Assembly: GCA_012719445.1 (NCBI GenBank)
Contig: JAAYAH010000015.1
Coordinates: 1 to 64,000, forward strand
Direction of reading: 5' to 3'
Origin: Actinomycetales bacterium
Lineage (GTDB): Bacteria > Actinomycetota > Actinomycetes > Actinomycetales > Kineosporiaceae
DNA length: 64,000 nt
Shown: positions 1 to 64,000 of the stretch, piece after piece
Position numbering within the stretch: the stretch's first letter is position 1
Layout of the letters: each line of letters starts with the position of its first letter
Position numbers and translations under genes: made by a program
The notes under the pieces: model-generated
Seen by the model: the letters and a program-made list of their open reading frames with translations, nothing else
Database searches by the model: none
What the model was told of the DNA's origin: nothing

Positions 1-3000
1 GCCGCGCCGGTCGTGGACAGGGTGAGGTCGCCGCGGTCGTAGGCGGAGGTGTCGGGGATGGTGGTGCCGCCGGTGACGGTGCCCACATCGGCCGACCAGG
101 ACGCCATCAGCGCGGTGGCCGGCTCCTTGTCGCCGGACAGCAGCGCGGCGTCTTCGGCGATCTCCTCCGGGGTCAGCAGCCGCTGCCAGGCGTGGACCTC
201 ATCGATCAGGCCGGTGAAGTAGCTGGTGAAAGCGACCTTCTTCATCGCCGCCCGCCCGACCTGGAAAGCACCCGAGGTGCCCACCGTGGTCACCGCACCC
301 GTCAACGGCACCGGCGCACCCTGTGGCCGCCCGTTGACGTAGAGCTGGATCGTCTTGGCCTGGGTGTCGTAGACCCCGGTCAGGTGGGTCCACACCTTCG
401 TCGCCGGGCTGTCCACCTCGGCCAGGGACCGCACGAACTTCACCTCACCGGTCGCGGTGTCGACCCAGTGCCAGTTGAAGACCCACTTGCGGTAACCGGG
501 GGAGTAGTACAGGGCGAACCCCGTGCTGGCGTCGTCGTCGGCGGTCTGCGCCACCACTGTCGAGGTCTGTGAAGGATCGGTGAGGAAGGCCCAGGCCGAC
601 ACGGTGAACGACGTCGTGTGGTTGAGCACCGGCCCCGAAGCCGCCGCATGACCCGTGGAGCCGTTCAAGCCCAGGGAATGATCGGCAGACTGGTCTGCCG
701 GGAGGTCACCGCGACGTGCCCGGGCGTCGAACGCGGCACCACCGGCCAGGGTCAGCGGGTGCCTGACCGCCGACTGGGTGGCGTCCGCGGCGCTGGTACC
801 ACCGGACTCGGCGAACGACCACGCTCCCACCGGCCCCTCCGGGGCGGCGACCATGAACTGGTAGTAGGCAGGGGTGCCCCGTCGCAGCGCGTCGTGGGCC
901 TCCACCCGCAGCCGGTAGGTCCCCGCCAGCGGCGGGGTCACCGTGACCGCAGCCGTCTTCCCGGTCACCGAGATCTCCTTGGACGACGCCCCGTCGCCCT
1001 GCAGCCGCCACGTGTACTTGACCACGTCGGTGACCCCCGCAGCCGGAGCCAGCGTGAAGGCCCCCGCAACCCCCGGGCCACCCGTCGCCGGACAGGCATC
1101 GGCCGTGCACTCCTGGTACACCCCCGTGGAGGTGATCACCGGCGGGGCAGGCGCCGTGGAGTCCACCGTGAAGTAACACCACGACGAGTACGCCGACCAG
1201 CGGTCGTACGCCTTGCTCCTGTAGGTGACATGCGACTGGGTGCGCGCCCGCAACCGGTAGAGCACGTCGTCCTGCAGCACCCCCGCCTTCACCTTCGTGG
1301 ACTGCGTCACTCCGGCGGCAACCCCTCCGGAGTCCGGCTCGTAGTCGCTCCACACCGGGGTACCGGCCCCAGTCGCCTTGTTGTAGCGCTGTGCGTAGAA
1401 CTCCACCTGCAGGTACTGGGTCGGGTCCTTCGCTGCGATCGCGCTCACCCGCGGGGTGCCCACGACCGTCGGGGTGGTCCGGTCGACCGTCACCGGGTCG
1501 TTCGGGTCGGTGCTGCAATCGACCGCGGTGCTGCTGTTGGGGCGCACCCCCACCGGCTTCGGCTTGGCCGGGATCGGGATGTAGACCACGCTCAGCACCG
1601 CGTCGTTCTTGAACCGCTTCCAACCGTTGGGGTCGGACTCGTCCTTGGCCCGCAGCATCAACGTCAACCGCGACCACTTGCCCGCGGCGAACGCCTTCAC
1701 CGTCTTGGTGAGGTTCTCGTCGGGCTCAGCAGCGTTGTCGTGGAACTCCACAGGCTGCGGCGGGGCACTCGGACTGCACGCCGACCCCCGCCCGTAGGCC
1801 ACCTTCCGGTCACCCAACTGGTCCACCGACGCCGGGCCGGGCCACTTCGTCGCCGAGGAGATCCCCCCGTCGACCCGCTCCAGGTCTACCCACGACGCCG
1901 TGCACGACATCGACCACACCTCGGTGGCCCGGAACGTGGCGTCCAGGACCTCCTTGCCCACCAACCGCGACCGGGTGAACTCGAAGAACAGCCGCTTCTT
2001 GAACCCCGACCCGCACCAGTACCCCTTGTACGTGGCGCAGTAGCCCATCCCCTCGTCCCCGGTCCACTTCCACTGCTGCGGATAAGCCGAGGACAGCATC
2101 GTCCACTCCGACCGGTTCACCCCGATCGAGGGATCGATGAAAACCGGGAACACCGTGTCCGCGCCGGTGAGCACCTCCGGGTCCGGCGTCACCGCCACCG
2201 ACCCCGCAGCCACCTCCACCGGCAGCAACGCCGTCTCGTCATCGGCGTCGGGAGCCAACCCCGCATCCACCTGCCCGCCATCCGGGGCAAGGTCCCGCGA
2301 CTGCGTCACCGGGTCCACCACCGCCGACCCCGGCTCTCCCCCCGAACCCGACACCGACTCCGCCCCATCACCTTCGGCCGACACCCCGGCAACCGAGGAC
2401 ACCGCCTTCGCCGCCGACCTCCCCGACACCGAACCCGTCGAGACAGCCGCAGACGACGAGGCGGTGGCGGAGGAGTCGGACGCGCTGGAGGACGTCGCCG
2501 AACTCGTCGCCGTGGTCGAGCCCGTCGCGGACCCACTCCCCGCGGCATCGGCCGCGGCGGCGTCCCCGGTGGAGTCCCACATCATCGCCGGCGGCGAGGA
2601 GAACACCACCTCACCGTCACCGTCCGACGCCTGCATCCCACCCGCAGCCGTCCCCCGCACCCGCAGCCCCTCAGCCGCCACCGAGAACCGCACCCGCTTC
2701 AGCGCCGCCGACCGCGCCGCAGCCGGCGTCCTGACCACCAGCACCTCCCGGAACCCCTCCGGAGTCGCCGTCAACCGCAGGTCCACCCCCGGCAGCACCT
2801 CCCGATAGGTCGCCGCATCCCCCGACAGCACCGGCTCCGGCAACTTCCTCGGCCAGCCCAACCGCAACCGGTGACCCTCCCGATCCACCCGCACCAGCCC
2901 CGCGCCCTCACCCCCACCGGAGAACCGCACCCCCACCGCGGCCACCCGCGGCCCCACCGACCCGTCCGGGAAACGCACCAACGTCGTGTCGATGCCCGCC

Positions 3001-3332
3001 CACGACCCGTCCGCAGCCCGGCCCCGCTGCGGCGCCGTCGCCATCGACAACGTCAACGTCCCGTCCGGATTGGCCATCGTGTGCGAGTACTCATCCCGCA
3101 ACGACGCCACCTCCACCGCCGTACCGGTGGCCGCAGCCCGCGCCAACGCCGCCTGCTCCGGATCCGCCACCGACGAACCGGCAGTCACACCCGCGGAAGC
3201 CCCGCCCCCCGCAGCCCCCACCGCCCGGGGCGCACCCGCCGGTGACGCCACCGCGCCACCAGGGACCAACACCCCCGCCCCCACCACCAACGCCACGACA
3301 GCAACCAGCCCACGACCGACCAGACGGCTCAC
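1..3332 (-). CDS. Very large secreted LamG-containing surface protein (partial, C-terminus off the left edge)
   Basis: The reading frame is open from a GTG at 3332 to the window edge, about 1110 codons. The start follows a GGGGG ribosome site 6-10 nt upstream and opens with a signal peptide (hydrophobic residues about 6-25, Ala-rich cleavage region). A beta-rich region near residues 380-590 (around motif FPVFIDPSIG) resembles the DNRLRE/surface-module proteins of actinomycetes. Residues about 835-1055 form a LamG/concanavalin-like jellyroll (HTTSFTVSAW, GLIDEVHAW), and a second LamG-like unit begins at the edge. Low-complexity Ser/Ala/Thr linkers separate the modules. It is probably an extracellular glycan-binding protein, perhaps with RHS repeats further on, which cannot be seen. 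It is divergent from the next gene. Confidence 0.85.
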   Translation of the reverse strand, partial: MSRLVGRGLVAVVALVVGAGVLVPGGAVASPAGAPRAVGAAGGGASAGVTAGSSVADPEQAALARAAATGTAVEVASLRDEYSHTMANPDGTLTLSMATAPQRGRAADGSWAGIDTTLVRFPDGSVGPRVAAVGVRFSGGGEGAGLVRVDREGHRLRLGWPRKLPEPVLSGDAATYREVLPGVDLRLTATPEGFREVLVVRTPAAARSAALKRVRFSVAAEGLRVRGTAAGGMQASDGDGEVVFSSPPAMMWDSTGDAAAADAAGSGSATGSTTATSSATSSSASDSSATASSSAAVSTGSVSGRSAAKAVSSVAGVSAEGDGAESVSGSGGEPGSAVVDPVTQSRDLAPDGGQVDAGLAPDADDETALLPVEVAAGSVAVTPDPEVLTGADTVFPVFIDPSIGVNRSEWTMLSSAYPQQWKWTGDEGMGYCATYKGYWCGSGFKKRLFFEFTRSRLVGKEVLDATFRATEVWSMSCTASWVDLERVDGGISSATKWPGPASVDQLGDRKVAYGRGSACSPSAPPQPVEFHDNAAEPDENLTKTVKAFAAGKWSRLTLMLRAKDESDPNGWKRFKNDAVLSVVYIPIPAKPKPVGVRPNSSTAVDCSTDPNDPVTVDRTTPTVVGTPRVSAIAAKDPTQYLQVEFYAQRYNKATGAGTPVWSDYEPDSGGVAAGVTQSTKVKAGVLQDDVLYRLRARTQSHVTYRSKAYDRWSAYSSWCYFTVDSTAPAPPVITSTGVYQECTADACPATGGPGVAGAFTLAPAAGVTDVVKYTWRLQGDGASSKEISVTGKTAAVTVTPPLAGTYRLRVEAHDALRRGTPAYYQFMVAAPEGPVGAWSFAESGGTSAADATQSAVRHPLTLAGGAAFDARARRGDLPADQSADHSLGLNGSTGHAAASGPVLNHTTSFTVSAWAFLTDPSQTSTVVAQTADDDASTGFALYYSPGYRKWVFNWHWVDTATGEVKFVRSLAEVDSPATKVWTHLTGVYDTQAKTIQLYVNGRPQGAPVPLTGAVTTVGTSGAFQVGRAAMKKVAFTSYFTGLIDEVHAWQRLLTPEEIAEDAALLSGDKEPATALMASWSADVGTVTGGTTIPDTSAYDRGDLTLSTTGA

Positions 3333-3471
3333 AGCGCCCCCAACTCGACAATTTCCCTACATGTGCAGACAGCGACACGTACCGCAGGCAACCACGCGCT
3401 GCGGTCGGTCGGGCACAACCCGCCCCGAACGGCCTACACCCTGGCAGAAGGAGACCAAAGGGCGCAGAGAC

Positions 3472-3487
3472 TGTGACGCACGTCACG
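3472..3487. promoter_or_regulatory. CRP/GlxR-like operator
   Basis: The sequence is TGTGA-N6-TCACG, one base off the classical TGTGA-N6-TCACA consensus of CRP/GlxR-family regulators. It lies 140 bases upstream of the LamG start and 260 bases upstream of the FG-GAP start. That a CRP-family protein binds it is inference. Confidence 0.45.
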
Positions 3488-3632
3488 CTCGCGTGCTTGG
3501 TGTGCCTTCCCGCCGACAGCCTGGCTTCCGGACGCCGTGTCTGACCGTGATTCCGGACGATCCCGGACACTCCCGGACGGCAAGGTGATGAGGGCAGGAG
3601 CGAGGGCGCAGGGGTCCGGAATGTGACGGGTT

Positions 3633-3648
3633 TGTGGAACGCGCCACA
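3633..3648. promoter_or_regulatory. CRP-like dyad, variant half-sites
   Basis: TGTGG-N6-CCACA is a perfect dyad with the same geometry as the CRP box but with G/C at the fifth position. It lies about 100 bases upstream of the FG-GAP gene start, and a lone TGTGA half-site sits just before it at 3622. Confidence 0.35.
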
Positions 3649-3746
3649 CGGTCGTGCCCTGGCCGCTAGCATCCACGGGCGCATGGAGTGATCGAGGGGT
3701 GTCCGTTCACGGCCGGATCGTGCCGTGTCAATTACTCGGAGTGATA

Positions 3747-5432
3747 ATGAGTCTTCCTGTTGTCCGTGTCTCCCGTCGAGCCGTCACCCGGGGGGTGTGC
3801 GCGTCCCTGCTCATCGCGGGGCTCCTGCTGCCGGGTGAGGCTGCCCGGGCGACTGCTGCCGACGGTGCCGACTTCAACGGGGACGGCGTCTCCGACATGG
3901 CCATCAGCGGAAGCCAGTCCGTGCTCGTGCGCTACGGCGGGAGCGGTGCCACAGAGATCCTCCGCCAGCCAGAAGGGAACACCGAGACGTTCTTCGGCGC
4001 CTCGCTGGCGGTCGGTGACTTCGACAACGACGGGTTCGACGAGCTGGCCATCGGCGACCCCTTCCAGGACGGACACTCCGGGTCGATGCCCGCGTGGGCC
4101 GGTGCGGTCTGGGTCTACGAGGGTGCCGCCGACGGGCTGCTCGACGACGCCACGGGCGAGCCGCACGGCCGGACCAAGTACCAGCAGGGCCTGGCGGGGA
4201 TCCCGGGAGGTGCCGAGACGGACGACCTCTTCGGGATCTCGGTGGCCACCGGTGACCTCACCGGGGACGGAACCGACGACCTCGTCGTCGGCTCGCACGG
4301 CGAGACCCTCAGTTCCAAGAGCTGGGCGGGGGCGGTGACCTTCGTTCCCGGAAAGACCGGGACCGGCCTCGACACCAGCAAGGCCACGGCCCTGTCCCAG
4401 GACACCTCCGGGGTCGCCGGGGCCGCCGAGACCAACGACCGGTTCGGGTACGCCGTGGCGATCGGTGACGTCACCGGCGACCGCAAGCTAGACCTCGTGG
4501 TCGGGGTGACCGGCGAGAACGGTCGAGGCGCGGTGCAGGTGTTCCTCGGCACCGGAGCCGCCTCGGCGTACGCGACGAGCGGGTCGACGGCGGTGGCGGC
4601 CGGTTCGGTGAAGATCAATCCGTCGGCATGGTCGGTCATCGACGCGGACTACTCCGGGACGGACGCGCTCTTCGGCAGCTCCCTGGCGGTCGGTGACGTC
4701 ACCGGGGACGGCATCGGCGACATCGTGGCCGGGGCTCCCATGGCGAAGGTCAGCGGGAAGCACAACGCCGGCGCCGCAGCGGTGCTCCGAGGCGCTGCGG
4801 CGGGGATCAGCTCCACCCGCGCCCAGCTGACGGGCCAGTCCGCCACCAACGTCGTGGGCGCCAGCGAGACCAACGACCAGTGGGGCGACTCCGTCGCGAT
4901 CGGTGACCTCACCGGGGACGGCAGGGCTGAGGTCATCCTGGGAGCGCCTGGCGAGGCCATCGGCACCAAGGCAGCGGCCGGTGCCTACACGGTGCTGCGC
5001 ACCACCTCGACCGGGGTCACCGGCACCGGATCGTTCGGCGTCAACCAGGAGACGGCCAATGTGCCCGGTGGCGGCTCGGAGGCGCGTGACGTCTTCGGCT
5101 CGTCGCTGGCCGTGCAGGACCTCAACGGTGACGGGCGCAAGGACGTCCTCGTCGGCTCGCCGTTCGAGGATGTCGGTGGTGTGGCGGCAGGTGCTGTCTA
5201 CCTGCTGATCAGCTCGACGACCGGCAGGCCGAGCGCGGGATCGGCGGTGTTCAGCGGTAACGCGTTCAGCGACTCCCAGGGGTCTCTCCTGTACCTCGGC
5301 TGGTCGCTCCTGGCCGGCGGGACCGTGCCGGGCACGGCGGTCACCTCGGCGACCTCGGCCGGTGCCTCCGGCGCGGCGTCCACCTCCTCCGTCAAGAGCG
5401 ACCGCGCGGAGCTGCTCTCGACGCGCAACTGA
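3747..5432 (+). CDS. Secreted FG-GAP repeat protein (integrin-alpha-like beta-propeller)
   Basis: The protein has 561 residues. It starts with a signal peptide (basic RVSRRAVTRG, then a hydrophobic core to about residue 30). Seven FG-GAP repeats carry calcium-loop motifs of the type DxxGDGxxD at about residues 42, 91, 169, 240, 316, 386 and 457, enough for a seven-bladed propeller. The fourth (DVTGDRKLD) has lost a loop glycine. The ATG at 3747 is chosen because CGGAG lies 5 bases upstream and the signal peptide begins directly after it; an in-frame ATG at 3654 would add a non-signal leader. No enzymatic motif is visible. Calcium-dependent surface adhesion is the family role; the ligand is unknown. 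Confidence 0.88.
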   Translation: MSLPVVRVSRRAVTRGVCASLLIAGLLLPGEAARATAADGADFNGDGVSDMAISGSQSVLVRYGGSGATEILRQPEGNTETFFGASLAVGDFDNDGFDELAIGDPFQDGHSGSMPAWAGAVWVYEGAADGLLDDATGEPHGRTKYQQGLAGIPGGAETDDLFGISVATGDLTGDGTDDLVVGSHGETLSSKSWAGAVTFVPGKTGTGLDTSKATALSQDTSGVAGAAETNDRFGYAVAIGDVTGDRKLDLVVGVTGENGRGAVQVFLGTGAASAYATSGSTAVAAGSVKINPSAWSVIDADYSGTDALFGSSLAVGDVTGDGIGDIVAGAPMAKVSGKHNAGAAAVLRGAAAGISSTRAQLTGQSATNVVGASETNDQWGDSVAIGDLTGDGRAEVILGAPGEAIGTKAAAGAYTVLRTTSTGVTGTGSFGVNQETANVPGGGSEARDVFGSSLAVQDLNGDGRKDVLVGSPFEDVGGVAAGAVYLLISSTTGRPSAGSAVFSGNAFSDSQGSLLYLGWSLLAGGTVPGTAVTSATSAGASGAASTSSVKSDRAELLSTRN

Positions 5433-5453
5433 CCGCACCGCGCGTCATCCTGC

Positions 5454-5492
5454 GACCGACCCCCGGCTCTGCAACCAGGCCGGGGGTCGGTC
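5454..5492 (+). terminator. Strong intrinsic terminator-like hairpin
   Basis: A perfect 14-bp stem (5454-5467 with 5479-5492) and 11-nt loop lie 22 bases after the FG-GAP stop codon. There is no U-tract, as usual in high-GC actinobacteria. Confidence 0.85.
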
Positions 5493-5684
5493 ACGTCATC
5501 CCTCCCTCTCCGCCTCACGAACCGCCTCGCGGGACCGCCTCGTGAGCCGCCTCACGAACCGTCACCGCCCGCTCCGCCGGACGGCGGAGATCGGCGGATC
5601 CCGCGGAGCAGGGGTCGCCCGGCGTGACCCGACGGCGCACCGACGGCGCATCAAGCCGCGTGACCACCCCGCCGAGTACTCACC

Positions 5685-7571
5685 ATGGCGAGAACCCGTC
5701 GTGCCGTCCCCGCCGTCCTGCCGACAACGCACCGCACCACCCTTCCGGCCACCCGCCGCACCGCCCTTCCGGCCACCCGCCGCACCGCCCTTCCGGCCAC
5801 CCGCCGCGCCACCCGCTCGGCCGCCCGCCGCGCCCTTCCCGCAGCAGCCGTCGCCGTGGTCTCCCTCGTCGGGACCACCCTCGGCTCGACGGCGCCCGCG
5901 GGGGCGTCGTCGTCCGCCCCGGCCGTCACGCGCGTGGCCGGCTCCGTCGGCCCCGTCGGCTCCGCCCGGGCGGTGACGCCGGTGAGCACCGTCCGGCCGG
6001 TCGCCGGGCCGGTCGCCGTCCGTCGAGCGACCCAGGTGCACCAGCGCCGGGACACCGCCGGGATCCGGGTCGTTCCCGACGGACGGCTGGTCACGTCGGA
6101 ATGCCGTCCCGGGTCCTGCACCGTCGTCAGACGGCTGGGAACGGGCGACCGCCCGGGCACCCGGACCTGGCCGGGCACCGGGGGGCGGACACCGGTGACC
6201 TCGTTGCGGTTGATGAACTACCAGCCCTCGACCCACGGCTGGCCGCTGATGTGGACCGACTTCCGTCCCGCCGAGCTCTCAGCGGACTTCGCGAGGATCC
6301 GGGCGGCGAACGCCAACGCGGTCCGGCTCGCCGTCATCCCCGACACCTTCGGCTGGCCGACCCCGTCGGCGACGATGATGGATCGTCTGCGGACGGCCGT
6401 CGACCTGGCCGATCGACACGGCCTGTCGGTCCAGCTGACCCTGTTCGACTGGTGGGACCGCTACTGGCAGCACGAGGAGAGCCTGGTCTGGGCCGCCGCC
6501 GTGCTCCGGCCGTTCCGGGGCGACCCGAGAATCGCGCTCGTCGAGGTGCGGAACGAGGTCAACCCCTATGACCCGGCCGTGATCTCGTGGCTGAAGGTCG
6601 TCACCCCGCAGGTCCGCTCGTCCGCCCCCGGTGTCCCGGTGACGGCCTCGATCTCGACGACGCGCGGCACCGCGGCGCTGTCCAGGCTGCGCGCGGAGTT
6701 GGGCACCGGCGGGCTGGACGTCGCCGACATCCACTACTACGGAACGGCGGCAGGGGCCCGGAGGTGGCTCGCCGCCGCCCGGGCAGCGGCGGGGGACCTG
6801 CCCCTGGTCATCGGCGAGGCGGGGTACTCGATCAGCAACGAGGTGGACGCGGCCCGGCCGGTCGCCCACCGCGAGGAACTGCAGGCCGACTGGTACGACG
6901 CGGTCTTCCGGGCGGCCGGGGCCACCGGGGTCCGGGTCGTGGCGCCGTGGACCCTCAACGACTTCTCCGCCACGGCGATCCCGGGACTGACCCCTGACCG
7001 GGCACCGGAGGAGTACGCCTTCGGGCTGGTCCGGGCCGACGGATCGCGGCGCCCCGCCTTCGGCGTCGTCCGGGCCTGGTGGACGAGTCCTCCCGCGGCG
7101 GGCCTGGTCGCCGACTTCGACGACCCCGCCGACCGCGGGCTGCCGGCGGGCTGGACCGTCTCGTTCCAGGGCGGTGCCCGGGTGGCGACGGACAGCGCCG
7201 TCCGTCGCAGCATCCCGCAGAGCGTTGCGCTCGGCGCCACCGGCGGCACCGTCTCGGGTGTCCCCTGCCTCTCTCGCTACGTCGCCAACGCCCTGTCCCC
7301 TGCACAGGAGTGGACCGGGACGGCGTGGGTGCGCACCAGGGGCTCTGCCGGGACCGCGAGGATCTCCCTGAGCTGGTTCGACGCCGACGGGCGCTACCTG
7401 GGGCAGGTCGAGTCCGCGCGGGCGCCGAGGGGGACGACGTCCGGCTGGGTCCGGCTCGCGGTCACCGGGAGGGCGCCGAACGGGGCCGAGGTGCTGCGGG
7501 CGTACCTCAAGTCGGACAACGACCCGGGCACGGTGTGGTTCGACGACGTGACCGTCCGCCCCTCGGGCTGA
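5685..7571 (+). CDS. Secreted GH5-like glycoside hydrolase with C-terminal beta-sandwich
   Basis: The protein has 628 residues. The Arg-rich N-terminus is expanded by three copies of an 8-residue unit (residues about 20-43) before a hydrophobic export segment (about 50-70). The central TIM barrel has the clan-A pattern: acid/base Glu291 in EVRNEVN, an HYY motif on a later strand, and nucleophile Glu378 in VIGEAGYS. Residues about 475-625 look like a carbohydrate-binding beta-sandwich (LVADFDDP ... WFDDVTV). It would cut beta-glycosidic bonds outside the cell. The substrate is unknown, but position next to polysaccharide genes fits trimming of the product. It is monocistronic: a terminator lies before it and a long gap after it. 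Confidence 0.85.
   Translation: MARTRRAVPAVLPTTHRTTLPATRRTALPATRRTALPATRRATRSAARRALPAAAVAVVSLVGTTLGSTAPAGASSSAPAVTRVAGSVGPVGSARAVTPVSTVRPVAGPVAVRRATQVHQRRDTAGIRVVPDGRLVTSECRPGSCTVVRRLGTGDRPGTRTWPGTGGRTPVTSLRLMNYQPSTHGWPLMWTDFRPAELSADFARIRAANANAVRLAVIPDTFGWPTPSATMMDRLRTAVDLADRHGLSVQLTLFDWWDRYWQHEESLVWAAAVLRPFRGDPRIALVEVRNEVNPYDPAVISWLKVVTPQVRSSAPGVPVTASISTTRGTAALSRLRAELGTGGLDVADIHYYGTAAGARRWLAAARAAAGDLPLVIGEAGYSISNEVDAARPVAHREELQADWYDAVFRAAGATGVRVVAPWTLNDFSATAIPGLTPDRAPEEYAFGLVRADGSRRPAFGVVRAWWTSPPAAGLVADFDDPADRGLPAGWTVSFQGGARVATDSAVRRSIPQSVALGATGGTVSGVPCLSRYVANALSPAQEWTGTAWVRTRGSAGTARISLSWFDADGRYLGQVESARAPRGTTSGWVRLAVTGRAPNGAEVLRAYLKSDNDPGTVWFDDVTVRPSG
5742..5813 (+). repeat. Three 24-bp tandem repeats inside the GH5-like gene
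   Basis: The units are 5742-5765, 5766-5789 and 5790-5813, each beginning cttccggccacccgcc. The first two are identical. The period is a multiple of three, so frame is kept; each unit adds eight residues to the positively charged start of the signal region. Confidence 0.9.
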
Positions 7572-8217
7572 CGGGTCCGGGTCGCGCGGGCACCCCGGCG
7601 GATCCGCGGCCAGAGGAGGCACGGGGCCCCGGGGGGAATCCATGGGTATCGGGGGAGTCCGTGGGGCTCGGGACGAAAGGGCGGCGGCGGGGTGAATGTC
7701 GCCGTGAATCGACGGACGGCAGGGGAATCCCCGCACCCCACCCGTGCGTCGCCCTTTTCGTGCCCGGCACGCCGGGTTGTCGTCGATGGGCTCCGAGTCG
7801 GATGCCTGCCGAATGTCCGGGCGGGTGTGAATGTTCCCACGGATACCACAGAACAACGGAGGTCGAATCGGGGCCTGCTGCCCGCCGCATCAGGTGAGGG
7901 GCGAGATCAGGTGTTCGGCGGAGAGAACGGTCCCGGGCCAACAAATGGAGCATGTATGCTTAGAGTAACTGGACGGAAGCCCACCGCTACTCGTTGTCGG
8001 GGTGTCGTCAGTGGTGGATCGTCCGGTAAGGACCGTTGACGGCGATACCCGACGCTTTCGGGTGGCCGGTGATTCCGCGAACGCATCGTGAATCCGTCGT
8101 GAGAAACGCGGTGGGAAACGCCGCGAGGCCTTGCGGCGTGCAGGTCCCCTTGTCAGGGGTGGGCGCGGGGCGACCCGCACGGAACAGGTATGCCTGTGGA
8201 ACGGAGTGGAGAAGTCT
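7572..8217. other. Intergenic region before glycan block A
   Basis: This 646-base gap contains only short palindromes: GCGGATCCGC at 7598-7607, a CGGGGCCCCG stretch near 7622, and the dyad AGCAT-gt-ATGCT at 7949-7960. The last, followed by TAGAGT, lies in the least GC-rich part and may mark a promoter for the downstream operon, but no good -35 is present. No coding sequence was found. Confidence 0.4.
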
Positions 8218-9129
8218 GTGGACGTGTCGAGAACGGTGAGGTTCACCGGCGCCCGGCCCAGAGTCTCGGTGATCGTTCCCGCCCGGAACGAGGCGAGGAA
8301 CCTGCCGCACGTCCTGGCCGCGCTGCCCGCCGACCTGCACGAGGTGATCCTCGTCGACGGCGCGTCGGTGGACGACACCGTTCCGGTCGCGCGTGCCTGC
8401 CTGCCCGACGTCCGGGTGGTCCACCAGACCCGCAAGGGCAAGGGGAACGCGATGGCGTGCGGCTTCACCGCCGCGACGGGTGACGTCCTGGTCATGCTGG
8501 ACGCCGACGGGTCGGCCGATCCCGCCGAGATCCCCAGGTTCGTCGACGCCCTGGTGGCCGGGGCCGACTTCGCCAAGGGCACCCGGTTCGCCGACGGCGG
8601 CGGCAGCCACGACATCACCCGCGTCCGGCGCTGGGGGAACACCTTCCTCAACACCCTGGTGAACATCATGTTCCGGACCAGGTACACGGATCTCTGCTAC
8701 GGCTACAACGCCTTCTGGACCGACCTGCTGCCCGTCCTCGACCTGCCGGCGACGGAGATCGACGGGCTCGGCCGCACCGACATGGTCTGGGGCGACGGGT
8801 TCGAGATCGAGACCCTCATCAACGTGCGGGTCGCGAAGTCCGGGGCGGAGATCGTCGAGGTGGGCAGCGTCGAGAAGAACCGCCTCTACGGCGAGAGCAA
8901 CCTGCACGCCGTCCAGGACGGCCTCCGCGTCCTCCGGACGATCCTCGCCGAGCGGCGGCGTGCCCGGCGCACGGTCTCCACCACACGGGCCGGGGCCACA
9001 GCACGGGCCGGGACCACAGCACGGGCCGGGACGAGGGGGAGGGCCGGGGGGACGGGGTCCCTGTCCATGGGGTCGGCCGCCGGAGCGGACCTGGGGCAGA
9101 AGGGGACGCTGAAGGTAGCCCCCCGGTGA
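8218..9129 (+). CDS. GT2-family glycosyltransferase (polyprenyl-phosphate sugar transferase type)
   Basis: The protein has 303 residues with a GT-A fold: strand RVSVIVPARNEARNL, nucleotide-binding LVDGASVDDT, and metal-binding DADGSADP near residue 95. The WGDGFEIETLINVR segment is typical of DPM/GtrB-like enzymes that load a sugar onto a lipid carrier. No membrane helices are seen. The tail (about 255-290) is an Arg/Thr/Ala/Gly repeat. GTG 8218 is used because GGAG lies 6 bases upstream; a longer frame from 8131 has no ribosome site. Its stop overlaps the next start (GTGA), so this gene opens the block A operon. Confidence 0.88.
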   Translation: MDVSRTVRFTGARPRVSVIVPARNEARNLPHVLAALPADLHEVILVDGASVDDTVPVARACLPDVRVVHQTRKGKGNAMACGFTAATGDVLVMLDADGSADPAEIPRFVDALVAGADFAKGTRFADGGGSHDITRVRRWGNTFLNTLVNIMFRTRYTDLCYGYNAFWTDLLPVLDLPATEIDGLGRTDMVWGDGFEIETLINVRVAKSGAEIVEVGSVEKNRLYGESNLHAVQDGLRVLRTILAERRRARRTVSTTRAGATARAGTTARAGTRGRAGGTGSLSMGSAAGADLGQKGTLKVAPR

Positions 9130-10190
9130 CCGTCTCCGGGACCGCCGTCATCTGCTGCTACACCCTCGACCGCTGGGACCGGCTCGTCGACGCGGTGGCC
9201 TCCGTCCGCGCGCAGCAGCCGCCCGTCGACGCCGTCGTCGTGGTGGACCACAACGAGGCCCTGCTCACCGCGGCCCAGGAGGCCTTCCCCGACCTGGTCG
9301 TGGTGCCCAACGGCGAGGGCAGGGGGCTCTCCGGCGCCCGGAACACCGGCGTCGCCTGCTCCGACACCGACGTGGTGCTGTTCCTCGACGACGACGCCGT
9401 CGCCGAGCCCTCCTGGGCCGCCTCCCTGCTGGCGTGCTTCGCCGATCCCCGGGTGATGGTGGTGGGCGGGCGGGTCGACCCCGACTGGGAGGGCGGTGCC
9501 CGGCCGCGCTGGTTCCCGGCGGAGTTCGGCTGGGTCGTCGGCTGCAGCTACACCGGCCAGCCCGAGCGGCTCGGCACGGTGCGCAACCCCATCGGTGCCT
9601 CCATGGCGATCAGGAGGGACGTCTTCGCCGCCGTCGGCGGGTTCTCCGGCGCCCTCGGCCGGGTCGGGAGCCTGCCCGTCGGCTGCGAGGAGACGGAGCT
9701 GTGCATCCGGCTGCTGCGCAGGGACCCGGAGGTCGTCGTCCTGCACCAGCCGGACAGCCGGGTGACCCACGCCGTCCCGGAGCAGCGCCAGACCCCCCGC
9801 TACTTCCTGTCCCGGTGCTTCCACGAGGGCCGGTCCAAGGCCGCCGTCACCCGGCGGCACGGTTCCGGCAGCAGTCTCGGCTCGGAGGCCCGGTACGTGC
9901 GCCGGGTGCTGCCGCTGGCGCTGTGGCGCTACGCCGTCGCGGCCCTCCGCGGGGCTCCCGCACCGGGACCGGCCGTTCGGGAGGAGCCGACGGCGGCACC
10001 GGGCGCGGCGTCCGGTCGGCGGCTGGCCGCGCTGGGCGCCGCCCTCTTCGTCGTCCTCGGCCTGGCGCTGGTCACGACCGGGTTCGTCGTCGAGCACGTG
10101 ACGGCCGCCGTCACCCGCAGGGACCGCGAGCCGGCGTACGAGTTGGTCCGCCGTGCTCCGGCGCCGCCGGCCGGCGTGCCGACACGGTGA
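9126..10190 (+). CDS. GT2-family glycosyltransferase with C-terminal membrane helix
   Basis: The protein has 354 residues. The N-terminus AVICCYTLDRWDRL, the segment NGEGRGLSGARNTG and the metal-binding LFLDDDAVAEPSW (near residue 87) define a GT2 sugar transferase. CEETELCIRLL is the usual acceptor-side acidic motif. A hydrophobic helix near residues 300-325 probably anchors it. It is clearly paralogous to the protein starting at 43021 (shared WVVGCSY/WTVGCSY and RYFLSRC/RYVLARC). The GTG start overlaps the previous stop, indicating translational coupling. Confidence 0.9.
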   Translation: MTVSGTAVICCYTLDRWDRLVDAVASVRAQQPPVDAVVVVDHNEALLTAAQEAFPDLVVVPNGEGRGLSGARNTGVACSDTDVVLFLDDDAVAEPSWAASLLACFADPRVMVVGGRVDPDWEGGARPRWFPAEFGWVVGCSYTGQPERLGTVRNPIGASMAIRRDVFAAVGGFSGALGRVGSLPVGCEETELCIRLLRRDPEVVVLHQPDSRVTHAVPEQRQTPRYFLSRCFHEGRSKAAVTRRHGSGSSLGSEARYVRRVLPLALWRYAVAALRGAPAPGPAVREEPTAAPGAASGRRLAALGAALFVVLGLALVTTGFVVEHVTAAVTRRDREPAYELVRRAPAPPAGVPTR

Positions 10191-10215
10191 CCGTGAACCC
10201 GGCGGGGAGTGTCGA

Positions 10216-11550
10216 GTGACGTCGAGAACCCTGGCGACCCGCCTGGTGCCGCGGGTCGGTGCGAGCGTCGGCTCGCGCGACCCCGGCACCAGGAGCCTGG
10301 TCCGCAACAGCCTCAGCCTGGTCGTGACGACCCTGGTCACCTCCGGGCTGGGCTACGCGTCCTGGATCCTCGTCGCCCGGTTCCTCGACCCGGCGACGGT
10401 CGGGCTGGCGTCCGCGGTGATCTCGTTCAGCACGGTCGTCTCGCTGGCGACCCACCTGGGCGTCGGTCCGCTGCTCATCCGGCGGCTGCCCGCCGTGGAG
10501 GGGCGGCCGGAGTGGCTCGCCTCCCTCGTCTCCGCGCTGCTGGTCTCCTCGGGGCTCACCGGCCTCGCGGGCCTCGGTCTCGGGATCCTCGCGGTCCGGT
10601 GCGGGTGGTTCGCCGGCGTGTTCGAGCACACCCTCGGCTTCACCCTCTCGGTGGTCGGTGCCGTGGTGTGGACGGCGCTGAACGTCGTCCAGTATGCCTT
10701 CACCGCGGTGCGTCGCTCCGAGCTGACGCTCGTGGCCAACCTCGCCGTGAGCGGGTCCAAGTGCCTGCTGCTCGTGCCGCTGCTCCTCGTCGTCGAGGGA
10801 CCGGTGTCGGTGCTGCTGGCCTGGACCCTCAGCGCGACCGTCGGGCTCGTCGTCGCCCTGGTCCGGCTGCTGCCGCGGACGGGGATGCCGTTGCGCCGGG
10901 ACCTGCTGCGGTTCCGCTGCAGCGTCGGTGCCCTGCGCGAGGGAACGGGGCACCACCTGACGAGCCTCGGCGGCTCCCTGGTGCCGTGGCTGCTCCCGCC
11001 GCTGGTCGCGGTGCGGCTGGGGGCCGAGGCGAACGGGTTCTTCTACCTGACCTGGATGGTGGGCTCGATCCTGTTCGCCGCGGCCCCCGCCGTCTCCTCG
11101 GCGCTGCTGGCGGAGGGCGCCCGCGAGGGGTCGGACCTGCACGGGAAGCTGCGCACCTCCGGCGCGCTCGTCGCGATCCTCATCGTCCCTCCCGGCGTCC
11201 TGCTCTTCGTCGGGAGCGAATGGGTGCTGCGGCTCTTCGGTCCCGAGTACCCGGGGGTCGGGTCGACCCTGCTCCGGATCCTCGCCGTCGCCGCCATCCC
11301 GGACGCCGTGACGAGCCTCATCGTCGGGGTGTTCCGGGTCAAGGGGTGGGTGTGGCGGTCCACCGTCCTCAACGTCGGGATGGCCGTCACCGCCGTCGGC
11401 CTGGCGTGGACCCTCGGCCCACGCCACGGGATCGAGGGGGTGGGACTGGCGTGGCTCGTCGCCCAGACCCTCGGCGCGGTCCTGTTCATGCCGTCACTGG
11501 TCAAGGCCGTGTCACGTGGGCTGCACCATCCGGCCCACCGGCTCTGCTGA
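10216..11550 (+). CDS. Polysaccharide flippase (MOP/Wzx-like)
   Basis: The protein has 444 residues with about 12 predicted membrane helices and the MOP-superfamily layout. It begins NSLSLVVTTLVTSGLGYASW; ARFLDPATVG is the typical first-loop motif. It would flip lipid-linked oligosaccharides across the membrane. GTG 10216 is chosen for GGGGAG 6 bases upstream; the frame extends further upstream but without a ribosome site. It is paralogous to the flippase at 49787-51319 in block B. Confidence 0.9.
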   Translation: MTSRTLATRLVPRVGASVGSRDPGTRSLVRNSLSLVVTTLVTSGLGYASWILVARFLDPATVGLASAVISFSTVVSLATHLGVGPLLIRRLPAVEGRPEWLASLVSALLVSSGLTGLAGLGLGILAVRCGWFAGVFEHTLGFTLSVVGAVVWTALNVVQYAFTAVRRSELTLVANLAVSGSKCLLLVPLLLVVEGPVSVLLAWTLSATVGLVVALVRLLPRTGMPLRRDLLRFRCSVGALREGTGHHLTSLGGSLVPWLLPPLVAVRLGAEANGFFYLTWMVGSILFAAAPAVSSALLAEGAREGSDLHGKLRTSGALVAILIVPPGVLLFVGSEWVLRLFGPEYPGVGSTLLRILAVAAIPDAVTSLIVGVFRVKGWVWRSTVLNVGMAVTAVGLAWTLGPRHGIEGVGLAWLVAQTLGAVLFMPSLVKAVSRGLHHPAHRLC

Positions 11551-11676
11551 ACGGGCCCGGCCCGCACGCGGCGGAGGCGCCTCTCGGCGTGCTCCGCCCG
11601 GGCGCAGCCGGCGGATGGACACATGTCGGGTTCTCGGGAACGGTGGGGGATTTTGATCATCAATGAGGTGAAGACG

Positions 11677-13584
11677 ATGGACGCCCCCCGGCTGGGCGTC
11701 CTCCCCGGCCGGGCGGACCGGCCGGCGAGAATCGGCTCCCGCGTCGCGGCCGGGGTGTTCGCGGGATCGCTGCTGTGGTGCCTCGCCCTGGTGGCGCTGG
11801 CCTACCACCTGGCGCCGACCGCCTCCGGCCAGGCGCCCTTCCACGTCTACTGGGCCGGGCTGCTGCCGGTCTTCGGCACGAGCATGCTCATGCTGCGGCG
11901 CGACCTGACCCCGGGCGTCCGGGTCGCCGTCCTGAGCGCCCTCGGAGCGGTCTGTGCGCTGCCCAAGCTGCTGCGCACCCCCGGCGGGCCGCTGTTCTAC
12001 GACGAGATGGCCCACTGGGGCCAGGTGCGCCGGCTCGCCGAGGACGGCGTGCTGTTCCGGCCCAACATCGTGCCGACCGTCGAGGACTATCCCGGCCTGC
12101 ACGTGCTCACCGTCGCGGTGAGCCGGATGACCGGGGCCTCGGCGTGGACCAGCGGCCTCGTCCTCGTCGTCGCCTGCCACGTGCTCATGGTGCTCGGGGT
12201 CTACCTGCTGGCGACCTCCCTCGGGCTCGACGCGAAGGCCGCAGGCCTCGCGGCCCTCGTCTACGCCTGCAACCCGGGGTTCTTCGGCTTCACGGCCATG
12301 TACGCCTACGAGAGCATCGCCATCGTCTGGCAGTTGTGGACCCTCGTCGCCTGCGTGAACGTCGTGCGCGCCAGCACCGGAGCGGAACGGTGGCGATGGG
12401 CGGTGCTGGCGCTCGGATCCGGGGTGGCCGCCGCCGTCACCCACCACGTCTCGAGCATCGCGGGCGTCGTCTTCGTCGCTCTGGTCGCTCTCGCCGCCAC
12501 GCTGTCGAAGAGGGTCTCCCGCGCCGGCCGGTCGGCGGCCTGGGGGGTGTTCGGGGCGCTGCTGGCCGTGAACGTCGGCTGGATGTGGCCGGACCGGGCG
12601 ACGCTCGTGCCGTACCTGCTGAACGCCCCGCGGGCCGGGCTGGAGCAGCTCAGCCAACTGGCCGGTGGCACCGGCGGCGGGGAGGCGAGCAGCCGCACCC
12701 CGTTCGAGGAGTCGGCCCTGCCGGCCTACGAGCAGGTCGCGTCGGTGCTGGGGGTCGTCCTGGTGACCGTGCTCCTGCTGTGGGCCGTCTGGCTGGTGCG
12801 GGGCCGGGTGCTCCGCGACCGGATGTGGACCGCGCTGCTGGTGATCGCGCTCGCCGTCCCGGTGTCGATGCCGCTCATCGTGACCCGGCACGGAGCCCCG
12901 GCGGCCCACCGGAGCTGGCCGTTCACCTACCAGGCGCTGGCCGTGCTGGTCGCCGTCCCGCTCGCCTGGCTGGTCACCTCGCGTCGCGTGGTGCCGGTTC
13001 TGGCGGCGTTCACGGCGACGGCGGTGATCCTCGTGGGCGGGCACGCGACGGACTTCGACGCCCAGGCCCGCTTCCCCGGGCCGTACGCCAGCGGCTGCGA
13101 CGGCCGGGTGCTCACCCCCGAGGCGATCGAGGTGTCCCGCTGGCTGGGTGACCACACCGCACCGGGCACGCGGTTCGTCGCCTCGGACTTCTTCACCGCG
13201 GGCACGGTGTCCGCCCACAGTGACGCCGTGTACGTCGGGAGGTTCCCCACCTGGGAGCTCACCTTCCACGACAGCCCGCCCCGGCGGCAGTGGCACGACG
13301 AGCTGGTGCGCCAGGGCATCGCGTACCTGGTGGTCGACCAGCGGATCACCGGGGCCCCGTTCCGCGGCGGGTACTACATCGCGAACCACGAACCGCAGGC
13401 CTATGTGCGCACCCGGGCGATCAGCCCGAGGGCGCTGGCGAAGCTCGACGAGGTCCCGTGGCTGCGCGGGGTGCACGAGAACGCGTACTACACCGTGTAC
13501 GCCGTGCTCCCCGCCGGTTCCCCGTCGACCGGACCCGCAGACACCGAGGAGGGGAGGAACAGGTGGCAGTCCGACCTGGTGTGA
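11677..13584 (+). CDS. GT-C-like polytopic membrane glycosyltransferase
   Basis: The protein has 635 residues with about 12 membrane helices and a soluble C-terminal domain (about 465-620). In the first large loop FYDEMAHW places an Asp-Glu pair at residues 109-110, matching the catalytic DE of GT-C enzymes (PMT/ArnT type) that use lipid-linked sugars. Its best relative in the window is the 811-residue protein at 47355. Start ATG 11677 has GAGG 8 bases upstream. The assignment rests on topology and the DE motif and is less sure than for the GT2/GT4 genes. Confidence 0.75.
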   Translation: MDAPRLGVLPGRADRPARIGSRVAAGVFAGSLLWCLALVALAYHLAPTASGQAPFHVYWAGLLPVFGTSMLMLRRDLTPGVRVAVLSALGAVCALPKLLRTPGGPLFYDEMAHWGQVRRLAEDGVLFRPNIVPTVEDYPGLHVLTVAVSRMTGASAWTSGLVLVVACHVLMVLGVYLLATSLGLDAKAAGLAALVYACNPGFFGFTAMYAYESIAIVWQLWTLVACVNVVRASTGAERWRWAVLALGSGVAAAVTHHVSSIAGVVFVALVALAATLSKRVSRAGRSAAWGVFGALLAVNVGWMWPDRATLVPYLLNAPRAGLEQLSQLAGGTGGGEASSRTPFEESALPAYEQVASVLGVVLVTVLLLWAVWLVRGRVLRDRMWTALLVIALAVPVSMPLIVTRHGAPAAHRSWPFTYQALAVLVAVPLAWLVTSRRVVPVLAAFTATAVILVGGHATDFDAQARFPGPYASGCDGRVLTPEAIEVSRWLGDHTAPGTRFVASDFFTAGTVSAHSDAVYVGRFPTWELTFHDSPPRRQWHDELVRQGIAYLVVDQRITGAPFRGGYYIANHEPQAYVRTRAISPRALAKLDEVPWLRGVHENAYYTVYAVLPAGSPSTGPADTEEGRNRWQSDLV

Positions 13585-14045
13585 GTGGGGTGAGCCTCCG
13601 GATCGACCCCGTGCAGGCAGGCGGCGGCCGGGAGGCGGCAGAGCTGGTCGCCGTCCTGGCCCTGGCCGGGGTCACCCTGGCCCCCACGCCGTGGACGGCG
13701 CCGCTGGCCGTCGTGCTCCTGCTGGCCGTTCCGGGGCTGGTGCTGCGCGGGCTGCTGCCGCAGCCGGGAGAGCTGCCGGGCGGGAGCGTCTGGCCGCTGC
13801 GAGCCTGCTGGTCGCTGGCGTACTGGACCCTCGTCCTGCTGGCCCTCGGCATGGCAGGACTCGACCTCAGCGGGTCGGGCGCCGTCCTCGCCGCACTGGC
13901 GCCGCTGCTCACCGTCGCCGCCTGGCGGTTCGTCGTGAGTTCCCCGCTGCTCGGTGGGAGGGGCCGTGGTCCGCTCACCGGGAGGGGCCGTGGTCCGCTC
14001 ACCGGGAGGGGCCGTGGCCCGCTCACCGGGAGGGTGCGTGGCTGA
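13563..14045 (+). CDS. Small membrane protein with Gly/Arg-rich repeat tail
   Basis: The protein has 160 residues; I do not recognise a family. Residues about 20-120 contain three or four hydrophobic helices (ELVAVLALAGVTLA, LAVVLLLAVPGLVL, LVLLALGMAGL). The last 30 residues are copies of GRGRGPLT encoded by a 24-bp tandem repeat. The GTG start has GGGGAGG 5 bases upstream and overlaps the preceding gene by 22 bases; the end overlaps the next gene by 8. It may be a helper of the GT-C protein. Confidence 0.7.
   Translation: MAVRPGVSGVSLRIDPVQAGGGREAAELVAVLALAGVTLAPTPWTAPLAVVLLLAVPGLVLRGLLPQPGELPGGSVWPLRACWSLAYWTLVLLALGMAGLDLSGSGAVLAALAPLLTVAAWRFVVSSPLLGGRGRGPLTGRGRGPLTGRGRGPLTGRVRG
13956..14040 (+). 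repeat. 24-bp tandem repeat carrying a ribosome site and GTG in every copy
   Basis: The units are 13956-13979, 13980-14003 and 14004-14027, with a partial fourth to 14040, each beginning gggaggggccgtgg. Each unit contains a Shine-Dalgarno-like GGGAGGGG and a GTG in frame with the downstream GT4 gene, while also encoding the GRGRGPLT tail of the upstream gene in another frame. Confidence 0.9.
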
Positions 14046-15282
14046 GGGGACGACGGCAGGTGGTCGGCTCGTCGTCGCCCTGGTGAGTCCGCACTTCCGC
14101 CCGCACATCGGCGGGGTGGAGGTCCATGTGGAGAAGCTGGCCCAGCACATGGCGGCAAGAGGTCACCAGGTGGACGTGCTGACCCACGGGTTCGGCGACG
14201 CGCCCATGGTGGAGGACGCCGACGGGTACACCGTGCGCCGGTTCGGCTCGCTGACCCCGTCGCAGGCCTACCCCTGGTCGCCCGCGCTGGGACACCACCT
14301 GCGGACGGCGCGCTACGACGTCGTCCACGCGCACAACTACCACGGCGTGCCCTTCCTCCAGGCCGGGCGCTGTCCGAGCCCCTACCTCGTGGTGACGCCC
14401 CACTACCACGGCGGCGGGCACACCGGGATGGCACGGGCGGCGCACCGGCTGTGGCGGCCGCTGTGCCGCTCGACGTGGCGACGGGCCGACGCCGTGATCG
14501 CCGTGTCCGAGGCGGAGCGGGCCCTCATCACCCGGCACGTACCCGAGGTGGACGGGCGGGTCCGGGTCATCGGCAACGGCGTGGACACCCCGCCCGCGGG
14601 GCGAACCGGGCCGCCGCTGATCCCGGCACCGTACGTCCTGGTCGTGGCGAGGCTGGAGCCGTACAAGCAGATCGGCGTCGTGCTGGAGGCGCTCGCGGCG
14701 TGCCGGCACCCGGAGCTCCACCTGCTGGTCGTCGGCAAGGGGCCGGAGTTCTCCGCGCTGCGGTCCCGCGCCGGTGAGCTGGGCGTCGCGCCGCGGGTGT
14801 GGTTCCGCAGCGACCTCGACGGCACCGAGATGGCCTCGGCGTACCGCGAGGCGACCTGCTACGTGACCATGAGCCGCAGGGAGGCCTTCGGCCTGACCCT
14901 GGCCGAGGCCATGGCCGCGGGGGTCCACGTCATCGCCTCGGACATCCCGGCCCACCAGGACGTGCTCCGGCTCGGCGGCAGGGAGCCGACCGGGCTGTTG
15001 CCGCTCGACGCCACCGGTGACCGGGTCGCCGAGGAGATCGACCGGCTGCTCGCCGAACCTCCGCCGCCCCGGGCGGCCTACGCGTCCTGGGCGTCGGTGA
15101 CCCGTGCGGTGCTCGCCGTCTACGACGAGGTCCGGGGTCGCCGCAGGGCACAGGGGTCGGCGTCGGGCAGGCCCGCTCCGGGTCGGCCGGCTCCGGATCG
15201 GCCGGTGTCCGACCGGTCGGTGCCGGACCGGTCGGTGCCGGACCGGTCGGCGTCGGAGACCGCACCGGGGGTTTCCGGATGA
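14038..15282 (+). CDS. GT4-family glycosyltransferase
   Basis: The protein has 414 residues with a GT-B fold. The N-terminal acceptor domain contains FRPHIGGVEVHVEKL and the donor domain has the EX7E motif at Glu282/Glu290 (EAFGLTLAE). ARLEPYKQIG is the usual loop before the nucleotide-sugar site. GTG 14038 is preferred (GGAGG 4 bases upstream, GTGGCTGA overlap with the previous stop), but three further in-frame GTGs in the upstream repeat and one at 13954 are also possible starts. The C-terminal 35 residues are Pro/Arg/Ser/Asp repeats. Confidence 0.88.
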   Translation: MAEGTTAGGRLVVALVSPHFRPHIGGVEVHVEKLAQHMAARGHQVDVLTHGFGDAPMVEDADGYTVRRFGSLTPSQAYPWSPALGHHLRTARYDVVHAHNYHGVPFLQAGRCPSPYLVVTPHYHGGGHTGMARAAHRLWRPLCRSTWRRADAVIAVSEAERALITRHVPEVDGRVRVIGNGVDTPPAGRTGPPLIPAPYVLVVARLEPYKQIGVVLEALAACRHPELHLLVVGKGPEFSALRSRAGELGVAPRVWFRSDLDGTEMASAYREATCYVTMSRREAFGLTLAEAMAAGVHVIASDIPAHQDVLRLGGREPTGLLPLDATGDRVAEEIDRLLAEPPPPRAAYASWASVTRAVLAVYDEVRGRRRAQGSASGRPAPGRPAPDRPVSDRSVPDRSVPDRSASETAPGVSG

Positions 15283-16565
15283 GAGTGCTCATGGTCAGCG
15301 ACCTCTACCCGCCGTACCCGGGCGGGCTCGAGGCCCACGTGGAACGGTTGGTCGGGCAGCTCAGGAGACGCGGTCACGCGGTCGAGGTCGCCACCGTCCG
15401 GGGAAGCCTCGGTCGACCGGCGGACGGCGTGCACCACCTGCCGCTCGCGCTGGCGAGGGTTCCCGGGGTGTACCGGCAGGACCGCCCGTTCCATCCGCCG
15501 TGGGCCGACCCGGCCTTCGTGCGGAGCCTTGCGGCCCTGGCCGGGGAGTTCCAGCCGGACGTCGTCCACGCCCACGGGTGGTGCGTGTTCTCCGCGGTGG
15601 AGGTGGGGGAACGGCTGGGGGTCCCGGTGCTGGCGACCCTGCACGACTACGGCCTGCTGTGCCCGAACAAGTCGATGTACTGCGGCCGTCCCTGCGAGCC
15701 CCGTGGCGGGTTCTGCTGCCTCGGCTGCCGGGGAGCCGGGCAGGGGCTCGCGAAGCGGGCGGGGTTGGCCGCTGCCCTGCGGCGGGTACCGCGGATGGTG
15801 CCGAGGGTGTCCCGGTTCCTGGCCGTGTCCTCCTGGGTGGCCGGGCAGCACGCGCGTCACCTGCCGGGGCTGAGGGATCTCGTCGAGGTGGTGCCCAACT
15901 TCCTTGAGCTGCCCGACGCGGAGTCGTACTCCACCGGGGCACCGGGTACCGCTGGGTCGCCCGGCTCCGCCGGGACACCGGGTTCCGCAGGGGCGTCCGG
16001 CTCCGCCCGGACGCCGGGCTCGGGGGACGCGCCGAGCGTCCTCTACGTGGGACCGGAGGCCGGGTTCAAGGGCGCCGACACCGTCCTCGACGCCTTCCGC
16101 ATCGTCCGCCGCACCCGCCCGGAGGTCACCCTGACCATGGTCGGCGGCGCCCGGCGGGAGCCGCACGAGAGGGTGGAACGCCTCGGCCGGCTCACCGGCG
16201 CCGACCTCGACGCGGCCTATGCCCTGGCCACCGTCGTCGCCGTCCCGCCGAGCTGGCAGGACCCGTGCCCCACGGTCGCGCTGGAGGCGATGGCCCAGGG
16301 GACGCCGGTGGTGGCGACGGCCGTCGGCGGCCTCGTCGACATCGTCGACGACGGGGTCACCGGCCGCCTGGTTCGCGCGGCCGACCCGGAGGCTCTCGCC
16401 GCGGCGCTCCTCGGGGTGATCGACGACCCCGACCGCGCCGAGCTGGGAGCGGCCGGTCGACGACGGGTGCGGGAGGAGTACTCGGCCGACGTGGTGGTGC
16501 CCCGCATCGAGGCGGTCTACACGCGGTCGTACCTGCTGTCGGCTCTGCCGTGGTCACCCGGATGA
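15279..16565 (+). CDS. GT4-family glycosyltransferase with cysteine cluster
   Basis: The protein has 428 residues. It opens MRVLMVSDLYPPYPGG, the typical GT4 start, and overlaps the preceding gene by ATGA. HDYGLLCPNKSMYC and the following CEPRGGFCCLGC form a six-cysteine cluster between the two Rossmann domains, as in several GT4 enzymes of surface-polysaccharide loci. The donor site has DPCPTVALE (Asp328 to Glu336, spacing equivalent to EX7E). A Gly/Ser/Ala/Pro repeat linker lies at about residues 218-246. Paralogue: the gene at 43977. Last gene of block A. Confidence 0.9.
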   Translation: MRVLMVSDLYPPYPGGLEAHVERLVGQLRRRGHAVEVATVRGSLGRPADGVHHLPLALARVPGVYRQDRPFHPPWADPAFVRSLAALAGEFQPDVVHAHGWCVFSAVEVGERLGVPVLATLHDYGLLCPNKSMYCGRPCEPRGGFCCLGCRGAGQGLAKRAGLAAALRRVPRMVPRVSRFLAVSSWVAGQHARHLPGLRDLVEVVPNFLELPDAESYSTGAPGTAGSPGSAGTPGSAGASGSARTPGSGDAPSVLYVGPEAGFKGADTVLDAFRIVRRTRPEVTLTMVGGARREPHERVERLGRLTGADLDAAYALATVVAVPPSWQDPCPTVALEAMAQGTPVVATAVGGLVDIVDDGVTGRLVRAADPEALAAALLGVIDDPDRAELGAAGRRRVREEYSADVVVPRIEAVYTRSYLLSALPWSPG

Positions 16566-16609
16566 CCGCGACCCCACCCGCACTGCCGTGGCCGGTCGGG
16601 GGGCGGGGC

Positions 16610-17593
16610 TCACGGCTCCCGGTAGCCAAGGCGGGTGACGACGGCGCGGTGGTCGGTCCCGGCGATCCGCAGCGTTGCGGCCGAGACCGGGGCGAGAGCC
16701 CCCGGCGAGACGAGCACGTGGTCGAGGTGCACCAGGGCCAGCCGCGACGGCCAGGTGTGAGGGCCGAACCGGTGACCGGCCTCCGCGGCGTCGACGAGAC
16801 CGGTGTCCAGCAGGGCCCGGAAGGCGGCGTGGTCCCGGCCGGCGTTGAGGTCACCGGCGACGAGCTGCGGACCGGTGGCCGCCGCCAGCTCCTCCCGGAG
16901 CCGTTCCAGGTCGTCGGCCCACCGCCGGTCGGCTCCGGGCCGAGGGGCGAGGGGGTGGGCGCAGGTCACGGTGACCGCCGGACCGGAGGGCAGGCGCACC
17001 AGGGCTCTCGGCGCGACGAAGCCCATCCCCTCGACGGCGGGGACCGGGTCCAGCGGGTACCGGCTCCACAGACCGGCCCCGCTCGCCCCGGGCAGCGGCT
17101 CGTCGTGACGGTGGGGGAGCAGCGACCCCAGCCCGGCCGTCTCCAGCCGGGCCTGCAGCGCGGGGGTGAGCTCCTGGACGGCGAGCAGGTCGACGCCGTG
17201 CTCGCGGGCGACCGCGACGATGTCGTCGGCGTCGGCCTGCCCGAGGAAGGCGTTGACCGTCATCACGGTGAACGTCCCCGTGGCCGGGAGCCCGTCGGAC
17301 TCCCGGTGGTCGACCGGGGGAGCCACCCGGCCGGGCACCGGGAGCACGCCGCTGAGGACCAGGGGCAGCAGGACGGCGGCCGCGACCACCGCGGTGCGCC
17401 GGGAGCGGGCCGCCACCGCCAGGACCAGGGCTCCGGTCGCCGTCATCGTCGCCGCGGGGCAGAACGCGGCGAGCTGCGGCCAGGGGGTCGGCGGTCTGCC
17501 GCCCTGGATCCGCGCGGCCAGCGGAAGCGCCGCACCCGCGGACATCACCAGGGAGGCGGTGGCCGCGGTGACCCGGGATCCGCGGGGCGTCAT
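16610..17593 (-). CDS. Membrane-anchored endonuclease/exonuclease/phosphatase-family protein
   Basis: The protein has 327 residues with three N-terminal membrane helices (to about residue 95) and then a full EEP fold. Motifs in order: MTVNAF, AVQELT (metal-binding Glu), AGDLNA and LDHVLVS near the end with a final DHRAVV. EEP proteins cleave phosphodiesters or sugar/lipid phosphates; this topology puts the domain outside the membrane. ATG 17593 lies 8 bases after the stop of the small upstream gene, so the pair is probably coupled. It converges with block A across 44 bases. Confidence 0.82.
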   Translation of the reverse strand: MTPRGSRVTAATASLVMSAGAALPLAARIQGGRPPTPWPQLAAFCPAATMTATGALVLAVAARSRRTAVVAAAVLLPLVLSGVLPVPGRVAPPVDHRESDGLPATGTFTVMTVNAFLGQADADDIVAVAREHGVDLLAVQELTPALQARLETAGLGSLLPHRHDEPLPGASGAGLWSRYPLDPVPAVEGMGFVAPRALVRLPSGPAVTVTCAHPLAPRPGADRRWADDLERLREELAAATGPQLVAGDLNAGRDHAAFRALLDTGLVDAAEAGHRFGPHTWPSRLALVHLDHVLVSPGALAPVSAATLRIAGTDHRAVVTRLGYREP

Positions 17594-17601
17594 CCGGGCG
17601 G

Positions 17602-17811
17602 TCAACGGGAGCCGGAGGTGCCGGGACGCAGGAGGCGACGCAGTGCCGCCCGCAGCCCGTGCCTCGGCGACCCGGCGGAGCGGAACCGTCGGCAGTCGCC
17701 CGCAGGGCACAGGGAGCATTCGGTGCCGTCGCGATAGTGCTCGTGCGCGGCGCGGGGGTGACCGCAGACGCAGGCCTGAACTGACGCATCATCCGATGTC
17801 GACACTGTCAC
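17602..17811 (-). CDS. Small Cys/His-rich putative zinc-binding protein
   Basis: The protein has 69 residues. CVCGHPRAAHEHYRDG followed by CSLCPAGDC gives five cysteines and three histidines in a pattern suited to a zinc ribbon; small proteins of this type are common in actinobacteria and uncharacterised. The C-terminal third is basic (RRFRS ... RRLLRPG). It sits directly upstream of the EEP gene on the same strand, 8 bases apart, and starts at an ATG. Function unknown; the coupling suggests a shared role. Confidence 0.72.
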   Translation of the reverse strand: MTVSTSDDASVQACVCGHPRAAHEHYRDGTECSLCPAGDCRRFRSAGSPRHGLRAALRRLLRPGTSGSR

Positions 17812-18490
17812 TCCTCACGGCGATGGCATCGGCGATCAGATCAATGTGCGCCGCTCATCCACGCCTTTCCGGACCCGATATCCCCCGGCCCGCTCAGTCT
17901 AGAGGGACGTCATGGCGATGAACGTTAACTGATAGTCGACACGCCAGCACAATCAGTAGCGATCGATCATCGTCGGCGCCTCCTGTTCGATCCCGGTGAC
18001 GGTGCCGCGAGCACGACGCTCACCCGTGCCGGTCGGGTCGGAGCAGGGGCTAGGCGCGGCCCCGAACGGAGCGGAGCCATGGCCGATCTCGGCCGGAACC
18101 TGTCCGGTTCATGGTGATCCGGGAGGGATGGTGCCCCGGGCCGGGGGGTCCCCGACCCCAGCGAACGGCCGTGGAACGTGCCGGTGCCGGAGCCGTCCGT
18201 ACCGGGTGGTCACCCCGCCGCTCTCCGCCGTCCGGGGGCCTGGGTCACCGGGTGAGCGCGGGATTCTCGTCGGGTGCCGCCCGTCCGGACGCATACCGAC
18301 GGGGAGTCGTCGGGCGTGGTCCGGAATCCGCTCAAGGGGCCGTCGCCGACGGTCGATGCTCCATTTCCGACCCCCGGAGACGCGCGTTCCCCGACCCGGG
18401 GAGCCTCCCGTTTCCGGATCCGAGGAACTCGCGGTCCGACCGACCGGGGAATTCCTCAGCGGTGTCCCGACACAGCGAGGGGTGAGGTCC
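17812..18490. other. Divergent intergenic region
   Basis: This 679-base gap separates the small Cys/His gene (minus) from the GH26 gene (plus). The stretch 17890-17960 is the least GC-rich and may hold the minus-strand promoter (TAGACT on the minus strand at 17901-17896), but no good -35 is evident. I found no gene or RNA in it. Confidence 0.35.
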
Positions 18491-19798
18491 GTGCGAATCA
18501 CGCACAGGAGAAAGACGATCTCGGTGCTGATGGCGATAGGTCTGGCAGTGACCCTGCCGAATCTCCCCGAGGGTGAGCCCGCCGCCGCGGCAGCCCGGCC
18601 CCTGCGTGACCGGGTCATGGTAGGGGCGACGATCCAGGAGATCGCCGGCACCGGGGACAGCGCGGCCGCCGTGGAGGCGCTCCTCGACGCCGAGCTCGAC
18701 ATCGTGTCCGGGTACATGTCCTGGTCGGACTCCATCGGCGGGTCGAGGGACCGTGCCGTCGCCGCGTCAGGGCGGCGGGCCGTCCTGCTCGCCTGGGAGC
18801 CGTGGGGAGTGCGGTTCACCGATGTCACGGCGGGCCGGAAGGACGCCTACCTCGGCAGCGTCGCGGACTCGCTGAAGGCCTACCCGTACACCGTCTACGT
18901 ACGGCCGTGGCCCGAGATGAACGGCCGGTGGTCGCCGTGGCAGCCCACCGCTGACGGCGGGAAGCCGGACGGGGGCACGCCGAAGGAGTTCGTCGCCGCC
19001 TGGCGGTACACCGTGGACTTCTTCCGGCACCGGGGCGTCGACAACCTCAAGTTCGTGTTCAACCCCGACGCGTCGGACTTCCCGACGAACACCAGGATCG
19101 ATGCGATCTGGCCCGGCAGCTCCTACGTGGACGTGCTCGGGATCGACGGGTTCAACTGGGGGTACACCGTGCGCGGGACGGTCCCGACCGGCGACCGGTG
19201 GCAGACGTTCTCCGAGATCTTCGCCCCGATGTACGGCACGCTCACCCGGCTGCATCCGACGGCTCCGGTCTGGATCACCGAGATGGGCTGCAAGGAGCCG
19301 GCGAAGGAGGACAACGCGAAATACCCCGAGGAGTCCTCGCCCGCGGATCCGGCGCACAGCAAGGCGACGTGGATCCGGCAGCTCATGGCGGAGGACGGCT
19401 TCCCGCGGCTCGAGGGCGTCGTCTTCTTCAATAAGCGCAAGGAACGCGACTGGAGGTTCGACTCCTCCTCGGGAGCGCTCTCCGCCATGCGCGGAGAGCT
19501 CGCCGCCAGGACCACCGGCACCGGTGGACGGCGACCGCAGGTGCGCCGCCCGACGTCGCGCTGGCCGAACGTGTGGTTGCCCGAGCCGCGCAAGCCGGTC
19601 GTGCGACAGCCGGATCCGAGGCGGTCGGCCGAGCGCTTCCTTCACCCCTTGACCTGCCCGGTCTGCCGTTACCTCTCCGCTCGGCTGAATGCCTCCGTCA
19701 CGGCCGGGGGCACGCAGCGGGCGGTGAGTTCGGGCACGGATCGGAAGCGCAGGACCGGAGTCCGGGTGGTTGTCCGACGGATATCGGCCGCCCGGTAG
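18491..19798 (+). CDS. Secreted GH26-family hydrolase (beta-mannanase-like)
   Basis: The protein has 435 residues. The signal peptide is residues 1-33 (THRRKTISVLMAIGLAV, then Ala-rich). The TIM barrel carries GH26 hallmarks: acid/base Glu142 in RPWPEMNGRW with downstream WSPW, and nucleophile Glu264 in VWITEMG. GH26 enzymes hydrolyse beta-mannans and some mixed beta-glucans. After the barrel, residues about 345-435 are basic and Pro-rich with a CPVC pair and no recognised domain. GTG 18491 gives the signal peptide; AGGGG lies 8 bases upstream. A strong hairpin follows the gene. Confidence 0.88.
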   Translation: MRITHRRKTISVLMAIGLAVTLPNLPEGEPAAAAARPLRDRVMVGATIQEIAGTGDSAAAVEALLDAELDIVSGYMSWSDSIGGSRDRAVAASGRRAVLLAWEPWGVRFTDVTAGRKDAYLGSVADSLKAYPYTVYVRPWPEMNGRWSPWQPTADGGKPDGGTPKEFVAAWRYTVDFFRHRGVDNLKFVFNPDASDFPTNTRIDAIWPGSSYVDVLGIDGFNWGYTVRGTVPTGDRWQTFSEIFAPMYGTLTRLHPTAPVWITEMGCKEPAKEDNAKYPEESSPADPAHSKATWIRQLMAEDGFPRLEGVVFFNKRKERDWRFDSSSGALSAMRGELAARTTGTGGRRPQVRRPTSRWPNVWLPEPRKPVVRQPDPRRSAERFLHPLTCPVCRYLSARLNASVTAGGTQRAVSSGTDRKRRTGVRVVVRRISAAR

Positions 19799-19831
19799 GA
19801 CCGACTCTCCGACATCGGCATCAACGGTTCG

Positions 19832-19868
19832 AACGGGCCGTCGTCCGCAGAACGGACGACGGCCCGTT
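19832..19868 (+). terminator. Intrinsic terminator-like hairpin after the GH26 gene
   Basis: A perfect 16-bp stem (19832-19847 with 19853-19868) encloses the 5-nt loop cagaa, 33 bases after the GH26 stop codon. Confidence 0.88.
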
Positions 19869-19870
19869 AC

Positions 19871-19886
19871 TGTGACATGGATCACA
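19871..19886. promoter_or_regulatory. Perfect CRP/GlxR consensus operator
   Basis: TGTGA-N6-TCACA matches the family consensus at all ten fixed positions. It lies about 290 bases upstream of the first gene of the synthase operon and overlaps a possible -35 element, so it could repress. Binding by a cAMP-type regulator is inferred from the motif only. Confidence 0.6.
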
Positions 19887-20173
19887 TGGCTTTGAGTATC
19901 CTGTGGACGGGTGGTCGGGCTGTACCGAATCCGGGGAGATGCCCGATCCCGGGATCCCTTTTTTCGGGGCGATAGGGGCGCGAATTACGCGATGGTGATT
20001 CGTTGTCGCCATTGCGGACGTCCGGGAGAAGTTCGTTACCGGTGGTCGTTCTGCTCTCGGGATGGGCGTTCCTCCACCTCGATAGGGTGATTCAACCGGA
20101 CATGCCGCCTGCAGGATCAGTCCTCGCACGGCCTCGGGCATGTCGATGGATCCTTTCTCGCTGGGGGAGACCT

Positions 20174-20344
20174 GTGAACCGTGTCGAGGTGTGCCTGATG
20201 CTGGCTGATGCCATGGAGCCGGCCCTGAGTGCGGAGGGGTCGAGGCTCCTGAGCCGACTCGTGCTCGGCTCCTTCGTCACCGTCGTCGGCGGGGCCGTGC
20301 TGTTCCGGCTGATCGTCCGGCTGAGCTCCAGGACCGGGCGGTAG
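20174..20344 (+). CDS. 56-residue single-pass membrane peptide
   Basis: GTG 20174 has GGGGAG about 6 bases upstream. The peptide has a short polar start (NRVEVCLMLADAMEPAL), a helix from about residue 27 to 45 (LVLGSFVTVVGGAVLFRLIV) and a basic end. It ends 7 bases before the synthase gene. I do not recognise a family. Position suggests a small partner of the synthase, as small membrane peptides accompany some GT2 synthases, but this is inference. Confidence 0.55.
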   Translation: MNRVEVCLMLADAMEPALSAEGSRLLSRLVLGSFVTVVGGAVLFRLIVRLSSRTGR

Positions 20345-20351
20345 CGACACC

Positions 20352-21665
20352 ATGCGTCGACTCGTCGTGACCCGCACCCTTGTCACCGCCCTCGTCGTCC
20401 TCGTCCTCGCCGTCGTCACCCTGACGGTGCACCGGCAGACCACGGACCTCGTGCTCATCGCCTACTGGTACCTCGGTGCCACGGTGATCTCCGCCTGCCT
20501 GGTCTCGTTCGTGGTCGGCCGCCGGTACACGGCCAACCCGATCGCCCCGGGCCGGGTGCTCTGCATCGTCCCCACCTACAACGAGGACCCCGCGGCCCTC
20601 CGCGCGACGGTACGGTCCCTGCTCCGGCAGACGGTGCCCGTCGACATCGTGGTCATGGACGACGGGTCCAGGATCCCGGTGCAGCCCACCGTCCAGCACG
20701 AGCGGGTGACCTGGCTGCGTCAGCGGAACACCGGCAAGCGCGGGGCCCAGGTCGCCGTCCTGCGCCGGTTCGACCCCTCGGAGTACGACTTCGTCCTCAC
20801 CGTCGACTCCGACTCGGCCCCGTACCCGGACGCCTGCGAGCACCTGCTGCGGGCGATGTCCAACCCCAAGGTCCAGGCCGTCACCGGGTGGATCTACGTC
20901 AGGAACCACGAGCACAACTGGATCAGCCGCGCCGCGGACATCGACATCGGTGCCTCCTGCGTGATGATGCGCACCTCGCGGTCGATGCTCGGCGCGCTGG
21001 AGACCACCTCGGGCGCGCTGGCCATGTACCGCAGCAGCCTGCTCTACGACCACCTCGACGCCTACGCGGTGGAGTGCGGGACCGGGGACGACCGGTGGCT
21101 GGCGCTGCGCGCCCTGCGTCGCGGCGAGGTCGTGTCGGTCGCAGAGGCCTGCGTCGAGACGGACATGCCGACCACCGTCAAGGGGACCTACCGGCAGCGG
21201 CTGCGCTGGGCCCGGTCGTGGTGGTGGATGCTGCCCTACTGCTTCGCGAACCTGAGGACGAAGCAACTGCTCAGCCCGCTGTATGGGCTGCTCCAACTCG
21301 TGATCACCCCGCTGATGACGCTGTACATCCTCGGGATGACCGTGCTGACCCTCGGCGGGCGGTACGCCGGGCACCTCGACGTCCTGCTGCAGTACGTCGT
21401 CGCCTACCTGGTGGTCCGGTACAGCGTGTCCGGCCTGTACCTGCTGGGCCGGCCGAACATGACCGCCCGGCAGAAGGCGGCGTCGTGGCTGCTGGGCACG
21501 CCCGGGGCGATCGTGCTCAACGCCTTCCTCCTCATCCCGACCCGCTACCTGGCGCTCGGGAAGCTCTTCGACAACCGCTGGCAGACCCGGGAGCTGCCGC
21601 CCCGGCAGGCCAGAGCCGTCACCCTCCCGTCGGTGCCCGACCTTCGAGTCAAGGAACTGGTATGA
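20352..21665 (+). CDS. Hyaluronan/chitin-synthase-like processive GT2
   Basis: The protein has 437 residues. Two N-terminal membrane helices are followed by a GT2 domain with all processive-synthase motifs: DDGS (Asp103-Asp104), DSDS (Asp152/Asp154), GTGDDR (Asp246-Asp247) and QRLRW (Gln282, Arg285, Trp286). Three to four C-terminal helices would form the export channel. This matches class I hyaluronan synthase, NodC and chitin synthase. The next gene makes a UDP-uronate, so a uronic-acid-containing polymer is plausible. The stop overlaps the next start (ATGA). Confidence 0.9.
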   Translation: MRRLVVTRTLVTALVVLVLAVVTLTVHRQTTDLVLIAYWYLGATVISACLVSFVVGRRYTANPIAPGRVLCIVPTYNEDPAALRATVRSLLRQTVPVDIVVMDDGSRIPVQPTVQHERVTWLRQRNTGKRGAQVAVLRRFDPSEYDFVLTVDSDSAPYPDACEHLLRAMSNPKVQAVTGWIYVRNHEHNWISRAADIDIGASCVMMRTSRSMLGALETTSGALAMYRSSLLYDHLDAYAVECGTGDDRWLALRALRRGEVVSVAEACVETDMPTTVKGTYRQRLRWARSWWWMLPYCFANLRTKQLLSPLYGLLQLVITPLMTLYILGMTVLTLGGRYAGHLDVLLQYVVAYLVVRYSVSGLYLLGRPNMTARQKAASWLLGTPGAIVLNAFLLIPTRYLALGKLFDNRWQTRELPPRQARAVTLPSVPDLRVKELV

Positions 21666-22963
21666 GTCTCCTCACGCTGGAACACCAGCTCGACGAAACC
21701 CACTTCAGCCTGGACCTGGTGGTCGTCGGTCTCGGCTACGTCGGGCTGCCGCTGGTGCAGGGTGCCGTCGAGGCGGGTCTCGCCGTGGCCGGCCTCGACC
21801 GCGACCCCCGGGTCGTCAACGGCCTCAACTCCGGGCGGTCGCACGTGGACGACCTGGACGACGAGGACGTGCGCGGGCTGCGGGAACGGGACTTCGTCGC
21901 CACCGCCGATCCCGCGATCCTCTCGCTGGCGGAACGCATCGTCGTCTGCGTGCCGACCCCGCTCTCCGCCGACGGCGGGCCCGACCTGACCGCCGTGCGC
22001 AGCGCGATCACCGCCGTGTCCGAGCACCTGCGGCCGGGGATGCTCGTGGTGCTGGAGTCGACGACCTACCCCGGGACGACGGACGAGGTGGTCCGGCCGC
22101 TGCTGGAGAGATCCGGCCTGGTCGCGGGGAGGGACTTCAACCTCGCGTTCTCGCCGGAGCGGATCGACCCCGGCAACCGGGAGTTCGGGCTGCGGAACAC
22201 GCCGAAGGTCGTCGGCGGGCACACCCCGGCCTGCGCCGACCGCGCGGCACGCCTGTACGGCAAGCTCGTCGACCACGTCGTCATCGCCAAGGGCACCCGC
22301 GAGGCCGAGATGGCGAAGCTGCTGGAGAACACCTACCGGCACGTCAACATCGCGCTGGTCAACGAGATGGCCAAGTTCTCCCACGAGCTCGGCATCGACC
22401 TGTGGGACGTCATCCGGTGCGCGCGGAGCAAGCCGTTCGGGTTCGAGGCCTTCTACCCCGGCCCAGGGGTCGGCGGGCACTGCATCCCCATCGACCCGAA
22501 CTACCTGAGCCACAGCGTCCGGTCCCGGCTCGGGTACCCGTTCCGGTTCGTCGAGCTCGCCCAGGAGATCAACGCGAGCATGCCCGCGTACGTGGTGCGT
22601 CGGGTCCAGGATCTGCTCAACCGGGAGCGCAAGTCGCTCAACGGTGCGCGGGTCCTGCTGCTCGGGGTGACCTACAAGGCCGACATCGCCGACCAGCGGG
22701 AGTCCCCGGCGCCCCAGGTGGCCCGGCTGATGCGCATCTCCGGCGCGGACGTCCACTTCCACGACCCCTACATCCGGGACTGGGACTACGGGTTCGGCCC
22801 GCAGCCGCGCGTGGACGACCTGGACGCGGTGCTCGCCGAGGCGGACATCACCGTGCTGCTGCAGGGGCACGAGCGCTACGTGACGGCCGACCTCCCGCGC
22901 GCAGCCCGGCTGCTGTTCGACACCAGGGGGATCATCTCCGACGCCGGGACGGCACGGCTGTGA
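21662..22963 (+). CDS. UDP-N-acetylhexosamine 6-dehydrogenase (WbpA/WecC-like)
   Basis: The protein has 433 residues. The NAD-binding start is VVVGLGYVGLPL; the catalytic cysteine is Cys274 in GVGGHCIPIDPNYL. That form is typical of UDP-GlcNAc/UDP-ManNAc dehydrogenases rather than UDP-glucose dehydrogenase, which carries a GGSCFPKD-type motif. It oxidises C6 of the sugar nucleotide to a carboxylate in two NAD-dependent steps. Its substrate probably feeds the synthase just upstream. Start and stop overlap both neighbours. A close paralogue lies at 30703-32076. Confidence 0.92.
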   Translation: MSLLTLEHQLDETHFSLDLVVVGLGYVGLPLVQGAVEAGLAVAGLDRDPRVVNGLNSGRSHVDDLDDEDVRGLRERDFVATADPAILSLAERIVVCVPTPLSADGGPDLTAVRSAITAVSEHLRPGMLVVLESTTYPGTTDEVVRPLLERSGLVAGRDFNLAFSPERIDPGNREFGLRNTPKVVGGHTPACADRAARLYGKLVDHVVIAKGTREAEMAKLLENTYRHVNIALVNEMAKFSHELGIDLWDVIRCARSKPFGFEAFYPGPGVGGHCIPIDPNYLSHSVRSRLGYPFRFVELAQEINASMPAYVVRRVQDLLNRERKSLNGARVLLLGVTYKADIADQRESPAPQVARLMRISGADVHFHDPYIRDWDYGFGPQPRVDDLDAVLAEADITVLLQGHERYVTADLPRAARLLFDTRGIISDAGTARL

Positions 22964-24594
22964 GGGCCGGGGGGGCGGGAGGGCTGCGCCGGGCGGGCGC
23001 GGTCGTGGCCCTGGCGGCCGTGGCCTGCGGGACCGGCGGGCTCGCGGCGTCCGCGGCCCCCGGCGAGGTGACCTCGGGGAGCACCCGCACCGCGACGGCA
23101 ACCGGCACGCGCACGGCAACCGGTACCGCGACGGCAACCGGAATGCGCACGGCAACCCGCACGGTCGCCGGCGCAGGCTCGGTGGCCGCGCGCCGGGCCG
23201 CAGCGGCCGAGACGTTCGCCGAGGGGACCACGGTCGTCTCGCTGACCTTCGACGACGGGTTCGCGAGTCAGTGGCGGGCGAAGAGGCTCCTGCGTCGGCA
23301 CGGGATGCACGCGACGTTCTACGTCAACAGCGAGCGGATCGGCACGGACAGGCGGCTGACCCTGGAGCAGCTCCGCGCGCTCCGGGCCGACGGCCACGAG
23401 ATCGCCGGGCACACCTCCAACCACACCCGGCTGATCGAGCTCGCCCCGGAGGAGCAGGTCCAGGAGATCTGCGACGACCGGGTGACGTTGAACCGGCTCG
23501 GGTTCGACGTGACGAACTTCGCCTACCCGTACGCCGCCTGGGATGCCACGGCCAGGAACGCCGTCGCGACCTGCGGCTACACCTCGGGCAGGACCATCGG
23601 GGACATCGGCAGGCGCAGCGCGACGTGCAAGCAGTGCAGCTACGCCGAGTCCATCCCGCCCAAGGACGCCTACGTGGTGCGGACCGGTCCCTCCGTCGTC
23701 CCGGCCACCTCCCTGTCGTGGATCAAGAAGGAGATCATGACGGCGGAGCGGCGCGGCGGCGGGTGGGTACCGCTGGTGTTCCACGAGGTCTGCGACGGCT
23801 GCAGTGCCATCGCCGTCTCCCCGGCCGTCCTCGCGAACCTGCTCGACTGGCTGGACCGCCGGGAGTCGCGGGGCGTCGTGGTCCGCAGCGTCCAGGAGGT
23901 GATCGGCGGTGAGGCGAAGCCGGTCGTCCCCGCGCCGGTGCAGGTCCCGAAGGACGGTGAGCTGGTCAACCCGTCCCTGGAGACCGCGTCCGGCGGGTCC
24001 GAGCCGCCCGTCATCGACCCCGGTCGGTGCTGGCAGCACGCGGGGTACGGGAAGAACACCGTGACCTGGTTGCGGTCGAAGGACGCCCACCACGGCGGCT
24101 GGGCCCAGACGCTGACGATGACCTCGCACACCGACGGCGACCGCAAGCTGATCGTGCGGCAGACGGACTGGTGCGCGCCGCGGGTGACGCCGGGCCGGTC
24201 CTACACCCTGGGCGCGTGGTACAAGTCCACGGCGCAGACCCGGATGCTGGTGTACTACCGGGTCCCGGGGAAGGGCTGGGTGTACTGGACGGCGTCGGCG
24301 CCGACCGGACCGGTGGCGGCGTGGACGCGGCACGTGTTCCGGACCCCGCCCATCCCGAGCGGTGCCACCCGGATCAGCTTCGGGTTGCAGCTCGCGACGA
24401 CGGGGACGCTCACCACCGACGACTACACCCTGAGCGGCAACTCCTCGTCCCTGCTGTACCGCTCGGGGTCGGTGGGAGGACTGAACCCGCTGCTGGTCAC
24501 GGCGCTGCCGGCGATCGTCATCGGGCTCGGCGTGCTCGTGCTGCTGATCCTCGTCCGGCGGCGGCGTCCGTCGACTCCGGCGCCGGCCGAGTAG
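22960..24594 (+). CDS. Secreted, C-terminally anchored polysaccharide deacetylase
   Basis: The protein has 544 residues. After an export signal comes a Thr/Arg/Ala repeat spacer (residues about 40-70), then a NodB (CE4) domain with TFDDG (Asp98-Asp99), the metal site HTSNH (His151/His155) and FAYPYA. Residues about 325-490 form a carbohydrate-binding-like beta-sandwich. A membrane helix near residues 505-530 followed by RRRRP anchors it. It would remove N-acetyl groups from the secreted polymer. The GTG start overlaps the dehydrogenase stop, so it belongs to the synthase operon. Confidence 0.9.
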   Translation: MRAGGAGGLRRAGAVVALAAVACGTGGLAASAAPGEVTSGSTRTATATGTRTATGTATATGMRTATRTVAGAGSVAARRAAAAETFAEGTTVVSLTFDDGFASQWRAKRLLRRHGMHATFYVNSERIGTDRRLTLEQLRALRADGHEIAGHTSNHTRLIELAPEEQVQEICDDRVTLNRLGFDVTNFAYPYAAWDATARNAVATCGYTSGRTIGDIGRRSATCKQCSYAESIPPKDAYVVRTGPSVVPATSLSWIKKEIMTAERRGGGWVPLVFHEVCDGCSAIAVSPAVLANLLDWLDRRESRGVVVRSVQEVIGGEAKPVVPAPVQVPKDGELVNPSLETASGGSEPPVIDPGRCWQHAGYGKNTVTWLRSKDAHHGGWAQTLTMTSHTDGDRKLIVRQTDWCAPRVTPGRSYTLGAWYKSTAQTRMLVYYRVPGKGWVYWTASAPTGPVAAWTRHVFRTPPIPSGATRISFGLQLATTGTLTTDDYTLSGNSSSLLYRSGSVGGLNPLLVTALPAIVIGLGVLVLLILVRRRRPSTPAPAE

Positions 24595-25003
24595 CCGGAC
24601 CGCGGAGCCCGCGCGACCGAAGCTCCCTGCCCACGGATCCAGGAGTCCGTGGGCAGGGAGCTTCGCACATCTCCCCGCACGGTGACCCATGATCCAAAAG
24701 TCCCGTACGAACGGATGACGAGCAACGGCCTGTTCTACCGTCTGTATCCGTTTGGCAACGTTCTGTGTGTAGTGGAAGTCTGTCAACGGGCCGAGAGGGC
24801 CCCGCGAAAGCGGATGAACCGGCGGAATCAGTGCCGGTGGCCGGCGGAGAGCGAGGGGGACGAATCCTCTCGGGACCTGGCTCCTGATCGAGGAGTGCTC
24901 ACCGGGGTCGCCCGGGTGAACGGGTGGTCCCGGGTGACTCCTCCTCGGGTCCAGTGCCGGCCGGCGAGAACTCCGACGGCAAGGACGTGGAAGGAACCTG
25001 GCG
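24595..25003. other. Intergenic region with terminator
   Basis: This 409-base gap begins with a very strong hairpin (24618-24665) and is followed by about 300 bases of somewhat lower GC leading to the dehydratase gene. A promoter must lie there, but I saw no clear element or gene. Confidence 0.45.
24618..24665 (+). terminator. Very strong intrinsic terminator-like hairpin
   Basis: A perfect 20-bp stem (24618-24637 with 24646-24665) and 8-nt loop end the synthase/deacetylase operon 23 bases after its last stop codon. Confidence 0.92.
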
Positions 25004-26167
25004 ATGAGCAGTGCCATCACTGTGAGCAATGCGGCGCGTCCGCGAATAGCCCCCGCGGATCTCCTGGGGCGGGGGCACGACGTGGTGTACGGGGCGCACG
25101 CACGTGCGCTCGTGCGGGGTCGCCGGATACTGGTGACCGGGGCGGGCGGTTCGATCGGGAGCGAGATCGTCCGGCAGCTCTCCACGCTCGCCCCGGAGCG
25201 GGTGTTCCTGCTCGACCACGACGAGTCCGCGCTGCACGCGCTGCAGCTCGAACTCGACGGCAACGGGCTGCTGGACAACGACCAGGTCATCCTCGCCGAC
25301 GTCCGGGACAGGTCGGTCATGCGACGGGTGATGCACTCGGTCGGCGCGGACATGGTGTTCCACGCCGCCGCGCACAAGCACCTTCCTCTCCTCGAGCGGT
25401 ACCCCGTCGAGGGGGTCAAGGCCAACGTCATGGGCACCTACAACGTCGTGACGGCCGCGGTGGAGGCAGGGGTGGAGCGGTTCATCAACATCTCCACCGA
25501 CAAGGCGGCACGACCGACGTCCGTCCTCGGCGCGACGAAGCGCCTCGCGGAGCTCCTGGTCAGCAGCTACGCGGGGCAGGGCACCAGGGTGGCCTCCGTC
25601 CGGTTCGGGAACGTCCTCGGGAGCAGGGGGTCGTTCCTGTGCAGTCTCGCGTACCAGATCGACCACCTGCGCCCGGTGACGATCACGGATCGGAGCGTGA
25701 CGCGGTTCTTCATGACCATTCCCGAGGCCGCAGGCCTGGTCATCGAGTCGGCCGTGATGGCCCGTGGCGGCGAGACCTACGTGCTGGACATGGGGGAACC
25801 GGTCCGGATCGTCGACCTCGTCGACCGGTACGTCGAGCTCACCGGATCCCTGACCCCGGAGGTCGTGTTCACCGGGTTGCGTGAGGGGGAGAAGCTGCAC
25901 GAGGAACTCCTCGACGCCGCGGAGGACAGGAGGCGGACCCTGCACCCCCGGATCTGGTCGGTGTCGCAGAAGAACGGGCGTGGGGACCAGGCGCGGTCCG
26001 GGGCGCACCGCCTGAACGAGATGATCCTCGACGGACGGTACGCCGAGGTCAGGCAGACGCTCTTCGACCTGGTACCGGGTGGTCGCGGTGCGCCGACGTG
26101 CCGGAGGTCCGCGTCGGTCGACCGGGACCCGGTCGCGCCCGAGGCCCTCGTCGCTAACGCGGGGTGA
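25004..26167 (+). CDS. FlaA1/CapD-like sugar-nucleotide 4,6-dehydratase (soluble form)
   Basis: The protein has 387 residues. The SDR Rossmann start is ILVTGAGGSIGSEIVRQL; INISTDKAARPTSVLGATKR is the family active-site region with Lys of the YxxxK-equivalent position. RFFMTIPEAAGLV and LREGEKLHEELL are further Polysacc_synt_2 signatures. The membrane domain of full-length CapD is absent, as in FlaA1/PseB-type enzymes. It would convert UDP-GlcNAc to a 4-keto-6-deoxy sugar and so start synthesis of an amino-deoxy sugar. GGAAGGAA lies upstream of the ATG. Confidence 0.9.
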   Translation: MSSAITVSNAARPRIAPADLLGRGHDVVYGAHARALVRGRRILVTGAGGSIGSEIVRQLSTLAPERVFLLDHDESALHALQLELDGNGLLDNDQVILADVRDRSVMRRVMHSVGADMVFHAAAHKHLPLLERYPVEGVKANVMGTYNVVTAAVEAGVERFINISTDKAARPTSVLGATKRLAELLVSSYAGQGTRVASVRFGNVLGSRGSFLCSLAYQIDHLRPVTITDRSVTRFFMTIPEAAGLVIESAVMARGGETYVLDMGEPVRIVDLVDRYVELTGSLTPEVVFTGLREGEKLHEELLDAAEDRRRTLHPRIWSVSQKNGRGDQARSGAHRLNEMILDGRYAEVRQTLFDLVPGGRGAPTCRRSASVDRDPVAPEALVANAG

Positions 26168-26173
26168 GCGACG

Positions 26174-27409
26174 GTGTTGTCCGGAGGATGGCCCGGAGTC
26201 ATCGCAGCCCTGCTGGTCGTGCCCGTCGTGCTGGCGCTCCTCGACCTGTCCGGAGGGCTGCGCGCGCGGCGGTTCCGGTGCGGCGTCCACAGGTGTGCCC
26301 CGGTCGACGACTTCGAGGTGCTGGTACCGATCTACGGGGCGATGACGTACCTGGAGAACGCGGAGTACCTGGCCCGGTACGGATCCCGCGTGATCCTGTG
26401 CACGACCACGACGGAGTCACGGACGTTCTACCGTGACCTGGCGGAGTGCGCGCAGCGGTACGGGTTCCGGGTGTTCCGGGCCCATGTCCCGCGGACGGCT
26501 GCCGGTACCGGGAAGCGGGCGACGTCCGGAACGGTGCGGGACCGGATCATCCGGGACGCGCACGCAGAGGTGAGGGCGACATGGGTCGTCTGCCTCGACG
26601 CGGACACGACGACGACCCGTCCCCTGGACGAGCTCGTGGGGACCATGGCGACCCGTGGGCTGGACCTGGCCTCGATACGCCTGGTCCCGTCGAACCTGAC
26701 CACCGGGCTCGCCAGGATCCAGGCCCACGAGTACCGCATGGCGATGATGCTGCGGCGCATTCTGCCGTGGCTCGTGTCCGGCGCCTGCCATGCGGCGCGA
26801 GCCGAGGTGCACAGGGCGGTGATGAACCGGCACTCGCTCTTCTTCCAGGGCAACGACGTCGAGCTCGGCGTTCTCGCCGAGGCCCTCGGATACCACGTCG
26901 GGCACGTTCCCTTCGAGGTCCCGACAACGGTTCCGGAGACCCTTCGCCCGTGGTTCAGGCAGCGGCTCGCCTGGGCCGGGGGTGAGGTCCGGCTCTTCGT
27001 CATGAATCCGCAGCTCGCGCTGAAGCATCCCATCTTCTGGACGTACGGCTGCATCATCGCCATCGCGGCCTTCCCGTTCCGATGGAACGCTCTCGCGCAC
27101 GCCGGTCTCGTGATCGGCGTGGTCCTGGCGGCCTACACGGGGCTCTGCCTGTTCCTGCACCGCGGGCACTGGGACCGGTGGCTGCTCGTGCTGCCGCTGT
27201 ACGCCGCGCTGTCCAGCCTGGTACTCACCCCGCTGGGGCTGATCTGGTACGTCCGGATGGCGGTGTCCGACCGCAACCTCGGACTGATCCGGGCACGGGC
27301 GGGTCGACGTCGTCCGGCGACCGCGGACGACGGGGGGGACGAGGCGCTGCGCCCTCGCGCGGGAGCGCCGTCACGATCGGGAGCGGTCGACTGCCCGCTC
27401 TCCGCGTGA
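26174..27409 (+). CDS. Divergent GT2-like membrane polysaccharide synthase, copy 1
   Basis: The protein has 411 residues: one N-terminal helix, a GT-A-like domain, three or four C-terminal helices. It keeps a DADTTTT metal site and GNDVELG, but the first nucleotide-binding motif reads VILCTTT instead of the usual VVDDGS, and the QxxRW position reads QRLAW (263-267) with Ala for Arg. It is clearly homologous to the protein at 32235. It starts at GTG 26174, 6 bases after the dehydratase, and its stop lies inside an 18-bp tandem repeat. Likely role: polymerising and exporting a glycan; donor unknown. Confidence 0.78.
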   Translation: MLSGGWPGVIAALLVVPVVLALLDLSGGLRARRFRCGVHRCAPVDDFEVLVPIYGAMTYLENAEYLARYGSRVILCTTTTESRTFYRDLAECAQRYGFRVFRAHVPRTAAGTGKRATSGTVRDRIIRDAHAEVRATWVVCLDADTTTTRPLDELVGTMATRGLDLASIRLVPSNLTTGLARIQAHEYRMAMMLRRILPWLVSGACHAARAEVHRAVMNRHSLFFQGNDVELGVLAEALGYHVGHVPFEVPTTVPETLRPWFRQRLAWAGGEVRLFVMNPQLALKHPIFWTYGCIIAIAAFPFRWNALAHAGLVIGVVLAAYTGLCLFLHRGHWDRWLLVLPLYAALSSLVLTPLGLIWYVRMAVSDRNLGLIRARAGRRRPATADDGGDEALRPRAGAPSRSGAVDCPLSA

Positions 27410-27459
27410 GCACCGCGCTTCTGGTGAGCACCGCGCTTCTGGTGAGCACCGCGCTCCTC
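27406..27459 (+). repeat. Three 18-bp tandem repeats spanning the stop codon of the synthase gene
   Basis: The units are 27406-27423, 27424-27441 and 27442-27459, each beginning gtgagcaccgcgct, with a partial fourth at 27460. The TGA of the synthase is inside the first unit and every unit also offers a GTGA. Confidence 0.88.
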
Positions 27460-27526
27460 GTGAGCGCCACGCCGGATGCCGAAACAGCCTGGATCAGGGT
27501 GACAGGTCGATCAGGGAGAACGCCTC

Positions 27527-28552
27527 ATGGTCACGACGCGCAGGGTCGCCGTGGTGCGGGTCGTCATGGTGGTGCTGCTCGCCGTCCTGCCGGCGGCGCT
27601 CGTGTTCCCGTCGCCTCTCCTGCGCTCCGTCGCAAGCGAGGCGACGGGTGACCTGGCGTACCGAGTGCCCCCCACGGTGTCGGTCCTGCCCGAGGACGCG
27701 GACTGGGCCGCGCGTGCCTCGCCGATCCTGCGGGAGACGAGGACGCCCAGGGTCCTTCCGGCCGGGGGGTTCACCGGACGTCGGGTGGTGAGCCCGGCGG
27801 GGGAGCGCGCCCTGTGGGTCTGGGCGACGGGCGACCCGGCGTCCCTGCTGAGGCTCGCCTCCAGGAACGGTGTCACGACGCTCTACGTCTGGGTCTCGCC
27901 GGGATTCTCCAGGAGCCCCGCGACGATGACGCGGCTCACCGAGCTGTGCCGACTCGCCGCGGCGAGACGGCTCGCCGTCGACGCCCTCGGCGGCGATCCC
28001 TCGTGGGCCGTGCATCCCCAGCGGGCCGGTCGGTGGGCCGTGGAGGTGGCGAAGACCCGGCGGTTCCGGCGCCTGCACCTCGACGTCGAACCGCATGCCC
28101 TGGCCTCCTGGTCCGGGCACACCGGTGTGTTGTCGGCAGGGTTGATATCCGCGGTGGTGCACGCCAGGGCATCCGGGATGCCGGTGGACGTGGACATCCC
28201 CTACTGGTACTGGACGGTGCTGACGGCGTCCGGCGAGCCGCTCGACATCGGGATCATGCGTCGCGCGGACGCGATAACCGTCATGGCGTACCAGGACTCG
28301 TGGCGCAAGGTCGTCGCCGTGTCCCGGCCGGAGCTGTCCCGCGCGGCGATGCGGGGGGTCCGGGTGATCGTGGGTGTCAACATCCGGAGACCCAAGGGCG
28401 ATGCACCCCCGAGCAGCTACTGGGGGCGCTCGGCAGGGGAGATCGGCAGGGAGATCAGGATGATCGGTGCCGAACTGTCGCGGTCAACGGTCTTCGGCGG
28501 CATCGCGATCCACGATGCGGAGAGCCTGGCGCGGCTCGGGAGGCTCGGGTGA
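27527..28552 (+). CDS. Secreted TIM-barrel-like putative glycosidase, family member 1
   Basis: The protein has 341 residues. The signal peptide is residues 1-28 (RVVMVVLLAVLPAALVF). The mature part starts near LWVWATGDP, and its pattern of alternating strands (TTLYVWVSP, LAVDALGG, LHLDVEPHAL, VDIPYWYW, ITVMAYQDS, VIVGVNI) fits a TIM barrel. LDVEPH (Asp186, Glu188) and MAY (253-255) sit where GH18 enzymes carry DxE and MxY. I know no named family for it. Two homologues lie at 33989 and 35028. ATG 27527 follows GGGAGA. Next to a synthase gene, it probably trims or releases the nascent polymer. Confidence 0.72.
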   Translation: MVTTRRVAVVRVVMVVLLAVLPAALVFPSPLLRSVASEATGDLAYRVPPTVSVLPEDADWAARASPILRETRTPRVLPAGGFTGRRVVSPAGERALWVWATGDPASLLRLASRNGVTTLYVWVSPGFSRSPATMTRLTELCRLAAARRLAVDALGGDPSWAVHPQRAGRWAVEVAKTRRFRRLHLDVEPHALASWSGHTGVLSAGLISAVVHARASGMPVDVDIPYWYWTVLTASGEPLDIGIMRRADAITVMAYQDSWRKVVAVSRPELSRAAMRGVRVIVGVNIRRPKGDAPPSSYWGRSAGEIGREIRMIGAELSRSTVFGGIAIHDAESLARLGRLG

Positions 28553-28603
28553 CGGCCGGTCTCGTGGGTCCTCGTCAACAGCGGTGAATAGTCTCTTGGA
28601 GGC

Positions 28604-30100
28604 ATGCAGGTGAGGATTCGGAAGGTTCGGCTGCCCAGGCGGGACCGGCTGTGGGCCGGGACGACGGTGACCCGGGTGCTGTGGGGGCTCGACCTCCCCG
28701 CACCGGACGAGGTCCGGGCCCGGATCGCCGACGCCCAGCGGACCCACCCCGGCAGCCGCTTCGGCTGCCGGGTGGACGGGGCGGGGCGCCTGTATCCCGT
28801 GCCTGCCGAGTGCCGGGAGGAGTTCCTCGCGAGCGTCGTGGCGACGTCGCCGGAGGAGTCCCCCGGGGTGGTGACGTCACCAGGAGAGCCGCCCGGGGGA
28901 GCGACGCCGTCGGGGGAGCTGCCCGGGGAGCGGTCGGCAGCCGAGGCCGGGGTGCCGTTCACCGTGACGATGGGACCGTCGTGGGTGGTGCTCGCCTACC
29001 CGCACATGGTGTTCGACGGCCGGACGGCGCTCGAGTTCCTGGCCGGGCTGCTGGGACCCGATCCGGACCGGCTGTCCCGGCTGATCGGTCGCCGCGAGTG
29101 CGTCCTCCCCGTGCTCCAGGCCGGGGTGAACACCTACCTGCGGCATCCCGGTGCCGTGCTCCGGCTGGCGAGGGAGCCCCGCCCCCGACCGGTGACGGCC
29201 CCGGACGGCACCACCGCACCGGGAGCGGGGGCTGCACCGGGAGCGGGGGCTGCACCGGGAGCGGGGGCTGCGACGCGGGAGTACTCCGCACCGGTGCCGG
29301 GAGCACCGCGTGCACCGGCCTGCCTGTACCGGGTGTCGCACCCGGACCTGCTGCCGGAGTTGCGGTCGTGGCGCGATCGCCATGCTCCCGGGGTCTCGGT
29401 GGCGTCGATCCTGTTCTCCCGGTTCGCCACGGCGTTCGGGGAGGCGTTCGGAGCGTCGGGCCACCCGGCACGGGACGGGGTCGTGGTGCTCTTCGACGCC
29501 CGTCGGTACCTCCCGTCGGGGAGGCACGTGACCGGCAACTTTTCCGCCGCCGTCTACGTGCGGCCGCGGGACCTGCGGGACCCCGTCGCGATGGGCGAGG
29601 TGCTGCGGTCGGTCGCGGCGTCGGGGCGACCGCTGGCCGCGATGGCGCTGGCGTGCCTCACCCCGACGGCGCCCTCCGCACCCACCGCCACCGGGCCGAC
29701 GTCCTCCGCCGCGCCTACCCCCACCGGGCCGGGAGTAGCGGTCGACCTGCCGTCGCCGCTGCTGGCCTTCTCGCACGTCGGCCGGGCGGACGCTCTCGCC
29801 GGGCTTCCGTGGTCCGGGGGGCCGGAGGACATGCGCATCGCGGTGTCGGCCACCCCGCCCGGGGCCGAAGGGCTGACCGTCAACCTGCTCGAAGGCGGCG
29901 GCCGTCTGCACGTGTCGGCGTCGTTCCACGACGCGGTGTTCCCGCCGACCGTGGTGGCCGGGGCCATCGCCGCCGTGCTCGGCGAGGAGAGCCCCGCATC
30001 TCAGTCAGCAGGTGGTCGTCCAGTCGGCGGTCGGCGGATCGTCGGGAGTCATGCCCGCCGTGGACCAGGGTCTCCGCACCCCTCGGCCGGCTCGTCGTGA
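28604..30100 (+). CDS. Condensation-domain-like acyltransferase
   Basis: The protein has 498 residues. YPHMVFDGRTALEFL gives HxxxDG (His134, Asp138), the catalytic motif of CoA- or carrier-dependent acyltransferases (condensation, PapA and WS/DGAT-type). TGNFSAAVYV resembles the second-half core. No membrane helix or signal is seen, so it acts in the cytoplasm. Three Pro/Ala/Gly/Ser inserts, one an 18-bp DNA repeat, interrupt the fold. It may acylate a sugar or lipid-linked intermediate. ATG 28604 is 51 bases after the glycosidase gene. The exact acceptor is unknown. Confidence 0.7.
   Translation: MQVRIRKVRLPRRDRLWAGTTVTRVLWGLDLPAPDEVRARIADAQRTHPGSRFGCRVDGAGRLYPVPAECREEFLASVVATSPEESPGVVTSPGEPPGGATPSGELPGERSAAEAGVPFTVTMGPSWVVLAYPHMVFDGRTALEFLAGLLGPDPDRLSRLIGRRECVLPVLQAGVNTYLRHPGAVLRLAREPRPRPVTAPDGTTAPGAGAAPGAGAAPGAGAATREYSAPVPGAPRAPACLYRVSHPDLLPELRSWRDRHAPGVSVASILFSRFATAFGEAFGASGHPARDGVVVLFDARRYLPSGRHVTGNFSAAVYVRPRDLRDPVAMGEVLRSVAASGRPLAAMALACLTPTAPSAPTATGPTSSAAPTPTGPGVAVDLPSPLLAFSHVGRADALAGLPWSGGPEDMRIAVSATPPGAEGLTVNLLEGGGRLHVSASFHDAVFPPTVVAGAIAAVLGEESPASQSAGGRPVGGRRIVGSHARRGPGSPHPSAGSS
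29218..29271 (+). repeat. Three identical 18-bp repeats inside the acyltransferase gene
   Basis: The units 29218-29235, 29236-29253 and 29254-29271 begin accgggagcggggg and encode a Pro-Gly-Ala-Gly-Ala-Ala linker. They are in frame, so copy number can vary without breaking the gene. Confidence 0.88.
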
Positions 30101-30702
30101 CCCGGTTCATCTGCTGACGGGCGGCGACGAGTTCGCTGTCGAGTCCCAGCCCGTCGGCCCGACGGTGACCCACCCATGGGACAACGCCGCGGGTGCACGC
30201 TGTGTCGTTCCTCCGTGTGGTGTGTAGGGGTTCCCTGCAACGGGTGCACCCGAGGAGGTGCTGGGTGGAGAGGCCGGAATTTCTCGGTCCGGAGATGCCG
30301 TTCGGCGACGTATCGTTCTGTCTCTCCCCTCTGCGGCGAGTCGGGAGAGAATGCAGTACGTCAAGGCACGACCCGTGTCAAGTTCTCGCCCGGGCGTGGT
30401 CGTGACCCGGGGGAGGACTGCCTGAACGGACGACCGAGGACCAACCGTTCACCGTATGTTGGAAATTGACTGCGGTCTGGAGTGGTGAAATCGTTGTCTC
30501 GGGAGGGGTGCTCGCCCGGTGCGTAACCGTGTGTGGCCGAGCCCACGGTGGGGACGTATCAGCCACGAGAATCAGCTCAGAGCATCGGATGGGCAGGTAA
30601 CTGCTCGAGGACTGCCGCTGGCCCATGGCGAGGATGTCGATGCTGCGCGGTCGGCTCGAGGCTGATGTATTGACTCGGCAATCAACCCCGGGGGGGACAG
30701 AT
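30101..30702. other. Intergenic region where base composition changes
   Basis: This 602-base gap leads from very GC-rich sequence to the less GC-rich 30.7-36.1 kb stretch. TTGACT at 30466-30471 is a possible -35, but the matching -10 (AATCGT, 17-base spacing) is poor. I found no gene in it; short frames at 30176-30469 have no family features. Confidence 0.4.
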
Positions 30703-32076
30703 ATGTCTGTGCGTTCAGTCGAGGACATTGCGCCGGACCTCAGCCTGTCGCAAGCCAGGATGACGGAGGCCGGTCCGCTGACGGCGGTCGGCCCAGAAAC
30801 GTCGTTGACGGTGAAGTCCGCCGTAGACCTCGTGGTGATCGGGTTGGGCTACGTCGGCCTGCCGTTGGCATCGGGGGCAGTCGACGCGGGGATGTCCGTG
30901 ATGGGACTGGATGTCAGCGAAAGGGTTGTCCGCGGTCTCAACTCGGGCCGTTCCCACGTCGACGACCTATCGCACGATCGAATCGTCGAGATGCTGGGGG
31001 GAGGATTTCGCGCCACGACGGAGAGTCAGGTCATCCGCAGTGCGAACGCGATCGTCATCTGCGTGCCGACGCCGCTCGGTGACGACGGTGGTCCGAATCT
31101 CACCGCTGTTCGTGAAGCCGCCTGGATGGTGGCAAAGAATCTGGCCCCCGGCGCGCTGGTCGTCCTCGAGTCGACGACGTACCCGGGGACGACGGATGAG
31201 GTCGTGAGACCGATTCTCGAGACCTCTGGGATGTCCGCGGGACGCGATTTCAGCCTGGCGTTCTCGCCCGAGCGGATCGATCCCGGTAACTCGCGGTTCG
31301 GGTTGGCGAACACCCCGAAGGTCGTGGGCGGGTATACCCAGGGGTGTGCGGCGAGGGCGGCCGAGTTCTATCAGCGTCTCGTCGAAAGGGTCGTCCTCGC
31401 GAAGGGCACGCGTGAGGCCGAGATGGCAAAACTCCTCGAAAACACCTATCGGCACGTGAACATCGCGCTCGTCAACGAGATGTCGCGCTTCTGTCAGGAT
31501 CTCGGTATTGACATCTGGAATGTGATCGACTGTGCCTCGAGTAAGCCGTTCGGATTCCAGCCGTTCTACCCTGGTCCTGGGGTCGGTGGGCACTGCATTC
31601 CGGTCGACCCCAATTATCTGAGTTACAGCGTCCGGACCCGTCTGGGTTACCCCTTCCGGTTCGTCGAGTTGGCACAGGAGATCAACTCGGGAGTTCCGCG
31701 ATACGTCATGCGGCGGATCCAGGACCTCCTGAACAGCAGGAAGAAGTCGCTGAGCACGTCATCGGTGCTGCTGTTGGGAGTCACCTACAAAGAGAACATC
31801 GCGGATCAGAGGGAGTCTCCGGCGAAACCGTTGGCCCGCCTGCTCGCCGGATCCGGGGCCGCGGTCAGCTATCACGATCCCTATGTCCCCGTATGGAACT
31901 ACGGTGCCGGGGCGATCAATTGTGTTCCCGATCTCGATGCTGCTCTCCAGGCGTGTGATCTGGCGGTTCTGCTCCAGGCACATGAACAGTACGTGTCTTC
32001 CGACGGTGTGCGTGGGGCTGCACTGGTCTTCGACACCAGGCGAGTGACGAACGGTCGCAACGTCAGTCATCTGTGA
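30703..32076 (+). CDS. UDP-N-acetylhexosamine 6-dehydrogenase, second copy
   Basis: The protein has 457 residues. The NAD-binding motif VVIGLGYVGLPL follows a 45-residue N-terminal extension; the catalytic cysteine is Cys298 in GVGGHCIPVDPNYL. It aligns along its length with the protein at 21662 (shared TKVVGG-type and KGTREAEMAKLLENTYRHVN segments), yet its codons use many more A/T third positions. ATG 30703 lies just after a GGGGGGGACAG site; an in-frame ATG at 30625 lacks one. It heads a module with the synthase at 32235 and would supply a UDP-uronate amino sugar. Confidence 0.9.
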   Translation: MSVRSVEDIAPDLSLSQARMTEAGPLTAVGPETSLTVKSAVDLVVIGLGYVGLPLASGAVDAGMSVMGLDVSERVVRGLNSGRSHVDDLSHDRIVEMLGGGFRATTESQVIRSANAIVICVPTPLGDDGGPNLTAVREAAWMVAKNLAPGALVVLESTTYPGTTDEVVRPILETSGMSAGRDFSLAFSPERIDPGNSRFGLANTPKVVGGYTQGCAARAAEFYQRLVERVVLAKGTREAEMAKLLENTYRHVNIALVNEMSRFCQDLGIDIWNVIDCASSKPFGFQPFYPGPGVGGHCIPVDPNYLSYSVRTRLGYPFRFVELAQEINSGVPRYVMRRIQDLLNSRKKSLSTSSVLLLGVTYKENIADQRESPAKPLARLLAGSGAAVSYHDPYVPVWNYGAGAINCVPDLDAALQACDLAVLLQAHEQYVSSDGVRGAALVFDTRRVTNGRNVSHL

Positions 32077-32234
32077 ACGACGAGAGACGTGACGATCCGG
32101 TCCGATGTGTCGTATCGGCTCCGTGAGACGACGGAGAGCATCACGACGTTCTCGAGAAGACTTCACCGAGGGACCGAGACTCTCCGAGCGTGAGATCAGT
32201 CAACCCTCGGTCGGATTAGCGCGGAGGGCGCACG

Positions 32235-33833
32235 GTGGTTGAACCAGCAGATCAGGCGGGTAACAGGCTGTTGGCGGCGGACGAGGTGAGTGTCGACACG
32301 TATCCCGACGACACCATCGACATACGTGGTCACCAGGTCGGGGCGGACGCGACGGCACCGGGTCGGGAACGCGAATATCGTTCCGACCACACGCGCGCGT
32401 CACGACGGAGGGCGCGGAGCCGATGGCGGCCGATCCTGCAGGTGGCTGTTCCGATCGGAACACTGGTCATGCTGGCATCCTTCATGATCGCCCTGGGAAG
32501 CTTCGTGATCGTTCCACCCTGGGCGGACCCACGACACCCCCTGGTGTTCATCGGCGTTCTCGTGCCCGTCGGGTTGGCGTTGATCGATGTCCTGATTCAG
32601 GGAAGAGCCTTTCTGTGCGCCTGTCGGGAGATCGAGGAGGACGGGCCTCGCAGGGAAGACTTCATGGTGCTCATACCGATATTCGGTGACATCAAGTACC
32701 TCAAGAACATCTCCTTTCTGAGTCGCTACTCGAACAGGGTGGTCCTGTGCACGACCACTTGGGTCGGCTCCGCCTTCGACAAGGAACTGGAGAGGGTGGC
32801 GGAGCTTCACGGATTCAACATCGTGCGGACCCACGTCCTTCCGAAGATGATCCAGTCGGGAGCGAACCCGAACCCTTGGCGATTGTTCACCAACGCACTC
32901 GAGGGCGATGTGAGTACGCGGGACAAGGTCATCAGGGACTCCATCGAGATGGTGGGCTCCAACTACTGTGTCTTCTTGGACGGTGACACCGTCACGGATA
33001 TGGACTTGGGCAAGGTCATCGGACTGTTCGCCGACGAAGGACTCGACGTCGCATCGGTTCGTGTCCTCGCCTCTCGTCAGGAGACTCTCGCAGAGAAGCT
33101 CCAGGCGGTGGAGTACGAGTTGGCGATGGATGCCCGGAAGGTGTATCCGTGGCTGACCTCGGGGGCCTGCATCATTGCGCGAATGGACGCCATCAGCACG
33201 ATCATGCGCAGTCACTCGCTGTTCTTCTCCGGCGGGGACATCGAGGTGGGGGTTCTCGCAAAGAAGCTCCATCTGAAGGTGGGGCACATTCCCTGTAATT
33301 TCTACACGGACGTCCCTGAGACCTTGAAGGCGTGGTTCAAGCAGAGGGTCAACTGGTGCGCAGGTGGGTTCCGTCACGCCGTGGTCAACGCGTGGTCCTA
33401 CAAGTGGCGGCATCCGCTTCACTTCCTCTACGCAACCTGTGTGGTGTATGCGATGGCGCCCCTGCGGTGGCACGAGGTCATCACCCGGCCAGAGATCATC
33501 CCGTTCGTCATCGTGCTCTACTGGAGTCTTATATTCATTATTCGCGGCGGTCGGTGGCGTGGGCACTACTTCCTCTTCCCGATCTACGCTCTCGTCCAGG
33601 TGATGGTGCTCGTGCCGTTGGGAATGGTGAGGTACTGTAAGATGGCTGTTCGAGCAAAGAATGTCGGCATCATCAGACTGAGAAATCGGAAGGCTGCCGA
33701 TGAGGGCGGCGAGTCGGGTATCGAGCAGCTGTTCGGCACGGATGCCCAGGTGCCGGTGCTCAACCTCACCGGACAGGAGTCGGACCCGAGGGACAGCGCA
33801 GCCGGCAGAGCCTGGGCGCAATCGGTGCGGTGA
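32235..33833 (+). CDS. Divergent GT2-like membrane polysaccharide synthase, copy 2
   Basis: The protein has 532 residues. A 70-residue polar N-terminus precedes two helices (about 73-120), then a GT-A-like domain and three C-terminal helices. As in copy 1, the first motif is VVLCTTT rather than DDGS, and the QxxRW position is QRVNW (370-374) with Asn for Arg; DGDT and GGDIEVG are kept. It also has a 20-residue insert after HVLPKMIQ absent from copy 1. The GTG start has GGAGGG 6 bases upstream. Role inferred: synthase for the module with the dehydrogenase upstream and the glycosidase-like gene downstream. Confidence 0.8.
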   Translation: MVEPADQAGNRLLAADEVSVDTYPDDTIDIRGHQVGADATAPGREREYRSDHTRASRRRARSRWRPILQVAVPIGTLVMLASFMIALGSFVIVPPWADPRHPLVFIGVLVPVGLALIDVLIQGRAFLCACREIEEDGPRREDFMVLIPIFGDIKYLKNISFLSRYSNRVVLCTTTWVGSAFDKELERVAELHGFNIVRTHVLPKMIQSGANPNPWRLFTNALEGDVSTRDKVIRDSIEMVGSNYCVFLDGDTVTDMDLGKVIGLFADEGLDVASVRVLASRQETLAEKLQAVEYELAMDARKVYPWLTSGACIIARMDAISTIMRSHSLFFSGGDIEVGVLAKKLHLKVGHIPCNFYTDVPETLKAWFKQRVNWCAGGFRHAVVNAWSYKWRHPLHFLYATCVVYAMAPLRWHEVITRPEIIPFVIVLYWSLIFIIRGGRWRGHYFLFPIYALVQVMVLVPLGMVRYCKMAVRAKNVGIIRLRNRKAADEGGESGIEQLFGTDAQVPVLNLTGQESDPRDSAAGRAWAQSVR

Positions 33834-33988
33834 GAGGCCTCGCGGTGCGGGCCGGCCGGGCACGGGAGAGACCGCCGCACAGCAGCGCGTGGGCGGTGGG
33901 AGGGGAGGGACCATCCCGGTGGAGTCCCGACACGGGGCGCAGGCGCTCTGCTGCCCACCCGAGTCCTTCGTCGTAGGGGACCGGTGAC

Positions 33989-35071
33989 ATGTTCCCCGGG
34001 GTACGAGCCAAGAACAACCTGCTGTTGGTTGGCGCTCTTGCTGCGGCGAGCCTGACTCTGACGGCAGACCAGGGGGACCCGTCGGAGGCGGACGTGCCTG
34101 ACATCGCACTGCCCCAGGGAATGCATGCGAGTGTCTACGAGTGGCGAGACCTGGCCGAGCTGGACGCGCAGCAGTCGGTGATCCGGCTCCGGGAGATGAA
34201 ACGTCGAGGATATGACGAGATCTTCATCGACGTCAGCAGGTACATGGATCTCATCGAGATGCCAGAGCCTCGACGTCGGACAGAGCTGACGCACTACCGG
34301 GACCAGCTGTCACGTTATATCGGCAGAGTGCGGGCCGTGGGTTTCTCGGTGCAGTTGCTTGCGGGGTTTCCGTCTCTGGCTCATCCTGACGTCTCCTATC
34401 TCGCACCCTCGATTCTGTCTCTCGCCGGCGAGCTGAACGCCGGTGCGACGGCACCGGGCCCTGTCGTCACCGGCGTCCAGTTCGACGTGGAGCCGTATCA
34501 GCTGCCGGAGTACGGGCGGTCTCCCGAGACAGTGGTGCGCTGGTACCTCGAGTTCGTCCGGACCGTGATCGAGGCACGAGGCGATCGAGCAACGGGGGAC
34601 CACGCCACCCTGGAGGTCGGCTTCGCCGTGCCGGTCTGGTTCGCCTCGTCGAGTCCGCCGTTGAGCTGGGACGGGGACGATCGTCATCCTCTGGGGCATC
34701 TGATGGCGTACCTCGGATCCCACGAGTCCACCTATCTCTCCGTCATGGCGTACCGCAACGAACTCTCCGGGGACGACGGCATCCTGGCGAAGGTGGATGA
34801 GTTCCTCGGTGAGGTGGACCCCGCATCGGGCCGCGTGAAGCTGACCGTGGCCCAGGAGGTGGGCAACGTGGAACCGTCGAAGATCACTCACTACGGCCTC
34901 GGGAATGCTCGACTCAGCAAGAACCTGGTCGGCATCTATGAGGCCTTCGGCGGCAGACGCGACTTCCGTGGAGTCGCCGTGAACGACTTCGACGGTCTGG
35001 AGTCCCTGGACGATCAGCCCGACTGTGTCAAGACATCACCCGGCGGTGACCTGAGTCGGCAGGTGTGCTGA
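33989..35071 (+). CDS. Secreted TIM-barrel-like putative glycosidase, family member 2
   Basis: The protein has 360 residues with a signal-like start (KNNLLLVGALAAASLTL). QFDVEPYQLPEYG places Asp166 and Glu168 as in the homologues, and VMAYRNE begins at residue 252. FIDVSRYMD and LEVGFAVPVW fit other barrel strands. It is the most divergent of the three related proteins, with a longer loop between the DxE and MAY motifs. ATG 33989 follows AGGGGA. Its last 44 bases overlap the end of the opposite-strand homologue, an unusual tail-to-tail arrangement. Confidence 0.72.
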   Translation: MFPGVRAKNNLLLVGALAAASLTLTADQGDPSEADVPDIALPQGMHASVYEWRDLAELDAQQSVIRLREMKRRGYDEIFIDVSRYMDLIEMPEPRRRTELTHYRDQLSRYIGRVRAVGFSVQLLAGFPSLAHPDVSYLAPSILSLAGELNAGATAPGPVVTGVQFDVEPYQLPEYGRSPETVVRWYLEFVRTVIEARGDRATGDHATLEVGFAVPVWFASSSPPLSWDGDDRHPLGHLMAYLGSHESTYLSVMAYRNELSGDDGILAKVDEFLGEVDPASGRVKLTVAQEVGNVEPSKITHYGLGNARLSKNLVGIYEAFGGRRDFRGVAVNDFDGLESLDDQPDCVKTSPGGDLSRQVC

Positions 35072-36074
35072 CCGCTCGGGGCCTCGTACTCAGGGTCTGG
35101 AGCCGTGCGAGGTACTCGGCGTCGTGGAGGGCGACGCCTCCGAATCCCGGCATGGTAGTGCCGGTGCTGGTGATCCTCGCCAGATCGGTGAAGACGGAGA
35201 CAGCGGTGGCCCCCCAGAGGGTGCTGGTCGGTTCCGTGGCGGAGGCCGGCCGGATGTTCACTCCGATCACTGCCCGTTTTCCGAGGGCGGCCGCGTGCCG
35301 CAGCTCCACGGCGGACACGGCGACAATTCTGCTCCAGGTGTTCTGATAGGCCATGATCGTCACCGAGTCCGCACGACGCATGACGGCGATGTCAAGGGTG
35401 TCCTTGGACAGGGTCGGTGTCTTCCAGTACCAGTGAGGTATGTCGACGTCGACAGGGAGACCGACCGACCTGACTCGCTGGACAGCCTGGACGAGACCGC
35501 TCGACAGGCGTTTCTGTCGCGTCGTCCAGTCGCCGAGCGTATAGGGCTCGATATCGAGGTGAATGCGTTCGAAGAAGCCCAGATCCCTGACCTCTTTTGC
35601 CCATGACTCGGCTCGCGAGGGATATGCGGCCCATGAGGGGCTGCCGCCAAGGGCATCCAGGTGGATTCCTTTGCTCCGGGCCCTCCGGGAGAGCTCTGCG
35701 AAGCGTGACATGAGTACGCGGTCGTTCCGCGAGCCCAGGGGGACCGACACGAGAAGGCGGTTGAATCCATGCCGGGAGGCGAGGGTGACGAGGGGTTCTG
35801 GTGTCCATCCACGCCAGACCCACAGCGACCGGACGGCGGTGGCCGGTACGGCAGGAGAAGTCGATGTCAGGCGCAGGTCACGATGTGACACGAGAGACGC
35901 CGGCGGCTGTTCCTGTGAGAATTGACCACCGTTCCCCGCTGATGACGGATAGGTGCTCGTCTGGGACGGGGAGCTGGCACTCAGAGACATGAGGGTGAGC
36001 GTGATGAGAGCGACGCCGGCGCCCACGCCGGGCAAAGAGCTTCTTCTGTGGTGTGTTCTCGCCGGGCATCGCAT
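35028..36074 (-). CDS. Secreted TIM-barrel-like putative glycosidase, family member 3
   Basis: The protein has 348 residues. ATG 36074 has a perfect GGAGGT 6 bases upstream. A signal peptide (about residues 15-35) and Ser/Thr/Gln-rich linker precede the barrel. SLWVWRGWTPEPLVTLASRHG aligns with member 1; HLDIEPYTL holds Asp174/Glu176 and IMAYQNTW begins with Met241, giving the same 67-residue spacing as member 1. VDVDIPHWYWK is nearly identical to member 1. It is encoded opposite to the rest of the module and overlaps member 2 at the 3-prime end. Confidence 0.75.
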   Translation of the reverse strand: MRCPARTHHRRSSLPGVGAGVALITLTLMSLSASSPSQTSTYPSSAGNGGQFSQEQPPASLVSHRDLRLTSTSPAVPATAVRSLWVWRGWTPEPLVTLASRHGFNRLLVSVPLGSRNDRVLMSRFAELSRRARSKGIHLDALGGSPSWAAYPSRAESWAKEVRDLGFFERIHLDIEPYTLGDWTTRQKRLSSGLVQAVQRVRSVGLPVDVDIPHWYWKTPTLSKDTLDIAVMRRADSVTIMAYQNTWSRIVAVSAVELRHAAALGKRAVIGVNIRPASATEPTSTLWGATAVSVFTDLARITSTGTTMPGFGGVALHDAEYLARLQTLSTRPRAVSTPADSGHRRVMS

Positions 36075-36879
36075 GATCTCACCTCCGCGGAACAGCAGTG
36101 GTGCAGTTCATCGGCAGGTTTCGAGGGCGCATGAGTACGGCGACCGGGCTGTATCCGAACCGCTGCGTCCATTCGGCGCGGTGACGTGGCTGATGGTGAG
36201 GTCCTACCGGAGCGCATGCGGGTGAACCGGCATGACGGCGGGGTGGGTCAATGGGGGACGGAACGGCAGGGAGCGAGGCGGGGGCACCTCGTTCCCGGGG
36301 GAGCAGGTTGTGGTCGCCCAGGCCTGCCTGCGCCAGACCCCTTCACTCTTCGGGAGACGGCTGGTCGGGTGTCTAGGTGGTCAGGAGGGTGACGTCGAGT
36401 CGGACCATCGTCGACGTCCTCGGTCGATCCCTTGTCGGCCCTGCATCCGGGGCCAGGCCGGACAGGGGTCGTGCAGGTGACAGGGCCCCGGCAGGCCTTC
36501 GCTCCGCCCGGTGAGGCTGTCCCCGGCTTCACGCGCTGGGCTCGCGATCCTCCGGGCGGTTCGGCACGATCGCGACGCGACGGACGCGGCAGGGCTGTGC
36601 CGGACCGTCAAAGGGCTGTGGCCGGGCTGTCAAGCGGTGCCCTCGGCGTGGCAGATCTGCACAGAGGAGACTGACCGAACGGCGGACGGGGAACCATCCG
36701 TTTCACGCCCCGTGTTCACGTGACAACACAGTGTCATGAGTGGCAGGCTGAATGCCGTCCCAGTGGGGATCACGGGAGAGCGGTCCCATCCGCCGGATTC
36801 GTTGTCCACGGCCGGCGGAGTGAATGGCAGGACCAATTCCCGAGTCGTTTGTTGTCCTTCAACCAGGGGGAATCCCTTC
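36075..36879. other. Long divergent intergenic region
   Basis: This 805-base gap separates the minus-strand glycosidase-like gene from the SipW-type operon. The only clear structure is the palindrome TCACGTGA at 36716-36723, immediately followed by TGACA-N6-TGTCA (36721-36736), about 145 bases upstream of the operon start. I saw no gene; the short frames show no family features. Confidence 0.45.
36716..36736. promoter_or_regulatory. Overlapping palindromes upstream of the SipW-type operon
   Basis: The perfect 8-base palindrome TCACGTGA overlaps the dyad TGACA-acacag-TGTCA. Location upstream of an operon start and double symmetry suggest an operator; the regulator is unknown. Confidence 0.3.
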
Positions 36880-37347
36880 ATGTTCAAGCTGAGCAAGAAG
36901 TCCGTTGCTCTGTCCACCGCAGCTCTCGTCGTCGCCGGTGGCGTCGCCGCCTACGCCTGGTCGGTCAACGCGACCGGTACCGGTTACGCCAAGACCGACA
37001 CCACGCAGTCCATCACCTTCTCGAACGACACCCTGACCAAGCTCTGGCCCGGCACGGCGCAGCCCATCGGTGTCAAGTACGTCAGCACCAACCAGGGGAA
37101 CGTGGACGTGACGCTCGCCCCCCGGGTCACGTCCGTGAGGAAGGGCGGAGAGGACGTCTCCGCGCAGTGCCCGACGACCAACTTCTCGGTGACGCCCGCG
37201 ACGAAGACCCTCAACCTGGCCCCGACCGGAGAGGCCGGGCCCACGCCCGTCGGTGAGGGCAATGACCCGACACTCACCCTGGCTACAACCGCACCCAACG
37301 AGTGCCAGGGCGTCACGGTGACCATCAGCTACGCACCTGCCCTCTGA
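36880..37347 (+). CDS. Small exported Ig-like protein with SipW-type N-terminus
   Basis: The protein has 155 residues. It begins MFKLSKKSVALSTAALVVAG and continues VAAYAWSVNATGTG, the pattern of SipW-dependent-type signal peptides of TasA/camelysin-like proteins. The mature part is beta-rich with LWPGTAQPI, VSTNQGN and two cysteines, the second in ECQGVTVTISY. AGGGGGAA precedes ATG 36880. The first 16 residues nearly match the gene at 63613. It is the first gene of a four-gene operon, with a hairpin directly behind it that would make it the most expressed. Role as fibre or matrix subunit is inference. Confidence 0.8.
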   Translation: MFKLSKKSVALSTAALVVAGGVAAYAWSVNATGTGYAKTDTTQSITFSNDTLTKLWPGTAQPIGVKYVSTNQGNVDVTLAPRVTSVRKGGEDVSAQCPTTNFSVTPATKTLNLAPTGEAGPTPVGEGNDPTLTLATTAPNECQGVTVTISYAPAL

Positions 37348-37366
37348 TCTCGATCACGTGGCAGAG

Positions 37367-37401
37367 CCCAGGGGCCGGGGAGTGCACCCCCGGCCCCTGG
37401 G
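37367..37401 (+). terminator. Hairpin between first and second gene of the SipW-type operon
   Basis: A perfect 14-bp stem (37367-37380 with 37388-37401) and 7-nt loop sit 20 bases after the first gene and 34 bases before the next. Since the downstream genes are tightly coupled and lack a promoter gap, partial termination would favour the first gene. Confidence 0.75.
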
Positions 37402-37434
37402 GTGTTCGTTCACCCCCCGGGAAAGGGCCACCGG

Positions 37435-37953
37435 ATGGCAGCGACGCGTCGACTGTTCGCCCTCGCGCGGCTGGCACTCCCCCTCGTCGTCGTCGGCGGG
37501 GCAGCGCTGTCCCTGGCCGGGGAGGGGACGGACCGGGCGATCCCTGTGGGCGCCCAGACCCTGGGGCAGCACGGCCAGCCCGTTGCGAGTAGCGGGAACG
37601 CCCCGCACAGTGATCTCGTCGTCAGCGGTTCGGTCCAGGACCTCTGGCCAGGGGTGGCCGGCTCCCTCAACCTGACCGTCACCAACGTCGGCCACCGGCC
37701 GATCCGGCTGCTGACGCTGGGTGCCGTCGCCGAGGGTCCGCACGGCTGCACCGCCTCGGAGAATCTGCGGATCAGCGCGTACGACGCGTCCGTGCCGGGA
37801 GCCGGGCAGTACCTGATCAAGAGTGGTAGCAGCGTGGTGGTCCCCCTGCAGGTCACCCTGCTCGACCTCCCCGAGAACCAGAGGTTCTGCGAGGGAGCGA
37901 CGTTCCGGCTGACCTACCACGGCTCCGCCGAGGGTATGCGGGGCAGGCCGTGA
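37435..37953 (+). CDS. Small exported Ig-like protein, paralogue 2
   Basis: The protein has 172 residues with an export signal (LFALARLALPLVVVGGAAL). The mature part repeats the layout of the first gene: LWPGVAGSL, then TVTNVGHRPI, a first cysteine in HGCTAS, and a closing FCEGATFRLTYHG. ATG 37435 follows GGGAAAGGG. The stop overlaps the next GTG (GTGA). The SipW-like AxAxW motif of its neighbours is missing here, so it may be processed by the general signal peptidase. Confidence 0.78.
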   Translation: MAATRRLFALARLALPLVVVGGAALSLAGEGTDRAIPVGAQTLGQHGQPVASSGNAPHSDLVVSGSVQDLWPGVAGSLNLTVTNVGHRPIRLLTLGAVAEGPHGCTASENLRISAYDASVPGAGQYLIKSGSSVVVPLQVTLLDLPENQRFCEGATFRLTYHGSAEGMRGRP

Positions 37954-38435
37954 GGCCGCCGGGTCGGTCGGGTCGCCGGGGCGACTGGGGACCGAGGCGG
38001 GCCGTCACCGCGGCAGGGATCGGGCTGCTCGCCGTCACCGTCGGGGGAGCCGCCCTCGCCCTCTGGACGAGCTCGGGCACCGGGACGGGCTCGGGGACCA
38101 CGGCATCGCTCACCCTGACCGGGGAGACGACCACCTCCGGGCTCCTGGCTCCCGGCGCGACGTCCGTCGTCCACCTCACCCTGACGAACCCCAACCCGGG
38201 AGAGATCACGATCGTCGCGCTCACCGGGGGGACGGCGCGGATCGCGGAGTCGGGCAGTGGTTCCTGCGATCCGGCCGCGGTCACGTTCGTGCCCCGGGCC
38301 GACCTCACCGTGCCCGTTCCGGCCGGCGGCTCCGTCGTGGTGGACGGGGTGGTGTCCATGAGCACCGAGGCCGCCGACGGCTGTCAGGGGGCCACGTTCA
38401 CCGTGCCGGTGACCGCAAGGGCGGAGACGTCATGA
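37950..38435 (+). CDS. Small exported Ig-like protein, paralogue 3
   Basis: The protein has 161 residues. A basic start (RSGRRGDWGPRRAV) leads into GLLAVTVGGAALALWTSSGTG, matching the AxAxW(T/S)xxG pattern of the first gene. The mature part contains LAPGATSVVHLTLTNPNPG, a cysteine in GSCDPA and the closing DGCQGATFTVPV. GTG 37950 overlaps the previous stop and ATGA overlaps the next start, so translation of the three downstream genes is coupled. Confidence 0.78.
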   Translation: MRPPGRSGRRGDWGPRRAVTAAGIGLLAVTVGGAALALWTSSGTGTGSGTTASLTLTGETTTSGLLAPGATSVVHLTLTNPNPGEITIVALTGGTARIAESGSGSCDPAAVTFVPRADLTVPVPAGGSVVVDGVVSMSTEAADGCQGATFTVPVTARAETS

Positions 38436-40324
38436 GACGGCGCATCCTCATCGTGACCGCGTCGGCGGCAGCGCTGAGCCTGATCGTCGGCGTTCCGGTG
38501 GCCTCAGCCCGATGGACGGGGCAGACCACCGTCGACACCACGCCGTCGGCCGGTGTCCTTCGGCGTCCGGGTGAGCTGACCACCGCGCCACGAGTTGCCG
38601 GTGCCGACGATCGCGCGATCGTGCTGAGCTGGGCGGCCGCCGACCCGGCCAGCGGCTCGATCGACCCGACCGGGTACCGGGTGGAGCGACGTCGGGTCGA
38701 CGACCCGGTCTGGCGTCAGCTCCCGCTCACGGTGTCGTGTCAGGGCGGAACGTGCACGGCGACCGACACCGCTGCCGAGGTCGACACCTCCTACCGGTAC
38801 CGGGTCACCTCGCTGTCGGGACAGCACTGGGAGAGCAGGCCTGGCCCCGAACGTCTCGCGGCGTCGCTGTTCCCGACCGCAGCCCTCGTCGCTCCGGCTC
38901 CGGTCCACCTGGTGTCGATCGCCGTCGAGCCCGGTGCGGAGGATCGTCTCCTCGCGGTGGGCTCGGGGGGAGTCATCGCCGCCTGCACGGCGGACTGCGG
39001 GACAGCCTCGGCGACCTGGCGGGTGCTCGTCTCACCGGTGGACAGGGACCTGCACCGGGTGGTGGTCGATCCCCGCTCGGGCGCCGCCTGGGCGGTCGGC
39101 TCCCACGGGACGGTGGTCACCTGCGCAGGCGACTGCGCCACCGGGACCGGAGCGTGGCGGACGGTGTCCACCTCGCTGGCCACCGGCAGCCGGATCACCG
39201 CCGACCTGTACGGCGTCTACGCCGAGGGGGACGTCGTCGCCGTCGTCGGCACCGGAGGCGGCCTCTGGTACAGCACCACCGGTGGTGACTCGTGGCGGCC
39301 GGGCACCTTCACCGGGCACGGGCCGGGTGCCAGGACGACGCTCCACTCCATCAGCGGCCCGGACGCGAGGCACCTCGTGGTCGTCGGGTCCAAGGGCTTC
39401 ATGGCCGGGTGCGCGTTCACCGGCTCCGGCGTCTGCGGAGACGGGGCGGCCGGCGACCACGCCTTCTCTCCGGTGACCTACGCGCAGTCGGAGGCCGAGC
39501 CGGAGGGGGACGCCGTCGTCCGGGACGTCGTGTGGCTGGGACCGGCTCCGGGCACGTTCCACGCCGTCGGCTCGGGCGGCCTGATCCTGGCTGCCCCCGC
39601 GCCGTCCGGCCCGTGGGTCGACCGGCGGGTCGCCGGGGTCCACGACCTGCGATCGGCAGTGGCTCTGGACGGTGTCGAGGTCGGCGCCGTCGGCTCCACC
39701 GGGGACTGGGTGCGCTGCACCGTCACGGCCTGCGCCGCCGCCGCTCCGGCGGCACCCGAAGGCGTCACCGGGATCACCGGTCGGGCCGGTGGCTCGGGAC
39801 AGGCCCGCTTCTGGGCCGTCGGGGGCGGAGCGGGAACGGTGTGGCGCCGGAACGCGCACCCGTCGGTCGGCTGGGCCGCAACGGCGATTCCCCGCACGGT
39901 GGACCCCGACGTGCTGCGCCGGAACGACGGCGACAGCCTGAGCGTCCCGCTCCGCCCGCAGGGCGAGGAGCTCCCCGCCACCTGCGAGGCGCCGTATCTC
40001 CGGGTGGTGACCTCCGTACCCGGCGGTCCGGTTCCGGCGGTCGCGCCGACCGTGCGCGTGCGCCTGGGCTATCGGCTCACCGGAGCACCGCCCGATCGAG
40101 CCCTCCGGGTGCTCGCCTCGACCGACGGGGCGACGTGGCACGAACCGGCGGCCACGGCGGTCTCCGCGGCCGGTGGAGCACAGCGGACGATGGTCGCGAG
40201 GTACGGCACCGACCTGGCCTGGGACACCGGGCACCCGCAGCCGCTCGGCCTCTGCGTCATGGGCGGTGGGACGGGCGGGCGGACGATGACCGTCGATCTG
40301 CTCCACGTAGACGTGGGCCTGTGA
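38432..40324 (+). CDS. Secreted FN3-like plus BNR/YCF48-like propeller protein
   Basis: The protein has 630 residues. The signal region ends PVASARWTGQT, again close to the operon pattern. Residues about 45-145 form a fibronectin type III-like domain (AIVLSWAAAD, YRVERRRVDD, SYRYRVTS). Then come repeated units such as LLAVGSGGVIAAC, AWAVGSHGTVVTC, VVAVVGTGGGLWYSTTGGD and HLVVVGSKGFMAGC, typical of BNR/YCF48-like propellers, with paired cysteines in most blades. The last 130 residues are a beta-sandwich. It is probably a large surface partner of the three small proteins. No catalytic motif is seen. Confidence 0.82.
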   Translation: MRRRILIVTASAAALSLIVGVPVASARWTGQTTVDTTPSAGVLRRPGELTTAPRVAGADDRAIVLSWAAADPASGSIDPTGYRVERRRVDDPVWRQLPLTVSCQGGTCTATDTAAEVDTSYRYRVTSLSGQHWESRPGPERLAASLFPTAALVAPAPVHLVSIAVEPGAEDRLLAVGSGGVIAACTADCGTASATWRVLVSPVDRDLHRVVVDPRSGAAWAVGSHGTVVTCAGDCATGTGAWRTVSTSLATGSRITADLYGVYAEGDVVAVVGTGGGLWYSTTGGDSWRPGTFTGHGPGARTTLHSISGPDARHLVVVGSKGFMAGCAFTGSGVCGDGAAGDHAFSPVTYAQSEAEPEGDAVVRDVVWLGPAPGTFHAVGSGGLILAAPAPSGPWVDRRVAGVHDLRSAVALDGVEVGAVGSTGDWVRCTVTACAAAAPAAPEGVTGITGRAGGSGQARFWAVGGGAGTVWRRNAHPSVGWAATAIPRTVDPDVLRRNDGDSLSVPLRPQGEELPATCEAPYLRVVTSVPGGPVPAVAPTVRVRLGYRLTGAPPDRALRVLASTDGATWHEPAATAVSAAGGAQRTMVARYGTDLAWDTGHPQPLGLCVMGGGTGGRTMTVDLLHVDVGL

Positions 40325-40515
40325 CCAAGTTGGCTATGTCCGCCGGCCTGATCAGTTGACGGTTCCAGCCCTGGTGTGATGCGTGCGGTACGGCGGGCGT
40401 GAGGAGGTAACGACGCGGATCGTGCTCTGGGGTTGGCGCGACCGCTGCGGACCGAGTGCTTCCAGTGCATCGAGAAGAACGGCTCGAGCCAGAACGTACT
40501 CGGGCGCCATGGCCA

Positions 40516-40927
40516 TCACCGTGGCTCGCTCTCGACTGCCCAGCGTGCTCGCGAGCGCGCAAGTATGTCCATGACCTGCTCGGCCTCCTCCGGTGAACGA
40601 CCGGGAAGGGTCAGGAGGTCGGCGAGCAGTTGGGCGAGCGGGACCACTGCCGGCTTCCCGCTCCGACGTTCGCCGGGCTGCAGCAGCGACGGCTCACTCG
40701 GTCGGGCCAGGACCACGTTGGCCGTGCCCGGCGCTGCCGGGTACAGGCCGAGTTCTTGCGCCAGGGTCGTCGGGCGAGCGGTATACAGCGCGGCCAGCAC
40801 GCACGAGATCGGAAAGGGACGCCGTGGGCTCCGATTCCAGGGCGACCGACCAGGTGGACGGCACGGCCTCCCGCAGGCGCTCGAGGCACTCAGCGATGGT
40901 TCGCCCACATCCGCGTCGGAGCGTCAC
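40516..40927 (-). pseudogene. Frameshifted partner gene of the XRE regulator
   Basis: A GTG at 40927 overlaps the stop of the regulator gene (GTGA) and opens a frame reading TIAECLERLREAVPSTW, which soon degenerates. From about 40803 another frame reads well: VLAALYTARPTTLAQELGLY through VPLAQLLADLLTLPGRSPEE to a stop at 40516. The natural protein would be about 135 residues, so a frameshift near 40805-40830 is likely. The C-terminal part recalls AbiEi-type or regulator-associated domains, but I cannot name the family. A toxin or antitoxin partner is possible but unproven. Confidence 0.5.
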
Positions 40928-41175
40928 AGCCCCAGGGGGGTGAGGTCCTTGGGTTCGGCGCCACGGAGGAGGTCGGCGAGTGGGACGCCGAAGGCGGAGC
41001 AGAACAGGGGCAGGTCGCTGACGCCGATGCGGCGCTGGCCGGACTCGGTGTCGCTGATCATGCCGACGGACCAGCCCATGCGCTCCGCCAGGTCCCGCTG
41101 GCGCCAGCCCTTGCGAGCACGTTCGGCCCGGACGTTCCGGGCGACGATGGTGTTCAGGTCGGCCACGGGAACCAC
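40924..41175 (-). CDS. XRE-family helix-turn-helix regulator
   Basis: The protein has 83 residues and is a single HTH_3 domain: NVRAERARKGWRQRDLAERM, then MISDTESGQRRIGVSDL and LFCSAFGVPLADLL. GTG 41175 is chosen because GGGAGA lies 10 bases upstream; a frame extension to 41226 has no such site. It overlaps by GTGA with the broken downstream gene, so the two were once an operon, as in toxin-antitoxin or accessory regulatory pairs. Confidence 0.8.
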   Translation of the reverse strand: MVPVADLNTIVARNVRAERARKGWRQRDLAERMGWSVGMISDTESGQRRIGVSDLPLFCSAFGVPLADLLRGAEPKDLTPLGL

Positions 41176-41343
41176 CGTAGGGAAGTCTCCCGAAGGAAGG
41201 CACCATCGGCCGGGTTGCGTCGTCAATAACCCGATCGATACGGTGTCCAGGCGAGCGGTGGGGGTAACTGCTGCCTCTCAGGGGTAATGCTGTCAACTGT
41301 CGGGCGTGGGCGGGTCCGGTGGCCGGATGTCGAGGGGAACGAC

Positions 41344-41670
41344 ATGGCGGATCCGTCCAGTCGATGGGTGCGGCCGGTGGCAGTGGGTTTGGTGCGCCAC
41401 CCGCCCGGCACAGGGGACGCCCGGCGCCGCCGGGTGCGGATCGAGCAGGCGCTGCGGGCCGACGAGGAGGGGTACGCCCTCGCCGACATCGTGGAGATCG
41501 ACGACGTGATCCTCCGTGAGGACGGGGCCCTGCTCGTCGTCGAGGGCATGGCGGTGCGGTTCGACGCCTACGCCGTCCTCGTCACCGGCGCCGTGGACCG
41601 GGCCCGGGTCGAGGACCTCGCGGAGCGGCTCCGGCTCCTGCTCGTCGACGTCCCCGAGCCGGGGGAGTGA
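41344..41670 (+). CDS. Small soluble protein of unknown function
   Basis: The protein has 108 residues. The ATG at 41344 follows GAGGGGAA. It is mixed alpha/beta with RIEQALRADEEGYALADIVE, then a strand-rich VILREDGALLVVEGMAVRFD and VLVTGAVDRARVEDLAERL. No signal peptide, no helix-turn-helix, no catalytic motif. It stands alone between the minus-strand regulator and the HEAT-repeat gene. I do not recognise the family. Confidence 0.6.
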   Translation: MADPSSRWVRPVAVGLVRHPPGTGDARRRRVRIEQALRADEEGYALADIVEIDDVILREDGALLVVEGMAVRFDAYAVLVTGAVDRARVEDLAERLRLLLVDVPEPGE

Positions 41671-41806
41671 CCCGGTATCCCCGCTCCGCCTGTTGGGCAC
41701 CACCTTCGACTGTCTCCGGGGGCAGCCGTCGGCGGGGCGGTGTGGGGCGGGAGGCCGGGGACTCCGACCAGATCGGGAGCGTTGCGGGGAGAGCCTCGGG
41801 GCTCGG

Positions 41807-42580
41807 TCACAGCAGCCGGGCGAGGCGCTTCTTCCGACGGTTCTCCCGCACGATCCAGGCGACGTCGGGGTCGTCGTGGTCGGCGAGGGCGAGGAACCGG
41901 GGCAGGCCGCGCTCGGGGTCCGCGGCGACGGCGACGCTCCAGCAGTAGCCCAACCCCTGCCGCAGCGTGCGCACGTCCGGGTCCCGGCGTTCGGCGGCGG
42001 GTCGGGCGGCCAGCGTCGAGGTCACCCGGGCGCACAGGTCGACGGCCATCCCGGCGGCCGGGGTGGTGGTCAGCAGGCGGGGTTCGCAGACGGCGGCCAG
42101 TGCGGCACGCTGGACCAGGGGGTGCGGATCGTCGGCCCAGGCGGTGACCACGGCGAGCAGGCGGGGCAGGTCGACGTCCCCGAGCCGCTGCATGGCCATC
42201 GCCACGGCCTCGCGCACCCGCCACCGGGCGTCGGCGGCGTGCCCGTGGAGCCGCTCGACGAGGGCGGCACGGGTCGACCGGGTGTCGGCGGGCGCAGTGT
42301 CGGTGGGCGCAGTATCGGCGGACGCGGTGTCGGTGCTGACCGTGTCGGTTGCGTCGGCGAGGAGCCTGCCGAGGCCGACGACGCCGCAGAAGACCAGGTA
42401 CTCGTCGTCGGTGGCGATGAGCTCGTCGAGGTACCCGCCGTCCGCCTCCTCGGCGAGTGCCTGGGCCAGTTCGATGTTGCCGCGAGGTCCGGGCAGCCCG
42501 GAGTGCTCGTGCAGGAACGCCGTCCAGCGTTCGCGGTCGAGAGTGCGTAGCTCCGCCCGGTACTGATCACGCCGTCCCAC
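41807..42580 (-). CDS. HEAT-repeat-like protein
   Basis: The protein has 257 residues from GTG 42580. It is almost all helical with repeat-like units: WRVREAVAMAMQRLGDVDLP, HPLVQRAALAAVCEPRLL and VRTLRQGLGYCWSVAVAA, followed by DPDVAWIVRENRRKKRLARL, the kind of ending seen in HEAT/ALK-repeat proteins. A short Thr/Asp/Ala repeat (about residues 85-105) interrupts it. The start is uncertain because no good ribosome site is visible. Probably a protein-binding scaffold; partner unknown. Confidence 0.68.
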   Translation of the reverse strand: MGRRDQYRAELRTLDRERWTAFLHEHSGLPGPRGNIELAQALAEEADGGYLDELIATDDEYLVFCGVVGLGRLLADATDTVSTDTASADTAPTDTAPADTRSTRAALVERLHGHAADARWRVREAVAMAMQRLGDVDLPRLLAVVTAWADDPHPLVQRAALAAVCEPRLLTTTPAAGMAVDLCARVTSTLAARPAAERRDPDVRTLRQGLGYCWSVAVAADPERGLPRFLALADHDDPDVAWIVRENRRKKRLARLL

Positions 42581-43020
42581 CCGGGCAGCGTAGCCCCGCC
42601 CGCCGCAGCCCCCACCGTGCTCGTGCGGTCTCCTGCTCAGTTCGGTGCTGCCCGCTCGGTGCTGCCCGCGCCGATGCCGTGCCCCCGTACCGGGCGTCGG
42701 CGGCGGGTCGAGGACGATGGATCGGTCACCACGCGTCATCCCTGTCACGGTTCGTCACGATCAATCGGCTGTTCTGCCGAGATCGACTACCACACCTACG
42801 GCCCGACAACGGGCACGCGGTCAAGTGTGGCGTGACGCGGTGAAATCCTGATGACACGGGTTGTGACGATCTGGGTCATGCGCTCCCCGAAAGGGACGAG
42901 GACCCCGGACGCCGCAAGACAACCCAAGTGGGTGGGGTGGTGTCTCGCACCGGGTCCGTGCCATGGAGCGTGGGCCCGTGCGAGCGCGCCCGCCCAGACC
43001 TTCCAGCAGTTGGGGGAGAC
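42581..43020. other. Intergenic region before glycan block B
   Basis: This 440-base gap lies between the divergent HEAT-like and GT2 genes. It holds a two-copy direct repeat of tcggtgctgcccgc near 42645-42673 and an A/T-richer stretch at 42750-42880 where a promoter is likely, but no element can be assigned. No gene seen. Confidence 0.4.
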
Positions 43021-43989
43021 ATGACCAGCAGCGGCACGCTCGACGTGACAGCGGTGGTGTGCACCCATCAGATGCTCAGGTACCCGCAGCTCCTCGCCTG
43101 TCTGGAATCGCTGCACGCCCAGACCCGACCGCCCCAGGAGATCATCGTCGTGGTCGACGGCTGCCCTGAGGTCGCCGAGGCCTTGACCGGGCGGGGCGGT
43201 CCGGAGACGGTGGTGGCGCTGCCCGAGAACGCCGGTCTCTCCGCGGCCCGCAACGCCGGCGTCCAGCGGGTCTCCACCGAGTGGGTCGCCTTCCTCGACG
43301 ACGACGCGATCGCCGAGGAGACCTGGCTGGAGCGCCTCCAGGCGGCCTGCCGGGAAATGGGCACCGTCGGCGCGGGCGGCTGGTCAGCCCCGCTGTTCGA
43401 CGGATCGGAGCCGTCCTGGCTGCCCCCCGAACTGCTGTGGACCGTCGGCTGCTCCTACCGCGGCATGCCCTCGGTCAGGACGCTGATCCGGAACGTCTTC
43501 GGCGGGTGCGCGTTGCTGCGCCGCGATCTCTTCGACCTCGTCGGCGGCTTCGACGTCGACCTGGGCCGCAGGGGGACCGGGACCGACGGCGGCGAGGAGG
43601 CGGAGTTCTGCCTGCGCGTCACCGCCGCCGACCCGGCCGCACGGTTCGCCCACGTCCCCGACGCCGTCATCCGGCACCGGGTCGGCGAGGAACGCGCCCG
43701 CCCTCGCTACGTCCTCGCCCGGTGCTACTCCGACGGCAAGTCCAAGGGCGTCATCGCCCGCAGCCGTGGCCTGCGGGCGCTCGGGGCCGAGAGCTCCTTC
43801 CTGCTCCGGGTGGTGCCGAGCGGGATCGTCGCGTGCCTGCGCACCGGTCGGGTCAGCACCGCAGCCGCGCTCCTCGCCGGGGTCGCCGCGGCGTCCCTCG
43901 GCTACCTCCAGTCGCGCGTCACCGGGGTCTTCGCCGGCCCCCTGTCGACCTCTCCCGTCACCTCATCGAGGCAGTTATGCGGATCCTGA
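43021..43989 (+). CDS. GT2-family glycosyltransferase, opens block B
   Basis: The protein has 322 residues. VTAVVCTHQMLRYPQLLACL, IIVVVDGCPE and the metal-binding FLDDDAIAEETWL (near residue 93) define GT2; GGEEAEFCLRV is the acceptor-side acidic motif. It is paralogous to the protein at 9126 (shared PSWLPPELLWTVGCSY-type and RYVLARCYSDGKSK segments). ATG 43021 has GGGGGAG just upstream, better than the longer frame from 42928. It overlaps the next gene by 13 bases. Confidence 0.9.
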   Translation: MTSSGTLDVTAVVCTHQMLRYPQLLACLESLHAQTRPPQEIIVVVDGCPEVAEALTGRGGPETVVALPENAGLSAARNAGVQRVSTEWVAFLDDDAIAEETWLERLQAACREMGTVGAGGWSAPLFDGSEPSWLPPELLWTVGCSYRGMPSVRTLIRNVFGGCALLRRDLFDLVGGFDVDLGRRGTGTDGGEEAEFCLRVTAADPAARFAHVPDAVIRHRVGEERARPRYVLARCYSDGKSKGVIARSRGLRALGAESSFLLRVVPSGIVACLRTGRVSTAAALLAGVAAASLGYLQSRVTGVFAGPLSTSPVTSSRQLCGS

Positions 43990-45335
43990 TGCTCGCCCAG
44001 TTCTTCCCCCCGGACATCGGGGGCGAGGAGCGGCACGTGCTCAACCTGTCCACGACCCTGGCCCGGCGCGGGCACGACGTCTCCGTCGCCACGCAGGCCG
44101 TCCTCGGGGCGCCGTCGTACGAGGTGCTCGACTCCGGCGTCCGGGTGCACCGCTTCGCCACCGCCGCGATGCGGCTGCCGGGCCTCTACAGCGACACCGA
44201 CCGTCCGCACCACCCGCCGCTGCCCGACCCGCTCGCGGTCAGGGCGCTGGCCCACGTGGTGCGCGACGAGCAGCCGGACGTCGTGCACTCGCACAACTGG
44301 ATCGTCAACAGCGCGGTCGCCCTGCGCCGCGGCCGCGCCGGGCACCGCCGGTTCGGTCTGGTGCTGACCCTGCACGACTACAGCCACGTGTGCTCGGTGA
44401 AGCGCCTCATGCGCGACGGGGAGCCCTGCGAGCGCCCCGGTGTCACGGGCTGCCTGCGCTGCGCGGCGGCGCACTACGGGACGGCGGTCGGCACCGTCAC
44501 CACCGCGGCCACCGCCCTCATGCGGCCGGTGAAGGACCGGCGGGTCGACCACATCGTCTCGGTGAGCCGCGCCGTCGCCGCAGGGAACGGGGTCGCGGAC
44601 CGGACGACGCCGAGCAGCGTCATCCCGAACTTCATCCCCGACCACCTGATCCCCGCCGCCGACTGCCCCGCCGCCGACGGCCCGGTCGCCGACGACGCCG
44701 GGCAGCCAGGAACCGGGCCCGCGCCCGACCCGGAGCTGCCCACCCGGCCCTTCCTGCTCTTCGCCGGCGACCTCTCCGAGGAGAAGGGCGTGCTCACCCT
44801 GCTGCGCGCCTACGAGGCCCTCGGCCAGGACCGGCCACCCCTGCTGCTCGTCGGGCGGCGGCACGCCGACACCCCCCGGGTCCTCCCGGAGGGCGCGCGG
44901 CTCGGCGTCTCGTGGTCGCACGACCGGGTGCTGGAGGCGTTCCGCCGGTGCGCCGTCGCGGTCCTGCCGTCCACCTGGCCGGACCCCTGCCCGACCACGG
45001 TGCTGGAGGCCATGGCCGCGGGGCGGCCCGTCGTCACGACCCGCATCGGTGGGATGATCGACATGGTCGAGGACGGTGTGAGCGGTGTCCTGGTGCGGCC
45101 GGGCGACATCGCCGAGCTGTCCTCCGTCCTGGGCCGCCTGCTCGCCGACGACGCGGAGCGGGCACGGCTCGGGGACGGCGCCCGGCGGCGGGTCCGACTG
45201 TTCACCGCCGGCTCCGTCGCGGAACGGCTGGAACGGGTGTACGCCTCGGTCGCCCCACCTCGGGTCCGGGTGCCGCGGGCACGGGACGGCGAGGACTCGC
45301 TCGCCGCGGTCGGACGGGAGCAGCCATGTCGGTGA
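43977..45335 (+). CDS. GT4-family glycosyltransferase with cysteine motif
   Basis: The protein has 452 residues starting MRILMLAQFFPPDIGGEE. HDYSHVCSVKRL followed by CERPGVTGCLRC repeats the cysteine pattern of the protein at 15279. The donor site contains GDLSEEKGVLTLL and DPCPTTVLE (Asp336 to Glu344). A 30-residue acidic insert (about 222-252, AADCPAADGPVADD) breaks the linker. The ATG lies inside the previous gene and no strong ribosome site is visible, pointing to coupling. Confidence 0.9.
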   Translation: MRILMLAQFFPPDIGGEERHVLNLSTTLARRGHDVSVATQAVLGAPSYEVLDSGVRVHRFATAAMRLPGLYSDTDRPHHPPLPDPLAVRALAHVVRDEQPDVVHSHNWIVNSAVALRRGRAGHRRFGLVLTLHDYSHVCSVKRLMRDGEPCERPGVTGCLRCAAAHYGTAVGTVTTAATALMRPVKDRRVDHIVSVSRAVAAGNGVADRTTPSSVIPNFIPDHLIPAADCPAADGPVADDAGQPGTGPAPDPELPTRPFLLFAGDLSEEKGVLTLLRAYEALGQDRPPLLLVGRRHADTPRVLPEGARLGVSWSHDRVLEAFRRCAVAVLPSTWPDPCPTTVLEAMAAGRPVVTTRIGGMIDMVEDGVSGVLVRPGDIAELSSVLGRLLADDAERARLGDGARRRVRLFTAGSVAERLERVYASVAPPRVRVPRARDGEDSLAAVGREQPCR

Positions 45336-46558
45336 CGGACTCCCCCCGATCGTCGCGGTCCGCCCAGCCCGCGCGGTCCGCCGAGGCACAGCCGCCCACG
45401 CGTCCCGCCCGACCCGGGTACCCGTTGCGGGCGCAGCGGCCCGCGCCGTCACCCCGGCTGCGCGTCCTCCAGGTGTGCGCGCGCTACCTGCCCGACCTCG
45501 GCGGGATCGAGACCCACGTCGACGAGGTGTCCCGGCGGCTGGCCGGCCGCGACGACCTCGACGTCACGGTGCTCGCCACCGATCGCAGGCCCAGCTTCCC
45601 GCGCAGGGAGACCGCGGGCGGGATCACCGTCCTCCGGGTTCCGGCCTGGCCGAGGGGGCGCGACTACTACCTCGCTCCCGGTGTCTTTCGCGCGGTGCGG
45701 GACGGGGACTGGGACCTCGTGCACTGCCAGGGCGTGCACACCCCCGTCCCGGCGCTGGCGATGCTGGCCGCCAGGAGCGCCGGCCTGCCCTACCTGGTCA
45801 CCTTCCACACCGGCGGGCACTCGCAGGCCTACCGCAACGCGATGCGGTCCCTGCAGTGGCGGGCGATGGGTCCCCTGCTGCGCGGTGCCGCGGAGCTCGT
45901 CGCGGTGAGCCGGTTCGAGGCGCGGGTCTTCGTCGAGAAGGCGCGGGTCGCCCCCGAGCGCATCACCGTGATCCGGAACGGCGGCGGCCTGCCCGCTCCA
46001 GCCCCCGGGACGGTGCCGGTTCCGGGGCTCATCGTGTCCTGCGGCCGCCTGGAGCGCTACAAGGGGCACCACCGGGTGATCGAGGCGCTCGCGGTGGTCC
46101 GCCGTCGCATGCCCGACGCCTCGCTGGACATCCTCGGCGCCGGGCCGTGCGCCGGGGAGCTGCGGGAGCTGGCCGACTCCCTCGGCCTCGGCTCCGCGGT
46201 GCGGATCCGGCACATCCCGCCGGAGGACCGCACCGGGATGGCCACCGCGCTGGCCCGGGCGTCCGTCGTCGCGGCCTTCTCCGACTACGAGGCGCACCCG
46301 GTGGCGGTGATGGAGGCCCTGACCGCGGGGCGGCCCGTCGTCGGGTACGACAACGCCGGGATCGGTGACCTCGTCGAGGACGGGCTGGTGCGGGGCATCG
46401 CCCCGGACACCTCGGCCGAGGACGCCGCCGAGGTGCTGGTGGAGCAGATGCGGCGGGCTGGGGGAGCCGTGCCAGGGCTGCCCACCTGGGACACCTGCTC
46501 CGACGATCTCGTCCGCGTCTACCACCGGGTCGCCGCGGCGGCGGGGCGGCTCCGGTGA
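45326..46558 (+). CDS. GT4-family glycosyltransferase
   Basis: The protein has 410 residues. A 45-residue Pro/Arg/Ser-rich start precedes RVLQVCARYLPDLGGIETHV. The donor domain contains CGRLERYKGHHRVIEAL and EX7E in EAHPVAVME. HTGGHSQAYRN resembles the acceptor loop of the protein at 14038, its likely paralogue. It overlaps the previous gene by 10 bases and the next by GTGA. Confidence 0.9.
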   Translation: MSVTDSPRSSRSAQPARSAEAQPPTRPARPGYPLRAQRPAPSPRLRVLQVCARYLPDLGGIETHVDEVSRRLAGRDDLDVTVLATDRRPSFPRRETAGGITVLRVPAWPRGRDYYLAPGVFRAVRDGDWDLVHCQGVHTPVPALAMLAARSAGLPYLVTFHTGGHSQAYRNAMRSLQWRAMGPLLRGAAELVAVSRFEARVFVEKARVAPERITVIRNGGGLPAPAPGTVPVPGLIVSCGRLERYKGHHRVIEALAVVRRRMPDASLDILGAGPCAGELRELADSLGLGSAVRIRHIPPEDRTGMATALARASVVAAFSDYEAHPVAVMEALTAGRPVVGYDNAGIGDLVEDGLVRGIAPDTSAEDAAEVLVEQMRRAGGAVPGLPTWDTCSDDLVRVYHRVAAAAGRLR

Positions 46559-47358
46559 GCCTCACCGTCCCGGTGCTGCGGGTGCCGAGGACGCTGCCCG
46601 TCCTCATGTGCCACTCGGTCCCTGCGACCGGCGGACCCTCCGGTGACCTGCAGGTGCCGCTGGGCGAGCTGCGGGAGCAGCTCCGCGTGCTCCGCGACGA
46701 CGGGTACACGGTGACCGGGCTGACCGAGGCACTCGACCTCGGCCTCCGCGAACCGGGCCCCCGCGTCGTGGCGCTGACCTTCGACGACGGCTACGCCGAC
46801 TTCCTCGCCGTGGCGGAGCTGCTCGCGGACCTCGGCTGCGGCGCCACCCTGTACGTGCCGACGGCGCACGTCGGCGGGCAGGGCATGGTCCGGGACGCCG
46901 GGCGGCTGCTGACCTGGTCGGAGCTCGAGGACCTCGCGGCTGCCGGCGTCGAGCTGGGCAGCCACTCCCACCGCCACCGGCCGCTGGACGTGCTGCCGGC
47001 GGGGGAGTTCCGGGTACAGGTCGACACCAGCCGGGCCGAGCTGTACGAGCGGCTGGGGGTCGTGGCCCGGTCTTTCTGCTACCCGCACGGGTACCCGGTC
47101 CGCCGCGCCGCCGAGGTGCTGGGTGCGGCGGGCTACACCAACGCCTGCGTCATCGGGCGCAGGATCGCCGGGCCGGGCGACGACGTGTTCGCCGTCCCCC
47201 GGCTGCAGCTCCGCCCCGGCCTCGGCGCCGCGGGCCTGCGAGCACTGATCAGCCGGGGGGAGCCGGGCGTCGTCCCCCGGCTCAAGCGGGTGGCCGCCCC
47301 CGGGTGGCGGGTGGTCAGGGGACTGAGCCTTCGCGTGACGGGACACGAGCTGACATGA
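46555..47358 (+). CDS. Polysaccharide deacetylase-family protein (cytoplasmic)
   Basis: The protein has 267 residues without signal peptide. NodB motifs: TFDDGY (Asp77-Asp78), SHSHRH (His137, His139, His141) and FCYPHGYP. Unlike the secreted enzyme at 22960, it lacks export and binding domains, so it probably acts on a lipid-linked sugar inside the cell, for example removing N-acetyl from a GlcNAc-lipid before further transfer. It sits between GT4 and GT-C genes with overlaps at both ends. Confidence 0.88.
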   Translation: MSLTVPVLRVPRTLPVLMCHSVPATGGPSGDLQVPLGELREQLRVLRDDGYTVTGLTEALDLGLREPGPRVVALTFDDGYADFLAVAELLADLGCGATLYVPTAHVGGQGMVRDAGRLLTWSELEDLAAAGVELGSHSHRHRPLDVLPAGEFRVQVDTSRAELYERLGVVARSFCYPHGYPVRRAAEVLGAAGYTNACVIGRRIAGPGDDVFAVPRLQLRPGLGAAGLRALISRGEPGVVPRLKRVAAPGWRVVRGLSLRVTGHELT

Positions 47359-49790
47359 CGATCGACGCCAGGGCCTCCGCCCTCGTCACCCGGACCACCC
47401 CTGTCGTGGCCCTCGCGAGCACCCGGCGGCGTCCGGTCCGGCGCCTCGCGGGCGCGGCCGCCGCAGCCCTCGGCTGGCTGCGTCCCCCGGCCGTCGGGAT
47501 CGCGGCTCTCGCCGCGGGGGCGGGGCTGCTCCTGCAGGGGTGCGCCGTGTCCCTCGGCCACACCGCCTACGACGACGCGCTGAAGCTCTTCTGGCCGGCG
47601 CAGCTCCTCCCGTTCGCGGTGTTCGGTGCGCTGCTGCTGTTCCGGGAGCTGTCCCTGCGCGAGCGGACCGTCGTCGTCGCGCTGGTCGGCGTCGTGCCGT
47701 CGATCTCCTACCGGTTCACCGACCTGCAACAGTTCATCGGCTTCGACGAACTGCTCCACCAGCGCACCCTCAACGACCTCGTCGGCGGGTCCGGGCTCTT
47801 CGGCGAGAACCCCCTGCTCGCCGTCTCGCCCTTCTACCCGGGCATGGAGGCGCTGACCGGGATCCTGACCCGGCTGACCGGCACGCCGGGGATGGCCACC
47901 GCGATGCTGGTCGTCGTCGCCTGCCGGCTGCTGCTCGTACTCGGGATCTTCCAGCTCGCCAGGACCTGCACCAGCTCCGACGTCAGGGCGTCGCTGGTGG
48001 TGCTCGTCTACGCCTGCTGCCCGCAGTTCTTCTCGTTCAACTCGCAGTTCGCCTACCAGACCGTCGCGCTGACCTTCGGGGTCGGCGCCCTGCTCCTGCT
48101 GCGCACCGCCCAGCGGGCCGACGGCACGACCCGGACCCGGCTGGTCCTCGCCGCCGTCGTCTGCCTCGCCGCCGTGACCGTCACCCACCACGCCACGAGC
48201 TGGCTCGTGCTGGGCTTCCTCTGGCTGTACGTCCTCGTCGCGCGGGGTGGCAACCGGCGGGTCGCCCTGCACGGGGCACTCGCCGGGACGGTGCTGCTCC
48301 TCGCCTGGACGGCGCTGCTGGTCCGCCGCCTGTACGACTACTTCCTGCCCATGCTGCTGGAGGCCGTGGACGGCGTCACCTCCTCGCTCGGCGGGTCGGC
48401 GGAACGGGAGCTGTTCAACGACACCAGCGGGGTCAGGGCGCCGGTGGGGGAGCAGGCCGCGCTCGTCGTCTACGCGATCGTCGTCACCACGACGGCTCTG
48501 GTCGCCGGTGCCCTCCTGCTGCGGGACGCCGTCCGCACCCGCGACCGCGGCCTGGCCCTGCTCGGGATGCTGGCCATGGCCTACCCGGTCACCCTCGTCG
48601 GCCGGTTCGCCCACGCGGCAGCCGAGGTGGGCGACCGCGCGTCCACCTTCCTGTTCCTCCCGCTGGCCCTGGCCACGGCGCGGGTCGTCGAGACCAGGGT
48701 CCTGGACCGGTCCGGTCGGTCCGGTCGGATCCACGGTGCGCGGACGCCCCGGATCGCCGCCCTCGGCGTCCTCGGGGTGGTCGTCACGACCTACCTCGGC
48801 GGGATCATCCTGGGCTCCGGTGCGGACTGGAGCCGGCTGTCCGGGCCGTACCTGGTGGCGGCCGACCACCGCTCCGCGGATGTCGAGACCCGTGCCGCGG
48901 TGACCTGGGCGGGGAGCGCGCTGCCGGTGGGCAGCCGGATCGTCGCCGATCGGTACCCGGCGGCGATGCTCGCCGGGGAGACCCGCCTCTACCCGGTGGT
49001 GGAGCCGGAACGCGGGCTGGAACCCGCCAGCCTGTACTTCGCGGACGGCTGGGGCGAGCCGCAGACCCGGATCGTGCGCGGCCTGGGCATCCGGTACCTC
49101 TACGTCGACTCCCGGCTGTCCCAGGGGCTGCCGCGCTTCGGGCAGTACTTTCACCCCGGCGAGAGCCAGGGCCCGGAGCGGCTCACGGCGGGCGACCTCG
49201 CCAAGTTCGCCGCGGTGCCGGGGCTGAGCCCGGTGTACCGGCACGGGCCCGTCACCATCTACGACACCGCCGGGCTGCGGGTGCCCTCGCCCGCCGACGG
49301 CTGGACGGGGGAGAGCAGGCCGTCACCCGCCGTCGTGGACGTCCTCGTCGGCGTGTTGCTCGGCTGCACGGTCCTCGTGCTGCGCCGCCGGTTCACCGGG
49401 TGGCGGTCCGCTGTCGGTGCGGCCGGACCGGTCGGCGTCACGGTGACGGCGGCGGCGCTGCTGCTGTTCGCGGGGGCGGTCGCGCTCGGGCTGAGGATCC
49501 TGCCCGGGCCCCTGCTCACGGCGGGCCTCGTGGTGACCTGCCTCGTGCCGGTGGCCGGCCGGGCCGTGGCCGCGGCTCTCCGGCCTGCTCACCGGGACGA
49601 GACCCGACCGATCGCGTCGCCCCGGCCGCTGATGCTCGCGTCGTCGGCGCGGGTCGGTGTCCCGGTCGCGCTCGGTGTCCTCCTGGCCGTGCTGGGACTC
49701 GTCCTCGCCTGGCGGGCCGCGTGGCTGGTCGACAGCGTGCAGGTCGGCGAGGTGCTGGCGGCGCTGGTCCCCGGCCTGCGGGCCGCATGA
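47355..49790 (+). CDS. Large GT-C-like polytopic membrane glycosyltransferase
   Basis: The protein has 811 residues with about 12 helices, an extracytoplasmic domain (about 500-640) and three more helices at the C-terminus. FIGFDELLHQRTL places Asp131-Glu132 in the first loop, matching the DE pair of the block A homologue and of GT-C enzymes. YPGMEALTGILTRLTG parallels YPGLHVLTVAVSRMTG of that homologue. ATGA overlaps the deacetylase stop. It may be polymerase or lipid-sugar transferase of block B. Confidence 0.78.
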   Translation: MTIDARASALVTRTTPVVALASTRRRPVRRLAGAAAAALGWLRPPAVGIAALAAGAGLLLQGCAVSLGHTAYDDALKLFWPAQLLPFAVFGALLLFRELSLRERTVVVALVGVVPSISYRFTDLQQFIGFDELLHQRTLNDLVGGSGLFGENPLLAVSPFYPGMEALTGILTRLTGTPGMATAMLVVVACRLLLVLGIFQLARTCTSSDVRASLVVLVYACCPQFFSFNSQFAYQTVALTFGVGALLLLRTAQRADGTTRTRLVLAAVVCLAAVTVTHHATSWLVLGFLWLYVLVARGGNRRVALHGALAGTVLLLAWTALLVRRLYDYFLPMLLEAVDGVTSSLGGSAERELFNDTSGVRAPVGEQAALVVYAIVVTTTALVAGALLLRDAVRTRDRGLALLGMLAMAYPVTLVGRFAHAAAEVGDRASTFLFLPLALATARVVETRVLDRSGRSGRIHGARTPRIAALGVLGVVVTTYLGGIILGSGADWSRLSGPYLVAADHRSADVETRAAVTWAGSALPVGSRIVADRYPAAMLAGETRLYPVVEPERGLEPASLYFADGWGEPQTRIVRGLGIRYLYVDSRLSQGLPRFGQYFHPGESQGPERLTAGDLAKFAAVPGLSPVYRHGPVTIYDTAGLRVPSPADGWTGESRPSPAVVDVLVGVLLGCTVLVLRRRFTGWRSAVGAAGPVGVTVTAAALLLFAGAVALGLRILPGPLLTAGLVVTCLVPVAGRAVAAALRPAHRDETRPIASPRPLMLASSARVGVPVALGVLLAVLGLVLAWRAAWLVDSVQVGEVLAALVPGLRAA

Positions 49791-51319
49791 GCGGGGTGCG
49801 ACGGCTCGGGGCCGCCGCGGTCGCCCTCGCCAGGGCGGAGCGCCGCCTGGCCGGGATCGCGGGCTCCGTCGTCGGCAGCAACCTCGTGACGTCGGTGCTC
49901 GGGCTGGCGTTCTGGATGCTCGCGGCGCGGGGCCTGACGCCGGCCCCGCTGGGGACCCTCGGCGCGGCGGCCGCGGCGATGGGTCTGATCGGGCTGCTGG
50001 GCTCGATGGGCATGGGGCCGTTCCTCATCAGCGAGCTGCCGCGGATCCCCGAGCGCGAGCGCTGGGAGCTGTTCGCCGTCGGCACCGCGGTCACCCTGGT
50101 CGTCGGGGCGGGGCTCGGCGGGGTGTTCGCGGTCGTGGCCGCCGCGACCGGGGACACCTGGGCGCCGTTGCGGTTCCCGGGTGCCTCGTGGTGGTGGTTC
50201 ACCGTCGGCTGCGCGTTGACCGCGGCGTCCACGGCGCTGGACGGCGCGATGCTCGTCGTCGGCAACCCGGCGATGCAGGTGTGGCGGAACACCGTCGCGA
50301 GCACCTGGAAGGTGGCCGCGCTCGGGGTTGCGCTGCCGCTGTCCGCCGTCTCCGTCGACCTCGGTCTCGCCGCCTGGACCACCGGGATGCTGGCCGGCAC
50401 CGCACTCGCCCTCCGGGCCGCGGTCCGGCAGCTGCCGAGCGGGAAGCCGCCAGGCGGGGAGCCGGGCGGAGCGCTGCCGGTAGGGGAGCCGGGCTCCCGC
50501 TCGGGCGCGGGGTGGCGATCGCGCGCGGTGAGCCCGTCCCGGGTGGTGGTGCTGGTCCGCAGGCACGCCGCCCTGGCCATGGGGCACCACGGCGTGAACC
50601 TGGCGCTCGCCGCCAGCTCCGTCGCCATGCCTGCGCTCATCGCCTGGGTGGTCTCACCGGAGGAGAACGGCGTCTTCACCACCGTCCGGCTGGCCGCGGC
50701 CCAGGCGTGTCTGGTGCCGTACGCGCTGTCCATGGCCCTGTTCGCCGCCTCGGTGGGCGACGGCGGATACGACGCCCGCCGGTCCCGGCGGGTGCTGCTC
50801 GCGGCGCTCGGGATCAGCGCAGGGCTCTACCTCGCCGTGTTCGCCTTCGCCCGGCCGGTCCTGCTGCTCTTCGGCGCGGCCTACGCCGACCTCGGCGTCG
50901 GTTACCTGCGGGTGATGGCGCTGGCCGCGCCGTTGCTGGTGTTCAAGGACCAGTTCATCGCCGTGTCCCGGGTGCGGCGGTCGGTGGCGTCGATCGTCCC
51001 CTTCGCCGCGGTCTCCGCCGTCCTGGAGGTCTCGTTCGCGGTCGGCGGGGCGTTGCGTTGGCAGCTCATGGGGGCCATCTGCGGCTGGCTGCTGGCCCTG
51101 CTGCTGCAGGCGGGCTACGTCGCCCCCCGGCTGGCCTGGCGGTCGCCCGACCGTCGCCGGACCGGTGCGCCCGGTGTTCCCGAGGCGCCCGGTGTTCCCG
51201 AGGCGCCCGGTGCTCCCGGTGCACCCGGCGTTGCCGGTGCGCCCAGTGCTCCCGCCGCGGCCGAGGCGGCTGAGGTGTTCTCGGCCGCACCCGGCAGGGA
51301 CGTGGCCGTCGGAGGCTAG
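49787..51319 (+). CDS. Polysaccharide flippase (MOP/Wzx-like), block B
   Basis: The protein has 510 residues with about 12 membrane helices. [21 protein letters not shown] is the usual first helix and loop; it matches the block A flippase. A 30-residue Gly/Pro/Ser insert lies in the central cytoplasmic loop (about 220-250). The last 45 residues are Pro/Ala/Gly/Glu repeats from an 18-bp DNA repeat. ATGA overlaps the previous stop; it is the last gene of block B. Confidence 0.88.
51173..51244 (+). repeat. 18-bp tandem repeats in the flippase tail
   Basis: The units are 51173-51190, 51191-51208 (identical, ggtgttcccgaggcgccc), 51209-51226 and 51227-51244 (diverged). They add six residues per copy to a disordered C-terminus. 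Confidence 0.85.
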
Positions 51320-51360
51320 GCACTGCTCCGGGGTACGGAGCAGTGCCCAGCCGTTGTGGG

Positions 51361-51767
51361 TCGTGCGGTTGGTGACCCCCGCGGTGTGCGCGAGGACGAC
51401 CGCCTGCACCCGATCGCGCAGGCCGAGCGCGGTGAGCAGGTGGGTGACGTGCGTCTTGACCGTGGTCTCACTGATCCACAGCTTGTCGGCGATCTCGGCG
51501 TTCGACAGCCCGCGGCAGACCAGCCGGAGCACCTCGAGCTCGCGAGCGGTCAGGTCGTCGACCTGGGGTGGTCGGCTGCGGTGAGGTCGAACGTGGTGAG
51601 GACGAGCACGCGGGTGAGCCGCGGGTGGTCACCGGCGTTCCCGCCGAGGGATCGATCCACGAGACCAGCCCGCGGAGCGATCGCGTCCTGGTGATGGTCC
51701 CCGGATCCACCACCACGACGGGTGGAGACGGTGCCGCCCCGGGCCGGTGGAGAGGAGTGGCGGCCAC
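51361..51767 (-). pseudogene. Remnant of a NarL/LuxR-type response regulator
   Basis: Three pieces in different frames are visible on the minus strand. VVVVDPGTITRTRSLRG corresponds to a receiver phosphorylation strand, [10 protein letters not shown] to a later receiver strand, and [20 protein letters not shown] with [20 protein letters not shown] to a complete LuxR DNA-binding domain. Most of the receiver and the linker are deleted and no stop follows the HTH before it runs into the flippase gene. Upstream histidine kinase not seen. It cannot make a normal regulator. Confidence 0.7.
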
Positions 51768-51773
51768 CGGGGA

Positions 51774-51998
51774 TCAGGTGGTGAGAGGCTCGCCCTGGTA
51801 ACCCTCGGCCCACTGCACCAGACGCAGCGCCCAGTCGGACGGCGAGTTCCACAGCCAGCCGAATTCCACCCCGGCCGCCTGGTCGATGCCGAGGGCGGTG
51901 AGCCTGCCCTGCTGAGCCCACCCCAGGTCGATGGTTGTCGTCTCCTGGAGAGCCCGCTCGCCGGCCTCGCCCGGGGGGAGTTGCCAGCGCATGCCCAT
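51774..51998 (-). CDS. Small protein of unknown function next to the eCIS-core remnant
   Basis: The protein has 74 residues. Its ATG at 51998 overlaps the stop of the preceding frame (TGATG). MRWQLPPGEAGERALQETTT, LTALGIDQAAGVEFGWLWNS and WALRLVQWAEGYQ give a Trp-rich mixed sequence with no known motif. By chance or by frameshift it is in frame with the DUF4157 start at 52544, so one unbroken 256-codon frame exists. I prefer a separate gene because the middle of that long frame looks non-coding. Confidence 0.45.
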   Translation of the reverse strand: MGMRWQLPPGEAGERALQETTTIDLGWAQQGRLTALGIDQAAGVEFGWLWNSPSDWALRLVQWAEGYQGEPLTT

Positions 51999-52544
51999 CA
52001 GTACGCCACCTGCTCGTAGCCGGCGATGACCGAGCCGAACCGGCTCCGGTACTGCAGGTCCAGCGCCGTCGCGTCGTTGCGTCGCTTCTCGACCTCCAGC
52101 TTCATCTCGAGCGTGTCGACCCGCCCCTCCAGGTCCGTCGTCGCTCCGGTGGACGGCGGTCCCGTCCTCGATCCCGGCGGCGAGACCGGGGGCCAGACGT
52201 CGTGCCTCCACCTCCGCGGGGTCCGCGGGTTCGCTGACCCTGCCGCTGCGCCGGAGCCGACCGGCACCGTCCTGCGCGACGTGCACCGTCTCGTGGGCGA
52301 TCAACTCGCGTCCGTCCCGCGTCTCGGGTCGGTACTGACCGGCGCCGAAGAAGACGTCCCTCCCGGTGGTGAACGCCCCGGCCTCGACCGACTCCGCCAG
52401 TGCCGCGGCCTCGGCGTCGGCGTGTACGTGGACCCCGCCCAACTCCGTGCCGAGCTGTCGTTCCAACGGGGAGCGGACCCCGTCGGGAAGAGGTTCCCCA
52501 CCGCCCCGGCTGCCGGTGATCCGGCTGGCCGTCTCCGAGCTCAC
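51998..52544 (-). pseudogene. eCIS-core (DUF4157) protein, truncated and frameshifted
   Basis: From GTG 52544 the sequence PLPDGVRSPLERQLGTELGG, HVHADAEAAALAESV, FTTGRDVFFGAGQYRP and ELIAHETVHVAQ is a clear DUF4157 domain with its HExxH-like HETVH. About 40 codons later the frame becomes Gly/Arg-rich, while another frame continues with DLEGRVDTLEMKLEVEKRRN, a coiled coil, to a stop at 51998; a frameshift near 52130-52145 explains this. The usual N-terminal region is missing: the frame is closed by the stop of the neighbouring gene. DUF4157 proteins occur in extracellular contractile injection loci; no other such gene is present. Confidence 0.6.
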
Positions 52545-52618
52545 GGTCTGACCCGCGACGGGGGCGCCGTCGTCGGAGCGGCTCTCCGCAAGGCTGCCCC
52601 GACGGCAGGGAGTTCAGT

Positions 52619-54298
52619 TCACCGGGCTGACGTCGGAGCGAGGGGCGCGCCGACGCCCGTGAGCGGGACGACCGTCTCCGTGGGATCGGGGTGGAAGCCG
52701 AGCCGGTCCCTCCGGGTGAGGTGGTAGCGGTTCCCCGTGTGCAGTGCGGGCGGGCCGAAGTGCGACACGTGGTTCGGGGTGACGATGACGTTGTCCCGGA
52801 GCACCAGCGCGGAGACCCGCCCCCCGAACAGGGTCTCGCCGGAGACGCTGGTCAGTGTGTTCTCGACGAGGGCGATGTTCCTGGCCGGGATGGTGAACTC
52901 GTCGTCGCGGTGCACCCAGACACCGCCGTGCGCCTCGCTGATGGTGTTCCGCTCGATGACGATGTCGTGGGCGCTGCCGTCCTCGACCACCCCGCCGACC
53001 TCGAGGAAGCCCTGGGTGTTGCGGGAGGTGTTGCCGACCACCCGGAGCCGGTCGCCGTGGTTGAACACCTCGACGAAGCCGCCGTCGTGCCCGAAGTCGT
53101 GGCTCCGGGCGCGGCAGTTCACGCAGGAGCTGTTCCGGATGGTGACGTCGTCCGCCTGGACGTCGAACCCGACGGCGCCCGCGTCGTCCGAGCCGCCCGG
53201 GGTGTTGGTGAACATGTGCAGGTCGTGCGCCCTGGTGCGGGAGACCACGGCTCGGGCGCCCTTGATCGTCACACCGAAGGCCACCCTCTCGATCTCCAGG
53301 CCGTCCACCCTCGCGTCGGTGTCCCTGATCTCGACGCCGGTCCCGGCGGCGTCCCGGACGTGCAGGCCGGTGAGGGTGACCCGGGCCGCGTTGACGACCA
53401 CCACGCCACGCGCCCTGGACACGTCGGTGCCGGTGAGCACCGGGGCCGGGCCGTCGCCGTAGGGCTGGACCGTCGTCCCGGCGGCGGACCTGCGGATCCA
53501 CAGGCCGCCGTCCCAGGAGCACCCGCGCCGGAGGTACACCGAGGCGTTCGCCGGGAGCCGTCGAGCGAGGGCCTGCAGCGACCGCAGTGGGCGACTGGTC
53601 GAACCGTCGTTGACGTCGTGGCCGCCGACACAGTCGACGTACCTCGCCAGCGGGTCGATCTCCTCGCCGACGGACGCCGCCGTCGGGGTGGGGCGCTCGG
53701 CGCCGGTGCCGAGGGACGGGAAGGTCACGTCGACGTCGATCACGCCGGTGGCGTCCGCGAGCGCGGCGATGCCGGCAAGCGCCACGGTCGCCACGAGCGC
53801 GTGACCTGCGGCGGTCGCACCGAGGAGCCGCCTCGCCGTCCGCGGCCGGGCCTGGTGGTCTCGGTGACGTCCGACCCTGACCCCGGCGCGGGGGTCGGCC
53901 TCGGTCGGGCTCTCGGTGGGGCGCCCGGTCCGCTCCCGGACAGAGCGCCCGGTCCGCTCCCGGACGGAGCCCCCGGTCCGCTCCCGGACGGGGGCGTCGG
54001 CCCGCTCCCGGACGGGGGCGTCGGTGCCGGGCCGGTCGGCATCCCCCGCGGTGGGGGCCTCCGGGGTCACGCCGAGGTACACCCCGGCGAACGGGTCCCC
54101 GTTCCAGTCGTCGCCGGGGTCCGCCCAGTCGCCGGGGTCCGTCCGGTCGCCGGGGTCCACGAGGTCACGGGGGTCCACCCGGAGGTCGCCGGGGTCCACG
54201 CGGTCACGGGGGAAGGGACCCGCGATCCGCTCGGGATCGGGATCCTCGGCCCGATGGGCGGCACGTCGCGGCTCCAGGGACGACGACGCTCGGCGCAC
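52619..54298 (-). CDS. Membrane-anchored right-handed beta-helix protein
   Basis: The protein has 559 residues. A long polar N-terminus holds DPGD-type repeats and five RERTG-type repeats, then a helix (about 185-215, LLGATAAGHALVATVALAGI), so the main domain is outside the cell. Residues about 240-540 form a parallel beta-helix of the NosD/pectate-lyase type (LTGLHVRDAAGTGVEIRDTD, DVTIRNSSCVNC, DIVIERNTISEAHGGVWV, IALVENTLTSV). Such domains bind or cleave polysaccharides. GTG 54298 follows GAGGAGAGA. Confidence 0.83.
   Translation of the reverse strand: MRRASSSLEPRRAAHRAEDPDPERIAGPFPRDRVDPGDLRVDPRDLVDPGDRTDPGDWADPGDDWNGDPFAGVYLGVTPEAPTAGDADRPGTDAPVRERADAPVRERTGGSVRERTGRSVRERTGRPTESPTEADPRAGVRVGRHRDHQARPRTARRLLGATAAGHALVATVALAGIAALADATGVIDVDVTFPSLGTGAERPTPTAASVGEEIDPLARYVDCVGGHDVNDGSTSRPLRSLQALARRLPANASVYLRRGCSWDGGLWIRRSAAGTTVQPYGDGPAPVLTGTDVSRARGVVVVNAARVTLTGLHVRDAAGTGVEIRDTDARVDGLEIERVAFGVTIKGARAVVSRTRAHDLHMFTNTPGGSDDAGAVGFDVQADDVTIRNSSCVNCRARSHDFGHDGGFVEVFNHGDRLRVVGNTSRNTQGFLEVGGVVEDGSAHDIVIERNTISEAHGGVWVHRDDEFTIPARNIALVENTLTSVSGETLFGGRVSALVLRDNVIVTPNHVSHFGPPALHTGNRYHLTRRDRLGFHPDPTETVVPLTGVGAPLAPTSAR
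53922..54017 (-). repeat. 24-bp tandem repeats in the beta-helix gene
   Basis: About four to five in-frame units related to cggtccgctcccggac encode RERTG-type octapeptides just before the membrane helix. Boundaries are approximate because the outer units have diverged. Confidence 0.7.
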
Positions 54299-54359
54299 TC
54301 TCTCTCCTCGGGTTCTCCGGTGCGTCGGGGCTCCGACGGTCAGGTGCTGCGGTCGGTGT

Positions 54360-55142
54360 TCAGGCGCTGCGGACGGCGTCGGATCCGGTGGGCAGCACGG
54401 TGGGCAGCACGGTCCGCGGCTCGGTGTCCACCCCGGTGCCCGGCCTGGCCACACCGGTGGCCGCCCCAGCTGCCCCGTCGGTCGTCTTCCGGGCTGCCGC
54501 ACGCTCGGCGTCGCCGTCCATGCCCCGGTACCGGACCTGGGCGAAGCTGCCGGCGCGCGAGACCAGCCGCGCGGGGATGCCCAGGACGACCCCGCGGGGC
54601 GGCACGTCCCGGACGACCACGCTGTTGGCGCCCACCGCGGCGTCCGCCCCGACCGTCAGCCCGCCGGCGACCACGGCTCCCGGGCCGATCCACACCCGGT
54701 CCTCCAGGACCGGGGTCGCCCACCGTGAGGGGTCCTCCTCGGTGGTGCTGTGCCCGAGGGTCACCCCCTGGGAGACGCAGCAGTGCCGGCCGATCCGCAC
54801 CGGGCCGATGACGATGTACCCGCTGTGCGGGATGAGCAGTCCGGGGCCGATGTGCGCGTGGGGGTCGATCTCGATCCCGGTGCGGGTGAGCACCATCCGC
54901 TGGCCGAGTTGGTTGAGGAGCCCGATCGCCGTGCCCAACGCCCTGGGGCGCAGACGGGTGTAGGCGTGGTGGGCGAACCGGTACCCGAGCACCGCCCACA
55001 GGCCGGGGGAGAGGACCAGGGCGCGGACCAGAGCCAGCAGGCCGTGCCTGCCGTCACGCTCCACCTCGAACACGTACCGGTCCACGTCCTGACGAACGGT
55101 GCGCCACAGCCCCGCCCCCTCGCATCCGCACGGTGCCGGCAT
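54360..55142 (-). CDS. Serine-acetyltransferase-like hexapeptide acetyltransferase
   Basis: The protein has 260 residues from ATG 55142, which follows a good AGGAGGGAC. A helical N-terminal half (DVDRYVFEVERDGRHG, LSPGLWAVLGYRFAHHAY) precedes a left-handed beta-helix of hexapeptide repeats: GIEIDPHAHIGPGLLIPHSG, IGRHCCVSQGVTLGHS, VWIGPGAVVAGGLTVGADA, VGANSVVV. The layout is that of CysE-type enzymes, which in polysaccharide loci often acetylate sugars instead of serine. The C-terminal 60 residues are disordered. It lies 61 bases before the beta-helix gene on the same strand. Confidence 0.85.
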   Translation of the reverse strand: MPAPCGCEGAGLWRTVRQDVDRYVFEVERDGRHGLLALVRALVLSPGLWAVLGYRFAHHAYTRLRPRALGTAIGLLNQLGQRMVLTRTGIEIDPHAHIGPGLLIPHSGYIVIGPVRIGRHCCVSQGVTLGHSTTEEDPSRWATPVLEDRVWIGPGAVVAGGLTVGADAAVGANSVVVRDVPPRGVVLGIPARLVSRAGSFAQVRYRGMDGDAERAAARKTTDGAAGAATGVARPGTGVDTEPRTVLPTVLPTGSDAVRSA

Positions 55143-55196
55143 GAGTCCCTCCTGGTGTCGAGCCTGCGTCGACCGCGGCCACCCCGTCCCAAGTTC

Positions 55197-55223
55197 TGCG
55201 TACAGTATCTTCGAGAATACGCA
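55197..55223. promoter_or_regulatory. Inverted repeat upstream of the acetyltransferase gene
   Basis: TGCGTA and TACGCA arms (55197-55202, 55218-55223) enclose a further near-palindrome, GTAT at 55205 with ATAC at 55217. It lies about 55 bases upstream of the minus-strand gene start, a usual operator position. Confidence 0.4.
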
Positions 55224-55643
55224 GTGTGACTGACATGATCGCGATAGGTCGGAAACGATCATGGATGGTCGGATGGGGCCGTGGGGGCGGGGTCCGTCGG
55301 GTGCTCGCCTTCGGCCGACGGGGACTCCGTGCCCCGCCGCCGGTGCCGTGCCCATTGCGGTGCCGAGCCCATCGCGGGTGCCGTGCCTGCCGCGGTGCCG
55401 TGTCCGCCGGGGCCCGCCCGACCCCGGACCGTCGGGCCGGGCAGGCCCCGGGTGGGGGCGCGATCGCACCCACCGAACCGTCGGTCGGGACGGGCGCGGC
55501 CCCACCGCGGACCGGCGACGCCCCCTCGGGAATGACGCACGCGATCCGTTTCCCGTGAATGCGAGAACCGTTGGATTCCCACCGTATCGGCCCGGTCCGT
55601 CACCGTCGCCCGACAGGTCTATACCCGTCCCAAGCCTGGCTAT

Positions 55644-55666
55644 TATGACGAGCGGTGCGCGTCATA
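55644..55666. promoter_or_regulatory. Inverted repeat upstream of the carrier-protein operon
   Basis: TATGACG and CGTCATA arms (55644-55650, 55660-55666) are separated by 9 bases in a locally A/T-richer segment about 120 bases upstream of the carrier gene. Likely a regulator site; identity unknown. Confidence 0.4.
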
Positions 55667-55785
55667 CGTTCGGGGGATGCTCCACGTCTGCGTGGAAAAC
55701 GGGCTCTGGCGTGCACTAGCGTACGTGTCGGTACGTGATGGGAAGTACCGGAGATGACGCTGAATGCAGAACAATTGGGGATGAC

Positions 55786-56055
55786 GTGGAAGCCCGGATC
55801 CGTGCGGAACTCACCCGATTCATCGTCTCGAACTTCCTTTTCGGGGACGCGGCGCGGGTTCCCGGGGACGAGGATTCCCTGGTCGAGGGAGGGGTCATCG
55901 ACTCGACCGGCGTCCTCGAGCTCATCGAGTTCCTCGAGACGACGTTCGGTATCGAGGTCTCGGAGACGGAGACCGTGCCCGCGAATCTCGACAGCATCGC
56001 CAACCTCACCCGGTTCGTCCTCGCCAAGCAGGCCGGCGTCACCGTCGGCGCCTGA
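55786..56055 (+). CDS. Acyl carrier protein
   Basis: The protein has 89 residues from GTG 55786, which has GGGG 5 bases upstream; in-frame starts at 55735/55738 would add 16-17 residues. The four-helix carrier layout is plain: EARIRAELTRFIVSNFL, then GGVIDSTGVLELIEFLETTF with the phosphopantetheine serine Ser40 in DST, and NLTRFVLAKQ. It is acidic and soluble. AcpS encoded nearby would load it and the ligase 50 bases downstream would acylate it. Confidence 0.88.
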   Translation: MEARIRAELTRFIVSNFLFGDAARVPGDEDSLVEGGVIDSTGVLELIEFLETTFGIEVSETETVPANLDSIANLTRFVLAKQAGVTVGA

Positions 56056-56105
56056 CCGCGCAGCGGCGTCCGGTTCGCCGTCCGTCTCGTCCCGGGGGGG
56101 GTCCC

Positions 56106-57830
56106 ATGCGTGAGGCCGTGACGGCCACCAGTCCCACCACGATGTGCTGCACCAGCGACTACCTGCTCGCCGCGGGGGCGCCGGACGACATTGCGGTGGT
56201 CGACGGCGGCAGCCGCCACACCTACGCGGAGCTGCGCTTCGCCGCGGCGCGTCTCGCCGGTGAGCTCTCCGCCCTCGCCCTGCCGGCCGGCTCCCGGGTG
56301 GGGATCCTCGGCCCGAACTCCCTCTTCTGGATCGCGGGCTACCTCGCCGTGCTGAGGCTCGGTCACGTCGCCGTCCCGTTCCCGGACCGGCTCCCCGCCG
56401 ACGACCTGCGCCGCAACGCCGAGCTCGTTGGCTGCCGGGCCGTCCTCGCCGACCGGCGGTCCCTGCGCCGGTATCCCACCGCAGCTCTCGGCCCCGGGAC
56501 GGCGATCGTCACCGACGAGGCGCTGGTGCGGGACGGCGGAACCTGCCGGCCCGAGGGGACGGTCGTCGACCCCGACGCCGACGCGGTGCTCCTGTTCACT
56601 TCGGGCACCACGTCCCGGCCCAAGGCCGTGCGGATCACGCACCGGAACATCCGGGCCAACACCGAGGCCATCGTCGAGTACCTCGGGCTCCGTCCCGACG
56701 ACCGGGTGCTGGTGATCCTGCCCTTCTCCTACTGCTTCGGCGCGTCGCTGCTGCACACCCACCTCCGGGTGGGGGCCCGGGTCGTCCTGTGCAACTCCTT
56801 CGTCTTCCCGGAGACCGCCGTCGAGCTGATGGACCGGGAGGAGTGCACGGTCTTCGCCGGCGTCCCCTCCTCGTTCCAGCTGCTGCTGCGGGCCGGCAGC
56901 TTCGCCTCCCGGGAGCTGCCGTCGCTGCGGATCGTCCAGCAGGCCGGTGGACGGCTCCCCGAGCCGCTCATCGACGAGCTCGTCGCGGCGAAACCCCGGG
57001 CGGAGCTCTTCGTCATGTACGGCCAGACCGAGGCCACCGCGCGGCTCTCCTACCTGCCGCCGCGCCTGCTCGCCGAGAAGAAGGGCTCGATCGGCAGGGG
57101 GATCCCCGGGGTCGAGCTGCTCGTCCTCGACGAGCAGGGCCGGCGGGTGCGACCGGGGGAGCAGGGCGAGATCTACGCGCGGGGCGCCAGCATCTCCCCC
57201 GGGTATCTCGGGGACCCCGACGGATCGGCGTCGAAGCTCACCCCGCACGGTCTGCGCACGGGCGATCTCGGCACCGTCGACGAGGACGGGTACGTCTACG
57301 TCACCGGCCGCAGGGACGACTTCGTCAAGTCCTGGGGATTCCGGGTCTCGTGCCCCGAGGTCGAGGCCTGCGTGCAGGGCCTGGACGGCGTCACCGCGGT
57401 GGCCGCGGTCGGGGTTCCCGACGATGCGGCGGGCGAGGCTCTCGTCCTCGTCGTCGTCCCGCGTCCGGGGACGGTGCTCCTGCCCGGGACGGTCGTCGCG
57501 CACTGCGCCGGCCGGTTGCCGAAGCACATGGTGCCGCGGGCGGTGCGCATCGTCGACGCGCTGCCGCTCACCCCGTCCGGGAAGGTGTCCCGTCCTGCGC
57601 TCCGGGAGCTGGTCCGCTCCGGTGACGAGGCGACGGGGGACCCGCAGCCGCGGCGGCATCGGCCGGGCCCGGTCGGCCGTCAGACCCCACCCGTCCACCA
57701 GGACCAGCCCGCCCGTCGGGAACCACCCGGTCGTCAGGACCAGTCCCGCCCCCGGGTCCGCTCACTGCAGGACCCCGTCCGTCTGGAGGAGACGTCGGAA
57801 CATGACCACCCGATCCCGTCACCGCGGTAG
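56106..57830 (+). CDS. AMP-dependent acyl (or aminoacyl) ligase
   Basis: The protein has 574 residues of the ANL superfamily. Phosphate-binding FTSGTTSRPK (Thr165-Lys173), YGQTEA near 304, hinge TGDLGTVDEDGYVYVTGR and C-terminal catalytic Lys493 in TPSGKVSR are all present. It adenylates an acid and passes it to a thiol, most likely the neighbouring carrier protein. The last 70 residues are Pro/Arg/Gln repeats. Its end overlaps the lipoprotein gene by 29 bases. Substrate unknown. Confidence 0.88.
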   Translation: MREAVTATSPTTMCCTSDYLLAAGAPDDIAVVDGGSRHTYAELRFAAARLAGELSALALPAGSRVGILGPNSLFWIAGYLAVLRLGHVAVPFPDRLPADDLRRNAELVGCRAVLADRRSLRRYPTAALGPGTAIVTDEALVRDGGTCRPEGTVVDPDADAVLLFTSGTTSRPKAVRITHRNIRANTEAIVEYLGLRPDDRVLVILPFSYCFGASLLHTHLRVGARVVLCNSFVFPETAVELMDREECTVFAGVPSSFQLLLRAGSFASRELPSLRIVQQAGGRLPEPLIDELVAAKPRAELFVMYGQTEATARLSYLPPRLLAEKKGSIGRGIPGVELLVLDEQGRRVRPGEQGEIYARGASISPGYLGDPDGSASKLTPHGLRTGDLGTVDEDGYVYVTGRRDDFVKSWGFRVSCPEVEACVQGLDGVTAVAAVGVPDDAAGEALVLVVVPRPGTVLLPGTVVAHCAGRLPKHMVPRAVRIVDALPLTPSGKVSRPALRELVRSGDEATGDPQPRRHRPGPVGRQTPPVHQDQPARREPPGRQDQSRPRVRSLQDPVRLEETSEHDHPIPSPR

Positions 57831-58716
57831 GCACCCCCTGCGCGCGATGACCGCATTCGCGATCATGACCGCTGCTCTCGGGGCAGTGGCGTCCTGCGGC
57901 AGCGAGGAGCAGCCCGTGACCCGACAGAGCACCCCGTCGGCCTCCCCGACGGCGACCGCCTCCCCGACGACGAGCCCGGAGGACACCGGTCGGGTCGGCG
58001 ACGACGTGACGGAGGCCGACCTGAGGAAGGTCGCCGCGACCCGGGTGTTCTTCGGCCACCAGTCGGTCGGTCAGAACGTGCTCGACGGGATCCCGGAGGT
58101 GTTCACCGCGAAGGGCGTTCCGGTGCCGCCCGTCGAGCAGGACACCAGCGAGCCCGGTCCGGACGGGGGGTTCGTCTCCCACTCCTTCATCGGTCAGAAC
58201 GAGGACCCGGTCTCGAAGATCCAGGCGTTCGACGCCGCCGTGCGCGCGGGTCTCGGCAAGAAGATCGACGTCGCCATGATGAAGTTCTGCTACGTCGACG
58301 TCGTCGGCGGGACGGACGTCGACGCCCTGTTCACGGCCTACAGCGACACCATGGACGCCCTGGGCCGGGACTTCCCCGAGGTGACCTTCGTCGCCGTGAC
58401 CGTCCCGCTGACCACCCAGCCCGGCCTGTTGAAGAAGATCAGGACGGGGGGCAGCGGCGGCCGGGACGAGAACGTGGCCAGGCAGCGGCTCAACGAGCTC
58501 ATCCGGCAGCGGTACACCGGACGGCAGCTCTTCGACCTCGCCGCCGTCGAGTCCACGACGGCGGAGGGTGTCCGGGTGGCCGGGGCGTACAAGGGCCAGG
58601 AGTACTACGCGTTGCACGAGGGCTTCGCCTCCGACAACGGGCACCTCAACGCCGACGGGTCGCGCAGGGCGGCGACCGAGTGGCTGCGGGTCGTCGCGCT
58701 GGCGTCCCAGAAGTGA
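57802..58716 (+). CDS. SGNH-hydrolase-like lipoprotein
   Basis: The protein has 304 residues. A lipobox (GAVASC, cysteine near residue 33) and a Ser/Thr/Pro linker show a membrane-attached extracytoplasmic protein. FFGHQSVGQNV carries a GHQS motif with Ser88 where SGNH esterases have their nucleophile, and DNGHLNADG gives His281 at the C-terminal block. VAMMKFCYVD and FVAVTVPLTT fit the core strands. It could remove or transfer acyl groups on the secreted product. The assignment rests on motifs only. Confidence 0.72.
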   Translation: MTTRSRHRGRHPLRAMTAFAIMTAALGAVASCGSEEQPVTRQSTPSASPTATASPTTSPEDTGRVGDDVTEADLRKVAATRVFFGHQSVGQNVLDGIPEVFTAKGVPVPPVEQDTSEPGPDGGFVSHSFIGQNEDPVSKIQAFDAAVRAGLGKKIDVAMMKFCYVDVVGGTDVDALFTAYSDTMDALGRDFPEVTFVAVTVPLTTQPGLLKKIRTGGSGGRDENVARQRLNELIRQRYTGRQLFDLAAVESTTAEGVRVAGAYKGQEYYALHEGFASDNGHLNADGSRRAATEWLRVVALASQK

Positions 58717-58738
58717 CCACGTCGCGGACCCGGCACCG

Positions 58739-59185
58739 GTGAGCACCGGACCCGACGGCACAGAACCCGGTCGCACAGAACTCAACGGTGCGGGATCCGG
58801 CCGGACGGGACTCGGCACGGACATCGTCTCCGTCGCCCGGTTCACCCGGCTGGCGCGCACCGGCGGTCCGGCCTTCCTGGAACGGTGGTTCACCCCCGCG
58901 GAGATCGACTACTGCTCCGGGAAGGCCGAGCCCGGCCGTCACCTCGCCGCCCGGTTCGCCGCCAAGGAGGCGGTCGTCAAGGCACTGCCGGGGCCGTGGG
59001 ACGGCCCGCTGCCGTGGCGCCGCATCGAGATCGTCAACGACGCGCGAGGAGCGCCCTCGGTCCGCCTCGACGGGGCCGTCCGGGAGGCGGCGCGACGCGC
59101 GGGAGTCAGGGAGGTCCAGGTGTCGTTGTCCCACTGCGACGAGTACGCCACCGCCGTCGCGCTGTGCACGGCCGGGGAGGCGTGA
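58739..59185 (+). CDS. acpS: Holo-acyl-carrier-protein synthase
   Basis: The protein has 148 residues. A 25-residue Gly/Thr/Glu tail precedes GLGTDIVSVARF, and RFAAKEAVVKAL is the catalytic metal-binding motif of AcpS; VSLSHCDEYATAVAL closes the fold. It transfers 4-prime-phosphopantetheine from CoA to the serine of carrier proteins, most likely the one at 55786. GTG 58739 lies 22 bases after the lipoprotein gene. A second AcpS outside the primary fatty-acid locus would suit a dedicated pathway. Confidence 0.92.
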   Translation: MSTGPDGTEPGRTELNGAGSGRTGLGTDIVSVARFTRLARTGGPAFLERWFTPAEIDYCSGKAEPGRHLAARFAAKEAVVKALPGPWDGPLPWRRIEIVNDARGAPSVRLDGAVREAARRAGVREVQVSLSHCDEYATAVALCTAGEA

Positions 59186-59188
59186 CCG

Positions 59189-59413
59189 GTGGTGCCCGAC
59201 CGCGTCACCTCCCGCCGGGTCACCCGGCTGCTCCGTGACCACGCGGCCGCGCGGCGTCCAGGCACCGACCCGGTCCTGGAGTCGATCGCGACCGCCGTCC
59301 TCGTCGAGGAGGTCTTCGACATCACCCTCACCGACGACGAGATCGACCCGGTGCTGCTCGACGACCCGGCGGCGGTCACCGCGCTCGTCCGCAGGCACGG
59401 AGGGACGCCCTGA
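59189..59413 (+). CDS. Carrier-protein-like small protein lacking the modification serine
   Basis: The protein has 74 residues and is helical and acidic: RVTRLLRDHAAARRPG, LESIATAVLVEEVFDITLTD, DDPAAVTALVRRH. Size and helix pattern follow an acyl carrier protein, with VEEVFDITL where carriers have EEEFGIEI, but the DSL position reads DPVLE, so no serine is available for phosphopantetheine. It starts 3 bases after acpS and overlaps the asparagine synthase start (TGATG). It may bind the amidotransferase or carrier as a structural partner. Confidence 0.68.
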   Translation: MVPDRVTSRRVTRLLRDHAAARRPGTDPVLESIATAVLVEEVFDITLTDDEIDPVLLDDPAAVTALVRRHGGTP

Positions 59414-61491
59414 TGTGCGGCATCTGCGGGATCGTCAGCTACCGCACCACCCCGGCGCTCGACCTGCTGCGGAGGATGACCGGCCGGCTCGTCCACCGCG
59501 GCCCGGACGGGAACGGCTACTACCGCGACCGCCGGGCCGCCCTCGGGCACACCCGGCTGGCGGTCGTCGACACGGTCGGCGGCGCGCAGCCGCTGTGCAA
59601 CGAGGACGGCACGGTCTGGGTGACCTTCAACGGGGAGGTCTTCAACCACGTCGAGCTCGGCGTCGAGCTGCGGAGGCTGGGGCACCGGTTCCGGACGGCG
59701 AGCGACACCGAGGTGATCGTGCACGCCTGGGAGGAGTGGGGCGAGGAGTGCTTCTCCCGGTTCAACGGGCAGTGGGCGCTGGCGATCTGGGACCGACGCG
59801 AGGAGCGGCTGGTCCTGTCCCGGGACCGGCTGGGCGTGCGGCCGCTGTACTACGCCCGTACCGCGCAGGGGCTGGTCTTCGCCTCCGAGGTCAAAGCGCT
59901 GTTCGCCGACCCGGCGGTGCCCCGCGAGCTCGACCCGGTGGGCCTGGACCAGACGTTCACCTACTGGTCGACCGTCGCGCCGCGCACGGTGTTCCGGGGC
60001 GTCGAGCAGCTCGAGCCCGGCCACCTCGCGGTCCTCGACCGGGACGGCCTGCGGCGGAGGGCCTACTGGCGGCCGTCGTTCCCGGCCAGGGGACAGGAGC
60101 CCCACCGCGACACTCGGGAGAACGCGGAGGCGCTGCGCGAGCGGCTGGTCGAGGCGGTCCGGCTGCGCTTCCTGCGCAGTGACGTCCCGGTGGGGGCGTA
60201 CCTGTCCGGCGGGATCGACTCGGCCGTCACGACCGCGGTGATCTCCCGCCACACCGACGTGCCGCTGCACACGTTCTCGTTGCGGTTCGCCGACGCGGAG
60301 TTCGACGAGGGCCGGTACCAGCGGAGCATGGCCGAGCGGCTGGGCACCCGGCACGAGGACGTCGTGGTCAGCGCCTCGGACATCGCGGAGGTCTTCCCCG
60401 AGGTGATCCGGCACACCGAGACGCCGGTGCTCCGGGCCGCCCCGGCGCCCATGTTCCTGCTGTCCCGGCTGGTGCGGGACAGCGGCTACAAGGTGGTGGT
60501 GACCGGGGAGGGGGCCGACGAGGTCCTGGCCGGGTACGACCTCTTCCGGGAGGCCCGGGTCCGGCTGTTCTGGTCCCGCGACCCCGGTTCCGCCACCCGG
60601 GCGCGGGCCGCCGAACTGCTCTACCCGTGGATGGCCCGCTCGCCCGGACGGATGCCCGCCTTCGCCCGCACCTTCTTCGGCCGCAACCTCGACCCCGACG
60701 ACCCGGCCCTGTCGCACCGGCCGCGCTGGGACTCGACATCGATGATCAAGAGGATGCTGTCGGCGGACCTGGCGGCCCGGCTGCACCGGTCCCAGCCGGA
60801 CGGTGTCGTCGCCGCGATGCCGCCGGCCAGCGGTGGCTGGGACCCGCTGAGCCGGGCGCAGTGGCTGGAGCTGACCACGCTGCTGCCCGGCTACCTCCTC
60901 TCCTCGCAGGGCGACCGGATGCTCATGGCCAACTCCGTCGAGGGCCGGTTCCCCTTCCTCGACCCTGACGTCGTGGACTTCGCCGCCGCACTGCCCGCCC
61001 AGGACAAGCTGTTCGGCCTGGAGGAGAAGTACCTGCTCAAGCGGGCCTTCGCCGACCTCGTCCCGGCGTCGATCCGGCACCGCCCCAAGCAGCCGTACCG
61101 GGCTCCCGACGCCGCGAGCTTCTTCACCGGCGAGAGGGCCGACTGGCTCGGCGAGGTCACCTCCCCGCGGGCACTGGCCGCGGCCGGGGTGTTCGACCCG
61201 GCACCGGTTGCCGGCCTGCTGGCCAAGTGCGAGCGCACCCGGGGCCGCGGCACCGGCAACAGCGACAACATGCGTCTCCTCGCGGTGATCTCGACGCAAC
61301 TGGTGCACCGGCTGTTCGTCGCGGGTGACGCCGCCGCCTTCGACCGGGTGCTGCCGGAGCCCGGCGTGGCCGTCGACCTCGTCGCCGAGGGGACGGCCGA
61401 CCGCACCGTCGACCTGGCGGCCCGGGACGCCGCCGGCTCACCGCTCGATCCGGCGGCACGCGACGTCGCCGATCTCCACCCGACCCGGTGA
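59413..61491 (+). CDS. asnB: Glutamine-hydrolysing asparagine synthase-like amidotransferase
   Basis: The protein has 692 residues. The glutaminase domain begins MCGICGIVSY (catalytic Cys2) with LVHRGPDGNG and FNGEVFNH; the synthetase domain has the ATP loop SGGIDSA at Ser265 and VTGEGADEVLAGY. C-terminal NSVEGRFPFLD and KQPYRAPD are also typical. It is longer than usual by a 60-residue Asp/Ala/Arg tail. In polysaccharide and carrier-protein loci such enzymes amidate carboxyl groups other than aspartate, which may be the case here. Confidence 0.9.
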   Translation: MCGICGIVSYRTTPALDLLRRMTGRLVHRGPDGNGYYRDRRAALGHTRLAVVDTVGGAQPLCNEDGTVWVTFNGEVFNHVELGVELRRLGHRFRTASDTEVIVHAWEEWGEECFSRFNGQWALAIWDRREERLVLSRDRLGVRPLYYARTAQGLVFASEVKALFADPAVPRELDPVGLDQTFTYWSTVAPRTVFRGVEQLEPGHLAVLDRDGLRRRAYWRPSFPARGQEPHRDTRENAEALRERLVEAVRLRFLRSDVPVGAYLSGGIDSAVTTAVISRHTDVPLHTFSLRFADAEFDEGRYQRSMAERLGTRHEDVVVSASDIAEVFPEVIRHTETPVLRAAPAPMFLLSRLVRDSGYKVVVTGEGADEVLAGYDLFREARVRLFWSRDPGSATRARAAELLYPWMARSPGRMPAFARTFFGRNLDPDDPALSHRPRWDSTSMIKRMLSADLAARLHRSQPDGVVAAMPPASGGWDPLSRAQWLELTTLLPGYLLSSQGDRMLMANSVEGRFPFLDPDVVDFAAALPAQDKLFGLEEKYLLKRAFADLVPASIRHRPKQPYRAPDAASFFTGERADWLGEVTSPRALAAAGVFDPAPVAGLLAKCERTRGRGTGNSDNMRLLAVISTQLVHRLFVAGDAAAFDRVLPEPGVAVDLVAEGTADRTVDLAARDAAGSPLDPAARDVADLHPTR

Positions 61492-61548
61492 CCGGCCGCG
61501 GTCGTTCCTGTCCGCAGCCGATCTCGTTACTGACGATGGGAGCTCCTC

Positions 61549-62559
61549 ATGAAGACCTCGGTTCGCTTCGGGCCGGAGACGCTGCGGATCGACGGTGAGC
61601 GGGAGGTCGCCGCGATCTCGGCGAACCTGACCGCCTACCTGGCTCGGTCGCGGCGCCGCGGGGTGGTGGTGGCGCTGTCGGGCGGCATCGACTCCAGCGT
61701 GGTGGCCGCGGTGTGCGTCGCGGCGCTGGGCGCCGACCGGGTATTCGGGGTGCACATGCCCGAGCGGGAGTCCTCGCCGGAGACCCTGGGCCTGAGCCGG
61801 CTGGTGGCGGACTCGTTGGGGATCGACTCGGTGGTGGAGGAGATCACGCCGGTGCTGGACGCGGTGGGGTGCTACCGGCGCCGGGACGACGCGATCCGGA
61901 CGGTGTGCCCGGACTACGGGTCCGGGTACCGGTCGAAGATCGTGCTGCCGAGCGTCATCGACTCCGACAGCTACCGGCTGTACTCGGTGGTGGTGCTGGC
62001 CCCGGACGGGTCGCAGACCTCCCACCGGCTGCCCCGGGAGGCGTACCTGGGGGTCGTCGCGGCGACGAACTTCAAGCAGCGGGTGCGCAAGATGCTGGAG
62101 TACCACCACGCCGACCGGTTGAACTACGTGGTGTCCGGGACGCCGAACCGGCTGGAGTACGACCAGGGGTTCTTCGTGAAGCTGGGCGACGGGGCCGCGG
62201 ACGTGAAGCCGATCGCGCACCTGTACAAGTCGCAGGTGTACGCGCTCGCGGAGCACCTGGGGGTGCCGGAGGAGATCCGGTCCCGGCCGTCGACGACGGA
62301 CACCTACTCGCTGCCGCAGTCGCAGGAGGAGTTCTACTTCTCGCTGCCGCACCAGCGGATGGACCTGTGCCTGTACGGCCGGAACAACGGGGTGCCGGTC
62401 GAGGACGTCGCCGAGGCCACCGGCCTGACGGTGGACCAGGTGCAGCGGGTGTACCGGGACATCGAGCAGAAGCGCCGGACGACGAGCTACCTGCACCTGG
62501 CACCGGAGCTCGCCGTGGACGTCCCCGAGATCCACCAGCACGCCGCCCCGCGGGGCTGA
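61549..62559 (+). CDS. NAD-synthase-like ATP-pyrophosphatase
   Basis: The protein has 336 residues of the adenine-nucleotide alpha-hydrolase fold. ALSGGIDSSVVAA (P-loop at residues 44-50), GTPNRLEYDQGFFVKLGDGA and PIAHLYKSQVYALAEHLGVP are clear NadE signatures. A 60-residue insert (about 105-165, SGYRSKIVLPSVIDSDSYRL) and an altered C-terminus (PQSQEEFYFSLPHQRMDLCL in place of the usual PGQTDE-type segment) set it apart from NadE. No glutaminase domain; ammonia could come from the neighbouring AsnB. ATG 61549 follows GGAG. Confidence 0.85.
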   Translation: MKTSVRFGPETLRIDGEREVAAISANLTAYLARSRRRGVVVALSGGIDSSVVAAVCVAALGADRVFGVHMPERESSPETLGLSRLVADSLGIDSVVEEITPVLDAVGCYRRRDDAIRTVCPDYGSGYRSKIVLPSVIDSDSYRLYSVVVLAPDGSQTSHRLPREAYLGVVAATNFKQRVRKMLEYHHADRLNYVVSGTPNRLEYDQGFFVKLGDGAADVKPIAHLYKSQVYALAEHLGVPEEIRSRPSTTDTYSLPQSQEEFYFSLPHQRMDLCLYGRNNGVPVEDVAEATGLTVDQVQRVYRDIEQKRRTTSYLHLAPELAVDVPEIHQHAAPRG

Positions 62560-62583
62560 CCCGCCGGTCGCCGACGGGGCCGG

Positions 62584-63231
62584 TCACCTGCGGCCGGTTC
62601 CGCTCCGGGGTGCCCGCGCCACCGTCTCCGGGCGGTTCCGGGTGCCGGCGCCCCGGGACGGACCTGGTGCCCGCCGACGCCAGCGACAGGCGTCGGCGGC
62701 GAGCCAGGCCGCAACGGCGAGTCCGGAGAGGGCGATGACCGGACGCAGCACCGCGGGTGAGGTCCTGCGCACGATCGAGGGTCCCGGCCACCCACCGGCG
62801 AGGAATCCCAGGGCGAACACCCCCACCATCAGTCGGCGGGACCGTTCCCCCTGCCCGGAGCCGGAGCGGAGCCGTGGCTGGACGAGGATGAGCACCGAGG
62901 CGCAGGCGACCAGCAGCGGCGCGAGGGCCGCGAGGGCGTCCGGTGGGGTGCCCAGCAGCAGGCCGGCTCCGACGAGCCCGCCCGTTGCCGTGGCCAGGCC
63001 CAGCCGCAGGACCCGGCCGCCCTGCCCGTCCAGTTCCGGGCGCGACCCGGCGGTGGATCCGATGCCCGTGACGACCAGCGCCACGGTGTTGGTGACGTTG
63101 GCGGCGACCGGGGACAGCCCGAGGGCCAGCAACGCGGGATAGGAGATCACCGAGGCGAGGCTGACGACCGCGCTCACGATCCCGGCGAGGACCCCGGCGA
63201 GGACCAGGACACCCAGGTCGCTCGCGGTCAC
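62584..63231 (-). CDS. TauE/SafE-family permease with internal deletion
   Basis: The protein has 215 residues against about 250 for the family. The first half is normal: GVLAGIVSAVVSLASVISYP, LGLSPVAANVTNTVAL, TGGLVGAGLLLG. The second half should repeat the GGYFGAG-type motif and two more helices, but the sequence goes from LMVGVFALGFLAGG straight to WPGPSIVRRTSPAVLRPVIA, so about 60 residues are missing. It may be a non-functional anion exporter. GTG start at 63231; it converges with the NadE-like gene. Confidence 0.7.
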   Translation of the reverse strand: MTASDLGVLVLAGVLAGIVSAVVSLASVISYPALLALGLSPVAANVTNTVALVVTGIGSTAGSRPELDGQGGRVLRLGLATATGGLVGAGLLLGTPPDALAALAPLLVACASVLILVQPRLRSGSGQGERSRRLMVGVFALGFLAGGWPGPSIVRRTSPAVLRPVIALSGLAVAAWLAADACRWRRRAPGPSRGAGTRNRPETVARAPRSGTGRR

Positions 63232-63612
63232 CCCGCCACTGCATCACGCCGGGGGATCCGTCGCGAACGGGTTTGTGGGCGTTCGACCTGGCACCTTGTG
63301 GCGGCCTGTCCGGGGGAGGGTGGGAGTGGGCGGGATGCCGATCTTGGGTCGGGCGAAATTAGCAGATCTCCCCGACAGGCGTGGGCACTTCGGTGTGATC
63401 CGGCTGAAGTGATGATTCACAACCAACCGTTCAACCCTGCGCTTACGCATGACAGCGGAGCGTAAGTGGTGACAAGGTGGATAGCGGTCCAGCAGGGCCG
63501 CGGGTGACGCGGAGATCCGCCAGTCGACAGTCGACCGCCGGTGAGCAGGCGGGGAGTGAGTGGCGAGACCGGCTCCCGGCATTCCAACGCATCAGCGAGG
63601 GAGAGTCCCTTC
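63232..63612. other. Intergenic region with inverted repeat
   Basis: This 381-base gap lies between the divergent permease and the SipW-type gene at the right edge. It has an A/T-richer core (63350-63480) containing the dyad listed separately. No gene seen. Confidence 0.45.
63442..63466. promoter_or_regulatory. Inverted repeat upstream of the right-edge SipW-type gene
   Basis: CTTACGC and GCGTAAG arms (63442-63448, 63460-63466) with an 11-base spacer lie about 150 bases before the start codon. Probable operator. Confidence 0.4.
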
Positions 63613-64000
63613 ATGTTCAAGCCGAGCAAGAAGTCCATCGTCGTGGGGGGAGCCGCCCTCCTGCTCATCGGAACCGGCACCGCCTACGCCTACTGGACCG
63701 TCACCGGGAGCGGCTCGTCGTCGGCCCAGACCACCACCGCCGGGACGCTCACGGTGGTGGCGGGCGCTCCGGTCACCGGTCTCGAGCCCGGCGGCTCGGC
63801 GAAGCTCGTCAGCGGGACCTTCACCTACTCCAGCACCACGAAGGTCTACGTCAAGAGCGTCGTCGTCCAGGTCGACCCCACCTTCTCGACCCAGGAGAAC
63901 CCGGACCTGCCGGCCTGCACGGCAGCCGACTTCGAGACCAGCAACGCCCCGGTCTTCACCAGGGTCGGGACCGGCGACACCTGGGGCGGTGCCAGCATCA
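63613..64000 (+). CDS. Small exported protein with SipW-type N-terminus (partial)
   Basis: The frame runs from ATG 63613 to the window edge, 129 codons seen. MFKPSKKSIVVGGAALLLIG and TAYAYWTVTGSGSSS match the N-terminus of the protein at 36880, and the DNA around the start codon (tcccttcatgttcaag) is identical in both. LEPGGSAKLVSGTFTY aligns with the LxPG segment of the paralogues; a cysteine lies in LPACTAAD. GAGGGAGAG precedes the start. It probably opens a second copy of the 36.9-40.3 kb operon beyond the window. Confidence 0.82.
   Translation, partial: MFKPSKKSIVVGGAALLLIGTGTAYAYWTVTGSGSSSAQTTTAGTLTVVAGAPVTGLEPGGSAKLVSGTFTYSSTTKVYVKSVVVQVDPTFSTQENPDLPACTAADFETSNAPVFTRVGTGDTWGGASI

What the first reader, a model, noticed from the sequence alone, without database searches (positions are those of the whole stretch)
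25004..36074. Two modules pairing a divergent GT2 synthase with secreted GH18-like putative glycosidases
Module 1 has a CapD-like dehydratase, divergent synthase, putative glycosidase and acyltransferase. Module 2 has a UDP-HexNAc dehydrogenase, divergent synthase and two putative glycosidases. Synthases and glycosidase-like proteins are each paralogous between modules. Sugar-nucleotide enzyme, membrane synthase and secreted hydrolase together recall synthase-dependent exopolysaccharide systems (Pel, PNAG), yet none of the proteins carries the hallmarks of a named system. This is my first candidate for an undescribed system.
Basis: partly seen in the sequence, partly recalled or inferred. Interest (0 to 1): 0.72.

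Follow-up and report, generated by a model that had tools for sequence, protein, structure and literature searches.

The report
Divergent glycan synthases with secreted hydrolases
Two neighbouring gene sets in an actinobacterium each pair a sugar-nucleotide enzyme with an unusual membrane enzyme that probably builds a sugar chain and with secreted enzymes that probably trim it, and the same gene pairs recur in distant microbes, which points to a so far undescribed surface-polysaccharide system.

Summary
The genes are real. The two synthases are paralogues (37% identity), two of the glycosidase-like proteins are 47% identical, and the third is a distant relative. The synthases form a divergent GT2 family with a QRxAW motif in place of QxxRW; their predicted fold is closest to hyaluronan synthase. 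A scan of GTDB found 32 further loci. In 21 of them the CapD-like dehydratase gene directly precedes the synthase gene, often with overlapping stop and start codons. Module 2 (UDP-sugar dehydrogenase, synthase, hydrolase) recurs in the same order in a Parcubacterium, with 50% synthase identity. The hydrolases match no Pfam or NCBIfam family. They form a TIM-barrel family with an invariant DxE, nearest to GH18 and PgaB-like hydrolases by fold, with one solved relative (10yv). Their pairing with synthases recurs but is partial: most CapD-synthase loci lack a hydrolase, and most hydrolase genes have no synthase beside them, though one hydrolase clade is synthase-linked in all six members. Best reading: a synthase-dependent glycan system whose core is donor enzyme plus synthase, with the hydrolase as accessory. 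Polymer, hydrolase activity and processivity are untested. New variant of a known kind.

The parts
25004..26167 (+). Module 1: soluble CapD/WlaL-like SDR, probable UDP-HexNAc 4,6-dehydratase without the N-terminal membrane domain
   Evidence: PF02719 E 6e-97; best solved relative WlaL/PglF 1e-62 with the STDKA.RPT..LGATKR segment retained; directly precedes the synthase in 21 of 32 related loci
26174..27409 (+). Module 1: divergent GT2 membrane synthase (GT2a); DxD at 142/144, GNDxE, QRLAW instead of QxxRW
   Evidence: PF13632 E 4e-18; motifs in A7; model pLDDT 83, best fold matches hyaluronan synthases Z 24.8 over 340 residues
27527..28552 (+). Module 1: secreted TIM-barrel glycosidase-like protein (GHa), D186-x-E188
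   Evidence: A6 alignment; AlphaFold TIM barrel, core pLDDT above 90; Foldseek best GH18 chitinases, PgaB also listed; N-terminal hydrophobic segment 9-27
28604..30100 (+). Module 1: possible HxxxDG-type acyltransferase, function unproven
   Evidence: no Pfam or NCBIfam hit; HMVFDG motif read from the sequence; not conserved in related loci
30625..32076 (+). Module 2: UDP-HexNAc-type 6-dehydrogenase (WecC/Cap5O/WbpA group)
   Evidence: TIGR03026 2e-125, UDP-ManNAc dehydrogenase models next; PDB 4r16 and Cap5O best; GVGGHCIPVDP active-site cysteine present; same position in Parcubacterial L046
32235..33833 (+). Module 2: divergent GT2 membrane synthase (GT2b), DGD, GGDIE, QRVNW; true start may lie downstream of the GTG used
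   Evidence: 37% to GT2a; 50% to the Parcubacterial homologue in L046 with the same neighbours; forms a 100/100 clade with it
33989..35071 (+). Module 2: secreted TIM-barrel glycosidase-like protein (GHc), D166-x-E168
   Evidence: homologue directly after the synthase in L046 (E 3e-29); in the clade whose six members are all beside GT2 synthases
35028..36074 (-). Convergent glycosidase-like protein (GHb), paralogue of GHa, D174-x-E176
   Evidence: 47% to GHa; sister of GHa with 95/92 support
30625..36074 (.). Low-GC stretch carrying module 2, probably horizontally acquired
   Evidence: 62.8% GC against 71.7%; lowest 5.45-kb stretch of the window; nearest whole-module relative is in a Parcubacterium

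Best explanation
Each module is a compact synthase-dependent glycan system. A cytosolic enzyme makes the special donor (CapD-like: a 6-deoxy-4-keto-HexNAc nucleotide; dehydrogenase: a UDP-HexNAc-uronate). A hyaluronan-synthase-like membrane GT2 uses that donor, perhaps with UDP-HexNAc, to polymerise and extrude a chain. A secreted TIM-barrel hydrolase with a GH18-like DxE then cuts or releases the chain outside the cell, as PelA or PgaB do. Shown here: the genes, the conserved donor-enzyme plus synthase pairs, the predicted folds, the intact candidate catalytic motifs and the recurrence. Inferred: donor identity, processivity, polymer chemistry, hydrolysis of that polymer, and the cellular role.
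For: CapD-synthase adjacency in 21 of 32 loci over many actinobacterial families plus a Methanosarcina MAG, often with a -3 (ATGA-type) overlap. CapD and synthase distances correlate (r 0.78; 0 of 10,000 permutations; shared ancestry not removed). None of the 32 loci has a detectable homologue of the window's Wzx or ordinary glycosyltransferases in the flank held (up to 10 kb), so the pair seems to work without a Wzx/Wzy cluster (limited sensitivity: a GT2 was found by Pfam in L038). Synthase fold matches hyaluronan synthases, Z 24.8, 340 aligned. Dehydrogenase-synthase-hydrolase order repeated in Parcubacterium L046. Hydrolase beside a synthase of this family in L042, L046 and L032, and beside other GT2 synthase types in L074 (twice), L077 and L124. 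5 of 32 hydrolase loci within 3 kb of a GT2 against 0.46 expected, P about 1e-4. Synthase linkage clusters on the hydrolase tree: 3 changes, 0 of 500 shuffles as low.
Against: 21 of 24 synthase genomes have no hydrolase of this family at all. Hydrolase relatives also stand alone, by ribosomal or flagellar genes, so their substrate could be peptidoglycan; Cwp19, a cell-wall enzyme, tops the VIA list. PcManGT scores almost as high as hyaluronan synthase (Z 24.1), so processivity is not settled. Nine Actinomycetaceae loci have the synthase without an adjacent CapD. In the window both modules lie in a larger glycan island. A 4-keto-6-deoxy sugar is an unusual direct donor and would normally need a further enzyme. 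The 0.46 expectation uses one genome's GT2 density.
Confidence: 0.55

Rival explanations
1. The GT2 proteins are single-addition or short-oligosaccharide transferases (NodC-, ArnC- or PcManGT-like) that feed a lipid-linked or Wzx/Wzy pathway, here the neighbouring Wzx-containing island, and the hydrolases are unrelated neighbours.
For: PcManGT Z 24.1, tied with the hyaluronan synthases; few membrane helices, one at the N-terminus and about three at the C-terminus, as in NodC; window 8131-16565 holds GT2, GT4 and Wzx-like genes.
Against: The CapD-synthase pair stands alone in the related loci, without detectable Wzx or window-type transferases; interface helix with QRxAW and alignment of the C-terminal membrane part to hyaluronan and cellulose synthases.
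Confidence: 0.25
2. The TIM-barrel proteins are peptidoglycan or general cell-wall hydrolases, and their position beside the synthases reflects shared cell-envelope regulation, not a shared substrate.
For: Family members in f35 genomes sit beside flagellar rod genes, others near ribosomal genes; Cwp19 is the top VIA match, though TIM barrels score alike.
Against: One clade of six hydrolases is synthase-linked in every member; linkage occurs with three different synthase types, and in 24 synthase genomes the hydrolase occurs only next to the synthase.
Confidence: 0.2
3. The hydrolase-like proteins are inactive glycan-binding barrels that guide or anchor the polymer.
For: Some GH18-fold proteins are lectin-like (established knowledge, e.g. 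concanavalin B); GHa and GHb have GVN where most relatives have GQE or GxE.
Against: D-x-E on strand 4 is invariant in all 16 aligned members and aligns with the DxE of a GH18 chitinase.
Confidence: 0.1

Closest known systems
Hyaluronan synthase systems (HasAB; Chlorella virus and Xenopus HAS)
   Same: Single membrane GT2 with the matching fold (Z 24.8 over 340 residues); a UDP-sugar dehydrogenase gene beside the synthase in module 2
   Different: About 12-16% identity in structural alignments, QRxAW or QRVNW in place of QxxRW, fewer membrane helices, HexNAc-type rather than glucose-type dehydrogenase, added secreted hydrolases
PNAG (PgaC/IcaA with PgaB/IcaB) and Pel
   Same: Layout of membrane synthase plus secreted TIM-barrel hydrolase; PgaB hydrolase domain is among the Foldseek matches
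   Different: Synthase far below the PgaC_IcaA cut-off; no deacetylase fused to the hydrolase, no PgaD, PelD-G or outer-membrane parts in the modules
GH18 chitinases and chitinase-like proteins
   Same: TIM barrel, DxE on strand 4, M-A/S-Y on strand 6 aligned to GH18 5jh8
   Different: No Pfam GH18 hit at E 0.1 for any of 16 members; the full DxxDxDxE is not conserved
PDB 10yv, 'Putative GH97 from Cellulomonas fimi'
   Same: Same sequence family as the hydrolases, E 2e-41 over the whole domain, LDVEPW at the active-site strand
   Different: I found no paper on it; activity unknown to me; link to a synthase not examined
WlaL/PglF, Cap8E and FlaA1 UDP-GlcNAc 4,6-dehydratases
   Same: CapD-like protein matches WlaL at 1e-62 with the active-site segment kept
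   Different: Met of WlaL is Leu here, no membrane domain, paired with a polymer-type synthase rather than an aminotransferase

Membership tests
Synthase-dependent exopolysaccharide systems (as a kind) | Membrane-embedded polymerising GT2 synthase | tested here: inconclusive
   Fold and motifs fit; PcManGT ties, polymerisation not assayable here
Synthase-dependent exopolysaccharide systems (as a kind) | Operon with donor-sugar and/or extracellular modification enzymes beside the synthase | tested here: met
   CapD-synthase in 21 of 32 loci, dehydrogenase-synthase-hydrolase in the window and L046
PNAG (pga/ica) | PgaC/IcaA-type synthase above family cut-off | tested here: not met
   16.9 and 21.4 bits against a cut-off of 422
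PNAG (pga/ica) | PgaB/IcaB deacetylase within the module | tested here: not met
   No deacetylase domain in P0003, P0007 or P0008; a separate one lies upstream, within 22402-24594
Hyaluronan synthase | HAS-like fold | tested here: met
   Z 24.8, rmsd 3.3, 340 aligned
Hyaluronan synthase | QxxRW motif | tested here: not met
   QRxAW or QRVNW
Hyaluronan synthase | Makes GlcA-GlcNAc polymer | not testable with these tools
   needs biochemistry
GH18 | Recognised by GH18 profiles | tested here: not met
   no hit for any of 16 members at E 0.1
GH18 | TIM barrel with DxE at strand 4 | tested here: met
   model and alignment; resemblance of fold only
10yv sequence family | Full-length profile homology | tested here: met
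   E 1.9e-41, profile positions 36-305 of 307
Pel (PelA/PelF) | PelF-type GT4 synthase with PelD-G partners | tested here: not met
   the synthases are GT2, PF13632; no Pel partners among the module ORFs

The most novel reading that the evidence does not exclude
A previously undescribed family of synthase-dependent glycans spread over Actinomycetota, Patescibacteria and possibly an archaeon, built from unusual 6-deoxy- or uronic HexNAc donors by a hyaluronan-synthase-like enzyme family with a changed QRxAW motif, and in some lineages processed by a new glycoside hydrolase family.
Probability: 0.45. Interest if true: 0.72.

Novelty: new variant of a known kind. Interest (0 to 1): 0.56.

Why it matters
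Only five synthase-dependent exopolysaccharides were counted in the 2020 operon survey (PMC7112194). A minimal two-gene unit, dehydratase plus synthase, that recurs across many actinobacterial genera offers a small and testable route to a new surface polymer. The hydrolase family is absent from Pfam and NCBIfam and is linked to at least three kinds of GT2 synthase, so it gives a handle for finding and degrading such polymers. Why exopolysaccharide systems carry hydrolases is described as still unclear (PMC9894940).

Tried and rejected
A first GTDB scan with the single protein P0006 found nothing; plasmids also gave nothing. Fifty-seven other genomes of the same family and order lack the synthase. 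A named PNAG, Pel, cellulose or hyaluronan system: rejected on cut-offs and parts. A universal synthase-hydrolase pair: rejected, because 21 of 24 synthase genomes have no hydrolase of this family and most hydrolase loci lack a synthase. Further dehydrogenase-synthase-hydrolase modules in Patescibacteria: only L046 among 362 genomes, plus one weak match not followed. VIA ranking to name one GH family: not decisive, since TIM barrels score alike; GH1 and GH5 rows there are not evidence of membership. Literature on 10yv, on the actinobacterial pair and on REC-HEAT-GT2 operons: nothing found.

Full report
Observation. Synthases P0002 and P0006 are 37% identical, and glycosidase-like P0003 and P0008 are 47% identical. 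P0007 is a remote member of the same family: it has no convincing pairwise match to P0003 or P0008, but its Parcubacterial relative matches all three and the joint profile and tree hold them together. P0001 is a CapD/WlaL-type SDR and P0005 a UDP-HexNAc-type dehydrogenase. The acyltransferase label of P0004 has no database support.

Synthase family. Pfam gives PF13632 as the main hit. One scan of the GTDB species genomes with a four-sequence alignment found 32 loci in Streptomyces, Actinoplanes, Asanoa, Actinopolymorpha, Arthrobacter, Sediminihabitans, Actinomyces, several MAGs, a Methanosarcina MAG and a Parcubacterium. The family is rare: it was seen in 3 of 395 genomes of the window's class, the window's own included. 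Across 30 sequences the DxD, the G-x-D-x-E and a W..RQR.AW block are conserved; the arginine of QxxRW is replaced, usually by Ala. The AlphaFold model (pLDDT 83, pTM 0.83) is closest to hyaluronan synthases by Foldseek (E 9e-12) and VIA (Z 24.8, 340 residues), with the mannosyltransferase PcManGT nearly equal. The fold is that of a membrane polymer synthase, but a single-addition enzyme is not excluded.

The core pair. In 21 of the 32 loci the CapD-like gene directly precedes the synthase, mostly with a few bases of gap or an overlap. Nine Actinomycetaceae loci, L032 and L046 lack it; an A. oris genome has a more distant CapD elsewhere, and three other genomes tested have none at the cut-off used. 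CapD and synthase distance matrices correlate at r 0.78 (common descent contributes). Homologues of the window's other transferases and Wzx were not detected near these pairs; a few neighbours checked with Pfam are unrelated metabolism or regulation, a sulfatase in L029 and one GT2 in L038.

Module 2. The only relative of the whole set is Parcubacterial L046: dehydrogenase (with a likely frameshift in the MAG at a poly-A run), synthase (50% identity) and hydrolase in the same order, with short gaps. The two synthases form a 100/100 clade apart from the CapD-linked ones. Module 2 has 62.8% GC in a 71.7% GC window. Horizontal acquisition is the likely reading; the direction is unknown.

Hydrolase family. 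No member has a Pfam or NCBIfam glycosidase hit above the usual thresholds. The family profile finds one solved relative, 10yv, titled 'Putative GH97 from Cellulomonas fimi' (E 1.9e-41), and weakly a GH18 chitinase whose DxE aligns with the family's invariant DxE. I could not check why the entry is titled GH97. The model is a clean TIM barrel; Foldseek ranks GH18 chitinases first and lists the PgaB hydrolase domain; VIA cannot separate TIM-barrel families.

Is the pairing real? Three tests. (i) In 24 genomes chosen for the synthase, the hydrolase occurs in 3, each time next to the synthase (L042, L032, L046). (ii) In searches by hydrolase alone, 5 of 32 loci have a GT2 synthase within 3 kb (L032, L074 twice, L077, L124), where about 0.46 would be expected from the window genome's GT2 density (a rough yardstick). 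These include canonical synthases next to the hydrolase in L074 and a REC-HEAT-GT2 gene set in L077 and L124. (iii) On the hydrolase tree the synthase-linked members form two supported clades plus L124: six of six in the clade of P0007, three of three in the clade of P0003 and P0008; 3 changes against a shuffled mean of 7.6, 0 of 500 as low. Some members were found through the synthase, so this test is not fully independent. The rest of the family stands alone or by flagellar rod genes. The hydrolase is thus an accessory recruited by several synthase systems, and may act on another HexNAc polymer elsewhere.

Context. The window around the modules is a glycan island: two GT2, a PF01943 flippase, two GT4, a GH26, a NodC-like GT2 and a polysaccharide deacetylase. 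A broadly similar mix (GT2, GH26, polysaccharide-transport protein) is described for the wps-1 cluster of Actinoplanes missouriensis (PMC13390465), but no CapD or dehydratase is mentioned there.

Verdict. The conserved unit is the donor enzyme plus synthase; the hydrolase is optional. I file it as a new variant of synthase-dependent glycan biosynthesis, with the polymer, the donor and the hydrolase activity all still to be shown.

Noticed in passing
window 8131-16565: GT2, GT2, PF01943 flippase-like, GT4 and GT4 genes, a Wzx/Wzy-like glycan cluster upstream of the finding.
   Followed up: partly
window 17996-24594: GH26-domain protein, NodC-like GT2 (20352-21665) and a NodB/PdaA-type polysaccharide deacetylase with C-terminal hydrophobic segment, possibly a further synthase-deacetylase set.
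   Followed up: partly
L124 7715-11797 and L077 840-5310: Response-regulator receiver protein, HEAT-repeat-like membrane protein and GT2 synthase in a row, with the hydrolase family member beside them, in two distant actinobacterial genomes.
   Followed up: partly
L112, L114, L117, L122: Members of the hydrolase family lie next to flagellar rod genes (FlgB, FlgC, FliE-like by eye) and a small peptidase-like protein, hinting at a cell-wall role.
   Followed up: no
L027: CapD-synthase pair in a MAG labelled Methanosarcina; transfer to an archaeon or a binning error.
   Followed up: no
window 37402-40324: Three consecutive secreted-looking ORFs without Pfam hits; N-termini resemble SipW-dependent matrix proteins by eye.
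   Followed up: no
L068, L070, L110: Hydrolase family members next to ribosomal-protein and secY-region genes in three genomes.
   Followed up: no
L046 8702-8930: Apparent frameshift at a poly-A run in the Parcubacterial dehydrogenase gene, probably a sequencing error in the MAG.
   Followed up: partly

Follow-up and report, generated by a model that had tools for sequence, protein, structure and literature searches.

Gene content of the locus

What purpose is served by a gene cluster in which the parts for activating an acid on a carrier protein are combined with an asparagine synthase and an NAD-synthase-like enzyme? The question is raised by a 64,000-nucleotide stretch of an Actinomycetales genome (contig JAAYAH010000015.1, positions 1 to 64,000), referred to here as the window. 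Seven genes occupy positions 55786-62559, all on the forward strand and in the order given by a preliminary description, with adjacent genes overlapping by at most 29 bp or separated by at most 57 bp (Table 1). The identities proposed there for the seven products were borne out by protein families, fold or alignments, more tentatively so for the carrier fold of the serine-less protein. The polysaccharide setting was also recovered, glycan genes being found around the cassette in many relatives as well as in the window, where they encode glycosyltransferases, a flippase-like protein, deacetylases and UDP-sugar dehydrogenases. No ketosynthase is encoded among the seven genes, and no viral carriage of the cassette was found. 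A hexapeptide acyltransferase gene, divergent from the ACP gene, is an addition to the original seven; as its relatives often adjoin the ACP gene in other loci, it probably belongs to the actinobacterial set, judging from gene neighbourhoods. Its product scored 110 bits against NF041874 (EpsC), below the cut-off of 150.

Table 1. Predicted genes of the cassette and of the divergent acyltransferase (window coordinates)
Product	Position	Strand	Support and remarks
Hexapeptide (left-handed beta-helix) acyltransferase, CysE/EpsC-like	54360-55085	-	Pfam Hexapep 42.7 bits
ACP, phosphopantetheine Ser40 in D-S-T motif	55786-56055	+	GTG start; longer ORF from 55735
ANL-superfamily adenylate-forming ligase	56106-57830	+	Pfam AMP-binding 256 bits, AMP-binding_C 67 bits
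SGNH-fold lipoprotein	57802-58716 (or start 57847)	+	Lipobox-like VASC; fold model
AcpS-type phosphopantetheinyl transferase	~58739-59185	+	Pfam ACPS 66.8 bits
Serine-less carrier-like protein	59189-59413	+	Stop codon shares one base with AsnB start
AsnB-type glutamine amidotransferase (N-terminal Cys glutaminase and synthetase domain)	59413-61491	+	TIGR01536 502 bits, cut-off 267
NadE-like PP-loop enzyme	61549-62559	+	NCBIfam NF002048 505 bits, cut-off 313

Conservation across genomes

Linkage was examined around the best 80 of 272 relatives of the NadE-like protein (46 actinobacterial and 34 other loci, from about ten phyla), with genes called by a simple in-house caller. Within 10 kb of the NadE-like gene, AsnB was identified in 75 of these best 80 loci, the ANL ligase in 68 and the ACP in 63; the 17 loci in which an ACP was not found include some on short contigs. 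By comparison, none of 16 neighbourhoods of ordinary NadE genes from the same genomes contained AsnB, ANL or ACP, which rules out a chance grouping. All four genes were also present in each of seven further loci beyond the 80, namely five plasmid loci (of 117 matching records) and two other genomes, with two of the seven being Sinorhizobium meliloti strains. The proposition that the genes lack conserved linkage in other genomes, under which the preliminary description was to be abandoned, thus failed, and the cassette almost certainly represents a dedicated, conserved pathway.

The composition of the set varies between lineages. In Sinorhizobium, Mesorhizobium and Shinella it is reduced to a bare four-gene operon, asnB-acp-ligase-nadE, and these four genes therefore constitute the core. 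In 43 of the 46 actinobacterial loci among the 80, the NadE-like gene is immediately preceded by AsnB in the same orientation. Actinobacteria extend the core by AcpS, the SGNH lipoprotein, the degenerate carrier and, in many loci, the hexapeptide acyltransferase. The neighbourhood search suggested earlier, for co-occurrence of the NadE-like protein with AsnB and the serine-less carrier, came out positive, linkage of the NadE-like protein with AsnB and a carrier being conserved. The serine-less carrier proved almost wholly actinobacterial (34/46 actinobacterial versus 3/34 other loci among the best 80 relatives), which marks it as an accessory outside the core.

Genomic context and the nature of the product

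The reading preferred here, tentatively and at slightly under an even chance, is that the cassette represents, in its actinobacterial version, an old system shared across phyla, which would assemble a carrier-bound acyl or aminoacyl group that bears an amide and is destined for a surface glycan. Among the actinobacterial neighbours (n = 136), GT2 glycosyltransferases were counted 13 times, flippases 10 times and sugar transferases 5 times; among the non-actinobacterial neighbours (n = 121), exosortases were counted 5 times, UDP-sugar dehydrogenases 4 times and Antibiotic_NAT proteins 3 times. Of these families, only UDP-sugar dehydrogenase (2) was present among the 25 families shown for the control neighbours (n = 126). 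A link between the cassette and glycans is only moderately supported, and the case for a surface glycan as the acceptor itself is about evenly balanced.

Alternatively, the product might be a free small molecule, such as an osmolyte, a signal or another amide, the glycan neighbours being incidental or a later adaptation. The bare rhizobial operons are in line with this: none contains an acyltransferase, and no glycan-making gene is present within the stretch viewed around the Sinorhizobium operon, so that a glycan role may not be general. Glycosyltransferase genes were located about 3 kb downstream of the Mesorhizobium operon, on the opposite strand, and about 4 kb upstream of the Shinella operon. 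In a planctomycete locus the set stands beside an argininosuccinate-synthase-like gene and other non-glycan genes (named by reading), and AsnB-type enzymes also form an osmolyte dipeptide amide, the product named for TIGR03104, against which the window's AsnB scored 374 bits with a cut-off of 570. However, glycosyltransferases, flippases, sugar transferases and exosortases are frequent neighbours of the cassette and absent from the control families listed, and the SGNH lipoprotein, putatively at the cell surface, is found together with the cassette in 37/46 actinobacterial and 8/34 other loci among the best 80 relatives. A free product is possible but rather doubtful.

Relationship to exosortase-associated families

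The nearest named families by score belong to the exosortase A-associated exopolysaccharide module, which comprises the TIGR03098 ligase, the TIGR03099 decarboxylase, the TIGR03108 amidotransferase and a carrier. TIGR03098 (ligase_PEP_1) is the best NCBIfam match of the window's ANL ligase, whose last ~70 residues are of low complexity, and TIGR03098 and TIGR03108 are the best or near-best matches of ANL and AsnB, respectively. Both the cassette and the module include an ANL ligase, a carrier and an AsnB-type amidotransferase in exopolysaccharide loci, and they sometimes share a locus. In one such locus (L021) genuine members of TIGR03098 and TIGR03099 (727 and 567 bits, respectively) follow a few genes after AsnB-NadE, in another (L082) the operon is flanked by exosortase W (555.9 bits) and TIGR03006, and an exosortase adjoins the set in 5 of the 34 non-actinobacterial loci. 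The cassette might therefore be a branch of the exosortase/PEP-CTERM-associated module in which the NadE-like enzyme replaces the decarboxylase, yielding an amino-acid- or acyl-modified sugar. Against this, the window's ANL and AsnB miss both cut-offs (304 bits versus 592 for TIGR03098, and 446.7 versus 816.9 for TIGR03108), and an exosortase was found neither in the window's genome (PF09721 search) nor in 13 of the 29 non-actinobacterial genomes tested. In addition, the cassette differs from the module in having the NadE-like enzyme and usually no decarboxylase, and a branch origin is considered unlikely. The earlier caveat that the genes might belong to a known pathway consequently holds in part, in that the ligase and AsnB are closest to this module but fall below both thresholds. 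Conservation within the ligase sequences gave no assignment of the acid substrate. As no other full AsnB was found in the window's genome, the cassette enzyme might make asparagine as well.

A NadE paralogue with kept adenylation residues

The NadE-like protein shares with NAD(+) synthase NadE a PP-loop adenylation core, and its score against the NAD synthase equivalog TIGR00552 (141 bits) exceeds the cut-off of 64. The P-loop Ser-Gly-Gly-x-Asp-Ser is present in 65/65 homologues, with S44, G45, G46, D48 and S49 kept in every one of them and the same residues in 16/16 NadEs. Of 31 columns conserved in the 16 NadEs, the NadE-like family has kept 21 (including all those of the P-loop), while 6 are variable and 4 are exchanged for another residue that is itself fixed. 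The TIGR00552 score and the kept adenylation residues would also suit an ordinary extra NAD synthase grouped here by accident. Unlike NadE, however, the family has a fixed insertion of about 50 residues and fixed partners, its linkage extends over about ten phyla as against 0/16 controls, and a second, separate NadE is encoded in the window's genome, as it is in 26 of the 27 genomes tested (one of the 26 being a fragment at a contig end). The protein is best regarded as a paralogue that need not supply the NAD of the cell, and an extra NAD synthase appears very improbable. The NadE-like protein very probably serves a purpose other than NAD synthesis.

Carriers, SGNH lipoprotein and AcpS

The ACP, which falls below all NCBIfam cut-offs (best match NF052616, 44.9 bits), has the serine of its DS[T] motif in 38/38 homologues. 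In the second carrier-like protein, serine occupies the attachment column in 0/27 homologues; its relationship to the ACP family is suggested by profile alignment (hhalign 92.6%, E 4.7e-7) and by a helical model of carrier type, for which the Foldseek list is headed by carriers, yet with a best E of 0.6. The cassette AcpS is a second copy in the genome, the other being located on another contig (C178).

No Pfam or NCBIfam family supports the SGNH assignment of the lipoprotein, but its AlphaFold2 model (pLDDT 87) resembles SGNH esterases with Z scores of 14-16, and Ser73, Asp263 and His266 are found in 45, 45 and 44 of 46 homologues, respectively. The DxxH motif is present, and block I reads GHxS instead of GDS. 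At the level of the predicted structure, an SGNH fold with catalytic serine and DxxH is thus confirmed, and the lipobox-like motif suggests that the protein probably sits outside the cytoplasm. In kind, the ANL ligase, carrier and SGNH-fold protein are similar to DltA, DltC and DltD of the D-alanylation system. Nevertheless, a Dlt-like mechanism, in which an MBOAT protein would carry the acyl group over the membrane and the SGNH protein hand it on, is rejected as highly improbable, because AsnB and the NadE-like enzyme have no Dlt counterpart and no MBOAT (DltB) is linked to the cassette, the single one in the window's genome lying on another contig, 23 of 27 relatives' genomes having none, and the other four having none near the cassette.

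Proposed pathway

Under the preferred glycan-modification reading, the ANL ligase would adenylate an acid and load it onto the ACP; priming of the ACP could be done by the AcpS of the cassette, as the protein families suggest. Amides may then be formed from carboxylates, either on the carrier-bound acid or on its sugar acceptor, by AsnB, which would draw on glutamine, and by the NadE-like enzyme, which would use ATP together with ammonia or an amine. Transfer of the completed acyl or aminoacyl group to a sugar of the surface polysaccharide whose genes lie nearby would fall to an acyltransferase, probably the hexapeptide protein in the window and GNAT or AAC(3)-like proteins elsewhere. After export, the SGNH lipoprotein may trim or move the group. 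PP-loop enzymes form amidines in acetamidino sugars. It is conceivable, albeit speculative, that the NAD-synthase fold was recruited to act after AsnB on a carrier-bound or carrier-derived substrate, turning a carboxylate into a carboxamide and possibly further into an amidine, which would give surface glycans with an amidated or amidino acyl group.

Comparison with described systems

According to the accessible part of PMC7468200, a surface-sugar uronamide depends on an amidotransferase of the WbpS/TIGR03108 type, whose deletion in Porphyromonas gingivalis leads to loss of the uronamide. The cassette resembles such WbpS/WbqG-type uronic-acid amidotransferases in having an AsnB-type enzyme in a surface-glycan locus, but differs from the pathway as outlined in that part in the ties of AsnB to an ACP, an ANL ligase and a NadE-like enzyme, and in missing the TIGR03108 cut-off. 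For glutarimide antibiotics with malonamyl-ACP starters, the available sections of PMC7756379 propose that an AsnB homologue amidates an ACP-bound malonyl group; there too, an AsnB homologue, a discrete ACP and a loading enzyme are proposed to give a carrier-bound amide. In those sections, however, loading is by an acyltransferase and a polyketide synthase follows, whereas the cassette has an ANL ligase for loading. Floc-formation studies, in the portions accessible, name at most one asparagine synthase gene beside glycan genes (PMC4784049, PMC9850573), and the corresponding portion of PMC5183585 deals with clusters other than this cassette. A description of the AsnB-ACP-ANL-NadE set was not found in the open-licence literature searched. 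No S. meliloti phenotype was matched in the literature by locus tags, which may be the wrong ones.

Biological significance

The current annotation of these genes as NAD(+) synthase, acyl-CoA ligase, ACP and asparagine synthase hides a conserved four-enzyme pathway. The cassette may account for part of the exosortase-linked exopolysaccharide chemistry, and the proposed function, if true, would provide a new role for the NAD synthase fold. As a compact operon is present in genetically tractable rhizobia, the product is accessible by deletion and mass spectrometry.

Conservation of the cassette across genomes

The cassette is real and conserved, and it is apparently undescribed, no account of it having been found in the openly licensed literature searched. 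The seven genes of the preliminary description exist in the window in the order and on the strand that it reported. Searching species genomes with the NadE-like protein yielded 272 relatives; by record title and tree annotation, the best 80 fall in Actinomycetota, Planctomycetota, Acidobacteriota, Verrucomicrobiota, Pseudomonadota, Spirochaetota, Deinococcota, Nitrospirota, Myxococcota, Thermodesulfobacteriota and candidate division KSB1. Profiles derived partly from these 80 loci, and therefore biased toward detecting members, were run on six-frame translations and identified the ACP, ANL ligase, AsnB, SGNH lipoprotein and serine-less carrier in 42, 39, 45, 37 and 34 of the 46 actinobacterial loci, and in 21, 29, 30, 8 and 3 of the 34 others, respectively, many of the loci being interrupted by contig ends. 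By tblastn alone, AcpS was found in 40/46 actinobacterial and 2/34 other loci and the serine-less carrier in 21/46 and 0/34, the tblastn figures for the remaining genes being near the profile counts. Among the 51 loci of at least 19 kb, AsnB was present in 49, the ACP in 46 and the ANL ligase in 44. The identical profiles gave zero matches in 16 control neighbourhoods of ordinary NadE, the NAD(+) synthase (271 kb overall, drawn from the same group of genomes, three neighbourhoods shorter than 8 kb). The conserved linkage of NadE-like protein, AsnB and carrier, to which the preliminary description had tied its reading, is thus upheld.

AsnB lies immediately 5' of the NadE-like gene on the same strand in 43/46 actinobacterial loci, and the two share one same-strand run in 25/34 others. 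All four core genes (AsnB, ACP, ANL ligase, NadE-like) were present in seven of seven additional loci (two of S. meliloti, one each of Mesorhizobium, Shinella and Azospirillum, and two from other genomes), with the exact operon asnB, acp, ligase, nadE in Sinorhizobium, Mesorhizobium and Shinella. Within the window's own order and phylum the cassette is rare, occurring in 2/198 genomes of the former and 2/296 of a sample of the latter, the window's genome counted in both. In a tree of 65 NadE-like proteins the actinobacterial group (support 100/100) includes L041, a locus from a bin titled Spirochaetes whose cassette is of actinobacterial type (70% identity); it may be a misbinned record or a transfer. 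The NadE-like match of L073 (Gordonia alkaliphila) spans residues 83-331 only, with no partner genes within 10 kb, and is possibly a decaying remnant.

Features of the window and of related loci
Locus	Feature	Coordinates	Strand	Remark
Window	Seven-gene cassette	55786-62559	+	
Window	Hexapeptide acyltransferase	54360-55085		Divergent from cassette; part of neighbourhood
Window	Small secreted protein	36880-37347		Starts MFKLSKKS; adjoins next entry
Window	Other small secreted proteins	37402-38435		
Window	Small secreted protein	63613-64000		Starts MFKPSKKS, very similar; with 36880-37347 brackets cluster
Window	Secreted protein	27527-28552	+	
Window	Secreted protein	35028-36074	-	Paralogue-like to 27527-28552 by eye; UDP-sugar dehydrogenase and glycosyltransferase of glycan locus between them
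L054 (Planctomycete)	NadE-like genes	1485-2444; 6100-7092		One very divergent (45% identity to window, longest tree branch)
L054	Exosortase	7255-9120		Extra N-terminal part (~300 residues), similar to sugar nucleotidyltransferases
L068	Exosortase	13058-14899		Extra N-terminal part (~300 residues)
L069	Exosortase	11850-13784		Extra N-terminal part (~300 residues)

Assignment of the encoded proteins

Pfam and NCBIfam scans named the ANL ligase, AcpS, AsnB and NadE-like protein. In the same scans the window ACP reached no family cut-off and the SGNH lipoprotein matched no family; the attachment serine of the ACP is present in 38/38 homologues. The predicted lipoprotein structure (pLDDT 87) resembles SGNH esterases (Z 14-16, ~175-190 residues aligned), and its Foldseek matches include the peptidoglycan O-acetyltransferase PatB and sialate esterases. 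Profile comparison related the carrier-like protein to the ACP family (92.6%, E 4.7e-7); carrier proteins top its fold search, but with weak E-values (at least 0.6). The attachment serine is absent from 27/27 homologues.

Against NF002048 the NadE-like protein reaches 505 bits; against TIGR00552, the NAD synthase equivalog (cut-off 64), it reaches 141 bits. A separate NadE (224.8 bits) is encoded in the window's own genome, and a further one lies above the TIGR00552 cut-off in 20/27 relatives' genomes and at 29-63 bits in six (one a contig-end fragment), with none found in the genome of L071. When aligned with 16 NadEs from relatives' genomes, the protein retains 21 of 31 NadE-conserved columns, including the entire P-loop; four (window positions 210, 250, 252, 260) are exchanged for another fixed residue and six are variable, and a ~50-residue insertion with its own conserved consensus precedes position 172. 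The adenylating machine is thus intact and the substrate-facing region altered in a fixed way, from which we infer a new substrate.

Exosortase-associated relatives and a possible glycan link

The top NCBIfam match of the window ANL ligase is the exosortase A-associated family TIGR03098 (304 bits, cut-off 592), in a near tie with a long-chain ligase family (303 bits); for the S. meliloti ligase TIGR03098 is the clear leader (457 vs 393). The amidotransferase family TIGR03108 is the second-best match of AsnB (447, cut-off 817). In L021, a few genes after AsnB and NadE-like, there are a ligase and a decarboxylase that are true members of the exosortase A-associated families TIGR03098 (727) and TIGR03099 (567). 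Exosortases adjoin the set in L054, L064, L068, L069 and L082, the last having exosortase W (555.9) directly after the operon and TIGR03006 before it. According to PMC7468200, WbpS-type enzymes, assigned to the TIGR03108 family, are required for a uronamide, and amino-acid-modified sugars have been suggested for exosortase systems. In five actinobacterial polysaccharide loci (L019, L020, L021, L027, L034) a decarboxylase gene lies between a ligase and a second ACP, adjoining AsnB-NadE; in L021 these are the TIGR03098 ligase and TIGR03099 decarboxylase given above.

The window itself contains glycosyltransferases, a flippase-like protein, two polysaccharide deacetylases and two UDP-sugar dehydrogenases. 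Among the 25 families listed by Pfam scans of the nearest non-core neighbours, those of actinobacterial loci (136 proteins) included GT2 (13), Polysacc_synt_3 (10), sugar transferase (5), WecG (4) and O-antigen ligase (4), and those of other phyla (121) epimerase (6), exosortase (5), UDP-sugar dehydrogenase (4) and Polysacc_synt_2 (4). UDP-sugar dehydrogenase (2) was the sole glycan-type family listed for the 126 control proteins, where the limit of 25 listed families might hide small counts. Against a glycan link, the rhizobial operons are free-standing, and the 25 kb examined in Sinorhizobium contained no gene for glycan synthesis; a glycosyltransferase lies ~3 kb downstream on the opposite strand in Mesorhizobium and ~4 kb upstream in Shinella.

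Possible carrier-bound acyl chemistry

In L056, L066 and L079 the set is accompanied by an AAC(3)-like acyltransferase and by enzymes that build acyl groups (SDR, dehydratase-like), with a KASIII-like enzyme in L056 and L066, and a profile search found no ANL ligase at L066 or L079. The acid may therefore be either loaded or built, with AsnB, ACP and NadE-like protein constant. The evidence favours, short of proof, a cassette acting on or beside carrier-bound acyl groups, which in outline would be loaded, amidated and transferred; in Actinobacteria and some Planctomycetes an SGNH step outside the cell would be included.
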